Positions 1-64,000 of a stretch of 64,000 nt of DNA are shown piece after piece; positions within the stretch are counted from its first letter, which is position 1; each line of letters starts with the position of its first letter. The translations under genes were made by a program, and so were the position numbers. Where the stretch lies: NCBI GenBank assembly GCA_020735665.1, contig CP085928.1, positions 124,001 to 188,000 on the forward strand, given 5' to 3'. This DNA is from Lachnospiraceae bacterium GAM79. Lineage in GTDB: Bacteria > Bacillota > Clostridia > Lachnospirales > Lachnospiraceae. The notes below the pieces were generated by a model. The model searched no databases. It was given only the letters and a program-made list of their open reading frames with translations, and had not been told where the DNA came from.

Positions 1-294
1 GCAGAGACAGAAAATGTACTCCTGCTTGGTGATGATGTGATCAATAAGACAATCCCGATCATTCTCTGTGCAGAGGAGGATGTAGAAGGTTCTCACGGTG
101 CAACGATAGGTGAACTGGATGAGGAGACATTATTTTATTTTGAATCAAGAGGCATCGACAAGGAGGCTGCGGAGGATATCATGACCCACGGCAAATTCGA
201 GATGTTATATCGCCACATAGGAGATGAGCAGACACAGAAGCTGGTAGAAGCACAGCTTGCGGAGGTAATGGCAGATGATAGAGAAGAATTATAA
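1..294 (+). CDS. sufD: SufD, Fe-S cluster assembly scaffold subunit (5' end outside window)
   Basis: This is the C-terminal 97 codons of a SufB/SufD-family protein. The frame is open from base 1, so the gene begins upstream of the window. The visible tail carries the family hallmark EGSHGATIGELDEETLFYFESRGI, broken here as EGSHGATIGELD followed by a phenylalanine- and glutamate-rich stretch, and the AEDIMTHGKFE-type helix. SufD acts with SufB and the ATPase SufC as the scaffold on which cytosolic Fe-S clusters are built. The stop overlaps the sufS start by 20 bases, which implies translational coupling. The distinction from SufB rests on gene order (immediately upstream of sufS/sufU) and is an inference. 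Confidence 0.88.
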   Translation, partial: AETENVLLLGDDVINKTIPIILCAEEDVEGSHGATIGELDEETLFYFESRGIDKEAAEDIMTHGKFEMLYRHIGDEQTQKLVEAQLAEVMADDREEL

Positions 295-1492
295 AGAGGA
301 TTTTCCGTTATTACAGACAAATAAAACCATTTATATAGACAATGCAGCTACAGCACAGAAGCCGGCAGTTGTAATTGAAGCAGAGAAGCGTTTTTATGAA
401 GAAAGCAATGCAAATCCGCTTCGTGGCTTCTATCCGCTGAGCCTTGCAGCAACAGAAGCATATGAAGATGCCAGAAAAGTTGTGCGTGATTTTATTCATG
501 CAGATTCGGAAAAAGAAATCATCTTTACAAGAAATACAACAGAGAGTCTGAACCTTGTTGCATACAGCTATGCATGCAGTCATCTGAAAGAAGGAGATGA
601 GATCGCAGTCAGCATCATGGAACATCACAGCAACATTCTCCCATGGCAGATGGCAGCGAGAATGACAGGTGCAACGGTCCGGTATCTGAACTGTGAGAAG
701 GACGGTATTTTGACAGATGAGACACTTGCAGCAGGAATCAATGAGAAGACAAAGCTTGTAGCGATCGGACAGGTATCCAATGTTCTCGGTTGTGTGAATC
801 CGATCAAGAAGATTTCAAAGCTTGCACATGCAGTCGGCGCGGTCATTGTAGTAGATGCAGCACAGAGTGCACCGCATATGCCGATCGACGTCAAAGATCT
901 GGATGCAGATTTCCTTGCATTTTCCGGTCATAAGCTGATGGGACCGATGGGTATCGGCGTGTTATATGGAAAAGAAGCATTACTGGAAGAGATGCCGCCA
1001 TTTATGACAGGTGGCGAGATGATCCAGTCCGTAACGACAGAAGGAGCGGTATGGGCTGAGCTTCCGCATAAGTTTGAGGCAGGAACTGTAAATGCAGCCG
1101 GTGCAGCCGGACTTGAAGCCGCAATTTCATATATTAATAAGATTGGATTTGAGACAATCGAGCAGAGAGAACTGGAACTGACCCGACATGCGATGGAAGG
1201 ACTTGCAAAGATTCCGCATGTTCATGTGATCGGCTCAGAAGATCCTGCAAACCATACCGGTATTGTGGCATTTACGATCGACAATGTACATCCACATGAT
1301 GTCAGTGAGATCATGGCAGCAGATGGTATCGATGTCCGTGCAGGGCACCATTGCGCACAGCCATTACTTACTTATCTGAAGGTGTATAATACAACAAGAG
1401 CCAGCTTTATGTTCTACAATACGATAGAAGAAGTCGATGCATTTGTAGAGAGTGTTGCAAATGTCAGAAGGAGAATGGGATATGGAGAATAG
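275..1492 (+). CDS. sufS: SufS, group II cysteine desulfurase
   Basis: This PLP enzyme of 405 residues, full length for the family, takes sulfur from cysteine as an enzyme persulfide and passes it to SufU. The N-terminus contains the YIDNAATAQKP motif. The PLP lysine is about Lys220 in SGHKLMGPMG, and the catalytic cysteine is about Cys360 in RAGHHCAQP, the short-loop arrangement of SufS rather than NifS/IscS. The start at 275 follows GGAGG at 261-265 and lies inside the sufD end. The 3' end overlaps sufU by 11 bases. The order sufD-sufS-sufU is the standard Firmicutes suf operon. Confidence 0.95.
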   Translation: MIEKNYKEDFPLLQTNKTIYIDNAATAQKPAVVIEAEKRFYEESNANPLRGFYPLSLAATEAYEDARKVVRDFIHADSEKEIIFTRNTTESLNLVAYSYACSHLKEGDEIAVSIMEHHSNILPWQMAARMTGATVRYLNCEKDGILTDETLAAGINEKTKLVAIGQVSNVLGCVNPIKKISKLAHAVGAVIVVDAAQSAPHMPIDVKDLDADFLAFSGHKLMGPMGIGVLYGKEALLEEMPPFMTGGEMIQSVTTEGAVWAELPHKFEAGTVNAAGAAGLEAAISYINKIGFETIEQRELELTRHAMEGLAKIPHVHVIGSEDPANHTGIVAFTIDNVHPHDVSEIMAADGIDVRAGHHCAQPLLTYLKVYNTTRASFMFYNTIEEVDAFVESVANVRRRMGYGE

Positions 1493-1904
1493 AAGTTTTT
1501 ATAATGAGATTCTGACGGAACACAATATCCGTCCGGAATTCAAACATGATCTTCCGGATGCGAACATCGTACTGGAAGGTGTAAACCCGAACTGTGGGGA
1601 TGATATCTGGTTGAAATTAAAAGTAGAAAACGGAATCATCGAAGACGGAGCATTTGTCGGAGACGGTTGTGCGATCTCACAGGCGTCCGCTGATATCATG
1701 CTTGGCATGATCGTCGGAAAGACCGAGGAAGAAGCGTTGAAGCTTGGAAAACTTTTCTTAAAGATGATACAGGGCGAAGCGACCGATGAAGAGATCGATG
1801 AACTGGAAGAGGCCTCCGCCTTAAAAGATATCTCCCATATGCCTGCCCGTGTAAAATGCGCAGTCCTTGGCTGGCATACCCTGGAGGAAGCATTAAAGAA
1901 ATAG
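1482..1904 (+). CDS. sufU: SufU, zinc-dependent sulfurtransferase / Fe-S scaffold
   Basis: The product has 140 residues, with three conserved cysteines at about positions 38 (NPNCGDD), 63 (GDGCAIS) and 126 (RVKCAVLGW) and the aspartate at about 40. In the family these residues bind zinc and accept persulfide sulfur from SufS. A longer frame opens at 1452, but the ATG at 1482 follows AGAAGGAGA and gives the normal SufU N-terminus (MENRSFYNEIL), so it is the better start. It is the last gene of the suf operon: only the long inverted repeat at 1905-2080 follows before the convergent ABC transporter. Confidence 0.93.
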   Translation: MENRSFYNEILTEHNIRPEFKHDLPDANIVLEGVNPNCGDDIWLKLKVENGIIEDGAFVGDGCAISQASADIMLGMIVGKTEEEALKLGKLFLKMIQGEATDEEIDELEEASALKDISHMPARVKCAVLGWHTLEEALKK

Positions 1905-2080
1905 TGTTAACAAAAAATAATACAGGGGTCATATATAACATTGTTCCGCAAAACACTCGCGTTCTATTCTACACGTAGCGGTTCTAAACTCTTCACCTGA
2001 CGGTGAATCGTTAAGTACCGACGTGTAGAAAGGTTTGCTTCACAATGTATATACGCTCCCTGTATTATTTTTTGTTAACA
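1905..2080 (+). repeat. Terminator-embedded repeat, copy A (3' of sufU)
   Basis: The outer arms 1905-1927 and 2058-2080 are perfect 23-base inverted complements with an A-tract and a T-tract, so they form a bidirectional terminator-like hairpin. The complementarity continues imperfectly inward (about 1928-1944 with 2043-2057). The roughly 100-base interior (about 1943-2043) is related to copy B at 2298-2447 when reverse-complemented. Shared blocks include GTGAAGCAAACCT, ACGTCGGT, CTTARCGAT, ACCG.TACGT and GTTTTGCG. The arm sequences of A and B are unrelated. The repeat begins one base after the sufU stop codon. The longest frames within it have no ribosome binding site. It probably acts as a 3'-end RNA structure; this is inference. 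Confidence 0.75.
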
Positions 2081-2164
2081 TTCAGTTATTCACGTCGGTC
2101 TTTAGCGATAATGAAATGTATTTACTATTGAGAAGTGGAAACAAAAATGGAAGAGGGTATTACT

Positions 2165-2262
2165 ATTATGAAGTAAGCCTGCCCACGCTGTGTAACTTCG
2201 AACTAACCTCGGCGGAAGCCTCGCTAAGTTCTCAGTTATTCGCGCTGGTGTAGGTTTGTACA
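2165..2262 (+). repeat. Third imperfect hairpin of the same intergenic repeat cluster
   Basis: This segment holds a long imperfect hairpin. The apical stem is GAACTAACCTCGGC with GCCTCGCTAAGTTC around a GGAA loop, and the basal stem is GCCTGCCCACGCTG with CGCTGGTGTAGGT. Its minus strand contains CAAACCTA and ACTTAGCGAGG, resembling the AAACCT and CTTAGCGAT blocks of copies A and B, so it may be a diverged relative. Another short match (ACGTCGGT followed by TTTAGCGAT) lies at about 2092-2110. The rest of the 1905-2461 gap shows no credible gene. Confidence 0.45.
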
Positions 2263-2297
2263 TATTAATATATGAAGTTAAAGCCATTAAAGTGGAT

Positions 2298-2447
2298 ATA
2301 AATAAAAGATGATAGATATTTTTGTGAAGCAAACCTATTTGAACGTCGGTTCTTAGCGATCCGCATAAGCGGGAGCTTAGTACCGTTACGTGAAAATAGA
2401 GCGAGAGCGTTTTGCGTAACAAAGAGTATCTATCATCTTTTATTTAT
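2298..2447 (-). repeat. Terminator-embedded repeat, copy B (3' of the ABC ATPase gene)
   Basis: The outer arms 2298-2318 and 2427-2447 are perfect 21-base inverted complements. The interior (about 2323-2420) aligns along most of its length with the reverse complement of copy A. The copy lies 14 bases beyond the stop of the minus-strand ATPase gene at 2462. Read in the direction of the gene that precedes it, copy B has the same orientation as copy A has relative to sufU. Each copy therefore appears as a transcript 3' end, beginning with GTTMCGCAAAAC and ending with GGTTTGCTTCAC. A structured 3'-UTR or terminator RNA is the likeliest role, but a mobile repeat that prefers terminator loops is also possible. 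Confidence 0.75.
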
Positions 2448-2461
2448 AATGCCAAGCCGGT

Positions 2462-3286
2462 CTATAATACTTTCGAAAGGAAATCCTTCAGTCGAGGATT
2501 CTTCGGATTGCCAAAGAATTCTTCCGGCGTGCCGGTTTCAAGAATCTGTCCCTCATCGATGAAGAGGACTTTATTGGCAACCTCCTTTGCAAATCCCATT
2601 TCATGAGTAACCACGATCATGGTCATTCCCTCTTTTGCAAGATCCTTCATCAGGTCGAGAACTTCTCCAACCATTTCAGGATCAAGAGCAGAAGTCGGTT
2701 CATCGAATAGGATCACATCCGGATTCATAGCAAGAGCACGGATGATGGCAACTCGCTGTTTCTGACCACCGGATAAGGTAGAAGGATATACATCTGCTTT
2801 ATCTTCCAGACCGATCCGTTTCAGAAGTTCTTCTGCCTTTGCTCTTGCCTCGGCAACGATCTGAGATTTACTTGTTGTAATCTCTATTTTCTCCTGCTTC
2901 TCTTTGCGGAACAGGTTCGTAAGCGGAAGCATACGATTATGACGCTTCGCTTTTTTCAGATCCTGACAACGCACCAGTACAGGAGCAAGCATGATATTCT
3001 GAATAACGGTTTTGTTGTTATACAGATTAAAATGTTGGAATACCATTCCCATATGACGACGGTGGATGTTGATATCAACCTTTGGGTCTGCAATATCGAC
3101 ACCATTGAAGATGATCTGACCGCCTGTTGGGTCTTCCATACAATTTAAACAGCGAAGAAATGTACTTTTACCAGAACCTGAAGGACCGATTACAACCATT
3201 ATATCGCCTTTATCGATTGTGACATTGATGCCTCGTAAAACTTCATTGTCACCAAAGTGTTTTTCAAGATTAATGACGTCTATCAC
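2462..3286 (-). CDS. Polar amino acid ABC transporter, ATP-binding protein (GlnQ/ArtP type)
   Basis: This is the cytoplasmic ATPase of a polar amino acid importer. Its 274 residues contain Walker [10 protein letters not shown] near residue 34, the signature [15 protein letters not shown], Walker [15 protein letters not shown] and the switch histidine in VVTHEMGFA. The family is normally about 240-250 residues. The excess is a lysine/arginine-rich insert of roughly 35 residues between the Q-loop region ([14 protein letters not shown]) and the helix leading to the signature. The start at 3286 lies inside the 3' end of the permease gene (17-base overlap), so translation is coupled. It is the last gene of a three-gene minus-strand operon (binding protein, permease, ATPase). 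Confidence 0.92.
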
Positions 3287-3980
3287 TCTTTCTCAGGCTC
3301 CTTTCCATAAGTTTGATACCAAGGCTGATCAGAAGCACCATCACAATGTAGATCAGTGCCATAACCAGATATGGGATCATGAATTCGTAGCTGTTACTAC
3401 CAATATAGTTAAATGCTACATATAAGTCAGTAGCACCAACAAAGCTTACAACAGATGTTTCCTTGATCAAAGATATAAATTCATTTCCCAGAGTAGGAAG
3501 GATGTTTTTAACTGCCTGAGGAATCACAATCTTACGCATGGTCGTCGCAAAGCTAAGGCCCATGGCACGTCCGCCTTCCATCTGTCCGGGATCCACAGAA
3601 AGGATACCGCTTCGCATGATTTCGGAAATATAAGCACCACTGTTTAGACCAAATACAAGCATTGATACCTGTACACCGCTCATATGACCTCCTACGATAG
3701 GGAGCAGAACATAGTAAAACAGCAGTAACTGCACGACCATAGGAGTTCCACGGAAGAATCCGACATAGACGCTGCAGATTGCATCTAAAACTCGTGGCAG
3801 CCGTTTATATTTTGGAATGACGCGGACAGTTGCAATGATGGTTCCGATCAAAATACCGATGATCAGACCGATTATGGCGATGATAACGGTATTCTTCAGA
3901 CCTTCAACAACCTTTACATATCCTCTGTTATCAATGAATATTTCTATGAACTTTTGTATTTTACTTGAAATGTCTCCCAT
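3270..3980 (-). CDS. Polar amino acid ABC transporter, permease (HisM/GlnP family)
   Basis: This membrane subunit of the importer has 236 residues from the chosen start. It has about five hydrophobic segments and the EAA-type cytoplasmic loop [33 protein letters not shown], here split as [20 protein letters not shown] and the following [15 protein letters not shown], which docks on the ATPase. The longest frame starts at 4001, but the ATG at 3980 (MGDISSKIQ) follows AAAGGA at the correct spacing, so it is preferred. A GC-rich hairpin at 4011-4029 separates it from the binding-protein gene upstream. Confidence 0.92.
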
Positions 3981-4010
3981 GAAATATCCTTTCAATATCA
4001 TTTATTTTCT

Positions 4011-4029
4011 TCACGCGAGAAACGCGTGA
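4011..4029 (-). promoter_or_regulatory. Intercistronic hairpin between binding protein and permease genes
   Basis: TCACGCG and CGCGTGA form a perfect 7-base stem with a 5-base loop in the 65-base gap between the binding-protein stop and the permease start. There is no T-run, so it is unlikely to be a full terminator. Hairpins in this position commonly stabilise the upstream binding-protein mRNA 3' end and lower permease expression; that role is inferred here from position only. Confidence 0.55.
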
Positions 4030-4045
4030 TTCTTATAGCATATTT

Positions 4046-4918
4046 TTACTGCATAGCATTTAATGATTTTGTAATGGCAGCAGCAGGAGCTGAATCGATG
4101 ATAACATAATTTAAATTTCCGTTTAATAAATCCTGAACTGCAAGTGAACCGTTCTTATAACCGGTAGATGTCATCTTAAGACCAGCGAATCCCCAGTCAT
4201 CATCACCTTCGCAGTAGAACTGTCCGGTTGTACCTGTCTGGAAACCAATCTTGCTGCTTGAATCCTTAGCGTTAAGGATTGCATTTACATCATCGGCAGT
4301 CTTACATTCGTCAAATTCTGTGTTGTCTGATGGAACGATCAACTTCTGGGAAGCCTTGTAGTAAGAATCTGAGAAAGCTACATATTCTTCACGATCCGGC
4401 TTGATTGTAAGACCGGCCATAGCGATATCACATTTCTGCTGACCAACGGAGAGACATACAGCATCGAAATCCATGTTCTGGATAACCAGCTCCTTACCGA
4501 GTTTGTCAGCAAGTGCCTTAGCGATCTCCATATCGATTCCGTAGTAGTTCTCACCCTTTGTATACTCAAATGGTTCGAATGCAGCGTTTGTTGCTACAAC
4601 TAACTGATCCTTGCTTGAGTCTAATGTAGCTGATTCAACAGCAACAGGCTCGCCATCACCGAAGTAGTGGTTGCAGATCTCTTCAAATGTGCCATCTGAA
4701 TTCATATCTGCGATAAATGTATTAACCTCTTTTAATAAGTCAGGCTGTGTTTTGTCAACACCGAAAGCGTATTCCTCATCTGTGAGGTCAATCTCGATAA
4801 CCTTAGCAGTCTTCTTATCAGAAGATTTGCTGTCGTCAGTTTTGCTTCCGCATGCTGTTAATGCAGTCATAGCCAGGGCTGCAGACATAGTAATTGCTAA
4901 AAATTTTTTAAGTTTCAT
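4046..4918 (-). CDS. Amino acid ABC transporter binding lipoprotein, apparently circularly permuted
   Basis: This exported family-3 solute-binding lipoprotein has a signal peptide ending in the lipobox LTAC (mature Cys about residue 23). The domain order is unusual. Residues about 40-95 (EYAFGVDKTQPDLLKEVNTFIADMN.DGTFEEI..HYFG) match what is normally the C-terminal end of the family. The usual N-terminal start (LVVATNAAFEPFEY..YYGIDMEIAKALADKLG) follows only afterwards. The protein ends at VIIDSAPAAAITKSLNAMQ, just where the moved segment would normally begin. Two ATGs lie six bases apart; 4918 is better spaced from AAAGGAAG than 4924. It is the first gene of the operon with the permease and ATPase. 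Confidence 0.9.
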   Translation of the reverse strand: MKLKKFLAITMSAALAMTALTACGSKTDDSKSSDKKTAKVIEIDLTDEEYAFGVDKTQPDLLKEVNTFIADMNSDGTFEEICNHYFGDGEPVAVESATLDSSKDQLVVATNAAFEPFEYTKGENYYGIDMEIAKALADKLGKELVIQNMDFDAVCLSVGQQKCDIAMAGLTIKPDREEYVAFSDSYYKASQKLIVPSDNTEFDECKTADDVNAILNAKDSSSKIGFQTGTTGQFYCEGDDDWGFAGLKMTSTGYKNGSLAVQDLLNGNLNYVIIDSAPAAAITKSLNAMQ

Positions 4919-4950
4919 TTTCATTACTTCCTTTCATTCTTTTCTGAATA

Positions 4951-4979
4951 AATATACCATTGTGTTTTGAAAAATGCAA
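4951..4979 (-). promoter_or_regulatory. Sigma-A-type promoter of the amino acid ABC operon
   Basis: On the minus strand, TTGCAT (4974-4979) and TATATT (4951-4956) are separated by 17 bases, about 30 bases upstream of the binding-protein start. The spacing is ideal and both hexamers match consensus at four or five positions. I see no clear operator around it. Confidence 0.5.
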
Positions 4980-5026
4980 TTTATATATGCAAAAAAATGC
5001 TGAAAATTACAGGTTTTATGCAGGTT

Positions 5027-5905
5027 TTATAAATGCTTTTCGTATTTTCCGCCAATATGCATACCTTCTTTTACGACAACAAAGGCGTGTTCATCGATGT
5101 TTTTCAGTCCGCGGCGGAGATGAACACATTCATATTTGGAAAGGATCGTAACGATCATATAAGTTGTTTCTTCGGTATAACCACCACGCGCCTCCCACCA
5201 GGTTGCATCCCGGTGAAATTCGTTTACGATGTAATCAAGGATGGCTTCCGGTTCTTCTTTTGTATAGATCACAACTTCGGTATTGATGTTCTGCGTATGT
5301 GCTTTGTCAGTCATCAGAGTACTGACAGCGGAATAGATAATGCTGTATACGGCTGTCGGGATACCAAAAAGGATTGCACAGATGCCGTAGACAACAGCAT
5401 TGACTGTCAAAGATACCTTTCCCACGCTGAAATTTTTGTATTTCTTGGTAAAGAACATACCGACGATATCCATACCGCCACTGGAGCCGCCGGAGCGTAA
5501 GGAGATACCGATGCCTGTACCGGCGAGAAGTCCACCCATAATGCTGGCAGTCAGGCTGTCATTGACCAGAGGTGTAGCCGGAATTGGAAATATACTTAAG
5601 AATATCGTCTGACTGATCAGGCAGACCAGTGTCCGGCTGAAGAAACTTTTGCCGATTGAGATATATGCCATGATAAATAAAGGTATATTTAAGATAAAGT
5701 TGATAATACCTGCGATATCGGTTCCTGATGCAAGCGATGGAAATACTTGGATCAGTAAGGTTCGTATGATCTGGCTGATACCAAGGACACCGCCGTTATA
5801 CAGACTGGCGGGGACGATAAAGAAGTTGATTCCGGCGGCAAATAAAACCATGCCGCCGATCGCAGCAGCATTTCTCTGCCAGAGTGTTTTGTCTTTGAGA
5901 TTCAT
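5027..5905 (-). CDS. YitT family membrane protein (DUF161 + DUF2179)
   Basis: This integral membrane protein of 292 residues has about five or six hydrophobic segments in the first 200 residues (for example AAAIGGMVLFAAGINFFIVPASLYNGGVLGIS) and the SGGMDIVGMFF motif typical of the family. It ends in a soluble DUF2179 domain (about residues 205-290: TEVVIYTKEEPEAILDYIVNEFHRDATWWEARGGYTEE, read in pieces). The family has no firmly established biochemical role; transport or signalling at the membrane is proposed. The start at 5905 (MNLKDKT) is chosen because GGGAGGG lies seven bases upstream, too close to the alternative ATG at 5911. A paralogue is at 24377-25240. Confidence 0.88.
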   Translation of the reverse strand: MNLKDKTLWQRNAAAIGGMVLFAAGINFFIVPASLYNGGVLGISQIIRTLLIQVFPSLASGTDIAGIINFILNIPLFIMAYISIGKSFFSRTLVCLISQTIFLSIFPIPATPLVNDSLTASIMGGLLAGTGIGISLRSGGSSGGMDIVGMFFTKKYKNFSVGKVSLTVNAVVYGICAILFGIPTAVYSIIYSAVSTLMTDKAHTQNINTEVVIYTKEEPEAILDYIVNEFHRDATWWEARGGYTEETTYMIVTILSKYECVHLRRGLKNIDEHAFVVVKEGMHIGGKYEKHL

Positions 5906-6151
5906 ATGCATGCCCTCCCTTTATTAATATTTGTACAGCTTGTGTAGATTATGAGCTTCAACCTGTTGATACTACCAATACAGGAACGCTTTTGTAAATA
6001 TTTATATGTAGAGTATAAAATATTTCCGGTAAAAAAGCATCTAAAATATAAGGAAGACTTGATCATAAATTGCAGAATTACAGGTTGTGGGACGAAAGGG
6101 AATGCAGTACAATAGTGCAGGCAGTAAATATGTGTTAAGAGGATTAGAAGA

Positions 6152-7375
6152 ATGAAAAAGATTTTATATTTTATAAAGAAGGAAACCGTTTTATCGATCG
6201 CGGTCGTACTGGCAGTGATGTCAGTATTTTTTGTAGCCCCTGACAGAGAATATATTTCATATATTGATTTCCGAACACTGGCAATCCTGTTCTGCCTTAT
6301 GAGTATCGTTGCCGGTTTGAGGAATATTGGTGTGTTTGATAAATTAGCGGAACGGCTGTTAGCAAAGGTGCATGGGATCGGGGGAGTAACGGTGATCCTT
6401 ATATGCCTGTGTTTCTTTATGTCGATGTTTATAACAAATGATGTATCACTTATTACATTTGTGCCGTTTACAATTATATTAATGAAGAAACGGAACCCGG
6501 ATGTCGGTGGCAAATGGATGCTAAAAGTAATTGTCATGCAGACGATCGCGGCGAACCTTGGCAGTATGTTGACACCTCTTGGTAATCCTCAGAATCTGTA
6601 TCTGTATGGAAAAGCAGGTATAGGTATTGCGGAGTTTTTAAAGATCATGCTACCGTATACAGTCTGTGCATTTGCTTTGTTAATTGCATGGATCGGTCTG
6701 GCATCCATGGTTCGAAAAAGAAAGTTAAGTCATGAAGAGAAGACAGAAATAAAGCAGAATAAAGGCTTAGACTCTGCTGAAGATAAAGCTTCAACGAAAA
6801 GACAGAAAGATCCGTTGGGGGCTTCCGGTTTAAAATGGGGGAAAAAGGATGCGGAATGGATTGAAAAATTTACAGCATATATTATTCTGTTTGTCATAAG
6901 TCTGCTTGCGGTTTCACATATTCTTCCGTATGGTGTGCCTTTCGCGTTAGTATTTTTATATTTGCTTCTGCGTGACCGGAAAATCCTGACACAGGTTGAT
7001 TATTCTCTGTTATGTATTTTTATCGCGTTATTTATATTCATCGGTAATCTTGGACGTATCCCGGCATTCAGTCAACTGCTTTCGGATATATTGACCGGAC
7101 GGGAGGTGGTCACTTCGGTAATTGCAAGTCAGGTAATGAGTAATGTTCCGGCTGCGATTCTGTTATCCGGATTTACAGACCATATCCGGGAGCTGGTGAT
7201 CGGAACAAATCTCGGAGGACTTGGTACTTTGATAGCATCAATGGCAAGTCTGATCAGTTTCAAATATGTTGCGAGAGAAGACCGCTCGTTCCGTGGCAGA
7301 TATTTTCTGGAATTTACAGTTGCAAATGTTATTTTCCTTTTTATAATGATGATTCTTTATCGTTTACTTTCTTAA
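6152..7375 (+). CDS. SLC13/ArsB-type anion transporter (CitMHS-like permease)
   Basis: This polytopic membrane protein of 407 residues has roughly ten hydrophobic segments. Two features of the ion-transporter superfamily are visible: the ITNDVSLITFVPFT segment and MLTPLGNPQNLYLY in the first half, mirrored by SNVPAAILLSGF and TNLGGLGTLIASMASLIS in the second half. This is the inverted-repeat layout with SNT/TNL-like hairpins that bind anions. Substrate cannot be read from the sequence; dicarboxylate, citrate or arsenite are possible. A charged loop at about residues 190-225 separates the halves. The start follows AGAGGA by nine bases. It is divergent from the YitT gene at 5905, with a 246-base AT-rich gap containing no other gene. 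Confidence 0.83.
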   Translation: MKKILYFIKKETVLSIAVVLAVMSVFFVAPDREYISYIDFRTLAILFCLMSIVAGLRNIGVFDKLAERLLAKVHGIGGVTVILICLCFFMSMFITNDVSLITFVPFTIILMKKRNPDVGGKWMLKVIVMQTIAANLGSMLTPLGNPQNLYLYGKAGIGIAEFLKIMLPYTVCAFALLIAWIGLASMVRKRKLSHEEKTEIKQNKGLDSAEDKASTKRQKDPLGASGLKWGKKDAEWIEKFTAYIILFVISLLAVSHILPYGVPFALVFLYLLLRDRKILTQVDYSLLCIFIALFIFIGNLGRIPAFSQLLSDILTGREVVTSVIASQVMSNVPAAILLSGFTDHIRELVIGTNLGGLGTLIASMASLISFKYVAREDRSFRGRYFLEFTVANVIFLFIMMILYRLLS

Positions 7376-7731
7376 CATAATCAAGTAGAACAGCCGTGCT
7401 ATGAGAGTAGTAGATATAGCGAACCAAACTGACAAAATTCTCAAGTGAGATAAAAACAGGAATATCGAACCTTTACGCAGAAGCAACAGAACTTCCGATA
7501 AATACGGGAGATACACAGTACAAGGCAGCAGTAAGGAATGATCCGAGACACAATTTTGCTAAAGAAGATAAAATAACAAAATATAGTCATTGTTTATACA
7601 TGATTTTTTTGCTACAGAACAAAAAACGACAGTTCAGAACAAATAAATAGAAAATACCACTTTATCCCTTTAAACTGAAACCATCGTACGAAACAAACAA
7701 CTGATGGCGCCTAAAGGGAAAGGGGAAATTC
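7376..7731 (+). other. Gene-free stretch with a possible decayed reading frame and LytTR-like sites
   Basis: No credible complete gene is seen in these 356 bases. A frame without stops runs from about 7419 to 7646 but has no start codon or ribosome binding site. Its translation (for example LYAEATELPINTGDTQYK) is not recognised, so it may be a gene remnant. The second half holds the direct repeats described separately and leads into the small peptide gene. Confidence 0.3.
7614..7640 (+). promoter_or_regulatory. Candidate LytTR-regulator binding repeats
   Basis: ACAGAAC at 7614-7620 and ACAGTTC at 7629-7635, whose starts are 15 bases apart, resemble the pair of roughly 9-bp direct repeats bound by AgrA/ComE-type LytTR regulators. 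The second overlaps the palindrome GTTCAGAAC. They lie about 92-118 bases upstream of the small peptide gene at 7732, whose neighbour encodes a LytTR regulator. The assignment is inference from motif shape and location. Confidence 0.4.
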
Positions 7732-7791
7732 ATGTTGTATGGACTTGATATTGTAGAGTGGTTAAAGAAGATATTAGGCTGGGGAAAGTAA
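7732..7791 (+). CDS. 19-residue amphipathic peptide, candidate pheromone or bacteriocin-like peptide
   Basis: The translation is MLYGLDIVEWLKKILGWGK. AGGGG at 7721-7725 ends six bases before the ATG, in the GA-rich context AAAGGGAAAGGGGAAATTC, so the ribosome binding site is as strong as any in the window. The peptide could form an amphipathic helix with two tryptophans and three lysines toward the C-terminus. It lacks a double-glycine leader and cysteines, so no processing is predicted. It lies 354 bases upstream of a LytTR response regulator and AgrC-like kinase in the same orientation, and downstream of LytTR-like repeats. This suggests an autoinducing signal or a leaderless membrane-active peptide. 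It is not a family I recognise. Confidence 0.5.
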   Translation: MLYGLDIVEWLKKILGWGK

Positions 7792-7981
7792 AAATATAAC
7801 ATATAAAAGTGTTTGTTCGGAAAAATATGAAGCTATATTTGTATTCAACATATACATATAGAGATGACTATTTATTATAGAATAAAGGGGGGCGCAAAGT
7901 ATTTGCCGGAAAGGGATGTTCTATAATAAAAAGATGCACCTAAGAGATATAGCTAAGTATAAAAAACAATATAGACTGCGG

Positions 7982-8039
7982 CAGTTGATGGATGCATCAA
8001 CTGGAAAAATAGTTCAGGAACTCCTGAGCTATTTTTTTT
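7982..8039 (+). ncRNA. Two-hairpin RNA ending in a terminator, upstream of the response regulator
   Basis: CAGTTGATG and CATCAACTG (7982-7990, 7995-8003) form a perfect 9-base stem with loop GATG. Immediately after it comes a second hairpin, AAATAGTTCAGG with CCTGAGCTATTT (8007-8018, 8023-8034), followed by an eight-T run. This is a clear intrinsic terminator between the peptide gene and the regulator gene. It could end the peptide transcript or act as a leader attenuator. A 41-codon frame starting at 7914 runs through the terminator, but its AAAGGG abuts the ATG, so I do not call it a gene. The rest of 7792-8145 shows nothing else. Confidence 0.6.
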
Positions 8040-8145
8040 GACTATTTTTGTCTAAGAATGTCGAATAACAAAGTTATTATTGTAAAAAGGAAGAAAACAA
8101 TTTATTATTTTATATAACTTAAGTATGAAGGGAAAGGGGCAAAAG

Positions 8146-8889
8146 ATGAATATCGTCATTTGTGATGATGAAAGAAAAGTAATTGAAGATGTAGGATCGA
8201 TATGCAGAGAATGTTTATCTCCGGATGTCAAATTATATGGATTCCAGTCGGCGGAGAGTTTATTGAAAAATCTTGATAAGATAGAGGGGGATATTGATCT
8301 CTTTATATTAGATATAGAAATGCCGGGCAGGGATGGCTTATGGCTTAGAAAAGAGTTAGAACGATACAGGTATGGAAGCAGTATTATTTATCTGACAAGT
8401 CATGACGAGCTTGTGCAGGAAGCATTTGGAAGATATGTGATAGGATTTGTTGATAAAATCAGTTTTATGAAAAATAACAATAAACTGATTGAAAAGTTAA
8501 GGCTTTTTGAAGAAGAAATGAGTAATAGAGAAGTCCTTCATATAAAAAGTGACCAAGGTAATTTATATATTCACAAGGATAGAATTGTTATGATTACAGC
8601 GGAACATGTATATTCATATATAGAATACATGGTAGATGAAAAGATAAATGGAATTGGTGTGTTGGAAAGAAGTCTTGTTCGTAAATCATTAAAAGATTGG
8701 GAATCAGAGCTTGGGGGTAATTTCTTACGCATAAGTAAGAGTAACATTATTAATATGGAATACATCCAAAACTGCAATAAGAATATTGAGCTGCATGATG
8801 GGCGAATTATAAAAATTCCGAAGATGAATCAACTTAGATGTCAGGAAAGTTATTATAAATTTTGTGATAGAAGGATGAAGTGGAAATAA
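8146..8889 (+). CDS. LytTR-family response regulator (AgrA-like)
   Basis: The N-terminal receiver domain (about residues 1-120) has the acidic pair in ICDDERK, the phosphoacceptor Asp in DLFILDIEMPGRDG (about residue 56) and the conserved Thr/Ser and Lys in YLTSHDE and FVDKIS. The C-terminal LytTR DNA-binding domain (about 130-240) contains YIHKDRIVMITAEHVYSYIEY and FLRISKSNIINMEYI. The start at 8146 is preferred over the longer frame at 8125 because AAAGGGGCAAAAG directly precedes it. It overlaps the kinase gene by 10 bases, forming a two-component operon. Its probable targets are the direct repeats at 7614-7640. Confidence 0.93.
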   Translation: MNIVICDDERKVIEDVGSICRECLSPDVKLYGFQSAESLLKNLDKIEGDIDLFILDIEMPGRDGLWLRKELERYRYGSSIIYLTSHDELVQEAFGRYVIGFVDKISFMKNNNKLIEKLRLFEEEMSNREVLHIKSDQGNLYIHKDRIVMITAEHVYSYIEYMVDEKINGIGVLERSLVRKSLKDWESELGGNFLRISKSNIINMEYIQNCNKNIELHDGRIIKIPKMNQLRCQESYYKFCDRRMKWK

Positions 8890-10217
8890 GTATGAAAATA
8901 TTATTACTAAATAATTTATTGGATATTATGAAGTACATAACAATTTATTCTTTGATTTTTCATGGTAAAATTTATAAAAACAAAGCATCGGTTGTGAAGG
9001 CATTTATACTAACAGCTTTCTTGTTTATGCAAACATTTATTTTACAGAGTGGTAGTTTGATTATTTTAGTTTTTATTTCTTGTTTAATATTGTTGTGTTT
9101 GTATGAGGGAAAATACAAAAATAAAATTATTTTATTTTTGTTAACATGGATATCAGTGAATTATTTGGATACGATTTGCTACCTGTTTTTAGGTGGAGCT
9201 ATAAGAGATAATGTTGTATGGTATTATTCGCATGCACCAGTAAATATAAAGTTAATTGAAAATATAGTTGCAGAATTCATAATATTATTAGTAGCATGGA
9301 TATATACGAGGAATAATCATAAAAGATGGTTTGAAGCGAAACTTAATATTCGACAATGCATATTGTTGTTGGGAGCAATGCTGGGCTTATATATTGTTTT
9401 TATCACATTTATACTTTTTATGGCATATGGAGCACCAGATAAAAGAAATTTATTGAATATAATTTTAATTGCTTCTGCAATAATAACAATATCCTGCATC
9501 CTTGCCTTTTTCCTATATTCCAACCATTTGAAAAAAGAAAATGATCTGAAAACAAAGAATATTGAAGTTCAGGAAGAAAACGACGGCTTGCGGTTGGCGT
9601 TATATGCCAATATGGAAATGATGGATGATGATATGCGGCAATATCGTCATGATAATAGACATCATAGGGCGGTTCTTAAAGAATTGGCTTCTAAAGGAGA
9701 CTTGGAGGAAATAAAAGATTACCTGGTACAGCTTTCAGAACAAGATGAAGATCTGAAGAAGAAAAATGTGCTATATACCGGAAATTATATGGTGGATGCC
9801 ATCATAAATGGAATTATTGCGAAAGAGGCTTATTCAGATGTTAAGTTCCATTGTGAAGGTAAGTTGCCACGAAAATTAATGATTCAGGATGTTGACTTGA
9901 GCGGACTGCTTTCGAATGGTTTGGAAAACGCAGCGGAAGCCTGTTTGCATAGTAATGGTGATAAGTGCGTTCTGTTCAAAGCTGCAAGTTATGAGAACAT
10001 GATTCATTTTGAGATTAAGAATACATATGACAGTACAAGATATAAAGCACTTTCAAAAGGAGATTTTGAAACAACAAAGAAGGATAGTGAATATCATGGA
10101 TATGGAATAGAAAGTATGCGTCGTATTGTAAAGAAATATGATGGTAAGCTGGAGTATATCGTAGAACCGGAGTGGGTGATTACAGATATATACTTACAGC
10201 AAAAAGATGAAATATAA
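8880..10217 (+). CDS. AgrC-like sensor histidine kinase (GHKL ATPase)
   Basis: This membrane kinase of 445 residues has about six hydrophobic segments in residues 1-215. A cytoplasmic coiled region with the H-box MRQYRHDNRHHRAVL (phospho-His about 255) follows, then a GHKL ATPase domain with N-box LSNGLENAAEAC and G-box YHGYGIESMRRIVKKY. This is the layout of peptide-pheromone receptors of the AgrC/ComD class. The start is probably GTG at 8880 after AAGGA, although ATG at 8892 is possible. It is co-transcribed with the regulator at 8146 and followed by a hairpin terminator into which an IS has inserted. The partner peptide may be the 19-mer at 7732. Confidence 0.9.
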   Translation: MEISMKILLLNNLLDIMKYITIYSLIFHGKIYKNKASVVKAFILTAFLFMQTFILQSGSLIILVFISCLILLCLYEGKYKNKIILFLLTWISVNYLDTICYLFLGGAIRDNVVWYYSHAPVNIKLIENIVAEFIILLVAWIYTRNNHKRWFEAKLNIRQCILLLGAMLGLYIVFITFILFMAYGAPDKRNLLNIILIASAIITISCILAFFLYSNHLKKENDLKTKNIEVQEENDGLRLALYANMEMMDDDMRQYRHDNRHHRAVLKELASKGDLEEIKDYLVQLSEQDEDLKKKNVLYTGNYMVDAIINGIIAKEAYSDVKFHCEGKLPRKLMIQDVDLSGLLSNGLENAAEACLHSNGDKCVLFKAASYENMIHFEIKNTYDSTRYKALSKGDFETTKKDSEYHGYGIESMRRIVKKYDGKLEYIVEPEWVITDIYLQQKDEI

Positions 10218-10234
10218 AAAATATGCTTAGAAAC

Positions 10235-10297
10235 AAAAAGTCCTATGATCTGTTGCGTGATTGTGTAAGCCGGTTAGCAGACCATAGGATTCTTTTT
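10235..10297 (+). terminator. Terminator of the two-component operon, disrupted on its 3' side by an IS
   Basis: AAAAAGTCCTATG.TCTG near 10235-10252 pairs with CAGACCATAGGATTCTTTTT at 10278-10297, giving an intrinsic terminator with a long loop. The right arm and the following bases are repeated at 11370-11395 on the far side of the IS481-like element, so the insertion lies at the downstream end of the hairpin. Confidence 0.6.
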
Positions 10298-10304
10298 CCT
10301 TGGT

Positions 10305-11370
10305 TTGTAGGTTTGTCAAACATATGTTACACAGATGCCAGATAATCCTTTAGTACCTGATTTGGAGATTTCCATCCTAATGGACGCATAGGAAAGTTGT
10401 TATAATCCCTGCGATTATACACTTTCAACTGTTTGGCAAAGTCCTCAAAAGAATAAAAAGTATGAGTTGCATAAAAACGCTCATTATCCTTTCGGTGGCT
10501 TCTTTCAACTTTCCCGTTATGTCGTGGTGTAAAGGGTCGTATAACTTTATGGCGAATCCCATGCTGCTTCAGATGCACCTGAAATAGTGTGGGTTTATCA
10601 CGGTGAGTGGTAAAACGATTTGTAAATTCTGCTCCATTATCAGTTTGGATACATTGAATGGGTAACGGAAAGGCTTTCACCAGATGCTCTATAAACATAG
10701 CAGAAGAATACGTGTTGTGTTCTTCAAAAGCCTCTACGAAACGCCATCTGGAATACTCGTCAATGGCAGTATACTGAAAGAATTGTTTGCCGATGACCTT
10801 GGGGTTTTTGAGGCATGCAGAAGGAACAAATTTTACATCAACCTGTATGCGTTGTCCCGGATAATCCATCTGTTCGTAAGGCTTTGGAATATATTTAGGA
10901 TTTGGCGGATGAACTGCCATAATTCCCTGCTTACGGAGAAATCTGTATAGTCCAGGGATGGAACGGGAGTAACCACGCTGCTTGAGTTTAACCCAAAAGA
11001 CAACAAGACCGGCATTGGGATTGCGTCTGCGCATATCAAAGATCAGCTTGATCTCTTCAGGGGTATGTTGGTTTGGATGATGATGGGGTCTGCGAGAGCG
11101 GTCACGAAGGGACTCAATAGAACCATCATAACGTCGTTTCCAACGATAAATGTATTGACGGTTGGTTTTATATTTGATAGCAGCTTTGGTGACACCAAAC
11201 CTTTCAGCGTATTTGATTAAGGATAGACGATACCGCATATCTTGTGTTATAGTAGCCATAGCAGAGAACTCCTTTTTTGTTTTTTTGTTGTGGTGACTAA
11301 AATATAACACAAAAGAAGCATCTCTGCTTTTTTTATATTCAGTTGTAACACATGTATTGTAATCCTACAA
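10305..11370 (-). mobile_element. IS481-like insertion sequence with long flanking direct repeats
   Basis: The element carries one transposase gene. Its ends are imperfect inverted repeats starting TTGTAGG: left 10305-10333 contains TGTAGG, CAA, CAT and TGTTACA blocks, and the right end at 11342-11370 contains the same blocks on the other strand. It is flanked by 26 identical bases (10281-10306 and 11370-11395), or 23 bases outside the terminal TT/AA. That is long for this family, whose target duplications are usually about 4-15 bp. The target is the terminator of the kinase operon. Confidence 0.75.
10327..11259 (-). CDS. IS481-family DDE transposase
   Basis: The protein has 310 residues. 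An N-terminal helix-turn-helix (about residues 15-50: AERFGVTKAAIKYKTNRQYIY) is followed by a linker RSRRPHHHPNQ and a DDE integrase core. Catalytic positions are seen in QRIQVDVKF (first Asp), CIQTDNGAEF (second Asp) and HNGKVERSHRKDNERFY (Glu). The frame opens at 11310, but the ATG at 11259 (MATITQDM) has AAAGGAG upstream. The gene is intact, with no frameshift, so the element may be active. Confidence 0.88.
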   Translation of the reverse strand: MATITQDMRYRLSLIKYAERFGVTKAAIKYKTNRQYIYRWKRRYDGSIESLRDRSRRPHHHPNQHTPEEIKLIFDMRRRNPNAGLVVFWVKLKQRGYSRSIPGLYRFLRKQGIMAVHPPNPKYIPKPYEQMDYPGQRIQVDVKFVPSACLKNPKVIGKQFFQYTAIDEYSRWRFVEAFEEHNTYSSAMFIEHLVKAFPLPIQCIQTDNGAEFTNRFTTHRDKPTLFQVHLKQHGIRHKVIRPFTPRHNGKVERSHRKDNERFYATHTFYSFEDFAKQLKVYNRRDYNNFPMRPLGWKSPNQVLKDYLASV

Positions 11371-11460
11371 CCATAGGATTCTTTTTCCTTGGTTTCTCTT
11401 GACAGGAGTAAAATATAATAGTAACATTAAAAATAAGAAATGGGTTTTCACCGTACAGTT

Positions 11461-11994
11461 TTATAACTCAAGCGGGCTGCTCGTTTCTTTTTTTATTGTT
11501 GTAATATCATGGAGATATTTTTTCCCATCTTCGGAGTGTTTTATTAGAAGAATGGCTGTAAATATATTGTATCTGATTAAAAGGCCGGTTTTGTCATCAT
11601 AAACAGGAATTCCAAATCTGATATCGTATCGATACCAGCCGTATTTAGCGTCCTTGATATGTTTCCTTTCTTTGTTTTCTTCCCATCTCGGATTTTGAGC
11701 AATTTGTATTAGTTCAGGAATTCCTTGTGAAGCAGATGCTTTTGCTTTTTTCCTGGCGCCTTTTAAGGCGAGTCGGCTATTTGATCCGGAATATTCGGAT
11801 GGAAAGTCTGGTCCGATATAAACAAACTCTGAGGTTTCTGTAATTTCATAGCAGTCGGAAATGTAATCTTTAAGATATATTTCAATTTGTTTCCAATCAT
11901 CTTTTGTTAGTCCTTTAAATTTTTTATCATTAATGATAACAATTTTTCTGTTATTTTCATCTGTTATGATATTTACATTTCTATTTGAAGTCAT
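11461..11994 (-). CDS. Hypothetical protein, possible phage/toxin-associated (LPD3/PBECR-like) C-terminus
   Basis: The 177-residue protein has no signal peptide or membrane segment. The N-terminal half is not recognised. The C-terminal part (about residues 85-177) has the run SRLALKGARKKAKA, a WYRYDIRFGIPVYDD segment, and an ending of the form ILLIKHSEDGKKYLHDITTIKKETSS. This ending resembles domains found at the end of large phage-borne or polyvalent proteins (LPD3/PBECR type, often DGKxYLYDIxNIKKE). That resemblance is from memory and needs profile comparison. AAAGGAG lies about 13 bases before the ATG. The gene is a singleton between the IS and the Y-family polymerase and may be mobile cargo. 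Confidence 0.55.
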   Translation of the reverse strand: MTSNRNVNIITDENNRKIVIINDKKFKGLTKDDWKQIEIYLKDYISDCYEITETSEFVYIGPDFPSEYSGSNSRLALKGARKKAKASASQGIPELIQIAQNPRWEENKERKHIKDAKYGWYRYDIRFGIPVYDDKTGLLIRYNIFTAILLIKHSEDGKKYLHDITTIKKETSSPLEL

Positions 11995-12038
11995 AAGTAG
12001 ATATTTTTCTCCTTTATGGATTGTATTTCATTAATTTA

Positions 12039-12082
12039 ATTTCTGGCGCCTGTTTTGTCGACAAGGTCAGCTTACCAGAAAT
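12039..12082. promoter_or_regulatory. 44-bp dyad upstream of the hypothetical gene
   Basis: ATTTCTGG (12039-12046) and CCAGAAAT (12075-12082) are perfect inverted arms around a centre containing TTTTGTCGACAAGG. It lies about 45 bases upstream of the minus-strand start at 11994, so it could be an operator or a structured leader. No T-run is present. Confidence 0.35.
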
Positions 12083-12181
12083 AAAGGAAAAAAGTTTGTA
12101 AATGTAATGAATGGTATGTCTGGATGTAATAACTTGCACTTTATAGTATTTTGCTAAAAGTATGGGTGAAAAATTATAAAC

Positions 12182-12298
12182 TTGTTTTCCCTCTGATATC
12201 CGTTACAATCAGACTTGGAGAGATGACGGCAGAACAGATAACATGTATATTTTATAGAAGTCCGGATATGGCAGAAATGATGTATCTGGACTTTTTTG
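12182..12298 (+). ncRNA. Candidate short transcript (promoter plus terminator) in the 470-base gap
   Basis: TTGTTT (12182-12187) and TACAAT (12204-12209) with 16-base spacing form a plausible promoter. An intrinsic terminator follows at about 12255-12298 (AGTCCGGATA paired with TATCTGGACT, then a T-run). This would make a transcript of about 80 nucleotides with no recognised gene. A 32-codon frame begins at ATG 12223 after GGAG but with too short a spacing, so a small peptide is possible but unsupported. Nothing else is seen between 11995 and 12464 apart from the dyad. Confidence 0.35.
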
Positions 12299-12464
12299 CC
12301 TCAATAATATCCCTGATATAGCACCGAAAACAGGCGGCGCTTTATTAGGTATCCGTATTTTCCCATTGAGAAAACCAACCATTTTACATATAATTGAAGC
12401 GTGGAATAAATGCAGAACAACCGTCGGATGATGGTGATAAGATATACGAAAGGAGCATAGATAA

Positions 12465-13991
12465 ATGGAAGAAAATAAAACGTATATAGCGATTGATCTG
12501 AAATCCTTCTATGCTTCCGTAGAATGTAGAGAGCGGAACAGAGATCCCCTGACGACAAATCTGGTAGTGGCAGATCCGAGCCGGACGGAGAAAACGATCT
12601 GCCTTGCGGTATCTCCATCCCTTAAGGCATATGGAATACCGGGCAGGGCGAGACTATTTGAGGTTGTTCAGAAGGTGCGAGAAGCAAATAATATAAGAAG
12701 ACGGAATATACCGGATCATCATTTTACCGGAGCATCGGATGACAGCACGAAGCTGGGGACAGATCCGACTCTTCAGCTGGATTATATTATTGCTCCGCCG
12801 CGCATGGCGCTTTATATGGAATACAGTACACGGATCTACGACATTTATTTGAAATACATTGCACCGGAGGATATCCATATTTATTCGGTGGATGAGGTAT
12901 TTATGGATGTGACCGGCTATCTGAATACCTATCATATGACAGCCAGAGAGCTTGCTATGACGATGATACAGGATGTGTTAAAGACGACAGGAATCACAGC
13001 GACGGCGGGAATCGGAACCAATCTGTATCTTTGTAAGATCGCGATGGATATTGTGGCGAAGCATATCGAACCGGATAAGGATGGAGTGCGGATCGCGGAG
13101 CTGGATGAAATGTCATACCGCAGGAAGCTCTGGAGTCACAAGCCGATCACAGATTTCTGGCGTGTCGGTCAGGGCTACGCGAAGAAATTAGCCGAATATG
13201 GACTATACACGATGGGCGATGTGGCGAGATGCTCGGTCGGAAAGACAAATGAATTATATAATGAAGATTTACTGTATAAGCTATTTGGCATTAATGCAGA
13301 GCTGCTGATCGATCATGCATGGGGATATGAGCCTTGCACGATGGAGCAGATCAAGGCATATAAACCGGAGACAAATAGTATTTGCACCGGACAGGTACTG
13401 CATTGTCCGTATGATTTTGATAAGACAAGGCTGGTTGTGAAGGAAATGACCGATCTTATGGCGCTTGATCTGGTGGACAAGGGACTTGTTACGGATCAGA
13501 TCGTGCTTACGATCGGATATGATATTGATAATCTGACAGATCCGGCGAGAAAGAAGAGATATAAAGGCGCTGTTACAACGGATCGTTATGGACGAAAGGT
13601 TCCGAAGCATGCGCATGGAACGATCAATCTGAAGCGGCAGACCTCATCGACGCAGATGCTTATGGATGCGGTAATGGAACTGTATGACCGGATCGTTGAC
13701 AAGGATCTTTTGATCCGGAGGATCAATATTACCGCGAATAAACTGGCGGATGAACATACTGTCGCGAATGACGATGCGTATGAGCAGCTTGATTTTTTTA
13801 CAGATTATGAGGCTGTAAAAAAACAAAGGGAAAAAGAGGAAGCAGATCTGGATCGGGAACGTCACATGCAGGAAGCTATGCTCAGTATTAAGAAAAAATA
13901 TGGGAAAAATGCAATTCTGAAGGGGATGAACCTGCAGGAGGGAGCAACGGCGAAAGACAGAAATGCACAGATCGGCGGACATAAGGCATAA
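12465..13991 (+). CDS. Y-family translesion DNA polymerase (UmuC/UvrX type)
   Basis: This damage-bypass polymerase has 508 residues. Palm motifs are AIDLKSFYASVEC (first catalytic Asp about residue 9) and IYSVDEVFMDVTGYL (Asp/Glu about 144-145). TAGIGTNLYLCKIAMDIVAKH is the family helix-hairpin-helix and thumb region, and the little-finger domain covers about 290-430. The C-terminus is highly charged. The start follows AAAGGAG at 12450-12456. The gene sits directly upstream of a YolD-like protein, the usual partner of Firmicutes mobile or SOS-type Y-polymerases. I could not find a convincing LexA box in the upstream 160 bases. Confidence 0.92.
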   Translation: MEENKTYIAIDLKSFYASVECRERNRDPLTTNLVVADPSRTEKTICLAVSPSLKAYGIPGRARLFEVVQKVREANNIRRRNIPDHHFTGASDDSTKLGTDPTLQLDYIIAPPRMALYMEYSTRIYDIYLKYIAPEDIHIYSVDEVFMDVTGYLNTYHMTARELAMTMIQDVLKTTGITATAGIGTNLYLCKIAMDIVAKHIEPDKDGVRIAELDEMSYRRKLWSHKPITDFWRVGQGYAKKLAEYGLYTMGDVARCSVGKTNELYNEDLLYKLFGINAELLIDHAWGYEPCTMEQIKAYKPETNSICTGQVLHCPYDFDKTRLVVKEMTDLMALDLVDKGLVTDQIVLTIGYDIDNLTDPARKKRYKGAVTTDRYGRKVPKHAHGTINLKRQTSSTQMLMDAVMELYDRIVDKDLLIRRINITANKLADEHTVANDDAYEQLDFFTDYEAVKKQREKEEADLDRERHMQEAMLSIKKKYGKNAILKGMNLQEGATAKDRNAQIGGHKA

Positions 13992-14006
13992 AGAGGTATA
14001 TATAAC

Positions 14007-14441
14007 ATGCAGGATCAGAACAACCATAAATATGATGATATCATTCATTTGGAACACCCTGTTTCAAAGACACATCCGCAGATGTCACTCTATGACCGGG
14101 CGGCACAATTTGCGCCATTTGCAGCATTGACAGGACATGCGGCGGCGATTCGTGAGACTGCCAGACGGACAGATGAGAAACGGGTGCTCAGTGATGAAGT
14201 ATTGGAAGAATTGAATGAGAAACTAAACATTATTTCAGCAAATATAGGTACAGAACAGTTAGTGGATATTACCTATTTCGTACAGGATGAGAGAAAAGCC
14301 GGAGGAGAATATGTTACGCATTCCGGTATCGTTAAGCGAATCGATCTGTACAGGAGAGCGGTGATCATGGCAGATGCAACGATCATACCGATTGAAGATA
14401 TCAGTCGGATAGAAAGCGATCTGTTTTCCGGTTTGGAGTAA
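14007..14441 (+). CDS. YolD-like protein
   Basis: The 144-residue protein carries the YolD-type signature HPVSKTHPQMSLYDRAAQFAPFAALTG near residues 17-45 and ends with a small beta-rich segment (GIVKRIDLYRRAVIMADATIIPIEDI). YolD proteins are small partners encoded next to Y-family polymerases in Firmicutes and are proposed to act as UmuD-like accessories. Here the gene follows the polymerase stop by 15 bases and is probably co-transcribed. The ATG at 14007 follows AAAGAGG. No terminator is obvious before the next promoter at 14486. Confidence 0.85.
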   Translation: MQDQNNHKYDDIIHLEHPVSKTHPQMSLYDRAAQFAPFAALTGHAAAIRETARRTDEKRVLSDEVLEELNEKLNIISANIGTEQLVDITYFVQDERKAGGEYVTHSGIVKRIDLYRRAVIMADATIIPIEDISRIESDLFSGLE

Positions 14442-14485
14442 CGTAAAAATCATATGATAATATGATAATGCCTGAAAATTACACC

Positions 14486-14515
14486 TTTACAGTATTTGTT
14501 AATAGATGCTATAAT
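14486..14515 (+). promoter_or_regulatory. Promoter of the nfnAB operon
   Basis: TTTACA at 14486-14491 and a perfect TATAAT at 14510-14515 are separated by 18 bases, about 84 bases before the nfnA start. The intervening leader shows no strong hairpin. Confidence 0.6.
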
Positions 14516-14598
14516 GGACCATATTGTGCGATTTCGGCAGTGTAGTATTCCTGAGTCTTGTGTGGAGAGTCGGGAAAAGAGAAAGGAAGGATAAAAAC

Positions 14599-15486
14599 GT
14601 GTTTAAGATTGTTAGAACAGAAGCGTTGACAGATGCAATCTATCTTATGGACGTGGAAGCACCAAGAGTAGCAAAGAATTGTCTTCCGGGTCAGTTTGTA
14701 ATCGTAAGAGGCTCAGAAGATGGAGAGAGAATTCCTCTTACAATCTGCGATTATTCAAGAGAAGCAGGCACGATCACTATTGTATTCCAGGTAGTAGGTG
14801 CAGCAACAGAGATGATGAAGAATTTAAAGGCTGGAGACAGCTTTACAGATTTTGTTGGACCGCTTGGCCGTCCGTCGGAATTAGTAGAAGAAGATTTAGA
14901 GACATTAAAGAATAAGAAGATCTTATTTGTAGCCGGTGGTGTAGGAACCGCACCTGTATATCCACAGGTAAAATGGTTACATGAGCATGGAGTAGCCGCT
15001 GATGTTATCATCGGTGGAAGATCCAAAGAGCTTATCATTCTGGAAGAGCAGATGAAGGCAGTTGCCGGAAATCTCTACATTACAACAGACGATGGTTCAT
15101 ATGGAAGCAAGGGCGTTGTTACAAATGAGATTCAGAAGCTTGTAGACGCAGGCAACAAATATGATGTATGCGTAGCAATCGGACCGATGATCATGATGAA
15201 GTTCGTTTGTAAGCTTACAAAAGAGCTTGAGATCCCTACAGTTGTCAGCCTGAATCCGATCATGGTAGACGGTACCGGTATGTGTGGTGCATGCCGAGTA
15301 ACAGTTGGCGGCGAAGTAAAATTCGCATGTGTAGACGGACCTGAATTTGACGGACATCTTGTAAACTTCGAAGAAGCTATGGAGCGTCAGCAGATCTATA
15401 AGACACAGGAAGGCAGAGCATATCTTGCAGCCAAGGAAGGCGACACCCATCATGGTGGATGCGGACAGTGTGGAGGTGACAAATAA
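14599..15486 (+). CDS. nfnA: NfnA-like FAD/[2Fe-2S] subunit of NADH-dependent ferredoxin:NADP+ oxidoreductase
   Basis: This flavoprotein of 295 residues belongs to the dihydroorotate dehydrogenase electron-transfer/sulfide dehydrogenase family. It shows FAD-binding (ERIPLTICDY), NAD-binding (LFVAGGVGTAPVYPQVKWLHEHG) and a C-terminal cysteine cluster (MCGACRVTVGG, FACVDGPEFDG) for the [2Fe-2S] centre. The C-terminus is glycine/cysteine-rich (GGCGQCGGDK). The open frame begins at 14524, but GTG at 14599 follows GGAAGG by about nine bases and gives the normal N-terminus VFKIVRTEAL. The stop overlaps the next start (TAATG). With NfnB it would bifurcate electrons between NADPH, NAD+ and ferredoxin. 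Confidence 0.88.
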   Translation: MFKIVRTEALTDAIYLMDVEAPRVAKNCLPGQFVIVRGSEDGERIPLTICDYSREAGTITIVFQVVGAATEMMKNLKAGDSFTDFVGPLGRPSELVEEDLETLKNKKILFVAGGVGTAPVYPQVKWLHEHGVAADVIIGGRSKELIILEEQMKAVAGNLYITTDDGSYGSKGVVTNEIQKLVDAGNKYDVCVAIGPMIMMKFVCKLTKELEIPTVVSLNPIMVDGTGMCGACRVTVGGEVKFACVDGPEFDGHLVNFEEAMERQQIYKTQEGRAYLAAKEGDTHHGGCGQCGGDK

Positions 15487-16874
15487 TGGACGTTTTAAAT
15501 AGAGTACCGGTTCGTGAACAGGAACCTGCGGTTCGTGCAAAGAATTTTGAAGAAGTATGTTACGGATATAATGAAGAAGAAGCAATGGCAGAAGCAGCAA
15601 GATGTATTGGCTGTAAGAATGCACAGTGTGTAAAGGGCTGTCCTGTTTCTATTGATATTCCTGGATTTATCGCTCATGTAAAGAAGGGCGAATTTGCAGA
15701 GGCATTCCAGGTGATCAGCAAATCATCAGCACTCCCTGCTGTATGTGGCCGTGTATGTCCACAGGAGACACAGTGTGAAGGTAAATGTATCAGAGGTATC
15801 AAGGGCGATCCTGTATCTATCGGTAAACTGGAGCGTTTCGTTGCTGATTGGGCAAGAGAGCATGGCATTAAGCCGGAACCGGCAGCAGAGAAGAATGGCA
15901 AGAAGGTTGCAGTTATCGGTTCCGGTCCATCCGGTCTTACCTGTGCAGGAGATCTTGCAAAGATGGGTTACGATGTAACAATCTTTGAAGCACTTCATGA
16001 GACAGGCGGCGTACTGGTTTATGGTATCCCTGAATTCCGTCTTCCAAAAGATGGCGTAGTAAAGAAAGAAATCGAAAATGTAAAATCCTTAGGTGTTAAG
16101 ATTGAGACTGACGTTGTAGTCGGTAAATCTGTAACGATAGATGAATTAATGGAGGAGGAAGGCTTCTCAGCAGTATTTATCGGTTCCGGTGCAGGACTTC
16201 CTAAGTTCATGGGTATTCCGGGTGAGAATGCAAATGGTGTATTCTCAGCAAATGAGTACCTGACAAGAAGTAACCTGATGAAGGCTTACAAGGAAGGCTC
16301 TAACACACCTATCATGGTTGGTAAGAAGGTTGCCGTTGTCGGCGGTGGTAATGTAGCAATGGATGCTGCAAGAACGGCACTTCGACTTGGTGCTGAGACA
16401 CATATTGTATATAGACGTAGTGAAGAAGAACTTCCTGCCAGAGTAGAAGAAGTACATCATGCAAAAGAAGAGGGAATCATTTTTGATCTCCTTACAAATC
16501 CAACTGAGATCCTTGAAGACGAAAAGGGTTGGGTTAAGGGCATGAAATGTGTCAAGATGGAACTTGGTGAGCCGGATGCATCAGGCAGAAGAAGACCGGT
16601 TGAGATTCCTGGTTCTGAGTTCGTCATGGATGTGGATGCGGTTATCATGTCACTTGGTACTTCACCAAACCCACTGATCTCATCTACAACAAAGGGACTT
16701 GATACAAATAAGTGGAAATGTATCGTTGCCGATGAGACAAACGGACAGACCACAAAGACAGGTGTATATGCCGGTGGTGATGCAGTTACCGGTGCAGCTA
16801 CAGTTATCCTTGCTATGGGAGCCGGAAAGGCAGCAGCAAAGGGCATTGACGAGTACCTCAAAGGACTCAATTAA
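15486..16874 (+). CDS. nfnB: NfnB-like NADPH-binding subunit (glutamate synthase small-subunit family)
   Basis: The 462-residue protein has N-terminal cysteine clusters for two [4Fe-4S] centres (CIGCKNAQCVKGCP and CGRVCPQETQCEGKC, about residues 39-102). An FAD Rossmann motif (VIGSGPSGLTCAGDLAKMG, about 143) and an NADPH Rossmann motif (VVGGGNVAMDAARTALRLG, about 283) follow, then the GDAVTGAATVILAMGAG C-terminal FAD contact. Databases often call it NADPH-dependent glutamate synthase small chain. Here, with no large GltB subunit and a coupled NfnA gene upstream, the transhydrogenase role is better supported. Co-location with an NADP-type glutamate dehydrogenase suggests it serves the NADPH pool. 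Confidence 0.88.
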   Translation: MDVLNRVPVREQEPAVRAKNFEEVCYGYNEEEAMAEAARCIGCKNAQCVKGCPVSIDIPGFIAHVKKGEFAEAFQVISKSSALPAVCGRVCPQETQCEGKCIRGIKGDPVSIGKLERFVADWAREHGIKPEPAAEKNGKKVAVIGSGPSGLTCAGDLAKMGYDVTIFEALHETGGVLVYGIPEFRLPKDGVVKKEIENVKSLGVKIETDVVVGKSVTIDELMEEEGFSAVFIGSGAGLPKFMGIPGENANGVFSANEYLTRSNLMKAYKEGSNTPIMVGKKVAVVGGGNVAMDAARTALRLGAETHIVYRRSEEELPARVEEVHHAKEEGIIFDLLTNPTEILEDEKGWVKGMKCVKMELGEPDASGRRRPVEIPGSEFVMDVDAVIMSLGTSPNPLISSTTKGLDTNKWKCIVADETNGQTTKTGVYAGGDAVTGAATVILAMGAGKAAAKGIDEYLKGLN

Positions 16875-16892
16875 TATATAGTCTTTGAAACA

Positions 16893-16957
16893 AAATAAAG
16901 GATGGTATTATCTATTATTCCGCAAGACGTTTAATAGTAATACCATCCATTTATTTT
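16893..16957 (+). terminator. Bidirectional terminator after nfnB, loop resembling the A/B repeats
   Basis: Near-perfect arms (about 16893-16917 and 16932-16956) form a stem of about 24 bases with flanking A- and T-tracts. The 14-base loop TTCCGCAAGACGTT resembles the outer end of repeat copies A (TTCCGCAAAACAC) and B (TTACGCAAAACGC) in the same orientation relative to the upstream gene, so it may be a minimal relative of that family. Confidence 0.7.
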
Positions 16958-17074
16958 TGGATTTGTATACCGATTAAAAAAATGGAGTCTATTTTGAGAT
17001 GCGGTATAAAGTGATAGAACTATGCTCACGAGATATTGAATATAAAATTATTAAAAATATACTGAGAAGAGGTT

Positions 17075-17683
17075 ATGACATTGAAGGAATATATTGCAAG
17101 AGATGACGCGTTTGAATTACTGAAGAAATATAATAAAGATCCATTCCATATTCAGCATGCGCTTACAGTTGAGGCTGTTATGAAATGGTATGCAAATGAA
17201 CTTGGCTATGGTGAAGATGCTGAATACTGGGGCATCGTAGGTCTGCTTCATGATATTGATTTTGAACTGTATCCGGCAGAGCATTGTCTGAAAGCACCGG
17301 AGCTGTTAAGAGATGGTGGTGTGTCAGAGGATATTATTCATGCGGTCTGTTCTCATGGTTATGGAATTACAGTGGAATGTGGTACAACCATCGATGTAGA
17401 GCCGGTTCATGAGATGGAGAAGGTTCTGTTTGCAGCAGATGAACTGACAGGCCTGATCTGGGCAGCGGCATTGATGCGTCCGTCAAAGAGTACAAAGGAT
17501 ATGGAACTGAAGTCACTGAAGAAGAAATATAAGAGCAAAGGATTTGCCGCAGGTTGTTCCAGAGAAGTGATTGAACGTGGTGCTGCACAGCTTAACTGGG
17601 AGCTTGAGAAGCTTCTGACTATGACATTACAGGCAATGGCAGCAACGGAGGATGAGATCAAGGCAGAGATGGAAGACCTGTAA
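17075..17683 (+). CDS. HD-domain phosphohydrolase
   Basis: The 202-residue soluble protein has the HD metal-binding residues in HIQHALTVE (first His), GLLHDIDFELYP (His-Asp), VCSHGYG and FAADELTGLIWAAALMRP (distal Asp). The family hydrolyses phosphate esters, often nucleotides; the substrate cannot be told. Similar HDIG-type proteins of about 190-200 residues are widespread in Clostridia. GAAGAGG precedes the ATG at 17075. It is flanked by the nfnB terminator upstream and the gdhA promoter downstream, so it is probably monocistronic. Confidence 0.8.
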   Translation: MTLKEYIARDDAFELLKKYNKDPFHIQHALTVEAVMKWYANELGYGEDAEYWGIVGLLHDIDFELYPAEHCLKAPELLRDGGVSEDIIHAVCSHGYGITVECGTTIDVEPVHEMEKVLFAADELTGLIWAAALMRPSKSTKDMELKSLKKKYKSKGFAAGCSREVIERGAAQLNWELEKLLTMTLQAMAATEDEIKAEMEDL

Positions 17684-17781
17684 ATTCCGCTAATTTGCTA
17701 GCACTTTAGCGCATTGCAACTTAAGAAAATCCTGCTTTTTCATTAAAAAGATAAAAAAATTCATAAAAATCATATTTTTAC

Positions 17782-17810
17782 TTGATAAATTCAAGTCTAT
17801 TGTTTATAAT
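17782..17810 (+). promoter_or_regulatory. Strong promoter of gdhA
   Basis: TTGATA at 17782-17787 and TATAAT at 17805-17810 have the ideal 17-base spacing in a very AT-rich stretch. The leader that follows (17811-17904) contains the short dyad TTTTCTTAAAGAGAAAA and an AAGGAGGA ribosome binding site. The promoter, the consensus site and the gene's codon use (many GGT, CTT, TTA and GCT) point to high expression. Confidence 0.65.
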
Positions 17811-17886
17811 CTTAAGTGGAAATTTTCTTAAAGAGAAAATACTACTCCAAATGAATTTCGCAGAGATGCGATTTACTTATAATTAA

Positions 17887-19251
<1,365 letters not shown>

Positions 19252-19494
19252 TCAAATACCGGTCAAAATCTAACAATAATTATTATATAGTAAATGTTAA
19301 TATAAGACCCCGGAATCGTGATATGCGTTTGCAAGAAAGACATTGCAGAAAAGTAATTTCTATAACGCTTTATTTCGGCATATGCAGATAAAATCTATAA
19401 TGATTTTATGGAAAGTTTTTGATTGAATCTATGGAGACCTTTTCGTATAATATAGATATTGTATGCTTTTTACATAAAAAAGGAGGATCTTGAT

Positions 19495-20160
19495 ATGGGG
19501 AGAGATATTGTACTGGCAAAAATAAAAAAAGGTGGAATCACAGCGGTTGTCGGCGGAGCAGTGTTAATGCTGATTTTCGGATTGATCACAATAGGTGTGA
19601 TGTCAGATAATGCAGATGACGGAATGGGTATGATCATTTTGTTTGGTTTATTTGCATTATTAGGAATTGTATTTATCATAATAGGGATTCGTAATATTGT
19701 AAGACCTGAAAAAACCGGCTATTTGAAAAATAACCCGCAGCTTTTGGAGATGGCCGACCAGTTATATTCGCATATAATATATGAAGACCAATATGTATTG
19801 ATTTCCGATAAGGTGCTTGCGAATAAGAAGCAGCCGACACAGATGACCTGGCTCTGGGATGTATATCTGATCTATCTGCATACTACATCGACGAACTTTA
19901 TTCCAACCGGAAGTGAATATGTAATCGAAAATCGTTTTCAAAAGAACCGTGTTGCTATTAATGTACTGGCAAGAGGGAAAAAGAGTAAACAGGAGTTGTT
20001 GAATGTACTTGCACAGGCATGTCCAAATGCGAGATTTGGATATTCTGATGAGGGGTTGGCATATCTTCAGTATATGAGAAATCAGGATCTCAGAAATATC
20101 CCGAATACACCTTATTATCAGGGAGTACCGGTGCAGATGCAGGACAATGTGCAGCAGTAA
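19495..20160 (+). CDS. Two-TM membrane protein of unknown function
   Basis: The 221-residue protein has two hydrophobic helices (about residues 13-34, GGITAVVGGAVLMLIFGLIT, and about 43-65, IILFGLFALLGIVFIIIGI). A cytoplasmic domain of about 150 residues follows (DQLYSHIIYEDQYVLISDKV, WLWDVYLIYLHTT), ending in a Q/P-rich tail. I do not recognise the family beyond PH-like or DUF-type membrane-tethered proteins. The start at 19495 follows AAAAAAGGAGGATCTTGAT, much better than the upstream frame opening at 19459. It is separate from gdhA (243-base gap with no other gene) and from the Fur-family gene downstream. Confidence 0.75.
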   Translation: MGRDIVLAKIKKGGITAVVGGAVLMLIFGLITIGVMSDNADDGMGMIILFGLFALLGIVFIIIGIRNIVRPEKTGYLKNNPQLLEMADQLYSHIIYEDQYVLISDKVLANKKQPTQMTWLWDVYLIYLHTTSTNFIPTGSEYVIENRFQKNRVAINVLARGKKSKQELLNVLAQACPNARFGYSDEGLAYLQYMRNQDLRNIPNTPYYQGVPVQMQDNVQQ

Positions 20161-20297
20161 TTAGAATATGCAGTAGGAAGATAAAGTATAGATAGAATGT
20201 GTAACAAAAAGCAGATAATGTGACAGCAGATCGATACTGCATAGAATAACAGCTTACATAGTGGAGACTTAAGAACAGATAGAAAGCAGGAATTGAG

Positions 20298-20738
20298 ATG
20301 GAACGTAAACATGAATATCAGACAAAGAGCAGACAGATGATCCTTGATTATCTGATCCGGAATAAAGATCGTGCCGTTCATGTGTCGGATATTATACGGC
20401 ATATGGATCAGGAAGAGTGTTCGGTAAATAAAACAACTGTATACCGATATCTGGATAAGCTGGTCGCAGAGAAGACACTGATGAAATATGTGGCTGATAA
20501 GGGCGAAAAAGCAGGATATCAGTATGTAGAACAGCCATCCAGGTGTCAGAAGCATCTACATCTGCAATGCTCCGAATGTGGAAAGGTCATCCATCTGGAC
20601 TGTGATTTCATGAAAGAGATATCAGAGCACATTTTGTCTGATCATGGGTTCACACTTTGCTGCAAGGATTCCATTTTATATGGTGTCTGCGACGAATGCA
20701 GTAAGAAAGAAAAGAAACAGAAAAATAAAACCAGATAA
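20298..20738 (+). CDS. Fur-family metalloregulator (Zur/Fur-like)
   Basis: The 146-residue protein has the winged-helix half (about residues 8-75, NKTTVYRYLDKLVAEKTL) and the dimerisation/metal half with HLHLQCSECGKVIHLDC. Two CxxC pairs (CSEC and CDEC) form the structural zinc site. Histidines KHLHLQCSECG and HGFTLCC supply regulatory metal ligands. The wing sequence AGYQYVEQPSRCQKHLHL is typical of the Zur/Fur subgroup that regulates metal transport. The metal cannot be assigned. The heavy-metal exporter with a promoter dyad follows 115 bases downstream and is the likeliest target. Confidence 0.88.
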   Translation: MERKHEYQTKSRQMILDYLIRNKDRAVHVSDIIRHMDQEECSVNKTTVYRYLDKLVAEKTLMKYVADKGEKAGYQYVEQPSRCQKHLHLQCSECGKVIHLDCDFMKEISEHILSDHGFTLCCKDSILYGVCDECSKKEKKQKNKTR

Positions 20739-20782
20739 CAGGAATTTCCATGCTGAAAATTGAATATTTCTGATAATAGGAG

Positions 20783-20838
20783 TTGACATTGGGCAAAATA
20801 ATGCTATAATCTGATAATGCAACTTGGTTGCAAATTAT
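20783..20838 (+). promoter_or_regulatory. Promoter with overlapping dyad operator for the metal exporter
   Basis: TTGACA (20783-20788) and TATAAT (20805-20810) are spaced by 16 bases. Directly after the -10 box is the dyad TGCAAC-TTG-GTTGCA (20818-20832). AT-rich arms extend it (ATAAT before, AATTAT after) to about 20814-20838, covering the expected transcription start. The position is ideal for repression, and the adjacent Fur-family regulator is the obvious candidate. The sequence is not a canonical Fur, Zur or MntR box. Confidence 0.55.
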
Positions 20839-20853
20839 ATTTTCAGGAATGAG

Positions 20854-21999
20854 ATGGATAGTATGGAATTGTTATTTGATTCGTTTTCAGATGCACTGAT
20901 CGATAGTGTAAAATTAATACCATTTTTATTAGTGACATATCTGCTGATGGAATGGTTGGAGCAGAGAACAGAAGAAAAGCAGAAGCAATATATGCAGTCT
21001 GCCGGTGCGTTTGGTCCGTTGGCAGGTGGAGCACTTGGAATCGTCCCACAGTGTGGATTTTCCTGTGTGGCAGCGAACCTTTACAGTGGTGGTGTGATCA
21101 CAGCAGGAGTTGTGCTTGCGGTATTTATGTCAACCTCTGATGAGATGCTTCCAATCTTTATTTCGCATACAGTAAATGCCGGTACAATTATTCGTATCCT
21201 GCTTGCAAAAATGTGTATTGCGATCGTTACAGGTTATGCAGTCGATCTTGCAAATAAATATATCCGCAGAAGATATCTGGCAGGAAGAAAAACGAAGCAC
21301 ACAGCGTCTTCAAAAAACGATAATTCTAAAAATACAGACAGTGCAGATAAAGAAAAATATTCGAAGCATTCTGGATATTCCGTTCAGGCAACACAGACAG
21401 TCAATGCAGAATGTACACATAATTATAAAGATACTCATACACATAATGGAAAAAGTGTGCATGTGCATGATGAAAAAAATATGCATACCCACGATGAAAA
21501 AAGTACACACACACATCATGGACATATCCATTATGATGGTACGGACATAGAAGAAAAACATATCCATGATCTGTGTGAGCAGGAACACTGCAACTGTGAG
21601 GATGGAATCTGGATGTCGGCGTTAAAGCACACCTTGAAGATTACGGTATTTATTCTGGCGGTATCCTTTGTGTTAAATATTATTATCGGTATCGCAGGGG
21701 AAGATGCGATTGGAAGACTTCTTGGTGATGTACCGTTCCTTGGAGAAGCAATGGCAGCACTGATTGGACTGATACCAAACTGTGCACCGTCTGTTATCAT
21801 TACAGAGCTTTATCTGGACGGAATGCTCAGTTCTGGAGCAATGATGTCAGGATTGCTTGTCAGTGCAGGCGTAGGACTTCTGGTATTGTTCCGTATGAAC
21901 CGCCACAGATTAAAAGAAAACATTATGGTCGTTGGAACCTTGTATGTTACCAGTGTGTGCTGGGGATTATTGATCAATCTGTTGGGTATCACATTTTAA
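20854..21999 (+). CDS. Putative 10-TM heavy-metal/manganese exporter with His-rich loop
   Basis: The 381-residue membrane protein has an internal two-fold pattern: AGGALGIVPQCGFSCVAANLYSGGVITAG in the first half and AALIGLIPNCAPSVIITELYLDGMLSSGA in the second. These paired PxCG/PNCA segments are typical of the ArsP_2-type heavy-metal exporters (PF11449, putative manganese transporters). Between the halves (about residues 145-245) is a hydrophilic loop with over twenty histidines in THTH/HVHD/HTHHGHIH runs plus a CNCEDG cluster, a probable metal-binding sensor or buffer. The start could also be ATG at 20863. It follows the Fur-family gene and its dyad promoter. Metal identity is unknown. Confidence 0.82.
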   Translation: MDSMELLFDSFSDALIDSVKLIPFLLVTYLLMEWLEQRTEEKQKQYMQSAGAFGPLAGGALGIVPQCGFSCVAANLYSGGVITAGVVLAVFMSTSDEMLPIFISHTVNAGTIIRILLAKMCIAIVTGYAVDLANKYIRRRYLAGRKTKHTASSKNDNSKNTDSADKEKYSKHSGYSVQATQTVNAECTHNYKDTHTHNGKSVHVHDEKNMHTHDEKSTHTHHGHIHYDGTDIEEKHIHDLCEQEHCNCEDGIWMSALKHTLKITVFILAVSFVLNIIIGIAGEDAIGRLLGDVPFLGEAMAALIGLIPNCAPSVIITELYLDGMLSSGAMMSGLLVSAGVGLLVLFRMNRHRLKENIMVVGTLYVTSVCWGLLINLLGITF

Positions 22000-22026
22000 A
22001 TAGAAAGAACAGCGAGAACAGAAAGA

Positions 22027-22761
22027 ATGGAACAGAAAACAGCAATAGTTATCGGGGCATCAACAGGAATTGGTGCAGCAACGGCGGAAGCCCTTGCACA
22101 ACAATATAAAAAAATAGCCATAACGTCATTTCGCCATCCGAAAAAGTTGAAAGAGGTTCAACAGAAGATACTTGCGCAGGGCACAGATTGTTATGCAGAG
22201 ATCGGTGATGCCGGAGATTTTACATTTGTAAGACAGTTTATAGAGCATGTAATCGAACATTTTGGTAAGAAGATTGATCTGTTGGTCAATAACGCCGGAA
22301 TTTCTTATGTCGGGCTGCTGACCGATATGGATGAAACGGACTGGAAAAGAATTATAGATACGAATATAACGTCAGTATTTAATACATGCCGTCAGGTTGT
22401 GCCATACATGGTGCATGCACATAAGGGACGTATTATCAACATTTCATCTGTATGGGGCAATGTCGGGGCCTCCTGTGAGGTAGCGTATTCAGCGACCAAA
22501 GGTGCGGTCAATGCATTCACAAAGGCTCTTGCGAAAGAGCTTGCACCGAGCGGTATAGCGGTGAATGCAATCGCATTTGGAGCTATCGATACTACGATGA
22601 ACGGGCATCTGTCATCGGAAGAAAAAAATGCATTGGAAGAGGAAATTCCGTTTGGCAGGATGGGAACAGAGACAGAGGCTGCAGAATTTATCATAACGGT
22701 AGCAAATGCCGGCAGCTATCTGACCGGACAGATACTGACCTTTGATGGCGGCTGGCAGTAG
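22027..22761 (+). CDS. SDR-family oxidoreductase (FabG-like)
   Basis: The 244-residue classical short-chain dehydrogenase/reductase contains the cofactor motif IGASTGIGAATAEAL (residues about 9-23), NNAGISYVG, catalytic Ser in INISSVWG and the YxxxK pair in VAYSATKGAVNAF. The C-terminus, GSYLTGQILTFDGGWQ, is the FabG-type ending. An arginine/histidine-rich SFRHPKK at the end of beta-2 favours NADP(H). The substrate is unknown; keto-acyl or sugar/alcohol reduction are both possible. It is 28 bases after the metal exporter with a weak ribosome binding site, so it may be co-transcribed with it, though no functional link is evident. Confidence 0.88.
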   Translation: MEQKTAIVIGASTGIGAATAEALAQQYKKIAITSFRHPKKLKEVQQKILAQGTDCYAEIGDAGDFTFVRQFIEHVIEHFGKKIDLLVNNAGISYVGLLTDMDETDWKRIIDTNITSVFNTCRQVVPYMVHAHKGRIINISSVWGNVGASCEVAYSATKGAVNAFTKALAKELAPSGIAVNAIAFGAIDTTMNGHLSSEEKNALEEEIPFGRMGTETEAAEFIITVANAGSYLTGQILTFDGGWQ

Positions 22762-22862
22762 ATCGGTAAACGTTTTGCAATTTCCCCAATTCTCTATTGA
22801 AAAATTGTTCATATTGCTATAAAATAAGCTATGCAAAGTTGCGCAGATATGGGGTAGAGATT

Positions 22863-23105
22863 ATGGGAATAAAGTTTATTAAAAAGAAAAAGGGCGAGGT
22901 TGTAGCAGCAAACGTGCCGGCAGATCTAAAGACAACAGTGGATAAAGATGGAAATGTTGAGATCGTATCAAAGAATTTTACAATGACAACGAGCCAACAG
23001 CCGAAGCGCGAGCCGGAAATAGTTGAATGGACATGCTGGGGATGTGGGCATGTAAACAGTGGAGATGTTTGTGAGGTATGCGGAAAAAAACGGGTACAGA
23101 AATAA
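22863..23105 (+). CDS. Small C-terminal zinc-ribbon protein
   Basis: The 80-residue protein has a lysine-rich start (MGIKFIKKKKGEV), a short beta-rich middle and a C-terminal four-cysteine zinc ribbon of the RanBP/zf type (WTCWGCGHVNSGDVCEVCGKKR; Cys pairs spaced by two). No enzymatic domain is present. The ATG at 22863 follows GGTAGAG and is preferred to the frame opening at 22797. A hairpin terminator follows at 23152-23190. Function unknown; such ribbons in small proteins usually mediate protein or nucleic acid contacts. Confidence 0.7.
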   Translation: MGIKFIKKKKGEVVAANVPADLKTTVDKDGNVEIVSKNFTMTTSQQPKREPEIVEWTCWGCGHVNSGDVCEVCGKKRVQK

Positions 23106-23588
23106 GCAGCAGACTGTTTATCAGATTTGATAATTATATAACAGTATATATAAAAGATTCTTGTATGTATATTATATAGGAATCTTTTTTACTTTATAGG
23201 CAAGATCGCCCTATAAAGTAAAAAGTGCTCCGCTGAGGGTGCGCACTTCGCGAAGAAGTTAATTGCCTTGTAAATTTGCGTAGGTGCGAAAGACCCGCAA
23301 GTGACTCTTTATTTTTATTCGGAGAAAGTAAGAGGGGAATAAGGTTTGAAATTATAATGACAGAATTTATCAGGCAGAGAAAATAAGAAATTAGAAATGC
23401 AGGTTGAAATTTAAAAGTACGTTTGGTATACTCATTAGGTAATTTTTCAGGTGCAATAAAGGTGTACAGAAAAGTAATGATTTTGGTGCATTTGTGATGC
23501 ACGGGATTGATAGTCTGTTTAACAAAAAGAACGGAACGGATATTCCGGGACAAGCATTATATTTTATAAATAAAATGGAGGCCAGAAA
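23106..23588 (+). terminator. 483-base gap with two stacked hairpin terminators and a GC-rich structured block
   Basis: AAAAGATTC and GAATCTTTT (23152-23160, 23180-23188) form the terminator of the zinc-ribbon gene. It overlaps a second, perfect 15-base stem (23186-23200 with 23210-23224) flanked by T- and A-runs, which could terminate both strands. A GC-richer segment follows (about 23225-23300) with the short dyad GTGC..GCGCAC and CTTCGCGAAG. The 119-codon minus-strand frame across 23194-23553 has no ribosome binding site or recognisable protein features and is not called. AAATGGAGG before 23589 is the ribosome binding site of the next gene. Confidence 0.55.
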
Positions 23589-24146
23589 ATGGGTAAAAAA
23601 GTATTGAGATTATTTCTGGAAACAATGCTCAGAGCCGTTGTAATCATTCTTGCAGTTGGCATTGTTGTAATAGGAGCACTGCTTATAAAGACATTAGTAA
23701 AGAATAATTCTCTGAAAGACAGTAAGAAGACGACAACAGGAAAAGAAATAGTAACAGAAGCAGAGGATGAAAATGATCCGACGTTTAATAATGGAGATGA
23801 CGAGAACAGTGGATCGGACGGAGCGGATGAAACCGGTGCGGTTGCATCTACAGATGCTAAAATCCTTGTTATTAATGCAACAGGAACCAGTGGAGTTGCC
23901 GGTGCATGGAAGACCGCATTAGAGGGTAAAGGATATACTTCGGTAGAAGTTGGTACTTATAATCAGTCGGCGATCGCGACATCAAAGGTATGCGTATCCG
24001 GTTCATATGATGGAGCAGATCTTGCTGCGGAATTTTCATCACCGGAAATGTCAACCACAGATACGTTATCAGCATCCGATTTTGATGTGCCGATTGACGG
24101 ATATGATATTATTGTAATCGTTGGAACAAGTGATATTAAAAACTAA
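23589..24146 (+). CDS. Membrane-anchored LytR_C-domain protein
   Basis: The 185-residue protein has one N-terminal transmembrane helix (about residues 14-36, MLRAVVIILAVGIVVIGALLI). An acidic, low-complexity linker rich in D, E and G follows (about 50-85). The extracellular domain (about 90-185, KILVINATGTSGVAGAWKTALEGKGYTSVEVGTY) matches the LytR C-terminal (LytR_C) fold by its VxNxTGxxGxA opening. Such proteins lack the LCP catalytic domain and are thought to bind the cell wall. The ATG follows AAATGGAGGCCAG. It is monocistronic, with a terminator downstream at 24199-24240. Confidence 0.75.
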   Translation: MGKKVLRLFLETMLRAVVIILAVGIVVIGALLIKTLVKNNSLKDSKKTTTGKEIVTEAEDENDPTFNNGDDENSGSDGADETGAVASTDAKILVINATGTSGVAGAWKTALEGKGYTSVEVGTYNQSAIATSKVCVSGSYDGADLAAEFSSPEMSTTDTLSASDFDVPIDGYDIIVIVGTSDIKN

Positions 24147-24198
24147 ACAGCAGGATGATCGGATTGCCTATCTATACAGATTGTTCATACAGACAGAG

Positions 24199-24240
24199 AA
24201 GCAGGTGTTATTACAGAAATGTGATGTGCCTGCTTTTTTT
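24199..24240 (+). terminator. Intrinsic terminator
   Basis: AAGCAGG pairs with CCTGCTT, extended by weaker pairs toward a loop of about 20 bases, and is followed by a seven-T run. It ends the LytR_C-protein transcript. Confidence 0.65.
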
Positions 24241-24376
24241 GTTTTAAATGTCATCATGTATAAAGAATATTTTACAGGTGCAAGGATGTTTGTGTATAAC
24301 TGCTATTTATAATCAATGGTGACTATGCCGAAAAAAATCGGACATACTATATAAAAATTGTATGGAAGGCAGTTGC

Positions 24377-25240
24377 ATGAACAAAAATCGAGAAACGATA
24401 GAAACGTATGTATTGTTAACGGTGGCGGCGTTTTTGATGTCACTGGGTGTTGTTTGGATTTTTAACAGTGAACAGATAGTTCCCGGAGGCGTGACCGGAA
24501 TAGGAATTATAATAGAAAATCTGACGGAAAATATGGGAACTGGAATTCCGGTCTGGTTGACGAATTTGGTTATCAATGTTCCGTTATTTATATGGGGGTA
24601 TTTTCTGCTCGATAGAAAAAGTATGGTAAGGACAGCATATACAACGGTTATTTCTACAGCATTTCTGGCAGTTATTCCTGCACTTCCGCTTGCAACGCAT
24701 GACAGACTTTTGAATATGATTCTTGGCGGAGTTATATTTGGTTGCGCTTATGGTCTTATGTTTCGTCTGAATGCGTCATCCGGCGGCGTGGATCTTATGG
24801 CATTGATATTGAATCATATGAGAAACGATATTGGTGCGCCGTTATTCCTTGGGGGTATAGACATAGTGATCGTAATAGCAGGCGGAATTGCATTTGGCCT
24901 GGAAAATATGCTGTATGCTGTTATTGCAATCGTAATATCAACAAAATTATCTGATATGATCGTACAGGGAATCAGACATGGAAAACTGGTTTACATTATT
25001 TCTTCCAGATGCGATGAGATCAAATCCTGTATCATAAATGATATTGGAAGAGGTGTAACAGTATTGAAAACAAAGGGTGGTTATACGAATGAAGGGCGTG
25101 TAATGATAATTTCGGTTTTGTCAAGTAGACAATTAGTAGAATTAAAGGATAAAATAAGGACAATTGATGAAAAATCTTTTATGATTGTAGGGCAGGTAAC
25201 GGAGGTTTTTGGTGAAGGTTTCACAAAATTCTCGTCTTAA
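24377..25240 (+). CDS. YitT family membrane protein (DUF161 + DUF2179), second paralogue
   Basis: The 287-residue protein has five to six hydrophobic segments in the first 200 residues (for example TYVLLTVAAFLMSLGVVWIFNSEQIVPGGVTGIGI) and the SSGGVDLMALIL family motif. A soluble DUF2179 domain follows (about 205-285: GKLVYIISSRCDEIKSCIINDIGRGVTVLKTKGGYTNEG, read in pieces). The start at 24377 (MNKNRET) is chosen over 24362 because GGAAGG lies eight bases upstream. It shares the overall plan with the minus-strand gene at 5027-5905 but is clearly diverged, so these are old paralogues. Function remains unproven in the family. Confidence 0.88.
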   Translation: MNKNRETIETYVLLTVAAFLMSLGVVWIFNSEQIVPGGVTGIGIIIENLTENMGTGIPVWLTNLVINVPLFIWGYFLLDRKSMVRTAYTTVISTAFLAVIPALPLATHDRLLNMILGGVIFGCAYGLMFRLNASSGGVDLMALILNHMRNDIGAPLFLGGIDIVIVIAGGIAFGLENMLYAVIAIVISTKLSDMIVQGIRHGKLVYIISSRCDEIKSCIINDIGRGVTVLKTKGGYTNEGRVMIISVLSSRQLVELKDKIRTIDEKSFMIVGQVTEVFGEGFTKFSS

Positions 25241-25437
25241 ATCTTCTTAAATCGATGCGAAAATCGTCAAAATGTTAGTTTTTTTGCGGTCGTATACAAA
25301 ACAAACAAAACATTAAATTTTTTTTTGGGCAATAATCATATGGTTTAAAGAAGGGGAATGTTGTAAAATGACACTATGTTCAGAACGAATGAATAAATAA
25401 AACAATACTATATAATATTTACGGAGGTATTTGCAGA

Positions 25438-26550
25438 ATGGCAAGTTTATCACTTAAGAACATCTATAAGGTATATCCTAACGGATTTAATGCTGTTAAG
25501 GATTTCAACCTTGAAATTGAAGATAAGGAGTTCATCATTTTCGTTGGACCTTCAGGATGTGGTAAGTCAACAACTCTTAGAATGATCGCAGGTCTTGAGG
25601 ATATCAGCTCAGGTGAGTTATGGATCGGCGACAAGCTTGTAAATGACGTAGAGCCTAAGGATAGAGATATCGCAATGGTATTCCAGAACTACGCTCTGTA
25701 TCCGCATATGTCAGTATATGACAACATGGCATTCGGACTTAAGTTAAGAAAGGCTCCGAAGGAGAAGATTGACAAGGCTGTTCATGAAGCTGCTAAGATC
25801 CTTGATATTGAACACTTACTTGACAGAAAGCCAAAGGCTTTATCAGGTGGTCAGAGACAGCGTGTGGCTATGGGTCGAGCAATCGTTCGTGAACCTAAGG
25901 TATTCCTTATGGATGAGCCACTTTCAAACCTTGATGCGAAACTTCGTGTACAGATGCGTGTTGAGATTTCCAAGTTACATCAGAGATTACAGACAACTAT
26001 CATCTACGTTACACATGACCAGACAGAGGCTATGACACTTGGTACAAGAATCGTAGTTATGAAGGATGGTATTATTCAGCAGGTAGATACACCACAGAAC
26101 TTATACGATAAGCCATGTAACTTATTCGTAGCCGGTTTCATGGGTATGCCACCTATGAACTTCATTGATTGTAAGGTAGTTAAGTCCGGAGCAGACATTC
26201 TCTTAATGTTTGGTTCACACTCAATTAAAGTTCCTGATAGTAAGGCTGAGAGACTTATTGCACTTGATGCAGTTGATAAGGAAGTTGTTCTTGGTATTCG
26301 TCCTGAAGATATCCATGATGAGCAGCTCTTCATCGAGTCATCACCGGAAAGCGTTATTGATGCAAGAATCAATATTTACGAAATGTTAGGTGCTGAAGTT
26401 TACTTATACTTCACAATCGATCAGTTCGATATCACAGCAAGAGTTAATGCTCGTACAACAGCTAGACCTGGCGATACAGTACAGTTTGCATTTGACTTAA
26501 GCAAGATTCATATCTTTGATAAGGAAACAGAGGAGATCTTAGTAAGCTAA
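25438..26550 (+). CDS. msmX: MsmX/UgpC-type sugar ABC transporter ATPase
   Basis: This CUT1-class sugar-importer ATPase has 370 residues. It has Walker A GPSGCGKST, Q-loop MVFQNYALYPHMSVYDNMAFGLKLR, signature LSGGQRQRVAMGRAIV, Walker B VFLMDEPLSNLDAK and switch THDQTEAM. A regulatory TOBE/OB region of about 130 residues follows (from FMGMPPMNFI; LGIRPEDI). No permease or binding-protein gene is adjacent, so it is a stand-alone ATPase that probably energises several sugar importers, as MsmX does in Bacillus. Codon use and the ACGGAGG site suggest strong expression. A strong terminator follows at 26586. The 5' gap (25241-25437) is AT-rich and must hold the promoter. Confidence 0.92.
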   Translation: MASLSLKNIYKVYPNGFNAVKDFNLEIEDKEFIIFVGPSGCGKSTTLRMIAGLEDISSGELWIGDKLVNDVEPKDRDIAMVFQNYALYPHMSVYDNMAFGLKLRKAPKEKIDKAVHEAAKILDIEHLLDRKPKALSGGQRQRVAMGRAIVREPKVFLMDEPLSNLDAKLRVQMRVEISKLHQRLQTTIIYVTHDQTEAMTLGTRIVVMKDGIIQQVDTPQNLYDKPCNLFVAGFMGMPPMNFIDCKVVKSGADILLMFGSHSIKVPDSKAERLIALDAVDKEVVLGIRPEDIHDEQLFIESSPESVIDARINIYEMLGAEVYLYFTIDQFDITARVNARTTARPGDTVQFAFDLSKIHIFDKETEEILVS

Positions 26551-26585
26551 TAGATCATACATACTTAAATATTTATAAACAAACA

Positions 26586-26627
26586 GGGAAAATGCAGAAA
26601 TTTCTGCATTTTCTCTTTTTTTTTTTC
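26586..26627 (+). terminator. Strong intrinsic terminator of msmX
   Basis: GAAAATGCAGAAA pairs perfectly with TTTCTGCATTTTC, an uninterrupted stem of at least 13 bases, followed by a run of eleven T residues. Confidence 0.9.
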
Positions 26628-26758
26628 GCAATATGATTTAGAATAGGTACAGTAGTGTATTTTGTTATTCGTATGTTTTCCGGGAGGCTTATCCGTCAGG
26701 CAGAATGGATGGGGAAAGAATACGGAATCCGAATATAAGAATAAGGAGTGTAGAATAT

Positions 26759-27847
26759 ATGATATCGAACCAGATACTTCAGGATACGATTGATGGATTA
26801 AAGAATATTACAAGAACCGATCTGTGTGTTCTTGATACAGAAGGAAAGATTCTTGCATCTACATTTAAGGATGTAGATGACTGTGAAGAAGCAGTACTTG
26901 CGTTTGTTGATTCCCCGGCAGAGAGTCAGGCAATTCGTGATTACCAGTTCTTTAAGGTGTTTGATGATAACCAGTTAGAACATATCTTGCTTGCAAAGGG
27001 GGAGACAGATGATACTTACATGGTTGGTAAGATCGCAGCGTTCCAGATTCAGAATCTCTTAGTTGCATATAAGGAGCGTTTTGATAAGGATAACTTCATC
27101 AAAAATCTGCTGTTAGATAATCTGTTGCTTGTTGATATTTACAACAGAGCAAAGAAGCTTCACATTGATACAGATGTAAGGAGAATCGTATTTATCATTG
27201 AGACAAAGAATGAGAAGGATACAAATGCCCTTGAAACAGTTCGTAATATCTTTTCTACAAAGACAAAGGATTTTATTACCGCTGTGGATGAGAAGAACAT
27301 CATTCTTGTAAAGGAAGTAAAGCAGACAGAATCCTATGATGATATGAATAAGATTGCCAAGGTTGTTGTAGATATGCTGAATACAGAGGTTATGTCTTCT
27401 GTTCATGTATCATATGGTACGATCGTAAATGAGATTAAGGAAGTATCCCGTTCTTATAAAGAAGCTAAGATGGCACTGGATGTAGGAAAGATCTTCTACG
27501 AGAACCAGAACATTATCGCATATAGTAATCTTGGAATCGGACGTCTGATCTATCAGCTTCCGCTCCCACTCTGCAAGATGTTCATTCGTGAGATTTTCGA
27601 TGGCAAATCACCGGATGAGTTCGACGAAGAGACCCTTACTACTATTGATAAGTTTTTTGAGAACAGTCTGAATGTATCAGAGACCTCCAGACAGTTATAT
27701 ATTCACAGAAATACTCTGGTTTATCGTTTGGATAAGCTTCAGAAGAGTACCGGTCTGGATCTTCGTGTATTTGAGGATGCGATCACATTTAAGATTGCGT
27801 TAATGGTAGTTAAGTATATGAAGTATATGGAGTCATTAGACTATTAA
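26759..27847 (+). CDS. CdaR/PucR-type transcriptional regulator
   Basis: The 362-residue protein has an N-terminal sugar-diacid-recognition-like sensor (about residues 1-130, MISNQILQDTIDGLKNITRTDLCVLD). A central GGDEF-like/CdaR middle region follows, then a C-terminal PucR-type helix-turn-helix: FFENSLNVSETSRQLYIHRNTLVYRLDKLQKSTGLD, where SETSRQLYIHRNTLVYRL is the recognition segment. This architecture regulates carbohydrate catabolism from small organic acid signals. The ATG at 26759 follows AAGGAG by ten bases and is preferred to the longer frame from 26705. Located just after msmX, it may couple sugar status to transport, but this is only positional inference. Confidence 0.85.
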   Translation: MISNQILQDTIDGLKNITRTDLCVLDTEGKILASTFKDVDDCEEAVLAFVDSPAESQAIRDYQFFKVFDDNQLEHILLAKGETDDTYMVGKIAAFQIQNLLVAYKERFDKDNFIKNLLLDNLLLVDIYNRAKKLHIDTDVRRIVFIIETKNEKDTNALETVRNIFSTKTKDFITAVDEKNIILVKEVKQTESYDDMNKIAKVVVDMLNTEVMSSVHVSYGTIVNEIKEVSRSYKEAKMALDVGKIFYENQNIIAYSNLGIGRLIYQLPLPLCKMFIREIFDGKSPDEFDEETLTTIDKFFENSLNVSETSRQLYIHRNTLVYRLDKLQKSTGLDLRVFEDAITFKIALMVVKYMKYMESLDY

Positions 27848-27975
27848 AAGGAAGAATCTGGACTCTTTGTAATATATTGTATGCAGGATTTACACATATA
27901 TTTCACATTTTACTGCTATACTTGCAAAAGCAAAGAGTGAGAAAGTACAGACGTTAAATTTGAAAGGAAACCATT

Positions 27976-28662
27976 ATGATAGAGTTAGAGAATGTTACTA
28001 TGACCTACCCAGGTGGTATGACGGCTCTGAAGAATGTTAATATTAATATAGAGAAAGGCGAATTTGTCTTTATTGTTGGTAGCAGCGGATCAGGTAAGAC
28101 AACATTGATCAAGCTGTTATTAAAGGAATTAGATCCGACCTCTGGGTCTATCCGTGTAGCAGGATATAATTATAAAACTATAAAAAGAAAGAATATTCCG
28201 AAGGTCAGAAGAAAGATCGGAGTTGTATTTCAGAATTTCAGACTGTTAAAGGACAGAACCATCTATGAAAATGTTGCATTTGCACAGAGAGTTATACAGA
28301 CTCCTGCGAGATACATCAGACGTAGAGTTCCGGCTATGCTGACGCTGGTAGGTCTTGCGGATAAGTATAAATCTTATCCGAAGGAGCTTTCTGGTGGAGA
28401 GCAGCAGAGAGTTGCCATGGCAAGAGCACTGGTAAACAATCCGGAAATCATCCTTGCCGATGAGCCAACCGGTAACCTGGATCCGAAGAACTCACAGGAT
28501 ATCATGGAACTGCTTGATGATATCAATAAGCGTGGAACAACAGTGGTTGTCGTAACTCATAATAAGGATATTGTAAATGAGATGCGAAAGAGAGTAATCA
28601 CATTAAAAAAAGGTGTGGTTATCAGCGATGAAAAACAAGGTGGTTATATAGATGAAGATTAG
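27976..28662 (+). CDS. ftsE: FtsE, cell-division ABC ATPase
   Basis: The 228-residue protein contains Walker A GSSGSGKTTL, Q-loop VVFQNFRLLKDRTIYENVAF, signature LSGGEQQRVAMARALV, Walker B IILADEPTGNLDP and the H-switch VVVTHNKD. The LLKDRT segment after the Q-loop is characteristic of FtsE. It works with FtsX to transmit ATP hydrolysis to periplasmic or extracellular cell-wall hydrolases at the septum. The start follows GAAAGGAAACC. Its stop overlaps ftsX by 11 bases. The operon continues into a coiled-coil M23 hydrolase, the expected FtsEX effector. Confidence 0.95.
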   Translation: MIELENVTMTYPGGMTALKNVNINIEKGEFVFIVGSSGSGKTTLIKLLLKELDPTSGSIRVAGYNYKTIKRKNIPKVRRKIGVVFQNFRLLKDRTIYENVAFAQRVIQTPARYIRRRVPAMLTLVGLADKYKSYPKELSGGEQQRVAMARALVNNPEIILADEPTGNLDPKNSQDIMELLDDINKRGTTVVVVTHNKDIVNEMRKRVITLKKGVVISDEKQGGYIDED

Positions 28663-29560
28663 TACATTCTTTTATATCCTGAGACAGGGATTTACGAACA
28701 TCAGAAGAAATATATTGTTCTCTCTTGCATCAATCGGTACAATTATTTCATGTTTGTTCATATTTGGTATTGTATATGCAGTTGTTGTAAACTTTCAGTC
28801 AGGAATGAAGGATTTGGAGAATAATGTAACGATATCGATTTTCTTTGAAGAAGATATTCCGGACGAAACGGTTCAGTTGATCGGTGAACAGATACGAGTC
28901 CTTGATTATGTAAATACAATGGATTATATCAGTGCAGATGAAGCATTTGATAAGTTCTGTGAGCAGAATTATGATGATCCTGAGGCTGCAAAGGCAGCAT
29001 TCGGAGATGATAACCCGTTAAAGAATTCTGCTTCTTATGAGGTAACGTTGAAGGATGTATCCAAACAGGCTGAGTTTGTAGCATTTGCAAAAGGTTTAGA
29101 CGGAGTGCGAAATGTCAGAAGTTCTGAGGTTACAGCTGACAGTATCTCGACATTGTCCTCATTGGTAGGATATGCTTCTATCGGAATTGTGGTAATCCTG
29201 ATGTTGGTATCCATCTTCCTGATCAGCAATACGATTACCATTGGCATTACAGTTCGTAAGGAAGAAATTGCAATTATGAAATTGATCGGTGCAACGAACT
29301 TCTTTGTACGTGCGCCGTTCATAATAGAAGGTATTATTATCGGAGCAGTCGGTTCTGTTATTCCGCTTTATCTGTTATATGTTATGTATCAGAAGATTCT
29401 GGAATATGTGGCAGGACGATTTGCAGTAATTACATCTGTATTCGCATTTGTAAGTAAGGAAGAATTGTTTAAAACAATGATTCCTGTTGGGCTTATTTTA
29501 GGTATAGGTGTAGGTTTATTTGGTAGTTTGATCACTACCAGAAAACATTTGAAAGTATAA
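28652..29560 (+). CDS. ftsX: FtsX, cell-division ABC permease
   Basis: The 302-residue protein has the FtsX plan: a cytoplasmic N-terminus with the RQGFTNIRRNILFSLASIGTI motif, TM1, then an extracellular loop of about 110 residues (about 50-165; contains VNTMDYISADEAFDKF). Three clustered C-terminal TMs follow, with the FtsX domain (SLVGYASIGIVVILMLVSIFLISNTI, RKEEIAIMKLIGAT). The external loop is where PcsB-type hydrolases bind FtsX in streptococci. It directly precedes such a hydrolase gene, supporting a complete signalling unit. Confidence 0.93.
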   Translation: MKISTFFYILRQGFTNIRRNILFSLASIGTIISCLFIFGIVYAVVVNFQSGMKDLENNVTISIFFEEDIPDETVQLIGEQIRVLDYVNTMDYISADEAFDKFCEQNYDDPEAAKAAFGDDNPLKNSASYEVTLKDVSKQAEFVAFAKGLDGVRNVRSSEVTADSISTLSSLVGYASIGIVVILMLVSIFLISNTITIGITVRKEEIAIMKLIGATNFFVRAPFIIEGIIIGAVGSVIPLYLLYVMYQKILEYVAGRFAVITSVFAFVSKEELFKTMIPVGLILGIGVGLFGSLITTRKHLKV

Positions 29561-29575
29561 GAGGAGGTCTTTATT

Positions 29576-30799
29576 TTGAAGAAAATTCAGATACCGTTAA
29601 TGAAAAAATTCAAAAAGACGGCGCTTGTTATTGTATGTGCAGTTGCACTTGCTGCAATGCCGCCTGTATCTCGGGTTTCGGCAACGAGTATTCAGGATGC
29701 AAAGGACAGCAAGAATGAAGCGGAAGGAAATAAAAAAGAAGCTCAGGGCGTGTTGGATGGCCTTGAAGAGAAGCAGAATAAGTTGATCAGTGATGTAGAA
29801 GCACTGGATAAGCAGGTTTCAGATATTCAGACGCAGATTACTGCAAAGGAAGAAGAAGAAGATAAATTAAATACAGAGATTGATGAGACAAAGAAGAATC
29901 TTGCAGCAGCGCAGGTTGAGGAAGACAATCAGTATGCAGCAATGATGAAGCGTATTCAGTATCTCTATGAAAATGGAGAAGTTGAGTACATAGATACATT
30001 GATGTCATCCGCATCTTTTACGGATATGTTAAATAAGTCAGAATATGTAGAGCAGATCTCAAGCTATGACCAGAAGCAGTTAAATGCACTGATCGATACA
30101 AGACAGAAGATCCAAGAATATGAGACAACTCTCGAGACAGATTTGAAAGAGGTTGAATCTGTTAAAGCAGATCTGGAAACACAGAAATCAAATCTGGATG
30201 TAGCAATCAATGAGAAGAATCAGAAGATTGCTGAATATTCACAGGATATCGATGCACAGAAATCTTTGGTTGAGAAATATCAGAAAGAAATGGATGCAGC
30301 AGATGCCCAGATTGCGGAGATTCAGAGAAAACTTGCAGAACAGCAGGCTGCACAGCAGCAGAGCAGTGGCGGAAGCGGAAGTACTACACCACAGTATTAT
30401 ACACCGAGCGGTGGATCATTTATGTGGCCGGCTACACAGGGAAGCAGAATCAGCTCGTATTTTGGACCGAGAACATCACCTACAGCAGGTGCAAGTTCTA
30501 ACCATAAGGGAATCGATATTCCATGTCCAACCGGAAGTGATGTTGTTGCATCAGCGGCCGGTACGGTTGTTATCTCGCAGTACAGTTCATCCGCAGGATA
30601 TTACATTATGATCGATCATGGAAATGGTATATCTACTGTATATATGCACAATTCCCAGCTGGTAGTCGGTGTGGGTCAGACAGTAGAACAGGGACAGGTA
30701 ATTGCAAAGGCAGGAAGCACCGGATATAGTACAGGTTCACATTGCCATTTTGGTGTAATGATAAACGGAACTTATGTAAATCCACTTGATTACCTGTAA
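29576..30799 (+). CDS. PcsB/EnvC-like coiled-coil M23 peptidase, FtsEX effector
   Basis: The 407-residue secreted protein has a signal peptide (cleavage near RVSATS, about residue 38). A long coiled coil of about 220 residues follows (KEEEEDKLNTEIDETKKN and repeats), then a Q/S/G-rich linker (about 255-280, QQAAQQQSSGGSGS). The C-terminal LytM/M23 domain has zinc ligands in NHKGIDIPCPTG (HxxxD) and SHCHFGV (HxH), so unlike EnvC it appears catalytically competent. Initiation is probably TTG at 29576, eight bases after GAGGAGG. An internal ATG at 29600 lacks a ribosome binding site. It is co-operonic with ftsEX, which is predicted to activate it at the division site. Confidence 0.88.
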   Translation: MKKIQIPLMKKFKKTALVIVCAVALAAMPPVSRVSATSIQDAKDSKNEAEGNKKEAQGVLDGLEEKQNKLISDVEALDKQVSDIQTQITAKEEEEDKLNTEIDETKKNLAAAQVEEDNQYAAMMKRIQYLYENGEVEYIDTLMSSASFTDMLNKSEYVEQISSYDQKQLNALIDTRQKIQEYETTLETDLKEVESVKADLETQKSNLDVAINEKNQKIAEYSQDIDAQKSLVEKYQKEMDAADAQIAEIQRKLAEQQAAQQQSSGGSGSTTPQYYTPSGGSFMWPATQGSRISSYFGPRTSPTAGASSNHKGIDIPCPTGSDVVASAAGTVVISQYSSSAGYYIMIDHGNGISTVYMHNSQLVVGVGQTVEQGQVIAKAGSTGYSTGSHCHFGVMINGTYVNPLDYL

Positions 30800-30875
30800 A
30801 ACAAGATGAAGACCGAAACCGCAGAAATGTGATCACGGTCAGAATTGTGGGATTTTACAGAATTACACATAGGAT

Positions 30876-30923
30876 AAAACAACAGACAGATCGGGTGAAA
30901 ACTGGATTTGTCTGTTGTCGTTT
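30876..30923 (+). terminator. Terminator after the ftsEX operon
   Basis: AACAACAGACAGATC pairs with GATTTGTCTGTTGTCGTT, a stem of about 15 bases with one bulge and an AT-rich flank. The trailing T-run is short, so termination may be partial and continue into the S41 peptidase gene. Confidence 0.55.
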
Positions 30924-31047
30924 ATAAAAGAAAATTTACAGAATACCTATAGGATTATACATAATTTATGATCTGACATATGGGTAAATGTATATTTTTA
31001 AGTTTATGAAAGGACGCTGATGCGAAAAATGCATCACTGGAGGTAAC

Positions 31048-32295
31048 ATGAGACATAATTTTAAGAGATGGATTCTCGGTGTGGTGGTTATAGCCGGATG
31101 CGCCGGAATGATGGGTTGTTCTTTTACTAAGGATAATTCAAAGAGTGGTGATCTGAATTCAGATGCCGGAAAGCGACATAATAATCTGGATTATGATGGT
31201 TCGGTCGTAGACGAAAACACGTTGGAGAAGCTTGCGAGTCTGGAAACGATTATCGATAAGTCCTATTATTTTGACACCTCAGACGAGGATATGCAGAATG
31301 GTCTGTATGCTGGCTTGATCGAGGCGTTGGATGATCCATATGCAAAATATTATACACCAGAGGAATATGCAAAACTGCAGGAAGACAGCTCCGGTGAATA
31401 TGCAGGTATCGGTGTTGTCGTAAGACAGGATGAGGAAACCGGATATGCGATTGCGGTTAGCATTACAGAGGATTCACCGGCTTCCGAAGTAGACATCAAA
31501 CCTGACGATCTGATCTGTAAGATTGATGATTATGAGATTCAGGAATCCGACGATCTGGACTATCTGGTTACAAAGATACGTGGAGAAGAAGGTACGGATG
31601 TTACCCTTGAAATCTATAGACCAAGTGAGAGAAAGTATCATACAGTAACCATTACCAGAAGAAAACTGGAGAACAGTACCGTTTCCTACTTTATGGCAGA
31701 TGCAGATAAGAAGATTGGTTACGTCCGTGTAACACAGTTTGTAGCAAATACAAATGATTTATTCAGGGATGCTGTAGAAGATCTGAAGTCTCAGGGCATG
31801 ACAGCACTGATGATCGACCTTCGTTCAGATCCGGGTGGAATGTTAACTACAGTTGTCGATATGTGCGATTATCTGCTCCCTGCCGGAAAAATCGTATATC
31901 AGGAAGATAAGAATGGAAATGTCTTATCAACTTATGAATCTACGGACGATGAGCAGCTTGATCTTCCGATGGTAGTGCTTGTAAATGGGGAGAGCGCAAG
32001 TGCATCTGAGATCATGACAGCAGCATTAAAGGAATATGGTGTTGCGACGATCATTGGCGAGAACACATATGGAAAGGGAATCGTACAGTCGGTTATTCCG
32101 CTTTCTGATGGCTCAGCAATAAAGCTTACAACTGCCAAATATTTCACTCCAAATGGAAATGACATTCATAAGAAGGGTGTAGCTCCGGATATCGAAGTGA
32201 AATTACCGGAAGATTATACGGCAGATGATTTCCAAGGCGAGAAGGATACACAGTACCAGAAAGGTCTGGAAGTATTGCGCGGGAAGGTAAAATAG
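31048..32295 (+). CDS. S41 carboxyl-terminal processing peptidase (CtpA/CtpB-like lipoprotein)
   Basis: The 415-residue exported protease has an N-terminal hydrophobic segment and a lipobox-like GMMGC (Cys about residue 25). The prodomain is YYFDTSDEDMQNGLYAGLIEALDDPYAKYYTPEEY, read in pieces, and a PDZ domain lies at about 105-195 (GIGVVVRQDEETGYAIAVSITEDSPASEVDIKPDDLI). The S41 core follows, with the nucleophile Ser in NGESASASEIM and the general-base Lys in ENTYGKGIVQ. Such proteases process or degrade envelope proteins and often sit beside ftsEX and PcsB-type hydrolases, which they may turn over. The gap to the upstream hydrolase is 248 bases. Confidence 0.92.
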   Translation: MRHNFKRWILGVVVIAGCAGMMGCSFTKDNSKSGDLNSDAGKRHNNLDYDGSVVDENTLEKLASLETIIDKSYYFDTSDEDMQNGLYAGLIEALDDPYAKYYTPEEYAKLQEDSSGEYAGIGVVVRQDEETGYAIAVSITEDSPASEVDIKPDDLICKIDDYEIQESDDLDYLVTKIRGEEGTDVTLEIYRPSERKYHTVTITRRKLENSTVSYFMADADKKIGYVRVTQFVANTNDLFRDAVEDLKSQGMTALMIDLRSDPGGMLTTVVDMCDYLLPAGKIVYQEDKNGNVLSTYESTDDEQLDLPMVVLVNGESASASEIMTAALKEYGVATIIGENTYGKGIVQSVIPLSDGSAIKLTTAKYFTPNGNDIHKKGVAPDIEVKLPEDYTADDFQGEKDTQYQKGLEVLRGKVK

Positions 32296-32361
32296 AGCAG
32301 GATTAGGTGTAGAAAATAGAATAATTACATGGTATAATATGCGTAAGCATTGAGCCGTGCC

Positions 32362-32416
32362 AAAATAAACTCTGATGATTCGGCTGCTTGCAGACGAAAG
32401 CATTAGAGTTTATTTT
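32362..32416 (+). terminator. Bidirectional terminator-like inverted repeat after ctpA
   Basis: AAAATAAACTCTGATG (32362-32377) and CATTAGAGTTTATTTT (32401-32416) are 16-base complements with one G-T pair, enclosing a 23-base loop. A second tiny hairpin GGGCGAAAGCCC follows at 32421-32432. No gene lies between 32296 and 32609. Confidence 0.7.
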
Positions 32417-32440
32417 GATAGGGCGAAAGCCCGACAACGA

Positions 32441-32584
32441 GGAAATACGAAGTATTTGCGAGTGCGCACGGCGAAAAGGAAAACCCGTGCGAGAGAGGAA
32501 ATACGAAGTATTTGCGAGTGCGCACGGCGAAAAGGAAAACCCGTGCGAGAGAGGAAATACGAAGTATTTGCGAGTGCGCACGGG
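32441..32584 (+). repeat. 56-bp tandem repeat, 2.6 copies, upstream of guaA
   Basis: Units begin at 32441, 32497 and 32553 with GGAAATACGAAGTATTTGCG and are essentially identical; the third is cut short near 32584. Each contains a mini-hairpin (AAATAC-GAA-GTATTT) and a larger GC-rich stem (GCACGG with CCGTGC). The array ends 12 bases before the guaA ribosome binding site, inside its probable 5' leader. It is open in all three frames, which artificially extends the guaA reading frame by 74 codons. Confidence 0.85.
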
Positions 32585-32609
32585 TAAGAAAAATAAAGGA
32601 GAAACTTTC

Positions 32610-34151
32610 ATGAATAAGGAATTGATTATCGTACTGGACTTTGGTGGTCAGTACAATCAGCTTATTGCACGAAGGGTCAGAGAATGTAATGTCTATGCAG
32701 AAGTACATCCGTACACTATGAGCATTGACGAGATCAAGAAGATGAACCCGAAAGGCATTATTTTCACCGGTGGACCGAATAGTGTATACAAAGCTGATTC
32801 ACCAAGTTACAGCAAGGAAATTTTTGAACTGGGTATTCCAATCCTTGGAATCTGTTATGGTTCACAGTTGATGGCACATGTGCTCGGCGGTAAGGTAGCA
32901 ACTGCTCCGGTCAGTGAATATGGCAGAACTGAGGTAACAGTGGATAAGAATTCCATTTTGTTTAAAGATGTAAATAAATCAACAATCTGCTGGATGAGTC
33001 ATACCGACTATATCGCAGAAGCACCGGAAGGATTTGTATCAACTGCAACGACTCCAAACTGTCCATTTGCGGCAATGGAAAATGCAGAGAAGAACTTGTA
33101 TGCAACACAGTTCCATCCAGAGGTTATGCATACAGAAGAAGGAATGAAGATGCTTCGTGCATTTGTCATGGATGTATGTAAATGCTCCGGTGACTGGAAG
33201 ATGGATTCTTTCGTTGAAGATACGATCAAGAGTCTGCGTGAGAAGATTGGAAATGGAAAAGTGCTCTGTGCATTATCCGGTGGTGTAGATTCATCGGTTG
33301 CAGCCGTTCTGTTATCCAAGGCAGTCGGCAAGCAGCTTACCTGTGTATTTGTCGATCAGGGACTTCTTCGTAAGAACGAGGGTGATGAAGTCGAAGCAGT
33401 ATTTGGTCCGGATGGTCCATATGATCTGAACTTCATCCGTGTAAATGCGCAGGATCGTTTCTACCAGAAACTTGCAGGAGTTGTTGAACCGGAAGCAAAA
33501 CGTAAGATCATCGGTGAAGAATTTATCCGTGTATTTGAGGAAGAAGCAAAGAAGATCGGCGCTGTCGACTTCTTGGTACAGGGAACAATTTACCCTGATG
33601 TGATCGAATCCGGTCTCGGAAAATCTGCAACGATCAAGAGTCACCACAACGTAGGCGGACTTCCGGATTATGTTGATTTCAAAGAAATTGTTGAACCGCT
33701 TCGTCTCCTGTTCAAGGACGAGGTTCGTAAAGCGGGTCGTGAGCTTGGTATCCCAGAGTATCTGGTAAGCCGTCAGCCATTCCCGGGTCCGGGTCTTGGA
33801 ATCCGTATTGTTGGGGAAGTAACGGCTGAGAAGGTTAAGATTGTTCAGGATGCTGACTATATCTATCGTGAGGAGATTGCAAAAGCAGGTCTTGATAAAG
33901 GACTTGGACAGTATTTTGCAGCGCTTACCAACATGCGTTCGGTTGGTGTTATGGGTGATGAACGTACCTACGACTATGCAGTTGCACTTCGTGCCGTATG
34001 CACCAGTGATTTCATGACTGCTGACTGCGCGGATATTCCGTTTGAAGTATTGCAGAGAGTAATGACAAGAATTATTAATGAAGTGAAGGGTGTCAATCGA
34101 GTAATGTATGATCTGACGAGTAAGCCACCTGGAACGATTGAGTTTGAGTAG
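32610..34151 (+). CDS. guaA: GMP synthase (glutamine-hydrolysing)
   Basis: The 513-residue two-domain enzyme converts XMP to GMP. The class I glutamine amidotransferase half (about 1-195) has catalytic Cys in [15 protein letters not shown] and the His/Glu pair in [12 protein letters not shown]. The ATP-pyrophosphatase half has the P-loop [14 protein letters not shown]. The dimerisation domain ends PPGTIEFE, the normal C-terminus. The frame is open back to 32388, but that 74-residue extension is encoded by the tandem repeat. The ATG at 32610 has AAAGGAG upstream and gives the standard start [19 protein letters not shown]. The 3' end of guaA is a known integration site for genomic islands, and foreign DNA begins directly after it here. 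Confidence 0.96.
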
Positions 34152-34156
34152 TAAAC

Positions 34157-34201
34157 AGAGCTTCAGAAACAGCGAAAACAAGCCGTTTCTGGAGCTTTTT
34201 T
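34157..34201 (+). terminator. Intrinsic terminator of guaA
   Basis: AGAGCTTCAGAAAC pairs with GTTTCTGGAGCTTT (G-T pairs tolerated) around a loop of about 14 bases, with a T-run at the end. It closes the guaA transcript just inside the start of the AT-rich island. Confidence 0.8.
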
Positions 34202-34377
34202 GTTAGGGCAAGACCCTGTTTCCAGGATGAAATTTTTCGTGTTCCGAAAAATGGAATGCTGGAAACAAATAAACCACTTGCTATGCGAGTGGTTGGAAAT
34301 GCTTTAGCTTACAGAAAAAATCTCCAGTGCTATAATAATGTTGGTTCGCCAACCACATTACAAGCAGAGGTATCCAT

Positions 34378-34755
34378 ATGGATATGAATAGTTTAGCACA
34401 CACCAAATGGAATTGTAAGTATCACATTGTATTTGCACCAAAGTATCGTAGAAAAATAATATATGGACAGCTAAAGCGTGATTTAGGTAACTTCCATTTT
34501 AAAGAAGGTGGACAGAATTATCATTCTGTAGGTGAGGTGGATGAAATTCAAGTGATTATTCAGGATAGTGGTTCTGTAAAAGCACCTGAATATTCTCATA
34601 CAGCGAATAGGTCATATGCCATTGTGCAAAATGGTAAACTTAAGCATCTTACATTTTATGATGAAACACACAGTCAGGTAGTCAGTATTGATCTGATGCA
34701 TCAGCATCACGGCTTGTATTTGCTTAGGCATAACAATCACTCGGGAGATTATTAG
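34378..34755 (+). pseudogene. IS200/IS605 TnpA 5' fragment fused to part of an unrelated gene
   Basis: The first about 36 codons (SLAHTKWNCKYHIVFAPKYRRKIIYGQLK) are the unmistakable start of a Y1 (HUH) IS200-type transposase. The catalytic HUH and tyrosine parts are missing. The frame continues into about 88 codons of different sequence (NGKLKHLTFYDETHSQVVSIDLMHQHHGLYL...), which resembles the C-terminus of phage- or toxin-associated proteins of the KLKHITFYD..xIDLxHxHxG type. Upstream (34202-34377) are the short hairpins typical of IS200 left ends (CCACTTGCTATGCGAGTGG; GTTGGTTCGCCAAC). It is a deletion chimera and unlikely to be functional. Confidence 0.7.
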
Positions 34756-34950
34756 TATTGTAAAGATAGAACATGAAATTAATGTCGAGGGAGAGCATAG
34801 ACAAGAAGATGCAATTAAGAAAATAGAGTCAGAAAGCATTACAAGAATATAATACTCAAGGTTGGTTTTATCAACTGCAGAAATGGATATTACTCACATT
34901 TTTTGTAACAATGAAATTTTAGAAGAATACACATAAAGGAGAGAAGGTTT

Positions 34951-36339
34951 ATGTCACATATTAATTTTGATTTTCTGACGGAAAGCTTTTTGTTTGGTTA
35001 TGGGTTGGAGGACAATTTCAGTGCGTTAAGCGATTATGAATTAGAGAAAGAATTGAACAGATACAGAGAATATGTTATTTCAAACATGGGGGAAATTTGT
35101 AGAGAAATAATATTTGATTCAAGAAAAATTGCAGTGACCATAGAATCTTTTTCGGAACGACCAAGAGAAGAATTGTTAAAGCAGCTGGCTCTTTATGTAG
35201 ATGTAGTAACTATTTCAGATCCATTATTTGAATTAACCGAGAAAAAAAGCAATTCTACTAAAGTTATGGCTGAATATTATGGAATGAATAGTGATAATAC
35301 TATTGATAGAGAACAGTTGGTAGCTGCTTTAAAATATATGAAGGAAAGCACAATACTGGTTGTATGCAACTATGTAAAATATATTCCCATTTCATATCTA
35401 CATGAGGCACCAATGAATGTGCCTATTACTTATGATGCAAATAACTATAGCAAGAGTCTGCCTCAACCTATAATGGACTTTCTTAAAAAGAATGTTCAAG
35501 TACATAACACAGTTAGGATGGATGGAGGTTTACGTGTTGAGTTAGACAAACCATTGACTAGAGGAACAGGATTATTCATCCATTTCCCTGATTGTGGATT
35601 TAGAAATGGAGAAATTGTTCAATATCAAGAGAGTGAAGTAGTTGATTTTGATGAAAATACAAGAAAGGCCACATTTAGGTTTTTTACACCTGACAATATT
35701 TCACAGGATACTTTTAATATTTGGTTAGATCAATCGGTAAATAAAGCATGTTTACATATGTATGATGAAACTTTTCAAGAAGTTTATTTAGCAAGTAGAT
35801 TAAATACAATGTATCTAACGCAATCTACATTGAAGGCACAATTGCTGTCAAAAGAGATGGGGAAACAATCTGTTGATAGCCAGATTGCCAATATGGCTCT
35901 TCGACTTGATGTTCCAGTATTAGAGAATAGTAAAATAACTGATATTATTAGTATTCGAAATGATTATGGAGAGAGTTTTGCAAATTTTAGAACTGAACTT
36001 GGCGAAAAATTATTACATTTGTCAAATATAAAGGACAATGAACAATTAGAAAATGAATTGCAAGAAGTGACATATGCGATTAATGAAACATATATAAATC
36101 AAATAAATCGAGAAACGCGTTCGATAATCAGATCCCTTGGGATAGAAACAACGATAGCAACTGGCTCATTGCTTACAAATAGTATGATGAGTGGAAATAA
36201 TATGTTAAGCTTAATTGCGGCGTCAGTAGCTGCAATTGGTGGAATAAAAGACACAGTCAAGTTATTTGGTGATGTGAGAGAGAGACCTGGATATTTTCTT
36301 TGGAAATTGAATAAAGAAAATAAGCAGAATAAAAGGTAA
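34951..36339 (+). CDS. Hypothetical island protein, 462 residues
   Basis: I do not recognise this family. The protein has no signal peptide. The N-terminal half is mixed alpha/beta (LLKQLALYVDVVTISDPLFEL, STILVVCNYVKYIPISYLHEAP). The middle contains beta-rich segments (GGLRVELDKPLTRGTGLFIHFPDCGF). The C-terminal third is helical and ends with a possible membrane-associated stretch (LLTNSMMSGNNMLSLIAASVAAIGGIKDTVKLFGD, in pieces). GGAGAGAAGG precedes the ATG. The gene is alone between the IS200 remnant (with a 195-base AT-rich decayed stretch) and the IS30 element. Its place in a defense island makes a defense or mobile-element role plausible but unproven. Confidence 0.7.
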   Translation: MSHINFDFLTESFLFGYGLEDNFSALSDYELEKELNRYREYVISNMGEICREIIFDSRKIAVTIESFSERPREELLKQLALYVDVVTISDPLFELTEKKSNSTKVMAEYYGMNSDNTIDREQLVAALKYMKESTILVVCNYVKYIPISYLHEAPMNVPITYDANNYSKSLPQPIMDFLKKNVQVHNTVRMDGGLRVELDKPLTRGTGLFIHFPDCGFRNGEIVQYQESEVVDFDENTRKATFRFFTPDNISQDTFNIWLDQSVNKACLHMYDETFQEVYLASRLNTMYLTQSTLKAQLLSKEMGKQSVDSQIANMALRLDVPVLENSKITDIISIRNDYGESFANFRTELGEKLLHLSNIKDNEQLENELQEVTYAINETYINQINRETRSIIRSLGIETTIATGSLLTNSMMSGNNMLSLIAASVAAIGGIKDTVKLFGDVRERPGYFLWKLNKENKQNKR

Positions 36340-36694
36340 TTGAATGATATATAAGATGTTGGTAGGTTGTGGTGATGAATACTTGGGATTTACCACTTGT
36401 AAATTAACTTCATCAGAGTCATAATACCAGTAGGAACATTGATATCCATTCGTGATACCCGAATGATACCTGAAATTTTGAAAACTGAAAATAATAAAGA
36501 GAAATAGACGAAAAGACGTTGTTTTCGGAAGCAAAAATCGACTCAAACACAGGAAATAACTTAACCTGTAGGGAGTTTGAATAACGGATTAAAATGCCGA
36601 AAACCTGTATTTATGCGTGCTTCCGGCATTTGTTTTATCAAATGGCTCTAGTTTGGCTCTATTTGTGGGCGGGATAAGGGGTCAAATGAAAAAC
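36340..36694 (+). other. 355-base gap, mobile-element debris and a hairpin
   Basis: No gene is visible. AAATGCCG (36592-36599) and CGGCATTT (36624-36631) form a hairpin followed by a T-rich stretch, a possible terminator. The context just after it (GGCTCTAGTTTGGCTC) looks like the scar or end of another mobile element, but I cannot name it. Confidence 0.35.
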
Positions 36695-37007
36695 TAAATT
36701 CCAGTTCTAACTGACTTGACCTCGTATTTTCGGTTTTGAGCAACTTTTTTGAAGATACCCTATACAAAAGTACCCTGAAAAGTGCTATAATTCGTGTTAT
36801 GAAGTCTGTTTGTTTGCATGGCAAACAGACGACTGGAGCAGTTTGAGAAAAAATAAATTCCACCCGTCTAACGTCAGAAATGAAGTTGGATTTTGCGCTT
36901 CGTGGTCGCTCGGTGGTTATCTATCTGCTTCTTTTATGATTATACCGGCTGGCAAGGGTCAATCGTCTGGGGAGACAAATATCGACTTGCTGGACGGTAT
37001 TTTTGTT

Positions 37008-37235
37008 TTATAAAGTTAATCTTGAGAATGGTAAATCTTCGTCATACTTTTCATATGCGTTATTCTTAAAGTACAGGAATTCTTCATTAAGATTTCTCCA
37101 TTCTATAAAGGCTTCAAGATAACGTAATTCGTTGAGATACCGCTCATTATCATCCGTTATGTCAAGCATGTGTTCATTGAGAATTTCGTAGCGTTCTTCC
37201 AGGCGTTTATACTTCTTTTTGTACTTTTTAGCCAT
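37008..37235 (-). CDS. Small charged coiled-coil protein following the IS30 transposase
   Basis: The 75-residue protein starts MAKKYKKKYKRLEERYEILNE and is helical, with alternating K/E/R and hydrophobic positions. The start at 37235 overlaps the transposase stop by eight bases (ATGGCTAA). The ribosome binding region GGAAGGTGG lies inside the transposase gene, so it is translationally coupled. Its function is unknown; it could be a transposase regulator or passenger. The longer frame from 37289 is not preferred. Confidence 0.6.
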   Translation of the reverse strand: MAKKYKKKYKRLEERYEILNEHMLDITDDNERYLNELRYLEAFIEWRNLNEEFLYFKNNAYEKYDEDLPFSRLTL

Positions 37236-38610
37236 TGATATCACCACCTTCCGTAGACGCTTTGTTTCTTTTGGAAACGTTGTCTTCAATAAGAGAAGGC
37301 TTCAGACAGACATCGTCAGCTGGAATTCTAACCTGTCCTGCAAGAGCTGGTATCTTTGCATCAAGAAGCAGGGCAGCCAAATCAAAAGGAGTTGCGCCAT
37401 TTAAGCTGTCTCTTGCGGTAGAGTTGATATGGCTGGTCATAAGATTGATGTCATCTTGTGTGTATCGATACATGCTACGACCTTTGGGAATAACATAGCG
37501 AATGTATTCATGATTCTTTTCCAAACGTCCTTTTTGATTGGAAACATAAGGGTCACAGTAGAATACATAGGTTCTGTGGGTTCCGGATTCGGTCTTTTCG
37601 ATATCCCATGGATTTTTAAATTCAGAACCATTGTCCGTCAGAATTACCGGAAAATACTTCTTAAAGGTTCTGATGCCAAGAACTTCGGTAAGATCATTTA
37701 TTGCTTTGATTACGCTTCTTTGGGTGCAGTCCGGCATAAGTATTACAATCATAAAACTACAGCTTCTAAAGAGTAGTGTGAGAAGGTATTTTCCTTTATC
37801 GCGTCCACCCTTGACTGTATCCATTTCAACAACATCAAGGTCCGGATGAGCCTCCATAAAACGCTCAAAATCCACATAGGTACGTTTGTTACGATATACC
37901 TGTTGAAGATTTTTGTTCTTTCTTGGTTCGGACTTTTTCTTCCGTTTTTTGTAACGGACACGGCGAGGTAAATCAATGTTTCTTGCCTGAAACACACGCT
38001 GATCCAGATAGTTGTAGAGTGTTCTTCTGCATACAGGAATCTCATCAGCATGTACTGCAAAGATATGACTTAATGGCTGTCCCTTCAAGATAAGGGGAGA
38101 TATTAAATCGTTGAGTTCCTGCAATTCTTCCGGAGTCATGTTAATGCCTTTACGGGAATTATAAAGATTTTTCTCGTATTGCCTTTGGGCATAAGAAGCA
38201 TCATATATTTTCTTGTCCAGAGGACAGGATTTGTAATCCTCACAGTAATTACAAACATATGGTGGTTTGTTAATTTTATCGCATTTGTAAGGCAAGAAAT
38301 ACGGACATACATTGGTTGGGTTACGACGATAACAGCGTTTGCAATAGAAGGAGCAGTAGCGATTATGGTAACTTTGACAATGGAGTTCACTACTTAATAA
38401 ATCACAGTCTTTGTAATGTTTACAGAGATTGCATTTGTAGCTGTGTTTAGCAGGAACAGTTTTAGAGTAACGTTTTACTTCCTTTGAAATAGTAGAAGGA
38501 TCTTTATGCAAGACTTCACCTATGGAAGAAAAAGTACTCTTTTGCAACAGTTCCTGTTCTATATAAGTCCTGTTGGACAGGGTTAAATGTTTTTGATTAT
38601 GTTCGCTCAT
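37228..38610 (-). CDS. IS30-family DDE transposase
   Basis: The 460-residue protein has an N-terminal IS30 helix-turn-helix (HLTLSNRTYIEQELLQKSTFSSIGEVLHKDPSTISKEVKRY, in pieces). A cysteine-rich segment follows (about residues 55-145; CNLCKHYKDC, YCSFYCKRCYR, CPYFLPYKCD, CNYCEDYKSCPLD) that probably binds zinc, then a DDE core: DVVEMDTVKGG (Asp), PVILTDNGSEFKNP (Asp) and QKGRLEKNHEYIR (Glu). The ATG at 38610 (MSEHNQKHL) follows AAAGGATTACC. The frame is intact, so the element may be active. Confidence 0.88.
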   Translation of the reverse strand: MSEHNQKHLTLSNRTYIEQELLQKSTFSSIGEVLHKDPSTISKEVKRYSKTVPAKHSYKCNLCKHYKDCDLLSSELHCQSYHNRYCSFYCKRCYRRNPTNVCPYFLPYKCDKINKPPYVCNYCEDYKSCPLDKKIYDASYAQRQYEKNLYNSRKGINMTPEELQELNDLISPLILKGQPLSHIFAVHADEIPVCRRTLYNYLDQRVFQARNIDLPRRVRYKKRKKKSEPRKNKNLQQVYRNKRTYVDFERFMEAHPDLDVVEMDTVKGGRDKGKYLLTLLFRSCSFMIVILMPDCTQRSVIKAINDLTEVLGIRTFKKYFPVILTDNGSEFKNPWDIEKTESGTHRTYVFYCDPYVSNQKGRLEKNHEYIRYVIPKGRSMYRYTQDDINLMTSHINSTARDSLNGATPFDLAALLLDAKIPALAGQVRIPADDVCLKPSLIEDNVSKRNKASTEGGDING

Positions 38611-38819
38611 ATGGTAATCCTTTCCAACAGACAGATAACCATATGAGATTGTAACAAAAACTATGTGCAAGAGTAAATTCCGGATTTCTGTTTTTGAGGG
38701 TAAAAAAACTGGAATTTAAAAATTCACTTTACGATGTGGAATAAGGGCAGAGGGAGATGATTCCTCTGCTGACTTATTTTACAACTTGAAAAAAGTGTTC
38801 GAGAAATCAAATAAAATGT

Positions 38820-38848
38820 TTTACAACGAAATTGAGATAATATATAAT
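38820..38848 (+). promoter_or_regulatory. Promoter of the defense operon
   Basis: TTTACA (38820-38825) and TATAAT (38843-38848) are separated by 17 bases, about 40 bases before the XRE regulator gene. Because the regulator is the first gene, autoregulation here is likely. No further gene is seen in the gap 38719-38888. Confidence 0.6.
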
Positions 38849-38888
38849 AAAATAGTGAAATTGTATTCCTAAAGGCACGGAGGATAAT

Positions 38889-39158
38889 ATGGCTGTATCA
38901 TACAATAAATTATGGAAATTAATGATTGATAAAAAAATAAATAAGAGCCAACTGTGTAAAAAGATAAAAATTAGCAGTAGTACTATGGCTAAAATGACAA
39001 ATGAAGAGATGGTTGCTATGACCGTATTAGAAAAAATATGTGCTGAATTGGAATGTGATATATCTGATATTATGGAGTTTACTGATTTAGCTGAAGTAAA
39101 GAAAAAAATCCATAAAGAGAATACAAGTCCAGATAATGGGACAGTAAATGTGAGATAA
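38889..39158 (+). CDS. XRE-family helix-turn-helix regulator of the defense operon
   Basis: The 89-residue protein is almost entirely a Cro/C1-type HTH (about residues 5-70: LWKLMIDKKINKSQLCKKIKISSSTMAKM, then LEKICAELECDISDIMEF), the compact HTH_26 type frequent upstream of methyltransferases. GCACGGAGGATAAT gives a strong ribosome binding site. It is 15 bases upstream of the cytosine methylase. Control proteins in this position usually delay nuclease or helicase expression until the methylase has protected host DNA. Confidence 0.88.
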   Translation: MAVSYNKLWKLMIDKKINKSQLCKKIKISSSTMAKMTNEEMVAMTVLEKICAELECDISDIMEFTDLAEVKKKIHKENTSPDNGTVNVR

Positions 39159-39173
39159 TGAGGTAGAACAACC

Positions 39174-40445
39174 ATGAATGAAAATGGATTAAATTATATT
39201 GATCTCTTTGCTGGTGCCGGTGGACTTTCAGAAGGATTTATACAAAGTGGCTATAGACCGGTTGCACATGTGGAAATGAATGAGCATGCAGCAAAAACAA
39301 TAGAAACAAGAATAGCATATTATTACCTAAAAGATAATGGCAAAATTAAAAGTTATTATGATTATGAAAAAGGAAAAATAACCAGAGAACAACTTTTGGA
39401 GAAAATACCAAAAGAGGAACTTAAGACTGTAATTAATCAAGAAATGTCAGAATCCACAATTAAAGGGATTTTCAACACAATTGATGATATCAAAAGGGAA
39501 AAAGAAATTGATAAGATTGATGTAATTATAGGTGGTCCTCCCTGCCAAGCATATTCTTTGGTGGGAAGAGCACAGAGCAGTCATATGATTGTTCCAATGG
39601 AAGATGATCCAAGAAATGAATTATATAAGATGTATGTTCAATTCCTTAAGAAGTATAAGCCAAGAATGTTTGTGTTTGAGAATGTGGCGGGCATAAAGAC
39701 TGCGAGAGGTGGGGTAGCATTTAAAAATCTCCAGACATATATGAAACGTGTGGGTTATGAAATTGATTATCATGAGTTGAACGCTCAGAATTTTGGAGTA
39801 TTACAAAGTAGAAAAAGAGTAATTATAGTAGGTTGGCTTAAAGGTACAGGTTATGAATATCCGTCATTTGATGTGATCCATAGTAAAGCAGAAGTATGGG
39901 ATTTATTGAAGGATTTACCACCATTGACTCCAGGTATTGAGGCAAGAGAACATACGATGAATGATATGCGAAGACTAAAAAAATATGTTAAAGATAATGG
40001 TATTCGCATGAAATCAGATGTATTAACAGGTCATGCTGCAAGACCACATACTGCACAGGATATTGAAATATATAAGAGAACAATAGACATGTGGTTTGAA
40101 AACGAACAGCATGAACGTTTGAAATATGATGATTTACCAGAAGATTTGAAAACACATAAAAATAGAACTTCATTTGTAGATCGATTTAAAGTTGTTGAGG
40201 GTGATATGGATCATTGTCACACAATACTTGCTCATTTATCGAAAGATGGACATTATTTCATTCATCCAGATATAGAGCAACATAGATCAATTACAGTGCG
40301 GGAAGCAGCAAGAATACAGTCGTTTCCAGATAATTATTATTTTGAAGGACCAAGGACAGCACAATTTGTTCAGGTGGGGAATGCGGTTCCGCCAATGATG
40401 GCAAAGGTAATAGCAGATAAAATAAAAGAACAATTAAGAAAATAA
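39174..40445 (+). CDS. DNA cytosine-C5 methyltransferase (DrmMII-like)
   Basis: The 423-residue protein has the ordered C5 motifs: I DLFAGAGGLSEGF (SAM), IV GGPPCQAYSLVGR (catalytic Cys about residue 126), VI VFENVAG, VIII QNFGVLQSRKRVIIVG, and IX/X ITVREAARIQSFPDNY..QVGNAVPPMMAKVIA. The target-recognition region lies at about 250-350. It follows the XRE gene and is followed after 17 bases by a SNF2 helicase gene. A C5 methylase is the modification component of class 2 DISARM, whereas the drmD-type helicase next to it belongs to class 1. The recognition sequence is unknown. Confidence 0.92.
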   Translation: MNENGLNYIDLFAGAGGLSEGFIQSGYRPVAHVEMNEHAAKTIETRIAYYYLKDNGKIKSYYDYEKGKITREQLLEKIPKEELKTVINQEMSESTIKGIFNTIDDIKREKEIDKIDVIIGGPPCQAYSLVGRAQSSHMIVPMEDDPRNELYKMYVQFLKKYKPRMFVFENVAGIKTARGGVAFKNLQTYMKRVGYEIDYHELNAQNFGVLQSRKRVIIVGWLKGTGYEYPSFDVIHSKAEVWDLLKDLPPLTPGIEAREHTMNDMRRLKKYVKDNGIRMKSDVLTGHAARPHTAQDIEIYKRTIDMWFENEQHERLKYDDLPEDLKTHKNRTSFVDRFKVVEGDMDHCHTILAHLSKDGHYFIHPDIEQHRSITVREAARIQSFPDNYYFEGPRTAQFVQVGNAVPPMMAKVIADKIKEQLRK

Positions 40446-40462
40446 AATTGGAGGTTTTGCAA

Positions 40463-43051
40463 ATGGGTATTGTTGAAAGTACATATGCTGAGTTAAAGCA
40501 ACAAGAATTGAAAAATAATCCATATAGTTGTTTGCATATGGCTGATATTGACATCAATCCTCATCAGGTTGAAGCATTCACATTTGCACTATCTTCATTA
40601 AAGCTTGGTGGAGCAATTCTTGCAGATGAGGTAGGTCTTGGAAAAACTATTGAGGCTGGCTTGGTCATCAAGTATTTGCTATGCAGTGGAAAAAATAAAA
40701 TACTACTTATTATGCCATCAAATCTGCGAAAGCAATGGCAAGTTGAATTAGAAGAGAAATTTGATATTGATTCATTAATTGTGGATAGTTCTAACTGGGA
40801 GGATTATCTCGCAAAGGTAAAGAGTAAACAAGCAGTAATTATTGCTTCCTACCACTTTGCCTCAAAAAGAAAAGCAGAGTTCGGAAAGATAGCTTGGGAT
40901 TTTTGTGTATTTGATGAAGCACATCGGCTTAGGAATGTATATAAGAATGGTTCAAAGATGGCTAACTCATTATATGAATTAACAAAGGGAATTCCAAAGA
41001 TTCTATTAACTGCGACTCCTATGCAGAATACTTTACTTGATATATATGGACTTGTTCAGTTTATCGATGATAGAGTTTTTTATAGTAAGCAGATATTTTC
41101 CGAAAGATATTTGCGAGGAGAAGATTACAATGATTTGAAGGCTTGTTTAGAACCTGTTGTGCAAAGAACTTTACGAAAAGAAGTAGCAGAGTATATCCAA
41201 TTTTCAGAGCGTAAAGAAATGACAATTGATTTTGAACTATCGCCAATGGAGATAGAACTTTATGTGATGATAAATAATTATCTGAAAAAGGAAATCTTGT
41301 ATGCTTTGCCCAATTCACACAGAACACTTATTACATCTGTTATTAGAAAATTGCTTGCATCATCAAGTATGGCAGTTGCAGAAACCTTCAAGGTATTAAA
41401 AGGCAGACTTGAAACTTTGAAGGAAACAACTAGAACTGAATCAGCGGATGAAAGTATTGATTTTTTCCTTAGTTTTTTTGATGATGATGAAATAGAGAAG
41501 GATGATGATAGTAAGCAGGATGAATTATACACAAGAGAAAAGGTAAATGAATTTATTCAGCATGAAATAGATGAGGTAACAGCCATTATTAATAAAGCTG
41601 AAAGTATAAAAAGAAATGCGAAGATGACAGCCTTGAAACAGGCAGTGGAGAAAGCTTTTGTATTTCAAAATGAAGCTGGCATAAAACAAAGAATTGTTGT
41701 GTTTACGGAATCTATTAGAACGCAACAATACATGTTTGAAGAATTATCTCATGCCGGATATGAAGGTCAGATACTTAAGTTTAATGGTAGTACAAATGAT
41801 CCTGTTACTAAACAGATTTATAAGGCATGGAAAGCTAGAAACTATGGAAAGTATGTGGGTAGTAGAAATGTTGAATTGAAGAATGCCATCGTAGAAGCAT
41901 TTAGGGATGAATACAAAATTTTGCTTGTAACAGATTCCGGTTCGGAAGGATTGAATCTTCAGTTTTGTAATACGATTATAAACTATGACCTTCCTTGGAA
42001 TCCGCAGAAGATAGAGCAGCGAATTGGTCGCTGTCATCGTTATGGACAAAAGAACGATGTTGTGGTTATTAATTTGCTTAATACTCAGAATGTAGCAGAT
42101 AAGAGAGTATATGAAATTCTTTCAGAAAAATTCGAGTTATTCCAAGGCGTATTTGGTGCATCAGATAAAGCTATTGGATTATTAGAAAGTGGAGCAGATT
42201 TTGAAAAAAGAGTTACACTTATTTATCAGGAATGTAAAACGACATCAGATTTTACAAAGCAATTTAAGAATTTGGAAAAGGAATTAGAAAAGAAACGAAA
42301 CAAGAAAATGGATGAACTGAAATCCATATTTACATATAAGACAGAGGAACAACATAAGTTGCATTTTAATAGTATTATGGAAGAAATAGCGGAATATGAT
42401 TCACAGTTTGAGTATTGGAATGGTAGAAGTAAAGAGGAAAATGGGACATGTCCAAAGTACTATGAAACTAATATAGACTTGGAAATTCCGGGAATTCAAC
42501 ACGGATATTTACTTGTTGGTGGTTCTTATGTTGGTGAGATTCTTGAAGATGCAGTATTTGAAATTATTGATATAACAGGGAAGATATATGGTGTTTCAGA
42601 TGAGTTGGCTAGAGAGCTTTGTGAAAAATTGCAGGAGCAGTGCCTGGAAGAAAAGACACCAAATAATCAAGAAATCCTTTCATATATTGACAAAGTGGAT
42701 GAATTTATGCAGCAGAAATATGCAGAATCTAAAAGAACAGTTTTGATTGCTAATCAGAAAAAATTGGATAATTGGCTACAATTAAGAAAAGAGGAATATT
42801 TGCTCAGAGTCAAGGATACATCAGAATTAGACGAGCTTAAAGAAAAATATGCAATTGAAGGCGATTTTAGACAGAAGATTGCATTAAAAAAACAAATAGA
42901 AATTTTAGAAGAACAGAAACAAAAAATGGTACGGGCATTTCATGATGAAATGTCGACATTGGAAGAAGAAGCTGTAAATATGCAGAAGCAGTTTGCAGAA
43001 GATATATTGGTAAACACACAATTGGTAACAAAGATAGTGATTAAGTTTTAG
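40463..43051 (+). CDS. SNF2-family helicase (DrmD-like)
   Basis: The 862-residue SF2 ATPase has motif I LADEVGLGKTIEAG (about residue 55), motif II FDEAHRLRN (about 151), motif III LLTATPMQN, and C-terminal motifs LLVTDSGSEGLNLQFCNTIINYDLPWNPQKIEQRIGRCHRYGQ, in pieces. This set is typical of SNF2/RapA-like translocases and of DrmD in class 1 DISARM. A long coiled region lies toward the C-terminus (about 760-840). The frame opens with TTG at 40448, but ATG at 40463 (MGIVESTYAEL) follows TTGGAGG. It precedes the Mod gene by nine bases. Confidence 0.88.
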   Translation: MGIVESTYAELKQQELKNNPYSCLHMADIDINPHQVEAFTFALSSLKLGGAILADEVGLGKTIEAGLVIKYLLCSGKNKILLIMPSNLRKQWQVELEEKFDIDSLIVDSSNWEDYLAKVKSKQAVIIASYHFASKRKAEFGKIAWDFCVFDEAHRLRNVYKNGSKMANSLYELTKGIPKILLTATPMQNTLLDIYGLVQFIDDRVFYSKQIFSERYLRGEDYNDLKACLEPVVQRTLRKEVAEYIQFSERKEMTIDFELSPMEIELYVMINNYLKKEILYALPNSHRTLITSVIRKLLASSSMAVAETFKVLKGRLETLKETTRTESADESIDFFLSFFDDDEIEKDDDSKQDELYTREKVNEFIQHEIDEVTAIINKAESIKRNAKMTALKQAVEKAFVFQNEAGIKQRIVVFTESIRTQQYMFEELSHAGYEGQILKFNGSTNDPVTKQIYKAWKARNYGKYVGSRNVELKNAIVEAFRDEYKILLVTDSGSEGLNLQFCNTIINYDLPWNPQKIEQRIGRCHRYGQKNDVVVINLLNTQNVADKRVYEILSEKFELFQGVFGASDKAIGLLESGADFEKRVTLIYQECKTTSDFTKQFKNLEKELEKKRNKKMDELKSIFTYKTEEQHKLHFNSIMEEIAEYDSQFEYWNGRSKEENGTCPKYYETNIDLEIPGIQHGYLLVGGSYVGEILEDAVFEIIDITGKIYGVSDELARELCEKLQEQCLEEKTPNNQEILSYIDKVDEFMQQKYAESKRTVLIANQKKLDNWLQLRKEEYLLRVKDTSELDELKEKYAIEGDFRQKIALKKQIEILEEQKQKMVRAFHDEMSTLEEEAVNMQKQFAEDILVNTQLVTKIVIKF

Positions 43052-43060
43052 GAGGCTACC

Positions 43061-44581
43061 ATGGAGAAAAAAGGCAAGTTAGAATTGACTTGGGTTGGTA
43101 AATATGAGGAAGAGAAACTTGAACCAAGAATATTAATTGAAGATAAATCAAAATCATATGGTGACCCGGACACAGAAAATATGTTGATTCATGGAGATAA
43201 CCTTCTTGCGTTAAAAGCGTTAGAGAATAAATTTAGAGGAAGAGTAAAGTGTATATATATTGACCCACCGTATAACACGGGTAGTGCGTTTGCACAGTAT
43301 GATGACAATCTTGAACATAGTATATGGTTAAGTATGATAAGGAAACGTTTACTTATACTTAAGGAATTATTATCAGAAGATGGTACTATTTGGATAAGTA
43401 TAGATGATGATGAGCAGGCATATTTGAAAGTATTGTGTGATGAAATATTTATGCGTTCTAATTTCGTTAGTAATGTTATTTGGGAAAAAAAATTTTCTCC
43501 TCAAAATGATGCAAAATGGTTATCTGATTCACATGATTTTATTTTAGTCTATGCAAAAAATAAAAACCTATGGAAACCGAATTTATTGCCGAGAACTGCA
43601 GGAATGAATAGTAGATATAAAAATCCGGACAATGATCCAAGAGGACCATGGACATCAAGCGATTTTACAGCTCGAACATATAGTGGAAATACGGATTATC
43701 CAATTACAACCCCAAGTGGTAGAGTTGTAACGCCAACAAAAAGTCGTAGTTGGATTTCGTCTAAAGAAGAATTTGACAGGTTAGTGAGTGATAATAGAAT
43801 TTGGTTTGGCATTAATGGTAATAATGTGCCAAGAAAAAAGACGTTTTTAAGCGAAGTTAAAAGTGGAAGTGTGCCAATGACTATCTGGAAATATGAAGAT
43901 GTAGGTTCGACGCAGGATGCAAAAAAAGAAGTGAAGCAGATTAATCCTGAGGATCCATTTGCTACACCAAAACCAGAAAAGTTAATTGAACGTATTCTAG
44001 AAATTGCCACAAAGCCAGGAGATATTATCTTGGATTCTTTTTTGGGATCAGGTACAACTATTGCAGTTGCTCATAAAATGAACAGAAGGTGGATTGGAGT
44101 AGAAATTGGAGAACAAGCATATAACCAATGCAAATTAAGATTGGATAAAGTTATTGATGGAAATGATGGTCTTGATATATCTAAAAAATTAGGTTGGCAA
44201 GGTGGTGGGGGATATAAATTCTACGAACTTGCAGAACCATTACTTGTAAAGAACAAAGTTCTTCCAGTTTATCAAATAAATCCATCCTATACATGGGATA
44301 TGGTATGTGAAGCTATTTGCAAGATAGAAGGATTTACCTATGAACCATCTGGGGAGTTTCAAGGACATTCATCAGAGAATCGATTCATACATATTACGGA
44401 AGAATTTGTTAATACAAAGTATGTGATGTCGATAATGAAGAACTTAGGGGATAAGCAGAGTTTACTTATCTATTGTAAGAAAAATCAAGCTGACATGATT
44501 CTTCCAGAGAATGTGGAAGTGAAAAAAATACCAAAGGATTTATTGGATAAATGTAATTTTGAAAGTGAGGTGCAGGAATAA
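43061..44581 (+). CDS. Site-specific N6-adenine/N4-cytosine DNA methyltransferase (type III Mod-like)
   Basis: The 506-residue beta-class amino-methyltransferase has the catalytic motif IV YIDPPYNTGSAF (about residue 68) before the SAM motif I ILDSFLGSGTTIAVAH (about 326), the order seen in type III Mod subunits. The N-terminus MLIHGDNLLALKALENKFRGRVKCIYIDPPY is also Mod-like, and the region between is the presumed target-recognition domain. Stop and the next start overlap (TAATG), so it is coupled to a Res-like helicase gene. In the DISARM frame it would stand in the drmMI position. As a pair with 44581 it looks like a type III restriction-modification module. Confidence 0.9.
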   Translation: MEKKGKLELTWVGKYEEEKLEPRILIEDKSKSYGDPDTENMLIHGDNLLALKALENKFRGRVKCIYIDPPYNTGSAFAQYDDNLEHSIWLSMIRKRLLILKELLSEDGTIWISIDDDEQAYLKVLCDEIFMRSNFVSNVIWEKKFSPQNDAKWLSDSHDFILVYAKNKNLWKPNLLPRTAGMNSRYKNPDNDPRGPWTSSDFTARTYSGNTDYPITTPSGRVVTPTKSRSWISSKEEFDRLVSDNRIWFGINGNNVPRKKTFLSEVKSGSVPMTIWKYEDVGSTQDAKKEVKQINPEDPFATPKPEKLIERILEIATKPGDIILDSFLGSGTTIAVAHKMNRRWIGVEIGEQAYNQCKLRLDKVIDGNDGLDISKKLGWQGGGGYKFYELAEPLLVKNKVLPVYQINPSYTWDMVCEAICKIEGFTYEPSGEFQGHSSENRFIHITEEFVNTKYVMSIMKNLGDKQSLLIYCKKNQADMILPENVEVKKIPKDLLDKCNFESEVQE

Positions 44582-47313
44582 TGAGTTCAGTAGATAAAAT
44601 CAAATGGGCTATGAGCCTGCGTGATCCTCAGTATGAAGCGCTACAATACTTTGATGCAATCAGTTCCAAGATTGAGTATAGAACTAGTTCAAAAGCTGAA
44701 GCAGAGAAAATAGCATCAGAGAATTGCCAAGCTCCACATACAATATCTGTAGATAAGGAATTTGATTTTCCATCATTCTGCTTTGATATGACAACCGGTA
44801 TTGGTAAGCCCCGTTTAATGGGTGCATGTATTTATTATTTATACAAAACAAAAGGGTACAAACATTTCTTTATTCTGGCACCAGGAAATACGATTTACGA
44901 CAAGATGCGTCGAGAGGCGGTCCCGGGACATCCAAAATACATGTTTAAGGGACTTGAAGCAGAGATGGGAAGACCCAAAGTTTATGATGGGGAAAATTAT
45001 TTATCATACCCGGTAAGATATATCCAAGAGGAAATGGTGGTAGAAAAAACATCTGATATTCAGATATTTATCTTTAATATTTCAAAGATTTTTACTAGGG
45101 GAGATATCGAATTTAAATTTCACAAGTTTAATGAAAATTTGGGTGGCTCTTTTGCGGATGTGTTACGTTCGTTTGATGACTTGGTTATTTGTATGGATGA
45201 AGCGCATCGTTACTATGCCCCAGCATCAAAGAAAGCGATTAATTATCTTAATCCAGTGTTGGGATTAGAATATACTGCTACACCTAAAAGTACAAATAAG
45301 AATATTATTTATCACTACGGATTAGAGGATGGAGCTGGGAAGTTTTTGAAGATTCCGGTTGTTATGGGAAGAACAAATACAGCAGGATATTCAGTTGATG
45401 ATATAGAGGAAATGAAGTTGAAAGATGGAATCAAGCTTCATGAGAGAAGAAAGTCCATCGTATATAAATATTGTATAGATAATCAATTAGAACAAGTAAA
45501 GCCAATTGTTTTGATAGCTTGTAAAGATACAACACATGCTAGAAAAATAAAAGAAAAAATAGATTCCGATGCTTTTTTTGGAGGTCGTTATGTTGGTAAG
45601 GTTATTGAAATTGACTCCAGCACAAGTGGTGCAGAGACAGAAGAAAACATTCAGAAATTACTAACCATTGAGAAAAATACCAATCCAATTGAGATTGTGC
45701 TGCATGTATATAAGCTGAAAGAAGGTTGGGATGTAAATAATCTGTTTACGATTATCCCACTTAATGCTGCAAAGAGTGATATATTGGCACTTCAAACTAT
45801 TGGTAGAGGATTGAGGCTTCCTTTTGGTGAGATAACGGGTATTGAGGAATTAGATACCTTGGATATTGTTGCTCACGATCATTATCGAGAGATTGTGGAT
45901 GATATCAAAAATAACCCTGTATTTAAGAAGAGAAATCTTGATGAGGAAGATATACCGAACACAAAAACAGTTATGGTAGAGCCAGCAGTTGAGAACCAGC
46001 AGATTTCATTATTTGATGAAGCGTTATGCGAAAGTAAAGTGAAATCATACCAAGATTTGAATAATGAAAATGTGGTGGAGAATCTGTTTGCTGAGTATCA
46101 GAAAGCATTTGTAAAGAAAGTAGCACCCAAGAAGTCCGAAAGTGATAGTGGACAGATGTCTATTTTTGATTATTTTGCTAACGATAATGAAAAAGAAACA
46201 AATGATGGCACAGCATCAGAGCACAAAATGACACAGACGGGCATGGGCACTGATGCAGTTGATACATCATTTACTGTACATCAGGGGGATGCTTCATTAC
46301 AGATTGATTTACAGAAGTCATCTGGCAGTAAGAATGTATTGCCATATGCAAAACAAGAGTTTATCAAGAAAGTTGAAGAGTTAAAGAAAGTTGCTATCTC
46401 TGTTCCAAAGATTGGAATTAGCTATAGTTCAACAATTACATTTAAGTCTTTTACTGTTAAACGAAATATTATGGATTTTGATGTTGCGGCATCGAGAATC
46501 GAGAGATATGACGCTGTAAATGGTAAGTTGCTGCAAGTGCTGGATGCAGATGCACTTATTGTAGAAAATCCTGAGAATATGCTTGCAGTTTCTTTATTGG
46601 AGAGTATTCCGGAGTTTAGTTCTGATGATGCAGAATTTATTCTTGAGGTGGTTGATCAGTATCTCGCATTAATCGAAGGTACGGATGAAGAAAAAAAGAA
46701 GATTGTCCGTAGATATGCAACTGTTATAGTAGAGGACTTAAGAAAACAGATATATGCGTCAAAGGAAGAAAGCACTGAGTTTGTATTTAACGTTCAGAAA
46801 GACCTTATTGTATTCAAATCATTTGCGAAGAATATGAAGGAAAATGGACGACTGAATTTTAAGAAGGAAGTGCCAGATAAGAAAAATATTAAGCAATATT
46901 TGTTTGAAGGCTATAAAAAATCATATTATGCAGAGAATGCATTTGATAGTGATGATGAGAGAAGGTTGTCCGTGGTATTAGAAGAGGATTCAGAAGTTAT
47001 TAGATTTATAAAGCCGCCTTTGAATCAGTTAGGACTATTTTATAAGGCAGCAAAACAGTATAATCCTGATTTCTTAGTAGAGACGGCTGATAAGAAATAT
47101 ATGATTGAAGTGAAGGCTGCAAATCAAACAGATAATGAAGATGTACAGGAAAAAGCAAAGGCTGCAATTAAGTGGTGCGAATGTGCATCACAGGTGGATG
47201 CGGACGGAAAGACTTGGGAGTACCGCCTAGTGCCAGGGGATAAGATTATAGTAGGTAATACATTCAAATATGTAATTGGTATGGCAATTCCTGTTGTAGT
47301 AGACGGAGAATAA
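44581..47313 (+). CDS. Type III Res-like SF2 helicase/nuclease with altered Walker A
   Basis: The 910-residue protein has an SF2 core with motif II CMDEAHRYY (about residue 206), LEYTATPKS, and C-terminal helicase motifs LKEGWDVNNLF and LQTIGRGLRLPFG. The C-terminal part has a PD-(D/E)xK-type nuclease signature: NPDFLVETADKKYMIEVKAANQ (D..E-V-K). In the Walker A the expected GKT reads GKP (TTGIGKPRLMGA; Pro77, codon CCC at 44809-44811). The hydroxyl residue that ligates magnesium is missing, so ATPase function is doubtful unless this is an assembly error. It is otherwise full length, and is coupled to Mod upstream and DrmA-like downstream (14-base gap). Confidence 0.85.
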   Translation: MSSVDKIKWAMSLRDPQYEALQYFDAISSKIEYRTSSKAEAEKIASENCQAPHTISVDKEFDFPSFCFDMTTGIGKPRLMGACIYYLYKTKGYKHFFILAPGNTIYDKMRREAVPGHPKYMFKGLEAEMGRPKVYDGENYLSYPVRYIQEEMVVEKTSDIQIFIFNISKIFTRGDIEFKFHKFNENLGGSFADVLRSFDDLVICMDEAHRYYAPASKKAINYLNPVLGLEYTATPKSTNKNIIYHYGLEDGAGKFLKIPVVMGRTNTAGYSVDDIEEMKLKDGIKLHERRKSIVYKYCIDNQLEQVKPIVLIACKDTTHARKIKEKIDSDAFFGGRYVGKVIEIDSSTSGAETEENIQKLLTIEKNTNPIEIVLHVYKLKEGWDVNNLFTIIPLNAAKSDILALQTIGRGLRLPFGEITGIEELDTLDIVAHDHYREIVDDIKNNPVFKKRNLDEEDIPNTKTVMVEPAVENQQISLFDEALCESKVKSYQDLNNENVVENLFAEYQKAFVKKVAPKKSESDSGQMSIFDYFANDNEKETNDGTASEHKMTQTGMGTDAVDTSFTVHQGDASLQIDLQKSSGSKNVLPYAKQEFIKKVEELKKVAISVPKIGISYSSTITFKSFTVKRNIMDFDVAASRIERYDAVNGKLLQVLDADALIVENPENMLAVSLLESIPEFSSDDAEFILEVVDQYLALIEGTDEEKKKIVRRYATVIVEDLRKQIYASKEESTEFVFNVQKDLIVFKSFAKNMKENGRLNFKKEVPDKKNIKQYLFEGYKKSYYAENAFDSDDERRLSVVLEEDSEVIRFIKPPLNQLGLFYKAAKQYNPDFLVETADKKYMIEVKAANQTDNEDVQEKAKAAIKWCECASQVDADGKTWEYRLVPGDKIIVGNTFKYVIGMAIPVVVDGE

Positions 47314-47326
47314 ACGGAGGTTGTAG

Positions 47327-50300
47327 ATGGCTGATATAAAGGATTTTAAACATGCTATTGTTCGACAGAAGATTTTAGATGCAGTACGAAAAGACTTAAT
47401 AGGACCAACATCAGATTGTGAACAATTGAATGAAGTACCAACGAGTAGTTATATTACGGGATTATTATATCCGGCTGATACAGATGTAACGGAAGATGAA
47501 AATTACAATGATGTAGAGTTTACAGAAAAGAATTTCGATGCTGATGGAGAAACTTTGGAGGCAGGAATTTTTGAAGAAGAGGAACCAGAGGATAGAGTAA
47601 AAGGTGGTTTTCAGAAGCCGTCTTCTATAGGTGTGTCTTTCTATGTCTCTGATGATGTTCAAAAGGTTAATGCTTATATTAATTGGGGAAAGTATTATGC
47701 AGAACAGGTGCAAGGTGAAGTAATAGATGAAACCTTAGAAGAAGATGCAGAGAATAAGAAAAAGAAGAAACATACCATATATATTCGTGAGCAGATGAAT
47801 GATGTTGTGGAAATCGATTTTAATCTGATGGGGCGTTCGAAGCAGATTCCACTTGAGTCTAATGGAAACATCTATATTTATGTTATGAAGATGCAGTTAG
47901 ACAATGGATACAAGATGGTATCGGTTTATTTGCATAATAATGATAAGTTAGATGGCGATGAAAAAGAATATGCAAAGGTAATGTTCCAAGTGGAGATGCT
48001 CATAGCAGATGATTTGATGAGTCCTATTTTTGTACCAGAATATCTCTGTAGAAAAGTTGAATTAGAGGATGAATATTATTATAAAGGCAGACCAGTTTAT
48101 GCAAGAGGAAGAGGTTGTGCTGCTACTTGGGAAAAGAAAGCAGAAGAGATAAATGCAACTGCTATAAAATCATCATTTATTCCAGATTATGAAATTCCAA
48201 GTGTAAGTGCACAGATAGATGATATGCCGGAGCATGCCTTTTCGATGCTTCAGATGGGCTCACCAAGGAAAAAGTCAGAAGTTATTCAGAATCTTCGTAC
48301 ATTGACAGAAATGTATGGAAGTTGGATTACAGATGCATTGACAAACGACGAAGCTATGCATGATGATAAATTTAAGGCAACAGGTCAGACTATTATTGAT
48401 AAATGCAATGATGCAAATCGTAGGATGAATGCTGGAATTGATTTGATTGAAAACAATGATAAGGTATATCAAGCGTTTGTATTTATGAATCAAGCAATGT
48501 ATTTACAGAGAAGTATTACAGCTTTTTCAAAAGATTATGGTAATGGCATTCCTTGCAGCTTAAGAGATTATATGACTGATATGCCAGAAAAAGGAAGAAA
48601 GAAAGATCACAGTGAGTGGAGACCATTCCAGATTGCATTTGTTCTTTTGAATTTGTATGGGATTATGGATGGTGAGTCTCCGGAACGAAATATTGTTGAT
48701 TTATTATACTTCCCTACTGGTGGTGGTAAGACAGAGGCATATTTAGGGCTGATTGCTTTTACTATAGCATATAGGAGACTGACAGCTTCAGATGAAACCG
48801 ATTATGAGAAAGATGGTGGAGTAACAGTATTTTTAAGGTACACGCTTCGTTTACTTACAACTCAGCAGAGAGACAGACTGATGCGTCTTATTGTTGCAAT
48901 GGAACAATTGCGTGAGAAGAATGAAAAATTATATGGTAAGGAAAGAATTTCAATTGGATTCTGGGTTGGAGGTAATGTTACCCCAAATAAATTTAGCGAA
49001 TACAGCGATTCTGATCAATTTAAGAAGAAAGAATTTATAAGGAAGCTTACAAAGCAGATTATTAAATGCCCTTATTGTGGTAAGGAAATCACACGGGATG
49101 AATATGACATCAATGAAAAGGGAAAGTATGTCAAAATTCACTGTGCAGATAAGAATTGTATGTTTTCGTTAAAAACAGGAAGAACCATACCGGTTTATCT
49201 TGTTGATGAGGAAATTTATGCAAAGTGTCCTACTGTGATTATTTCGACTGTAGATAAATTTGCGAGACTTCCATGGTCTGAACGAGTTGGTTTGCTATTT
49301 GGCAGAACAGATAGATATTGTAGTAGATGTGGACATATTGCTATTGGAGAAAAGCATGCAGGAAGACATAATGCAGATGTCGCAGCGGGATTGGAAAGGG
49401 CTGAAACGGTTGCATGTAAACAATTCTATCCTCCTGAGCTAATTATACAGGACGAGCTTCATTTAATTACTGGTCCTCTTGGAACGATTTATGGTGGATA
49501 TGAAACTGTTGTAGAAGAGATGTGCTGTATTGAGAAGAATGGAAAGAAGATTCGACCTAAGTATATTGTTTCAACAGCAACTATTAGAAATGCTGGGGAA
49601 CAGATTAAGTTTCTTTATGGGAGAAATGAATTTGCACAATTTCCGCCAAGTGGCTTTGATACAAGAGATTCATTTTTTATTAAGGAAGTACCGCTTCCAA
49701 CTGAAAATTTAGTTGATGCTTCAGAAGAAAAAATCAGTAGAATGATTAGTGATGGAAAAAAGCCATTTCGTCAATATGCTGGTATATGTGCGAGCGGACA
49801 ATCTGTAAAAACAACGCTTATTCGTTTGTATTCGATTATTTTGCAAACAGCACTAGATATAGCAAAGAATCCGGAATATGAGGATTATATTGATCCATAT
49901 TACACATTGATTGGCTACTTTAATAGTATTCGAGAATTGGGTGGTGCAGTGCGCCTTCTTGACGACGATATAGCAAGCCGTATTCGTGTTGTAAAGAATA
50001 AATATAATAGCTCAGAACAGAGATATCTCAGTTTTGAGGGAAAGAAGGAAATTACATCTCGCATACCTTCATGGGAGATTGCGCAGGTTCTTGAAAAGTT
50101 AGCAATTTCTTATGATAAAAACAAGGAGAAGCAAGGCTGTTATGATGTTGTCATTGCAACTAATATGATAGCGGTAGGTATGGATGTTGACCGTTTAGGA
50201 CTTATGTCAGTTGTAGGTCAGCCAAAGCAGAACTCTGAATATATTCAGGCAACAAGCCGTGTGGGTCGACAGCATCCTGGAATTATTTTTACTGTTTATA

Positions 50301-50794
50301 ATCCTTACAGACCAAGGGATTTGTCTAATTATGAGAATTTTGTTGGTTTCCACTCACAGATGTATAGATATGTAGAAGGAACTACAGCAACGCCATTTGC
50401 GGCTAGAGCTAGAGACAGAGTATTACATGCATTGGTAGTTTCTTTACTAAGATTACAGGTAGAGACGATGGCTGATAATGGTGGAGCATCAAACATTAAT
50501 GATATTTCTGATGAACAAATCAAAGATATAAAAGACAAAATTCTTGAGCGAGTTAAGATAACTGCACCATCGTCTTATGTAGATACAGAGAAAGAAATGG
50601 ATGAGTTTATCAATACTTGGAAGAACATTGCAAAAGACGAAAAGCTATATTATTTTGTTCCAGCAGTAGCTGATGATAAGAAGAGGCTACTTACATACTA
50701 TGGCGAATATTATGGAGACAAAGAAAAACCAACACTAAGTTCTATGCGTGATGTTGAGCAATCATCAACAGTTTTTTATTGGGAGGGTGTCTGA
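47327..50794 (+). CDS. drmA: DrmA-like helicase of a DISARM-type system
   Basis: The 1155-residue protein has helicase motif I YFPTGGGKTEAYLG (about residue 465), motif II IQDELHLITGPLGT (about 708) and STATIRNAGEQ. The C-terminal block MIAVGMDVDRLGLMSVVGQPKQNSEYIQATSRVGRQHPG (read in pieces) is characteristic of the DrmA/DUF1998-associated helicases. Two cysteine clusters (CPYCGKEITRD..CADKNCMF and YCSRCGHIA) sit between motifs. It overlaps the DrmB gene by one base (TGATG). In DISARM, DrmA and DrmB form the DNA-sensing core. The gene order A-B-C here is exactly that of the DISARM core. Confidence 0.9.
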   Translation: MADIKDFKHAIVRQKILDAVRKDLIGPTSDCEQLNEVPTSSYITGLLYPADTDVTEDENYNDVEFTEKNFDADGETLEAGIFEEEEPEDRVKGGFQKPSSIGVSFYVSDDVQKVNAYINWGKYYAEQVQGEVIDETLEEDAENKKKKKHTIYIREQMNDVVEIDFNLMGRSKQIPLESNGNIYIYVMKMQLDNGYKMVSVYLHNNDKLDGDEKEYAKVMFQVEMLIADDLMSPIFVPEYLCRKVELEDEYYYKGRPVYARGRGCAATWEKKAEEINATAIKSSFIPDYEIPSVSAQIDDMPEHAFSMLQMGSPRKKSEVIQNLRTLTEMYGSWITDALTNDEAMHDDKFKATGQTIIDKCNDANRRMNAGIDLIENNDKVYQAFVFMNQAMYLQRSITAFSKDYGNGIPCSLRDYMTDMPEKGRKKDHSEWRPFQIAFVLLNLYGIMDGESPERNIVDLLYFPTGGGKTEAYLGLIAFTIAYRRLTASDETDYEKDGGVTVFLRYTLRLLTTQQRDRLMRLIVAMEQLREKNEKLYGKERISIGFWVGGNVTPNKFSEYSDSDQFKKKEFIRKLTKQIIKCPYCGKEITRDEYDINEKGKYVKIHCADKNCMFSLKTGRTIPVYLVDEEIYAKCPTVIISTVDKFARLPWSERVGLLFGRTDRYCSRCGHIAIGEKHAGRHNADVAAGLERAETVACKQFYPPELIIQDELHLITGPLGTIYGGYETVVEEMCCIEKNGKKIRPKYIVSTATIRNAGEQIKFLYGRNEFAQFPPSGFDTRDSFFIKEVPLPTENLVDASEEKISRMISDGKKPFRQYAGICASGQSVKTTLIRLYSIILQTALDIAKNPEYEDYIDPYYTLIGYFNSIRELGGAVRLLDDDIASRIRVVKNKYNSSEQRYLSFEGKKEITSRIPSWEIAQVLEKLAISYDKNKEKQGCYDVVIATNMIAVGMDVDRLGLMSVVGQPKQNSEYIQATSRVGRQHPGIIFTVYNPYRPRDLSNYENFVGFHSQMYRYVEGTTATPFAARARDRVLHALVVSLLRLQVETMADNGGASNINDISDEQIKDIKDKILERVKITAPSSYVDTEKEMDEFINTWKNIAKDEKLYYFVPAVADDKKRLLTYYGEYYGDKEKPTLSSMRDVEQSSTVFYWEGV

Positions 50795-52557
50795 TGAATT
50801 TTTATAAAAAATTGGGCGAGATTCGTCCGAATCAGTTAATAACTACATATGGACCAGGCTCGATAATGGATGCTGTAAATGATTCATTGACAGTTTTAGA
50901 TATAGAGTACTGGGATACTAACAATATTGGTAAAGAAATTAGAGATGCAAGATTGGCTAGTTATATGAATGTTCGACGATTCTTTATGCCAAAGACAGGT
51001 GGAAAAGAGGATATTCCAGTTGTGTCATTTCCATACTATCATGTGTGTTCAAAGGGAACATGTAAATTCTTATTTGATATGAGAGATTACTTTGATATGG
51101 ACCAGTACAAAAAGAATCAAGGTGAAGTGAAATGCCCTAAGTGTGGATTTCCAGCATACCCTTCGAGATTTATAACGGTATGCGAAGATGGGCATATGGA
51201 CGATTTCCCTTGGAGATGGTGGGTACATCATGGAGAAACAAGTTGTAAAGAAGATATGTACCTAAAATCAATGGGTAATACTTCATCACTTGCAGAACTC
51301 CGTGTTGAGTGTAATTGCGGTGCAAGGAGAGTTATGTCTGGAGCAATGCAGAAGGAAAAATTTGCTGGTCTATGCTGTTCAGGAAACCATCCGCATAGAC
51401 CAGGAGCAGAGGCGAAAATTTGTAAGAAGAGTGTAATACCTAGCCAGCGTGGTGCATCTAATGTGTATTTTACAGTCACAAGAAATGCAATATCAATTCC
51501 ACCTTGGACAAATCCTATTAATGATATCATGGGTGCACAAAGAGCAACTATTGAAACATTGGTAGAGGCTATGGGAGAAGAGGCAGGTCTTTCATTTGCT
51601 TATCAGAAGTATTTTGGAGATAAATATTCTTATGAAGACTTTATAGCTGCCTATGATAGATTAAGCCAAAATATCAAAGAGTTTACTGAACTTAAAGAAA
51701 TGGAGTATGCAGCTATTACGCATCATGAGGATGTCGAGTATCAACATGATGTTAAGTATTTCAAAGCAGAAGAAGTTACTTTGAGTGAAAGTTTAAAAGA
51801 GTATATTTCTAGGATTATTAAAATACATAGATTACGTGAAGTACGAGTTTTGACAGGTTTTACAAGATTGGAAGCACCAGAACCAGAAGTGGATGAGCAG
51901 TCACATATCGTAAAATTGAAGTGCTCTTCGGGAGAAAAATGGCTTCCGGCAGTCGAAATCAATGGTGAAGGTGTATTCATTGAATTAAATAAGGAAAAAA
52001 TAAACCAGTGGATGCAGATAGAGACTGTGAAATCTCGTTCTGATAAATATGAGGAATGTTATGCAGCATATTGTCAGAAAAAAGGATGGGAGAATTTTAA
52101 ACCAAGAAATGCAGAGTATGTGTTGTTACATACACTTTCACATATGTTGATTAAGGAAATGTCTATGCAGTCAGGATATTCATCATCTGCATTACATGAA
52201 CGCATTTATAGTAGTGAAAATATGTGTGGAATTTTAATTTACACAGGTGCGGCGGATAAGGAAGGTTCACTAGGTGGACTTGTTGAACTTGGCGGAATGA
52301 ATAAGTTTTTGCCGCTTTTAAAAGGGGCACTGGAGAATGGTTTAACATGTACAACAGACCCAGAATGCTTTATGAAGAATCCGACGAGTGAGAGATTAAA
52401 TGGGGCTGCCTGTCATTCTTGTACTATGATATCAGAAACTGCATGTGAAAATGGTAACCGCCTACTTGATAGAGCATTAGTAGTACCGGTACCGGAGCAT
52501 GAGAAAATGGGATATTTCAGAGAATTGGTGAGAGATTTATGTGGAATACAAGTGTAA
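50794..52557 (+). CDS. drmB: DrmB-like DUF1998 protein
   Basis: The 587-residue protein has the opening IRPNQLITTYGPGSIMDAVNDSL, a zinc-binding block (VKCPKCGFPAYPSRFITVCEDGHMDDFPWRWWVHHG, in pieces) and a second cluster (ECNCGARR; CCSGNHPH). The DUF1998 C-terminus contains YVLLHTLSHMLIKEMSMQSGYSSSALHERIY and GAACHSCTMISETACENGN. This is the DrmB type that pairs with DrmA. The start at 50794 is coupled to the drmA stop and preceded by GGGAGGG. The 50779 opening is not preferred. The 3' end overlaps drmC by 19 bases. Confidence 0.9.
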   Translation: MNFYKKLGEIRPNQLITTYGPGSIMDAVNDSLTVLDIEYWDTNNIGKEIRDARLASYMNVRRFFMPKTGGKEDIPVVSFPYYHVCSKGTCKFLFDMRDYFDMDQYKKNQGEVKCPKCGFPAYPSRFITVCEDGHMDDFPWRWWVHHGETSCKEDMYLKSMGNTSSLAELRVECNCGARRVMSGAMQKEKFAGLCCSGNHPHRPGAEAKICKKSVIPSQRGASNVYFTVTRNAISIPPWTNPINDIMGAQRATIETLVEAMGEEAGLSFAYQKYFGDKYSYEDFIAAYDRLSQNIKEFTELKEMEYAAITHHEDVEYQHDVKYFKAEEVTLSESLKEYISRIIKIHRLREVRVLTGFTRLEAPEPEVDEQSHIVKLKCSSGEKWLPAVEINGEGVFIELNKEKINQWMQIETVKSRSDKYEECYAAYCQKKGWENFKPRNAEYVLLHTLSHMLIKEMSMQSGYSSSALHERIYSSENMCGILIYTGAADKEGSLGGLVELGGMNKFLPLLKGALENGLTCTTDPECFMKNPTSERLNGAACHSCTMISETACENGNRLLDRALVVPVPEHEKMGYFRELVRDLCGIQV

Positions 52558-53231
52558 AAATTGAGTACATTGCAGGGCTGATAGTAGATGCACTTGAAAA
52601 TTATTCTGTTAATGGAGAGAGTGCACAGTTTTATCGTGTGATTAAAGAACTTAGAAAACATTTTACTAATTGTTCGGAAGGGGAGATAATAGATATAATT
52701 AGCCTTTGCATGAAAATGTATTCGTCAAAGAAAATTGAACACGCAGAGCTTGTCCTTACTGCACCAGATTCATTCCGTGTGATAGCATTAAGAACCAAAG
52801 ATACAATGCGTAATCTGATAGAGAATACAGAAAAGAGTCTTACTATAACTGGTTATTCAATCTCAGATTATTTTGCCGAAATGCTTGATGTTATTATTGA
52901 AAAAAGCCAGCAAGGAGTATATGTTCGTATATATGTGAATGATACAGAAAAGCAGAAGGAAGTGCTTGACAGACTGATGTCATATCGTTCGCGATTCTTA
53001 CAGATATATGAATATCAAAAGCAAGAAGATGACAAGATGGCAGCATTGCATGCGAAACTTATTGTATCAGATGTAAAGAAATCACTGGTGTCGTCAGCTA
53101 ATCTTTCATATCACGGAATGCAAGGAAATATTGAAATGGGATTCTTGATTGAATCCCATGACAAGGCAAAGCAGATAGAGGAGGTTATGAAGGAAATGGT
53201 AAGGATGAAGGTGTTTGGAAAACAAAAATAA
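52539..53231 (+). CDS. drmC: DrmC-like phospholipase-D-fold nuclease
   Basis: The 230-residue protein has a single PLD HKD motif, AALHAKLIVSDVKKSLVSSANLSYHGMQGNIEMGF (HxK near residue 172, then SxN). The paired half-site is weak (TITGYSISDYFAEMLDVI), so a dimer would form one active site. It is the third core gene of DISARM; in the described systems drmC is the least essential component. It starts inside drmB. Its stop ends the operon before a 212-base gap with a new promoter region. Confidence 0.88.
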   Translation: MWNTSVKIEYIAGLIVDALENYSVNGESAQFYRVIKELRKHFTNCSEGEIIDIISLCMKMYSSKKIEHAELVLTAPDSFRVIALRTKDTMRNLIENTEKSLTITGYSISDYFAEMLDVIIEKSQQGVYVRIYVNDTEKQKEVLDRLMSYRSRFLQIYEYQKQEDDKMAALHAKLIVSDVKKSLVSSANLSYHGMQGNIEMGFLIESHDKAKQIEEVMKEMVRMKVFGKQK

Positions 53232-53443
53232 TTACGAAAAAGATAAATATCCGTTCCTCATATATGGGATAAAATATTTTCGTAAGTATTTATGTGATTT
53301 GCAAATTGAAATTATGGAAACTATTGTCAGTGAGTTACCTTAAAATTTCTTATACTGTGTGGGCAAAAAGAATCGTATGATTTAATGATAGGGGAAGAAT
53401 TAATAGGTTGATTTACTGAATGTTGATGTGAGGAGGTCATAAA

Positions 53444-56400
53444 ATGCAGAGTCCAATCCATGAAGGATATGAATATCAGGATTATTTTACTGTTTCAATA
53501 ATTCTACAACTGATGCTTCAACAGATAGATGCTGAGCTGATTATCGATCGTAAGGATTTCAGCGGAGATAAATTTGATGATTTAAAGTTGAAGATGTCTA
53601 ATGGTAACATTGAATTTCAAATTAAGTATTCTGATGATGAAAGCTCCCATAAACTTACTAAAGATGACTTGGCAAATGGCAATGGACATGATACTGCGTT
53701 GTGTGATCTTTTCGCTTCTTGGAAAATGAGAAAAGAATCCGAAAATGATACTCAAATAAAGTTATGTCTAGCGTGGAACATGCCTACTGATGATGATCCA
53801 ATTACAGAGTATTTGAAGCCTATTCAAGAACAATCTCTGCCTTTTTCGGTTGCTGCATATTCGTTTGACGGTGACGTGTTTTGGCCAGCAGAAAAATTAC
53901 CACCAAAAAGTTGGAGAAAGTTTAATACGGCGATTAAGTCAGGACTTATTGATAGAGAAGCCTTTTTAGCTTTTTGTAATGATCTCACGATTATTTTAGA
54001 AATGCCTAAAGCAAGTCTGGATTTAAAGAATCCTGGAGCCCTAGAAAATGTAATTATTCGGCAAACTGAGAAATTGGGGGTAGGAATATATCCAAATGAT
54101 GCTCTCAACGTGGAGGATATTATTTATAAACTTGCAACGGAAGTAAAACATTCTAGAGCGATAGGAAACAGACTTTATACAAATATATTAGTGGGGCGCC
54201 TTGGATTAATAATGGATTACGGGAAATTTGATCAAAGATTTCCGGTGGATTCAACGCATCAGATTATACTTGGTGATGAAATTGAAAGGTTACACAGAGT
54301 AATTCTTGATTCAAAACGTGTCATTATTTCAGGCAACCCTGGATCTGGAAAGTCTTGGCTTGTTGATGAATACGTAGATAAACTTACGAGTGAAGATAGT
54401 AAAGTTATACATTATAATTGTTTCCAGTCTTTACAGGATACAAATAGTCTTGAGAGAATACGTGTCACTTCCTTATATGGAAATCTAGTTTCGCAGATAG
54501 TGGAACAATGCCCAGAGCTAGTTGTACATAAAAATACAATCTTTGGTGCTAATAAAGCAGAGCTTGAAAATTTGCTTTGTTTCATTGAAGAAGAATTCTA
54601 TTTAGTGGTAGATGGTCTTGATCATATAGCTAGAGAATATGAGCTAAATAAAGATTTTATTTCCCACTCTGAAATTGAAATCATTTCGGAACTGTTGGAA
54701 ATCGATTTTCCTGATAACTGCTATGTAATAATATCATCGCAGCCAATAAATGAAATAGAGAAGTTTAAAAGCAAGAACTACAGTGTATTTGAGATTGAGC
54801 CTTGGGGAATAGAACAAGTAAAATCCTTGATGACGACTTTTCAAATTAGTGATGATACTATTGAAGATGATGATATTTCATCAATAAGTGCATATATACT
54901 TAAGAAATCTCAGGGAAATGCTCTATACCTTAGTTATATCCTGCGCCAATTACGAAACTTAGATGAGAATAAAAAATTAATAGACGAAATACCTGACTAC
55001 GATATCAGTCTCTCTAAGTATTATTCCTATTTGTATACAAAAGTTCATAATAACCGCACGGTTAATGCACTTTGTGGGGCAGATTTCTATCTTGGTTTAA
55101 ATGATTTAATGGAGATTACAGGGGACGGCAAATATGTAGAACAAGATATATCGGTGCTTCATCCATTATTGATAGAAAATACACTAAGCGGTGGCTTTTC
55201 AATCTATCATGAAAGTTTCCGCCGTTTTGTTTTAGATTCATTGAAAGATAAAAAAGTGGATTTAGAGCGAAATGTCTATGGTATTCTTGCTGATTGGTTA
55301 CAGAAGAAACCATTTTTTGAATTTGATAAGTCATTTTATTATCTTACTGAATTGCTATATAAAATCAAGAGAGATGCAGAAAATATTGAATTGATTGAGA
55401 AAGAATTTGTTCTTAAATCAGTATCAGAGGGTTATTCTCGAAAACGTATAAGAATGAACTTGAATTGTATTATCCGAAGTGCGGGTAGAATTAGAAATTT
55501 AGTTGCGTTGGCAACAGCAGGTGAGTTGTTGGCAATGCTCGATGATATGAACGAATTCGATAGTACTGGAGAAGAGTACTTCCAAGCAATATGTGATATA
55601 AAGGGTGCTTCTAAACTAAATCAATTAATGCAAATTGATGGAAAACCAACCTTTGATATGAATACAGGCCGAATTGCGTGTTATATTTCTTCGAAAGCGG
55701 GTATTACACCTTGGTGGGAACTGTATTTAGATACAGAGGCTAAACAGTATAAAATTGAGGAACTTAAATACTATTATAGATATTATCTTGATGAACAAGG
55801 AGTTAGTATCATTCCTAAGCTTATGGAGGCAATAGAAAAAGAAAAGGTTTCAATAAGAAACCAATGTATTGAGATTGCGTATGATGAGTTACAGGACTAT
55901 ATAGAATTTGATGAAATTGCTTCAATTGCGGAGGAGCAACAACTGATTAATTGGAAAAACTATCTTTCGTATATTGAGACTGGATATTATCCGCAAAGTG
56001 AAGTTTCCTTTGAGGTTACAATTGGAAACTTGGAAAAAATCAAAACATTGAGGATGCCAGGAGAAAAAGATATAATGATTTTTAAAGAATTTTCCTCACA
56101 AATATATTATTTGGCTGTAGCGGGGGATAGGAAAGTAATAGAGAAAGTCTGTGCGGATTGTAAAAATATTAACTGGTTCTATAATTGGATAATATATTCT
56201 GTCAAGATGTCAGAATTGTGTGCACACACAACACAAATGGATTCTAAAACAATCTGTGAAACAGCACTTACTAATTTGAAACTATTGCTACAGGATACGG
56301 AAGTTTTCAAAGGAGAACCACGTACTTGTGATTTGTATTTTCTACAGAATGAATTAACAAGGTCATATGAACTGGCAGTAGAGCTGATTGTCAAAAATGG

Positions 56401-59284
56401 AACAGTAGAGGATCTGGAGAAAGCCCTAGGGATTCTCGAACGGCTTGATGATGAAACTGGAACAAGTTTGGATCATAGTATGGGAGGTCCATTAACTGAT
56501 GCTGAATTTTTGGGCTTAATATCTCGTTTTCTGACAATTGATAATTATGAGATCGTAAAACCTTATTTATTAAGAACTCAGGAGAAAATAGAAAAAAATG
56601 AGGTATATGATTGCATAGCTGCAGCAAAGTTACGCTTTGTTAGTCTTATTTCAAAGTATAATCAGTCTGAGGCTTTAGAGCATTTTGATATATGTATACA
56701 TTATCTTGTTGCATATGGATATCACAAGGATATTATTCTGTTGCAAATTATGGATTCTTATAACATTTTTTTTGAAGCTGTTGCAGGAAATCCAGAAGAG
56801 GAACGTGATACAATAACAAAAATGACAATGGCTCTTTGGAATCATACTGATGGAAGAGAAACAAAGCACTTTCTAAATCGCTGGTTTGATGAATTGCTTA
56901 AGATAGACTCGAAGTATGCACTTGCATTCCTGTCAGGGCTACAAATCAAGTTCGGAAAAAGCTGGGTTGTGGAGGGTATGTTACGTTCTGCTATAAAAAA
57001 GTATAGCAATGATTTGGATTGTTTAGATATTGTAATTGAACTGATTGAGTCGCTTCCAAATGATACAAGCCCAAGAATAATTGATGCATCCACATCTGTA
57101 TTCAGAACACTAGAGCAGATATACACAGGAGCAGACGATGATGAAAGATTACTAATCAAGCGCCGTATGAATGAACTTGTTATCAATGTTGTTTCAAGAT
57201 TTAATATTCTTGATAGTCCTTGGCCGGACAATGATTCGTGTAAAGATGGAAGCATTAAAGAATTTTTATTAACAGTTGAGTCATCAGGATTTGATGTTTC
57301 ACAGTATATAGAATATTTCCATATAAAAAAAGCCGACGATATGGAAAACAAAGAAGTTAAGAAAACAGTGGATGTTTTTGAAGCTAATCAAACACGTTTT
57401 GAAGCTTTAACTACAGAGGATGCAAAGAAATGGTTTGAAACACATGATTTAATTGAGCGAGATGTACAAGATATCTGTAGATTCCTTAGAAATTATCAGA
57501 ATGATAAGGACTCTCTACTTGAGATAATGAGATTTATAATTACTGAATACGGTGGATGGAGGTATAGTAAGAAACGTAAGGATATTGTTCTACAAATCAT
57601 TGAGCAGTTGGAACTTGACGATAAAGAACTGTCAGAAATTCATATGTTGATGTACCTTTATTCATATGAATGGGGAAGCTCGTTAATTGATAAGGATGAA
57701 TTTCTCAATAGTATACGACTTAGTTCTGATATAGCTCGTAACATATTTTATAGTGAATTACCTGAAGTTATTATTTCACATTCGGGCAGAATTACAAAAG
57801 GTCTTTTGGATGCACTTTTTGCGGTTGGGTATGATAAGAACAGCATTATTACGATTTGGAGAAATGCATTTGATATTATGAAACTTCGTTTCCCAAATCT
57901 TGATCATTATCCTATTGATAATGTTTTGGAAGAAACAGATGAACTATTAGGACTGCGTAATTGCTTATTAATGCGGTTTATTGATGGAGGTAAGGAATCG
58001 TTTCTGGCAACGTATGCTTATTTGGCGAATGCTGCTGAAGAAGAGAATTATTCAGAATTTACAGAAGCAATAGTATTTTGTCTAGAACATTATGAACAGT
58101 ATAATCTTGTGACACAAATAGCAATTGCTGATTTAGTAAGATGTTATGGATATCGTTTGAAAGATTTGAATGTTGATCGAATGATAAATGCAATTAATGC
58201 TGTTTATCCAACCAGAAATTTGCTTTTGGACGTCATATTTTCGGAATTTACAATATATAAGAGCTATCTTTTAAAGTGTGTAGATAAGCATTCACCAGAT
58301 TATTTGGAACAAGAAGATATTGAGTTTTACTTAGCTGAGCAACTATATGATCTTGGAAAAGAAGAGGCTAGAGAAGGAACCGATGAATACGCTAAGAATT
58401 CAGTATATAGAGATCCAATTATGCAGGTGGTCGATACTTGTGGTATTGACTATGTAGAACTGTACAAAAGGCTACATGCATCAAGTAGATTGAATAATAA
58501 AATACGCGCTTTTGTTGGTGGGGAAAGTAAGATGCCTGAAACAAATACCGTGTACAAATCATATGTAATTCAATATGCGCTCCACGCAATCATTGAAAAA
58601 GCTTATCGTGACAGAAAACCAGAGTTGATTCCGCAGAATTTGTTTCGGTTGATACCTGACTACCAGGGGATATATAGATTATTCAAGTGCCGTGAAATTC
58701 AACCTCGAAATCATCTATATGATAAGAGTAATTCGTGTGTTCCTTTTCTTAAAAATAATGAGGAGGAATACATTCTAATCGGATGCTATGAGACAAGAAC
58801 AAGAATTGATTATCATCAGGCGTCTTTTACTTTTGCATATCAAGGTATAGTAGGAGATAGTAATGAAGAGAATCAGATCCCATTCCGACGATATTTAGCT
58901 CTAGCGGTTGGAAAAGGAGAAACTTATATGATTTCAGATAATTCGGAATCTCTTATTAATATTGTTAGAACATTTGATAGAGAATTAGAAGATGCAGATT
59001 ACCTGTGGCCTAGTATTTCGATTTCTAAACTTTTTAACATTCATATGGAATTTGATTTTTTGAATGGAAGATATATTGCAGTTAATCAGGATAATGATAT
59101 TGTTTGTATTATGAAAAAATGGTTATCGAGTTACAAAGGTGACAGCGAATATCCAGGCAATGCAATTCCATTATATAGTGGTACCGAGTTGTATATAAAG
59201 AAAGAGTATATCGAAATGTTGGAGAAACAATTTGGAACATTGATGATGAAAACTTGCGTGGAATCATATACGCAGACTTACTGA
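53444..59284 (+). CDS. Giant STAND-type NTPase with candidate Cap4/DUF4297-like nuclease N-terminus (Avs-like)
   Basis: The protein has 1946 residues. N-terminal domain (about 1-160): GYEYQDYFTVSIILQLML, then RKDFSGDKFDDLKLKM and EFQIKYSDD, a D..(Q)xK pattern like the Cap4/DUF4297 dsDNA nuclease found on Avs and CBASS effectors. The NTPase centre (about 280-560) has Walker A ISGNPGSGKSWLVDEY (about residue 300) and Walker B FYLVVDGLDHIARE (about 388). The rest, nearly 1400 residues, is alpha-helical (TPR-like appearance) and would be the sensor. This matches antiviral STAND proteins that detect phage proteins and then activate a nuclease. There is a 212-base gap after drmC, so it probably has its own promoter. 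Confidence 0.75.
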   Translation: MQSPIHEGYEYQDYFTVSIILQLMLQQIDAELIIDRKDFSGDKFDDLKLKMSNGNIEFQIKYSDDESSHKLTKDDLANGNGHDTALCDLFASWKMRKESENDTQIKLCLAWNMPTDDDPITEYLKPIQEQSLPFSVAAYSFDGDVFWPAEKLPPKSWRKFNTAIKSGLIDREAFLAFCNDLTIILEMPKASLDLKNPGALENVIIRQTEKLGVGIYPNDALNVEDIIYKLATEVKHSRAIGNRLYTNILVGRLGLIMDYGKFDQRFPVDSTHQIILGDEIERLHRVILDSKRVIISGNPGSGKSWLVDEYVDKLTSEDSKVIHYNCFQSLQDTNSLERIRVTSLYGNLVSQIVEQCPELVVHKNTIFGANKAELENLLCFIEEEFYLVVDGLDHIAREYELNKDFISHSEIEIISELLEIDFPDNCYVIISSQPINEIEKFKSKNYSVFEIEPWGIEQVKSLMTTFQISDDTIEDDDISSISAYILKKSQGNALYLSYILRQLRNLDENKKLIDEIPDYDISLSKYYSYLYTKVHNNRTVNALCGADFYLGLNDLMEITGDGKYVEQDISVLHPLLIENTLSGGFSIYHESFRRFVLDSLKDKKVDLERNVYGILADWLQKKPFFEFDKSFYYLTELLYKIKRDAENIELIEKEFVLKSVSEGYSRKRIRMNLNCIIRSAGRIRNLVALATAGELLAMLDDMNEFDSTGEEYFQAICDIKGASKLNQLMQIDGKPTFDMNTGRIACYISSKAGITPWWELYLDTEAKQYKIEELKYYYRYYLDEQGVSIIPKLMEAIEKEKVSIRNQCIEIAYDELQDYIEFDEIASIAEEQQLINWKNYLSYIETGYYPQSEVSFEVTIGNLEKIKTLRMPGEKDIMIFKEFSSQIYYLAVAGDRKVIEKVCADCKNINWFYNWIIYSVKMSELCAHTTQMDSKTICETALTNLKLLLQDTEVFKGEPRTCDLYFLQNELTRSYELAVELIVKNGTVEDLEKALGILERLDDETGTSLDHSMGGPLTDAEFLGLISRFLTIDNYEIVKPYLLRTQEKIEKNEVYDCIAAAKLRFVSLISKYNQSEALEHFDICIHYLVAYGYHKDIILLQIMDSYNIFFEAVAGNPEEERDTITKMTMALWNHTDGRETKHFLNRWFDELLKIDSKYALAFLSGLQIKFGKSWVVEGMLRSAIKKYSNDLDCLDIVIELIESLPNDTSPRIIDASTSVFRTLEQIYTGADDDERLLIKRRMNELVINVVSRFNILDSPWPDNDSCKDGSIKEFLLTVESSGFDVSQYIEYFHIKKADDMENKEVKKTVDVFEANQTRFEALTTEDAKKWFETHDLIERDVQDICRFLRNYQNDKDSLLEIMRFIITEYGGWRYSKKRKDIVLQIIEQLELDDKELSEIHMLMYLYSYEWGSSLIDKDEFLNSIRLSSDIARNIFYSELPEVIISHSGRITKGLLDALFAVGYDKNSIITIWRNAFDIMKLRFPNLDHYPIDNVLEETDELLGLRNCLLMRFIDGGKESFLATYAYLANAAEEENYSEFTEAIVFCLEHYEQYNLVTQIAIADLVRCYGYRLKDLNVDRMINAINAVYPTRNLLLDVIFSEFTIYKSYLLKCVDKHSPDYLEQEDIEFYLAEQLYDLGKEEAREGTDEYAKNSVYRDPIMQVVDTCGIDYVELYKRLHASSRLNNKIRAFVGGESKMPETNTVYKSYVIQYALHAIIEKAYRDRKPELIPQNLFRLIPDYQGIYRLFKCREIQPRNHLYDKSNSCVPFLKNNEEEYILIGCYETRTRIDYHQASFTFAYQGIVGDSNEENQIPFRRYLALAVGKGETYMISDNSESLINIVRTFDRELEDADYLWPSISISKLFNIHMEFDFLNGRYIAVNQDNDIVCIMKKWLSSYKGDSEYPGNAIPLYSGTELYIKKEYIEMLEKQFGTLMMKTCVESYTQTY

Positions 59285-59451
59285 TTTGTAAGAATTGTAT
59301 ATTGTATATAAGATGTGCAGTGGAAATCAGCTTGATGTATGAAAGGGATGAAATTGTTTGTAAAAGTAGATAATTTGTAGGAGAAATTTATGTGAAAGAT
59401 TTTTTACCAGATTAGACAAGAGTGTTTATTGGGAAAGAAGGTGTAACACGA

Positions 59452-61110
59452 ATGACCGAAAAAGAATTTAAAGAAATATTAGATGCTGAGGAAACTGATA
59501 CAGTTGAATTTAAGTCTTGGATAAATGCAAGAAATATGAAAGAAATTATTTCCCTTGCTGTTGATGAATTAATTGCATTTGCAAATACTAAGGGCGGAAC
59601 AGTTTATTTTGGAGTAGAAGATAAGCCTGTTGAAGTTACTGGTTGTGATAGAAATTATGATGGTCAGCGTATTATTGAGGGAATTTATGACAGGACGGTA
59701 CCACCATTATTTACAGAAATATCAGACTTCGAGTATCAAGGAAAACTTGTTATTGCAATATCAGTCAAAGCAGATGGAAAGACATATACAACTACAGATG
59801 GCAGATGCCTGAAGCGATTAGGTAAGAATTCAAAACCTGCATATCCGGATGAGTTGAGCAATGTTTATTCTTCTGCACAGAATCCGGATTTTTCTGGCAG
59901 AATTATAGGTGAGAGTACTCTGGATGACGTAAATAAGTTAGAAGTGTATAGTCTGAAGGAAAAGTTAAGAGTCAGGGATTCTAAATCCACATTACCAGAT
60001 TTGGATGATATAGATTTTTTGAGAGATTTACAGCTTATAAAATATGATGGAGATGTAGAACGACTGACTATTGCAGGTCTGCTCTTTGTGGGAAAAGAAA
60101 CCTCAATTCAAAGATTGTTACCGCAGGCGGAAGTTATATATTTGCATTATTCAGCTGATAATTTAGAAGAATACGATGCAAGACTTGATTTGAAGTTGCC
60201 ATTAATAAGTGTCATTGACAAGCTGACAGAGAGAGTACAAGCATACAGTAAGATAGAGAACATTCAGGTAGGATTATTCAGACTTGAGGTAGAAGATTTT
60301 CCAGAGAGAGTATTTCAGGAAGCACTTCTCAATGCGTTGTCCCATAGAGACTATCAGAGCAATGCAGCAGTTTATGTAAAACAATATCCGGATCGAATTG
60401 TTATTGAAAATCCAGGAGGATTCCTTGATGGAATTACAGAGGACAATATCATAACGCATCCATCTATACCAAGAAATAAACTGATAGCAGAGACACTGCA
60501 AAATTTGAAATATGTTCAGAGAACAGGTCAGGGAGTAGATATCATCTTTAAGGACATGGTTTCAATGGGTAAGCCTTATCCAAGATACAGATCATTTAAT
60601 GATGCAGTTTCTTTGACAATATTTAGTGCAATAGATAATACAGAATTTGTTAAGTTTATTACGGAAGTACAGGATAAAAATAGTAAAATTATGCCTTTGG
60701 CTGAGATGATGATATTAAGAGACTTAATGGACAACAGAAAAGAGCAGTTATCAGAGCTATCAAGGAAAGTTCAAAAATCTCTGGATGAAACAAAAAAGTC
60801 ATGTAATGAGCTGGTTAGCAGAGGTCTGATTGAGATTGTAGGCAAAGAATATATGCTGACTGCTAAGGTTTATGAGGCACTAAAATCAGATGTGGAATAT
60901 ACAAGAGATAAAACGGTTCAGTATATCAAGGCAAAAAATATGATTTTAGAATATCTACAGACAAATGACCAGATAACATCTGCTAAGATACAGGAGATGT
61001 GCGGATTTACTAAGCAGCAGGCAAGAAGTGTCATTGATAAAATGAGGAGTGAAAATCTGATTACTTTAACAGGTAAAGGACCAGCAGCCAGGTATGTTGT
61101 GTATAAATAA
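59452..61110 (+). CDS. AlbA_2/Schlafen-type ATP-binding protein with C-terminal winged helix
   Basis: The 552-residue protein has an N-terminal AlbA_2 domain (ETDTVEFKSWI..ISLAVDELIAFANTKGGTVYFGVED) and a central HATPase_c_4-type region (PERVFQEALLNALSHRDYQSNAAVYVKQYPDRIVIENPGGFLDG, in pieces). The C-terminal half has one or two winged-helix regions (LSELSRKVQKSLDETKKSCNELVSRGLIEIV; ITSAKIQEMCGFTKQQARSVIDKM). Such proteins are common in defense and mobile islands as regulators. The ATG at 59452 is chosen over GTG 59422. The 167-base gap after the STAND gene suggests a separate transcript; a strong hairpin follows at the stop. Confidence 0.85.
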   Translation: MTEKEFKEILDAEETDTVEFKSWINARNMKEIISLAVDELIAFANTKGGTVYFGVEDKPVEVTGCDRNYDGQRIIEGIYDRTVPPLFTEISDFEYQGKLVIAISVKADGKTYTTTDGRCLKRLGKNSKPAYPDELSNVYSSAQNPDFSGRIIGESTLDDVNKLEVYSLKEKLRVRDSKSTLPDLDDIDFLRDLQLIKYDGDVERLTIAGLLFVGKETSIQRLLPQAEVIYLHYSADNLEEYDARLDLKLPLISVIDKLTERVQAYSKIENIQVGLFRLEVEDFPERVFQEALLNALSHRDYQSNAAVYVKQYPDRIVIENPGGFLDGITEDNIITHPSIPRNKLIAETLQNLKYVQRTGQGVDIIFKDMVSMGKPYPRYRSFNDAVSLTIFSAIDNTEFVKFITEVQDKNSKIMPLAEMMILRDLMDNRKEQLSELSRKVQKSLDETKKSCNELVSRGLIEIVGKEYMLTAKVYEALKSDVEYTRDKTVQYIKAKNMILEYLQTNDQITSAKIQEMCGFTKQQARSVIDKMRSENLITLTGKGPAARYVVYK

Positions 61111-61162
61111 TTGAGTGAAAATTGAGTTTTGTTTTATAAAAAAACTCAATTTCCACTCAATT
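61109..61162 (+). terminator. Near-perfect 22-base inverted repeat at the stop codon, terminator-like
   Basis: The arms 61109-61130 and 61141-61162 differ at one position and flank a 10-base AT loop. A partly similar but decayed copy of the sequence lies at about 61215-61260 (GTTTTATGATAAAACTCGATTGCAACTCAT). No gene is seen in 61111-61336. Whether it ends transcription or is a protein-binding dyad cannot be told. Confidence 0.55.
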
Positions 61163-61336
61163 GAAATGAAATATTATGCGGCATTGTAGAGTGATTGAGG
61201 ATATAATTAAGTTAAGTTTTATGATAAAACTCGATTGCAACTCATTATAAAACTTCTCCATTAAGAAAAAATATTCAAGTTGTAAAGTGATTATGGAGAG
61301 TTCAAAGAGGATTCATAATGGATAGGTGGTGTTTAA

Positions 61337-62380
61337 TTGACAAATTCAGAAAAGTTATTGAGTTCATTTTCGGAGAATTATTTTTATAAAGAACTGGTGT
61401 ATTCACAATTGAAATTTGTTCCGGATGGTGGGACAGAGATAGAATTAGCAGATTTAATAATAAATTTAGAGGATGTTATTCTAGCTATTCAGTTAAAGGA
61501 GCGGAATGAAGAGGATAGGACACAAGATAAAAATATAGAAGAAAAGTGGTTGAAAAAGAAATGTAAAAAAGCCAAGGAACAGATAAAGGACACTATTTCA
61601 TATATTAAGACAGAAAAAGTCTCTTTTGTAAATGCCAGAGGTAAAAGAACAATGATTAACTCAGATGCGGAGATTGTTCCGCTTGTAGTTTTTGAAAATA
61701 AAAGTATATGTAAATATGAACATTTGCTTAGAAGTCATAGAAATGATGGCTTAACTGTTAATTGTATGTCACTAGATGACTTTAAGTATATGTGTAGGCA
61801 ACTGTTGTCTCCGTTCGAAATTATTGAATATATTAAGTGGCGGAAAGAGTTCTATAATAAAAGCGGATCAATTAACTTGTTAGTTACTGAAACACATAAA
61901 GGATTTTTATTAAGTAAGCCACAGAAAAATGAGATGTTGGTGCAACAATACCTATATGAGCAATATGGAGAGGCTGTGTTGTCTGAAGATAAATTATATT
62001 ACGAACTTTTTAGGCAATATGTATCAGTCTTATATGAACATATGAAGGTAGAATCGGAATTAAATGGCTGCTATGAGGTAGTAAAATTATTGGCACATTT
62101 ATTTAGGGATGAGATTAAGTGCTTTGTTGAAAGAGTAGAAAAAGCACTTTTAATAGCAAAGAGTAAGAGGTTTGAAATAGTGGGGACACTACGTAATGTC
62201 AAGAAAGAGTATGCTATAGTGTTCACCGCAACAGAGCAAGGAGAACAGATTCCATCTGAAAAATTGTTGAGTGTAGTTTTTGATAAGCAAAAGGTTAATA
62301 CATTATTACAGGTTATAACATATTGGATAAATGATGACGAGTATAGAATAGATTTTGTTTTGTGGTTAGATGGATATTAA
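61337..62380 (+). CDS. Uncharacterised protein with PD-(D/E)xK-like N-terminus
   Basis: The 347-residue protein is not recognised by family name. The N-terminal region (about 1-110) reads YKELVYSQLKFVPDGGTEIELADLIINLEDVILAIQLKERNEED. Here E, D and a QLK/ER end are placed like the alpha-beta core of PD-(D/E)xK restriction nucleases (E..D..QxK). It is followed by a lysine-rich helix (KWLKKKCKKAKEQIKDTISYI). The remainder is helical with no motif. Initiation is probably TTG at 61337 after GGTGG; the ATG at 61318 opens a different, short frame. It precedes a second unknown gene by 23 bases, suggesting a two-gene unit. Confidence 0.65.
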   Translation: MTNSEKLLSSFSENYFYKELVYSQLKFVPDGGTEIELADLIINLEDVILAIQLKERNEEDRTQDKNIEEKWLKKKCKKAKEQIKDTISYIKTEKVSFVNARGKRTMINSDAEIVPLVVFENKSICKYEHLLRSHRNDGLTVNCMSLDDFKYMCRQLLSPFEIIEYIKWRKEFYNKSGSINLLVTETHKGFLLSKPQKNEMLVQQYLYEQYGEAVLSEDKLYYELFRQYVSVLYEHMKVESELNGCYEVVKLLAHLFRDEIKCFVERVEKALLIAKSKRFEIVGTLRNVKKEYAIVFTATEQGEQIPSEKLLSVVFDKQKVNTLLQVITYWINDDEYRIDFVLWLDGY

Positions 62381-62403
62381 TACATAATGAAGAGGTGATT
62401 TGT

Positions 62404-63129
62404 ATGCAAAAAATAGTTGATAAAATAAGTGAAAAATCTTTAAACTTTATAACTGAGTACATATCAAAGTCAGTAAAAGAATATAAAAAGATGGATTTAT
62501 GGGAAAAAGCTGTAAAGAAAGCGTGCGATGCAACTGAAGGAATAGATGATTCATTTGCTGATGATATTTTAAAATCTCTTGCTATACAAAGACATTATGT
62601 ATGGCTTATAAGCAACAAATCATTAGATGATATATATCGTAGTTTTATTCTTACCATGGCTATTGAATTATGTTCGTTAAATGCTGAAAAAAAACATGCA
62701 GTATCGTTAGGAATGGCAATACTAGATAATTGGTTTGAAGTGAATGGAATAGAATATCAAGATATAAGTAATCAGTTAGCAGGAGATGAAATTGTAAATA
62801 TTGTAAACGATAGAGAAAAATTATATCGAGAATATTTTTTATTGTATAATGAGCCATTTGCTCAAGATACAATAAGAGTTTATTATCCTAAAAATGGCGA
62901 AAGCTGGATTAGATGGGATAAAAACTGTAGTGTAGATATAAAAGTTAATTTATCAAAAGGAACAGAATATGGTTTTTGTAGGATAGGATTTTCTTATAGT
63001 AGAATAGATAATCAGGCTTGTGAAAAGTCTCTAAAAGTAGCATATATCAAGGAAGATAAGGAAATTTATAGATTTGAACATGAGGATTTGCTTGGCATAG
63101 ATGATAAAAAAATACTTTGGGTGTGGTAA
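62404..63129 (+). CDS. Uncharacterised protein, partner of the nuclease-like gene
   Basis: The 241-residue protein has no signal or membrane segment. The first half is helical (ISEKSLNFITEYISKSVKEYKKMDLWEKAVKKACDATEG, in pieces) and the second half beta-rich, ending FSYSRIDNQACEKSLKVAYIKEDKEIYRFEHEDLLGI. The ATG at 62404 follows AAGAGGTGATTTGT; the longer frame from 62362 is not used. I know no family with this sequence. The short spacing to 61337-62380 supports a two-gene operon that may be a toxin/antitoxin-like or restriction-type defense pair, but the sequence gives no functional proof. Confidence 0.6.
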   Translation: MQKIVDKISEKSLNFITEYISKSVKEYKKMDLWEKAVKKACDATEGIDDSFADDILKSLAIQRHYVWLISNKSLDDIYRSFILTMAIELCSLNAEKKHAVSLGMAILDNWFEVNGIEYQDISNQLAGDEIVNIVNDREKLYREYFLLYNEPFAQDTIRVYYPKNGESWIRWDKNCSVDIKVNLSKGTEYGFCRIGFSYSRIDNQACEKSLKVAYIKEDKEIYRFEHEDLLGIDDKKILWVW

Positions 63130-63184
63130 AAAATGTGTATTGTAGCTGCACAATTTAATTATGTGTGCAGCTACATGAGAATAT

Positions 63185-63436
63185 TTAATTAAATTCATTC
63201 ATAGCATCAACATATCCTTGCAATCCATCTGCTTTGAGAGCAAGTTCTGCATACAGTAGAGGAGTATCCTGCGCAAGTCTGTAAAGATATACAATATCAT
63301 CAGGATTATCAAGCATGACAGATGAATTATATTTCTGACAATTGATTATGAATGTTTTACTGTCATTTGCATATACAACGATGGAATCTGTGTCAGGTTC
63401 ATACATGCCGAACAGATAAATAAGATTATTGCTCAT
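63185..63436 (-). CDS. Small hypothetical protein of the mobilization region
   Basis: The 83-residue protein begins MSNNLIYLFGMYEPDTDSIVVYANDS and is mixed alpha/beta with an acidic C-terminus. It overlaps the upstream MobC-like gene by 11 bases, and GGAGG within that gene precedes its ATG at 63436, so it is translationally coupled. The longer frame from 63622 is not preferred. I do not recognise the family; by position it is probably a mobilization accessory. Confidence 0.55.
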   Translation of the reverse strand: MSNNLIYLFGMYEPDTDSIVVYANDSKTFIINCQKYNSSVMLDNPDDIVYLYRLAQDTPLLYAELALKADGLQGYVDAMNEFN

Positions 63437-63809
63437 TGTGAGTGCCTCCTTCCCAGAGATACTTAGCACCATCAAGCAGATCAATGATGGCAGAAAGCAT
63501 ATTGTTATAGCTGGTCTGCAGCTCTGTGATTTCATCGTTTGTAGGAAGATTATCGGTATTTTGCTCTTGATAGTAATTAACAAATGCCTTTTGCATTTCA
63601 AGTAATTGCAGATACAATGCATTTACAGTATGTACCAGAGAATATATAGTTTCTTTCTTACCTACAACGCAGATTCGGTTATATATGCAGGAACGGACAA
63701 AGTAATCTTTCTTCATCATACCGCTGCCAAGGATACGGGCTTCGATTTGTTTACGTTCAGAATCAGAAACTCTAAAACTAATAGTTGGGTGTTTGTGTTG
63801 GTTACTCAT
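63426..63809 (-). CDS. MobC/relaxosome-like mobilization protein
   Basis: The 127-residue protein has a ribbon-helix-helix-like N-terminus with HPTISFRVSDSERKQIEARILGSGMMKKDYFVRSCIYNRI. The ISFRVSDSERKQIEARI pattern and the YFVRSCI helix are typical of MobC/NikA-like relaxase accessory proteins that bind the origin of transfer. The C-terminal half is helical. The ATG at 63809 follows GAAAGGAGCATTACC. It suggests that the island, or a piece nested in it, is a mobilizable element whose relaxase gene lies beyond the window. Confidence 0.7.
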   Translation of the reverse strand: MSNQHKHPTISFRVSDSERKQIEARILGSGMMKKDYFVRSCIYNRICVVGKKETIYSLVHTVNALYLQLLEMQKAFVNYYQEQNTDNLPTNDEITELQTSYNNMLSAIIDLLDGAKYLWEGGTHNEQ

Positions 63810-64000
63810 GGTAATGCTCCTTTCGTTTTGAATGGCAGCAGAGTGATGATTTTGAATCACTCGCAAGCCACAGTTGATTATTCACAATTAGTAGTAAAAA
63901 TGTAGATTATATCAAGTCTTCAGATAAATTGATGTCTGAAATTGTGCTACTAATTTGCTACTAAAAAGTTTCAAAACGATATGAAAAGCGTAACATTTGG
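63810..64000. other. Candidate oriT / regulatory region upstream of the MobC-like gene
   Basis: This non-coding stretch has the hairpin AGTGAT..ATCACT at about 63841-63860 and inverted repeats of ATTAGTAG type (about 63889-63896 with CTACTAAT at 63946-63953) plus a second CTACTAA. Such repeat-rich regions directly upstream of relaxosome accessory genes often contain the origin of transfer. No nic site is recognised. Confidence 0.3.

Follow-up and report, generated by a model that had tools for sequence, protein, structure and literature searches.

The window analysed here, a stretch of 64,000 nucleotides from Lachnospiraceae bacterium GAM79, carries on its minus strand a gene for a family-3 amino-acid-binding lipoprotein. 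The question raised by this gene is whether its product is a natural circular permutant, how such an order of segments could have arisen, and what it implies for a lipid-anchored binding protein (SBP). The segments of the canonical protein are named here in the order A-B-C (ABC), so that the window protein reads C-A-B (CAB); a third circular order, B-C-A (BCA), is found in relatives. We consider it very probable that the gene encodes a working family-3 amino-acid-binding lipoprotein, a natural C-A-B permutant derived from an A-B-C gene, with the fold kept and the anchor on lobe 2.

Gene and segment order of the window protein

The open reading frame runs on the minus strand from 4924 to 4046 and has 292 aa when counted from its first ATG. 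A second ATG at 4918, the start given in the first-pass annotation, yields 290 aa and is probably the true one on sequence grounds, because it lies 8 nt from the motif GGAAG whereas the first ATG is only 2 nt away. The features of the gene and of the two genes behind it are as follows:

4046..4924, minus strand: CAB-order family-3 amino-acid-binding lipoprotein (open reading frame and translation, PF00497 in two stretches, swapped PDB matches)
4850..4924, minus strand: signal peptide and lipobox LTAC with the putative lipid-modified Cys25 (sequence; conservation of the Cys in orthologues)
4808..4849, minus strand: spacer from the lipid Cys to the first folded strand, residues 26-39 (pLDDT <50 at residues 25-34)
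4649..4807, minus strand: segment C, residues 40-92, the canonical C-terminal segment placed first (phmmer match to AncQR 183-233; model)
4607..4648, minus strand: linker from the old C-terminus to the old N-terminus, residues 93-106 (C-to-A gaps by HMM boundaries)
4331..4606, minus strand: segment A, residues 107-198, the canonical N-terminal segment (phmmer; invariant residues)
4049..4330, minus strand: segment B, residues 199-292, the rest of lobe 2 and new C-terminus (phmmer match to AncQR up to 176; invariant residues)
3270..4001, minus strand: permease of the window operon, BPD_transp_1, HEQRo type (Pfam, NCBIfam)
2462..3286, minus strand: GlnQ-like ATPase of the window operon (NCBIfam PRK09493, 307 bits in two stretches)

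The swapped order is observed directly in profile and structure-database matches. In a phmmer comparison with the PDB, residues 107-286 match AncQR 11-176 (73.9 bits) and residues 40-90 match AncQR 183-233 (17.3 bits), and the same swapped two-part match is obtained with 5t0w, 5tuj and 4f3p. PF00497 (SBP_bac_3) matches with 112 bits in total, against a gathering cut-off of 26.4, in two stretches that are also swapped; the N-terminal third alone matches profile positions 97-131 of 132. Judged by these matches, the protein is homologous to the SBP_bac_3 family and yet a permuted variant of it, since the canonical N-to-C order of PF00497 is not met. By homology, segment C corresponds to the part of canonical proteins that runs from the last strand of lobe 2 through hinge 2 into the terminal helices of lobe 1. 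The ligand residues N113, F116, F153, G171, T173 and R178 lie in segment A, while segment B carries Q229-TGTT and D277. At the level of sequence the protein thus qualifies as a natural permutant: the swapped pieces match one canonical protein, they stand in one intact frame, and the arrangement is kept in relatives, with a DNA comparison at a syntenic locus for a sister case (below).

The permuted order had been proposed in the first-pass annotation and is confirmed by the swapped phmmer and PF00497 matches and by the orthologues. Aligning the pieces separately, as had been suggested there, gives a result in agreement with natural circular permutation, and the same order was indeed recovered in relatives at 61-81% identity. 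One point has to be corrected: by homology, the break is not at the hinge but immediately ahead of the final beta strand in the small lobe (lobe 2).

Conservation and operon context

A scan of genome contigs found 80 orthologous loci with the C-A-B order in one open frame, mostly from Lachnospiraceae and with named isolates among them; the window type occurs across many genera of this family and in several other families. The 52 orthologues that were aligned share 61-81% identity with the window protein, and because the order is identical in all of them it lies far beyond chance. Eleven residues are invariant in the 53 aligned rows (N113, F116, F153, G171, T173, R178, Q229, G231, T232, T233 and D277), and Cys25 is kept in 51, the other two rows having gaps. 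Two of the invariant residues, R178 and D277, satisfy the expected clamp for an alpha-amino acid, with Arg for the carboxylate and Asp for the amino group, and are presumably equivalent to R75 and D157 of GlnH. No binding data are available, and it is only inferred that the ligand is likely to be a polar or neutral amino acid of the glutamine/cystine type. The window genome has a single other PF00497 gene, in canonical order, and no second permuted copy.

The SBP gene is the first of the operon and is followed by the permease and then by the ATPase; both lie directly downstream of it in 77 of the 79 orthologous loci scored. The combination of SBP, HEQRo permease and GlnQ-type ATPase meets the definition of a PAAT-type ABC importer operon. 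The window protein would supply the permease and ATPase encoded behind it, although no binding or transport data exist.

Some features of the neighbouring sequence were also recorded. The window ATPase has an insertion of approximately 35 aa (window 2864-2977, approximate limits) in the helical region between the Q-loop region and the signature motif. The stretch from Q-loop to signature has 22-49 aa in most scored orthologues of the window type versus 13 in most other scored relatives; many loci remained unscored by the pattern used. Between the SBP and permease genes, window positions 4011-4029 form a perfect 7-bp hairpin (TCACGCG-AGAAA-CGCGTGA), which lacks a trailing T-run on the minus strand and possibly protects the SBP part of the mRNA. 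No structured RNA element in the window was matched by Rfam.

Three circular orders in Clostridia

From profile matches, the family-3 SBPs of Clostridia exist in all three circular orders, ABC, CAB and BCA, each of which occurs as lipoproteins of one operon type. Classification with segment HMMs, which covers the loci retrieved up to that stage and not those added later, gave 132 distinct CAB, 55 BCA and 44 ABC proteins, three divergent canonical ones (AC) and one ABC-ABC-ABC-permease ORF. The odd partial matches of the first family-wide search (query 40-199 in frames of 270-300 aa) turned out to be BCA proteins. With a junction profile, the match begins at position 1 or 2 and extends to 160/161 in permuted genes, and mostly begins at approximately 47-70 in canonical ones, so that the two are clearly separated. 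In the Lachnospiraceae sample the profile matched in 150 of 397 genomes, of which about 122 have a permuted form by hand count, after subtraction of 26 canonical-only genomes, of G195 with its tandem triple and of G209, where the BCA gene is broken. A full match was counted by hand in about 58 of 391 genomes of the class sample, distributed over 19 families, and in the phylum sample, at a stricter threshold, in one genome outside the class. No BCA relative was found in viral contigs. Both permuted orders break lobe 2, and lobe 1 is never broken in this sample.

Several proteins depart from the simple lipoprotein. Tandem repeats were ruled out as the cause of the long frames, as all 18 further retrieved frames of 504-556 aa consist of a BCA domain fused to a permease. 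The only CAB fusion to a permease seen is L034 (4970-6596), where both are in one frame of 542 aa. The 651-aa ORF of L113 (G231:C17) has a serine/threonine-kinase-like part, an extracellular binding domain of CAB order and a membrane segment and, judged by these domains, is a kinase with a permuted SBP as its sensor. In L103 (G195:C2:248300-252200), a protein of 973 aa contains a permease and, fused to it, a tandem array of three canonical binding domains that are almost the same in sequence. Neighbouring genes of L258 (G112:C48) encode two different BCA binding proteins, and in L291 (G209:C50) a BCA-permease gene is split into two frames.

An in-place rearrangement in the genus g390

The genus g390 has a syntenic SBP-permease-ATPase operon whose SBP gene is ABC in L228 and CAB in L224 and L225. 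These three loci also agree in the identity and arrangement of their flanking genes; L226, also CAB, shares no more than the operon genes. The signal peptides are near-identical between the ABC protein and the three CAB proteins, and the identity of L228 to L224-L226 is 91-93% for A, 83-88% for B and 69-86% for C. A BLASTN comparison of L228 with L225 shows the relocation in the DNA itself. The upstream region and signal sequence are collinear (16-299 to 13-298), a C block of 149 bp that stands at the 3' end in L228 directly follows the signal sequence in L225 (875-1023 to 301-449), A-B follows collinearly behind it (335-864 to 502-1016), and the downstream sequence is collinear again (1066-1130 to 1060-1123). 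At this orthologous locus only the C block has moved, and the event is recent enough to be read at the DNA level between species of one genus. No remnants of the lost C were seen by eye in three-frame translations after the CAB stop.

The four g390 loci also share, between SBP and permease, an inverted repeat (GCGGAAATA...TATTTCCGC) that is conserved, has T residues behind it and is probably an attenuator.

Number of origins

A tree was calculated from 77 rows of approximately 217 columns, with all sequences rotated to A-B-C. The window-type CAB proteins form one clade (support 100/99), the CAB proteins L176/L177 adjoin a canonical protein of their own genus (100/99), and L169-L171, also CAB, adjoin the canonical L194 (100/98). 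Three groupings were rejected as single clades by AU tests: all CAB (p 0.0002), all permuted forms (p 0.0004) and the CAB proteins outside the window type (p 0.0036). One clade for all CAB or for all permuted forms is thereby ruled out; a single clade of all BCA was not rejected (p 0.116). The groups in these tests were defined by segment order and not from the tree, except for the division into window and non-window types. The simplest reading is at least three origins of CAB and at least one of BCA in Clostridia. The tree is weakly resolved in places and gives no direction of change, which is inferred; conversion between permuted orders is not excluded.

Predicted structure and inferred position of the lipid anchor

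An AlphaFold2 model made with 53 aligned sequences has a mean pLDDT of 87.8 and a pTM of 0.72. Segment C is predicted to form strands 40-43 and 50-57 and helices 61-76 and 79-88, as in the canonical C-terminus, with pLDDT mostly 93-98 over residues 41-80. The best Foldseek matches are family-3 amino-acid-binding proteins over approximately 170-230 columns; the alignment is only sequential and blind to the permuted parts. For this reason, and without coordinates, the place of segment C and of the termini in space is only inferred from homology, secondary structure and model confidence. The prediction, which the first-pass annotation had suggested as a check, agrees with natural circular permutation. 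The outcome that it named as a refutation, residues 40-95 lying off the C-terminal positions, did not occur, although the evidence on this point is indirect (pLDDT and secondary structure). Segment C, though moved, would still supply the terminal helices of lobe 1, hinge 2 and the last strand of lobe 2. Because it keeps these canonical elements, it is inferred that the protein retains both its Venus-flytrap fold and a cleft that accepts an L-alpha-amino acid. The old ends of lobe 1 would be joined by a linker of roughly 14-17 residues; by HMM boundaries the C-to-A gap has a median of 17 aa in CAB (range 17-25) and 21 in BCA.

When lobes and hinges are assigned as in GlnH, a mapping that we assume to hold here, the CAB break immediately precedes the last strand of lobe 2, and the BCA break immediately follows its first. 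Both permuted forms would then have their termini and lipid anchor in lobe 2, and lobe 1 would be one continuous stretch; the anchor is inferred to be on lobe 2 rather than lobe 1 because the new ends lie there. It is plausible, again by inference, that the permutation alters the geometry of the lipid anchor relative to the ligand cleft. The spacer from the lipid Cys to the domain, by HMM boundaries, has a median of 9 residues in BCA and 11 in CAB versus 18.5 in ABC; these medians are uncorrected for relatedness.

Origin and possible role of the permuted order

The most likely route, which is inferred, is an in-frame tandem duplication of an ordinary A-B-C gene, after which the first A-B and the last C were lost, the textbook model of circular permutation (PMC3320104). 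That this bacterial family has fused repeats is evident from the triple repeat of L103. The loci analysed did not include a C-A-B-C intermediate, and the duplication route is thus not demonstrated. That absence of a gene with C at both ends, and the fact that C alone moved in the DNA comparison, would suit an unlikely alternative, in which a fusion supplied segment C from a different gene and the protein's own C disappeared. Against such a fission/fusion, the segments of the g390 CAB genes are all highly similar to the ABC gene of the same locus (C up to 86%), and L194 is the nearest ABC relative for nearly all segments of the L169/L171 group. Still harder to support is a domain-swapped dimer in which segment C completes the fold of a neighbour: swapped elements have been reported for engineered permuted ribose-binding protein constructs (PMC10601554), but here a monomer is predicted with high confidence and the linker is inferred to be long enough to join the lobe-1 ends. 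A decayed or mis-assembled gene has nothing in its favour beyond the odd order and can practically be dismissed, being refuted by the orthologues: in many independent genomes, some of them from isolates, the order recurs in genes whose frames are intact and whose binding residues do not vary.

With natural permutation from an A-B-C gene as the preferred reading, it remains to be asked whether the new order is adaptive. It may be a neutral accident, with fold and function unchanged, the anchor irrelevant, and recurrence due to frequent tandem duplication of SBPs in Clostridia. This opposes an adaptive role and not the permutation itself, and we place it only a little short of an even chance: all three orders are found as lipoproteins of one operon type, closely related g390 species manage with either order, and a tandem triplicate exists. 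Against it, although neither point excludes neutrality, both permuted orders break lobe 2 and never lobe 1 in this sample, and the window type is kept across many genera and several other families. Possible, though less likely than not, is a recurrent and selected permutation that would move the tether from lobe 1 to lobe 2 through two converging break points, tuning the opening, closing and docking of the SBP on a homodimeric permease.

Comparison with known systems

Canonical family-3 SBPs (PF00497; GlnH, ArtJ, AncQR 4zv1 and TmArgBP) share with the window protein the sequence family, predicted fold elements, ligand residues and operon partners. They differ in having the order ABC with the anchor or N-terminus on lobe 1, whereas the window protein is CAB, with lobe 2 in this role by inference. 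The permuted family has been labelled as ordinary because profile-based annotation hides the order of segments. The tandem SBD-permease fusions of the GlnPQ type (6h30, SBD1-SBD2) have similar counterparts in Clostridia (L103, L107 and L273-L290). The fused domains of GlnPQ are canonical, while the classified fusions of Clostridia are BCA, apart from one CAB (L034) and one canonical triple (L103).

Natural permutation events in binding proteins are generally regarded as rare and old, without living intermediates. The Clostridia have one domain in all three orders side by side, within a single bacterial class, and permuted forms are present in about one third of the Lachnospiraceae genomes sampled. 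The literature searched, with thin coverage of subscription papers and preprints, contains no report of permuted family-3 SBPs. One permuted SBP of a different structural class was found as a precedent: TpMglB-2 (Tp0684) of Treponema pallidum, a natural circular permutant and bilobed ABC-transporter lipoprotein described as a "Type Ic / Cluster Bc" SBP, whose type occurs in spirochaetes and in Gram-positive, often gut, bacteria (PMC4990184). Its authors raise the possibility that membrane anchoring drove the new topology (PMC4990184).

The window protein resembles TpMglB-2 in being a naturally permuted bilobed lipoprotein of an ABC transporter. However, TpMglB-2 is a sugar-binding protein of Type I / cluster B with its break at the fourth hinge crossing, and the window protein is an amino-acid binder of Type II / family 3; a Type I / cluster B (MglB-like) fold is not met, as its Pfam and PDB matches are family-3 Type II proteins. 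Unlike TpMglB-2, the family-3 proteins of Clostridia occur in two permuted orders, have several origins and include a case in which the change took place in situ within one genus. With the DNA-level event in g390 and the coexisting orders, the mechanism and cost of permutation, and the question of tether fit posed for TpMglB-2, therefore become directly testable with replicated cases.

What the first reader, a model, noticed from the sequence alone, without database searches (positions are those of the whole stretch)
39174..53231. Hybrid DISARM-like operon with both C5 and N6 methylases and an embedded type III-like Mod/Res pair
Seen: an ordered run of XRE regulator, C5-cytosine methylase, SNF2 helicase, Mod-like methylase, Res-like helicase/nuclease, DrmA-like helicase, DUF1998 DrmB-like and PLD DrmC-like genes, with overlaps or gaps of only a few bases. 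Known: class 1 DISARM has drmD plus an N6-adenine methylase, class 2 has drmE plus a C5 methylase. Here the class 1 helicase and the class 2-type methylase co-occur, together with a Res-like nuclease not in either description. It could be a third arrangement or two systems fused in one transcript.
Basis: partly seen in the sequence, partly recalled or inferred. Interest (0 to 1): 0.7.

Follow-up and report, generated by a model that had tools for sequence, protein, structure and literature searches.

The report
DISARM variant with type III restriction
A gut bacterium carries a seven-gene anti-phage system in which a complete restriction enzyme (type III, with its own helper helicase) sits inside a DISARM operon, an arrangement repeated in at least 17 other loci, mostly from gut Clostridia, and absent from the class definitions of DISARM that I could read.

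Summary
In detail: HTH regulator, C5-cytosine methylase, SNF2 helicase, type III Mod and Res, DrmA, DrmB and DrmC lie in one tight + strand run (38889-53231). It is neither chance nor an insertion scar: 18 distinct loci have the same seven genes in the same order (L002 and L100 with a broken frame), and all four new loci in a held-out test fitted. DrmA, DrmB and DrmC are DISARM; hybrid DrmA forms its own clade, weakly attached to class 1. The SNF2 "DrmD" is not a class 1 DrmD: it is sister to helicases of three-gene SNF2-Mod-Res systems such as Eco86II (characterised, m4C). So this is a DISARM in which a helicase-associated type III module fills the slot of class 1 DrmMI, plus a C5 methylase shared with class 2. 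Mod's target-recognition domain is swapped between distant lineages while the rest co-diverges. C5 methylase beside DrmD is not new in itself. In this genome Res has GKP in Walker A where 12 relatives have GKS/T, so its ATPase may be impaired. No function was tested. Verdict: new variant of a known kind.

The parts
38820..38848 (+). candidate promoter (TTTACA-17-TATAAT)
   Evidence: consensus scan, 11 of 12 matches; the region has no more sites than shuffles, so weak
38889..39158 (+). XRE-type regulator (HTH_26), 89 aa
   Evidence: Pfam PF13443, 71 bits; small HTH genes of other families hold this place in several relatives
39174..40445 (+). C5-cytosine DNA methyltransferase (DrmMII-like), 423 aa
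   Evidence: PADLOC DrmMII 553 bits, Pfam PF00145; PCQ and ENV motifs; hybrid and class 2 relatives in one clade
40463..43051 (+). SNF2-family helicase named DrmD_b; sister to type III-associated SNF2 helicases
   Evidence: NF038318 1343 bits, over cut-off; trees
43061..44581 (+). type III modification subunit (Mod), 506 aa; variable target-recognition domain about residues 86-329
   Evidence: PADLOC MTase_III 561 bits, PF01555; solved relatives incl. EcoP15I Mod 4zcf; TRD 38% against core 82% identity
44581..47313 (+). type III restriction subunit (Res): SF2 ATPase plus C-terminal PD-(D/E)xK nuclease; Walker A reads GIGKP in this genome
   Evidence: PADLOC REase_III 394 bits, PF04851, PF08722; motif alignment; Pro codon CCC at 44809-44811
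47327..50794 (+). DrmA, YprA-family SF2 helicase (short form), 1155 aa
   Evidence: NF038325 1274 bits, over cut-off; matches solved DrmA 7s9v_A at E 2e-160; tree
50794..52557 (+). DrmB, DUF1998/MZB Zn-binding partner of DrmA
   Evidence: NF038324 591 bits, over cut-off; PF09369; ATG overlaps the drmA stop
52539..53231 (+). DrmC, PLD-type nuclease, 230 aa
   Evidence: PADLOC DrmC 340 bits, PF13091; NCBIfam DrmC_I 113 bits, under its cut-off

Best explanation
A third DISARM architecture that works as one phage-defence unit. In class 1 DISARM the slot between drmD and drmA holds DrmMI, which resembles single-chain restriction-modification enzymes. Here the same place is filled by a helicase-associated type III RM module (SNF2 helicase, Mod, Res), joined to the DISARM core DrmA-DrmB-DrmC, with a C5 methylase in front. 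Proposed working: the C5 methylase and Mod mark host DNA at two motifs, one kept through evolution and one that changes by swaps of Mod's recognition domain. On unmarked DNA, Mod-Res with the SNF2 helicase finds the variable site and Res cuts. The ends, opened further by a helicase, or the phage's own 5' overhangs, load DrmAB, which unwinds the DNA, with DrmC or Res as nuclease. Shown: gene content, fixed order, one clade, intact motifs except Res Walker A in this genome, recognition-domain swapping. Inferred: phage defence, the two marks, Res cutting, hand-over to DrmAB.
For: Same seven genes in the same order in 18 loci over several families of Clostridia and one IMG/VR contig. Held-out test: among 391 genomes of the class, all 5 with hybrid-type Res (over 1500 bits; 4 were new) had the full operon, and none of 7 with 380-514-bit Res had drmABC. 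Divergence of DrmD, Res, DrmA, DrmB, DrmC and Mod outside its TRD runs together (Spearman 0.80-0.95). DrmD sister to SNF2-Mod-Res helicases, with Eco86II inside that group. DrmA inside DISARM. The class 1 RM slot holds DrmMI, which also scores 1030 bits as a type IIG enzyme (L058) and is annotated as MmeI-like in L065, L066 and L068. DrmAB needs 5' overhangs and is damped by 5mC (PMC9142583); type III enzymes leave 2-3 nt 5' extensions (PMC3874151).
Against: No activity was tested. Linked inheritance alone would also give matching divergence and fixed order. DrmAB bound poorly to 5' overhangs under 7 nt, so type III ends of 2-3 nt would need further opening. In Eco86II the extra helicase was not needed for methylation and was not detected in the active preparation. 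Mod's TRD swaps without visible adjustment of its partners. Res in this genome has a changed Walker A, and locus L007 keeps drmABC with only the 3' part of res, so the halves can part.
Confidence: 0.6

Rival explanations
1. Two independent systems, a helicase-associated type III RM and a minimal DISARM (C5 methylase plus DrmABC), locked into one transcript and transferred together, without mechanistic contact.
For: SNF2-Mod-Res stands alone in many genomes; DISARM runs without it; L080 shows C5 methylase plus DrmA-B-C with neither DrmD nor Mod-Res; Mod TRD evolves independently of DrmAB.
Against: RM genes sit inside, between the C5 methylase and drmA, not at an end; order kept in 18 of 18 loci; the hybrid clade of Res was never seen apart from drmAB in the class sample.
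Confidence: 0.3
2. Plain class 1 DISARM whose DrmMI was lost, with the type III pair serving only as a methylase source (Mod) while Res is decaying.
For: Mod-Res occupies the place of DrmMI; Res in this genome has GKP in Walker A.
Against: In 12 hybrid relatives Walker A is intact, and in all aligned rows the DEAH/DESH, GRGLR and PD-(D/E)xK motifs are kept; Res is among the best conserved proteins of the operon (about 85% among close relatives); DrmD is not of the class 1 clade.
Confidence: 0.1

Closest known systems
Class 1 DISARM (DrmA, DrmB, DrmC, DrmD, DrmMI)
   Same: DrmA-DrmB-DrmC order; SNF2 helicase then RM-type gene before drmA; may carry a C5 methylase (L065); DrmA leans to the class 1 side
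   Different: no DrmMI; helicase from another clade; separate Mod and Res; DrmA is its own clade
Class 2 DISARM (DrmA, DrmB, DrmC, DrmE, DrmMII)
   Same: DrmAB core; C5 methylase of one clade (class 2 loci L084 and L086 nest among hybrid C5 methylases)
   Different: no DrmE; has SNF2 helicase, Mod and Res
Type III RM with an additional helicase-like ATPase gene 5' of mod (Eco86II, BspHIV; PMC8259958)
   Same: helicase-Mod-Res order; the E. coli NCTC86 helicase falls in the sister clade of the hybrid helicase
   Different: stands alone without drmABC; Eco86II Mod is about twice as long; it makes m4C, the base here is unknown
ARMADA (PMC12458937)
   Same: YprA-family helicase with RapA/BrxHII-type helicase and a methylase
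   Different: ARMADA has a PglX-like methylase and a nuclease fused to the helicase; here DUF1998 is a separate drmB, with drmC, Mod and Res

Membership tests
DISARM (core) | DrmA helicase | tested here: met
   NF038325 1274 bits over cut-off 950; solved DrmA 7s9v_A at E 2e-160; tree
DISARM (core) | separate DUF1998 protein DrmB | tested here: met
   NF038324 591 bits over cut-off 240
DISARM (core) | PLD nuclease DrmC | tested here: met
   PADLOC DrmC 340 bits, PLDc_2; NCBIfam DrmC_I 113 bits, under cut-off 133
Class 1 DISARM | DrmMI present (PADLOC definition, PMC9252829) | tested here: not met
   no gene in the operon has DrmMI among its listed matches; type III Mod and Res in its place
Class 1 DISARM | DrmD orthologous to class 1 DrmD | tested here: not met
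   sister to SNF2-Mod-Res helicases, 99 support; AU p 0.003 and 0.047; NF038317 236 bits under cut-off 610
Class 2 DISARM | DrmE present | tested here: not met
   no DrmE family match for any gene of the operon; the same library detects DrmE in L084 and L087
Class 2 DISARM | DrmMII C5 methylase | tested here: met
   PADLOC DrmMII 553 bits; tree
Type III RM | Mod with beta-class amino-methylase motifs and TRD | tested here: met
   PF01555 and DPPY; EcoP15I Mod match; variable TRD
Type III RM | Res with SF2 ATPase and PD-(D/E)xK nuclease | tested here: inconclusive
   all motifs present except Walker A, GKP here against GKS/T in relatives
Helicase-associated type III RM | SF2 helicase gene 5' of mod | tested here: met
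   helicase ends 9 nt before mod; Eco86II helicase in the sister clade
Type III RM and DISARM | methylation, restriction and phage resistance | not testable with these tools
   needs methylome and phage assays

The most novel reading that the evidence does not exclude
A single defence machine in which a sequence-guided type III restriction enzyme makes or marks the DNA ends that the structure-guided DrmAB complex then processes, so that DISARM gains a changeable sequence specificity through TRD swaps in Mod and a dedicated nuclease (Res).
Probability: 0.3. Interest if true: 0.75.

Novelty: new variant of a known kind. Interest (0 to 1): 0.5.

Why it matters
DISARM's effector nuclease and the role of DrmD and DrmE are open questions stated in the literature (PMC9142583), as is the role of the extra helicase of helicase-associated type III systems (PMC8259958). 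A natural, conserved joining of the two brings both questions into one genetically tractable operon. It also suggests that the RM part of DISARM is an exchangeable slot, and that class definitions built on DrmMI with DrmD or DrmMII with DrmE miss such loci or call them twice.

Tried and rejected
Insertion of Mod/Res into an ordinary class 1 operon in this genome: rejected, the order is shared by 18 loci. Chance neighbourhood: rejected by the held-out test. Orthology of the helicase with class 1 DrmD: rejected (AU 0.003, 0.047), though RapA, L060 and L064 are long branches. Placing hybrid DrmA firmly with class 1: not possible, joining it to class 2 is not rejected (p = 0.13). A direct repeat of the guaA 3' end marking an element: none of 13 nt or more found. 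Plasmid or phage carriage: no hybrid-like match in the plasmid collection; the Res search of phages found nothing. The founding DISARM paper (Ofir 2018) is not held, so its supplementary locus lists were not checked. Structure prediction was not used: DrmA already matches a solved structure, and no complex could be modelled.

Full report
OBSERVATION. The window (124001-188000 of a single-contig 2.96 Mb genome; its relatives are Lachnospiraceae and other Clostridia) holds one co-directional run: HTH regulator 38889-39158, C5 MTase 39174-40445, SNF2 helicase 40463-43051, Mod 43061-44581, Res 44581-47313, DrmA 47327-50794, DrmB 50794-52557, DrmC 52539-53231. Profile scores exceed the curated cut-offs for DrmD_b, DrmAS and DrmB; DrmC is strong in PADLOC but under the NCBIfam cut-off.

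A CONSERVED UNIT. A DrmA search of named genomes gave nine loci, of which seven have all seven genes in order, one (L003) starts inside mod and lacks drmC, and one (L007) keeps drmABC with only the 3' part of res. More came from unnamed species genomes: L037 with L077, L038, L039, L040, L090. As a test made after the pattern was seen, I searched 391 genomes of the class with a Res alignment. Scores were bimodal: five above 1500 bits, seven at 380-514. The four new high scorers (L097-L100) all carry the whole operon, though drmD of L100 has a broken frame; none of the seven low scorers has drmABC, and three of them are SNF2-Mod-Res. An IMG/VR contig adds L096. Total: 18 loci with the full set, window included; mod of L002 is also frame-broken. 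L090 and L098 are near-identical, so the 18 are not all equally independent. The downstream NACHT gene of the window is not conserved, so the unit ends with drmC. The regulator changes family between loci (XRE, winged helix, excisionase-like).

WHERE THE PARTS COME FROM. DrmA: the hybrids are one clade (100), attached to class 1 with support 94; joining them to class 2 is not rejected (AU p = 0.13), so their exact place among DISARM is open. Helicase: with RapA as outgroup, the hybrid DrmD is sister to helicases of SNF2-Mod-Res loci (99), class 1 DrmD lying outside; AU against hybrid plus class 1 is 0.003 with 34 rows and 0.047 with 42 rows. Such three-gene loci occur in Bacillota, Pseudomonadota and Deinococcota. 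[quoted passage not shown] I found the Eco86II locus of E. coli NCTC86 (L110); its helicase falls in the sister clade. C5 methylase: the hybrids, two class 2 loci (L084, L086; DrmE confirmed for L084) and L080 form one clade, with the class 2 pair nested inside the hybrids, so this gene moves between DISARM classes.

HOW THE PARTS EVOLVE. Among close relatives mean identity is DrmB 88, Res 85, DrmA 84, C5 MTase 81, DrmD 76, DrmC 69, Mod 62%. Mod splits: core 82%, TRD 38%. TRDs are shared across lineages against the tree: L006 and L038 share 72% in the TRD but 68% in the core; L009 and L039 68% against 73%; the window and L008 68%. Distances of Mod core, Res, DrmD, DrmA, DrmB and DrmC correlate at 0.80-0.95; the C5 MTase less (0.65-0.81). 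The C5 methylase shows no comparable variable block. Inference: Mod's target changes often, the C5 target seldom.

MECHANISM. Published work shows that DrmAB loads on single-stranded or 5'-overhang DNA, that its ATPase is reduced by 5mC, that DrmC is dispensable and that the nuclease is unknown (PMC9142583). In class 1 the gene between drmD and drmA is DrmMI, which also scores as a type IIG enzyme and is annotated MmeI-like in several loci. In the hybrids the same place is taken by Mod and Res. I therefore read the locus as DISARM with an exchanged RM slot. Whether Res feeds ends to DrmAB is a proposal; type III ends are 2-3 nt and DrmAB bound little under 7 nt, so a helicase would have to open them first. 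Shown here: architecture, ancestry, conservation of motifs, TRD swapping. Not shown: any activity.

CAVEAT ON THIS GENOME. Res Walker A reads GIGKP (residues 73-77; Pro codon CCC at 44809-44811). Twelve aligned hybrid relatives have GKS or GKT and seven stand-alone Res have GKT. The window's own Res may thus be ATPase-impaired; bench work is better begun with an intact relative.

NOVELTY AND SCORE. The parts are known; NCBI names DrmD_b and DrmAS already as DISARM, and in my samples only hybrids scored above the DrmD_b cut-off. No paper I could search describes the joint arrangement, but the founding paper is not held. I rate it a new variant of a known kind, interest 0.5.

Noticed in passing
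window 44581-47313 (Res, residues 73-77): Walker A is GIGKP here, GIGKS/T in 12 aligned hybrid relatives; motif III reads EYTATP where the aligned hybrid relatives read EFTATP. Possible loss of ATPase in this genome.
   Followed up: partly
genome positions equal to window 34.2 to about 79.9 kb: A low-G+C stretch of about 46 kb begins straight after guaA and carries the operon; no direct repeat of the guaA 3' end was found, and no integrase was looked for by profile.
   Followed up: partly
window 53444-59284 and 59422-61110: Downstream genes: a 1946-aa NACHT/STAND protein and a Schlafen-AlbA_2/RecG-like protein. In L005 a 62% identical AlbA protein follows drmC directly; weaker AlbA-like proteins follow it in L002 and L004.
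   Followed up: no
window 37228-38670 and 34378-34755: A transposase-like HTH_38 gene on the - strand and an IS200-type transposase fragment between guaA and the operon.
   Followed up: no
L080 (9477-17045): A reduced relative: C5 methylase, a 224-aa piece matching the N-terminus of DrmA, DrmA, DrmB and a short DrmC, without DrmD, Mod or Res.
   Followed up: partly
L007 and L003: Decay of the hybrid: L007 keeps drmABC and the 3' part of res only; L003 lacks drmC.
   Followed up: partly
L002 (5730-7249): mod is broken by a frame change near codon 84; MAG error or real loss of function not told apart.
   Followed up: partly
PADLOC model PDLC02572: The model labelled DrmA scores 1586 bits over the whole of a class 1 DrmD (L065); it is probably a mislabelled DrmD model.
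   Followed up: no
L065 (2206-20199): A class 1 DISARM with HTH, C5 methylase and a Vsr nuclease ahead of drmD; Vsr-like genes also lie beside several hybrid and class 2 loci.
   Followed up: no
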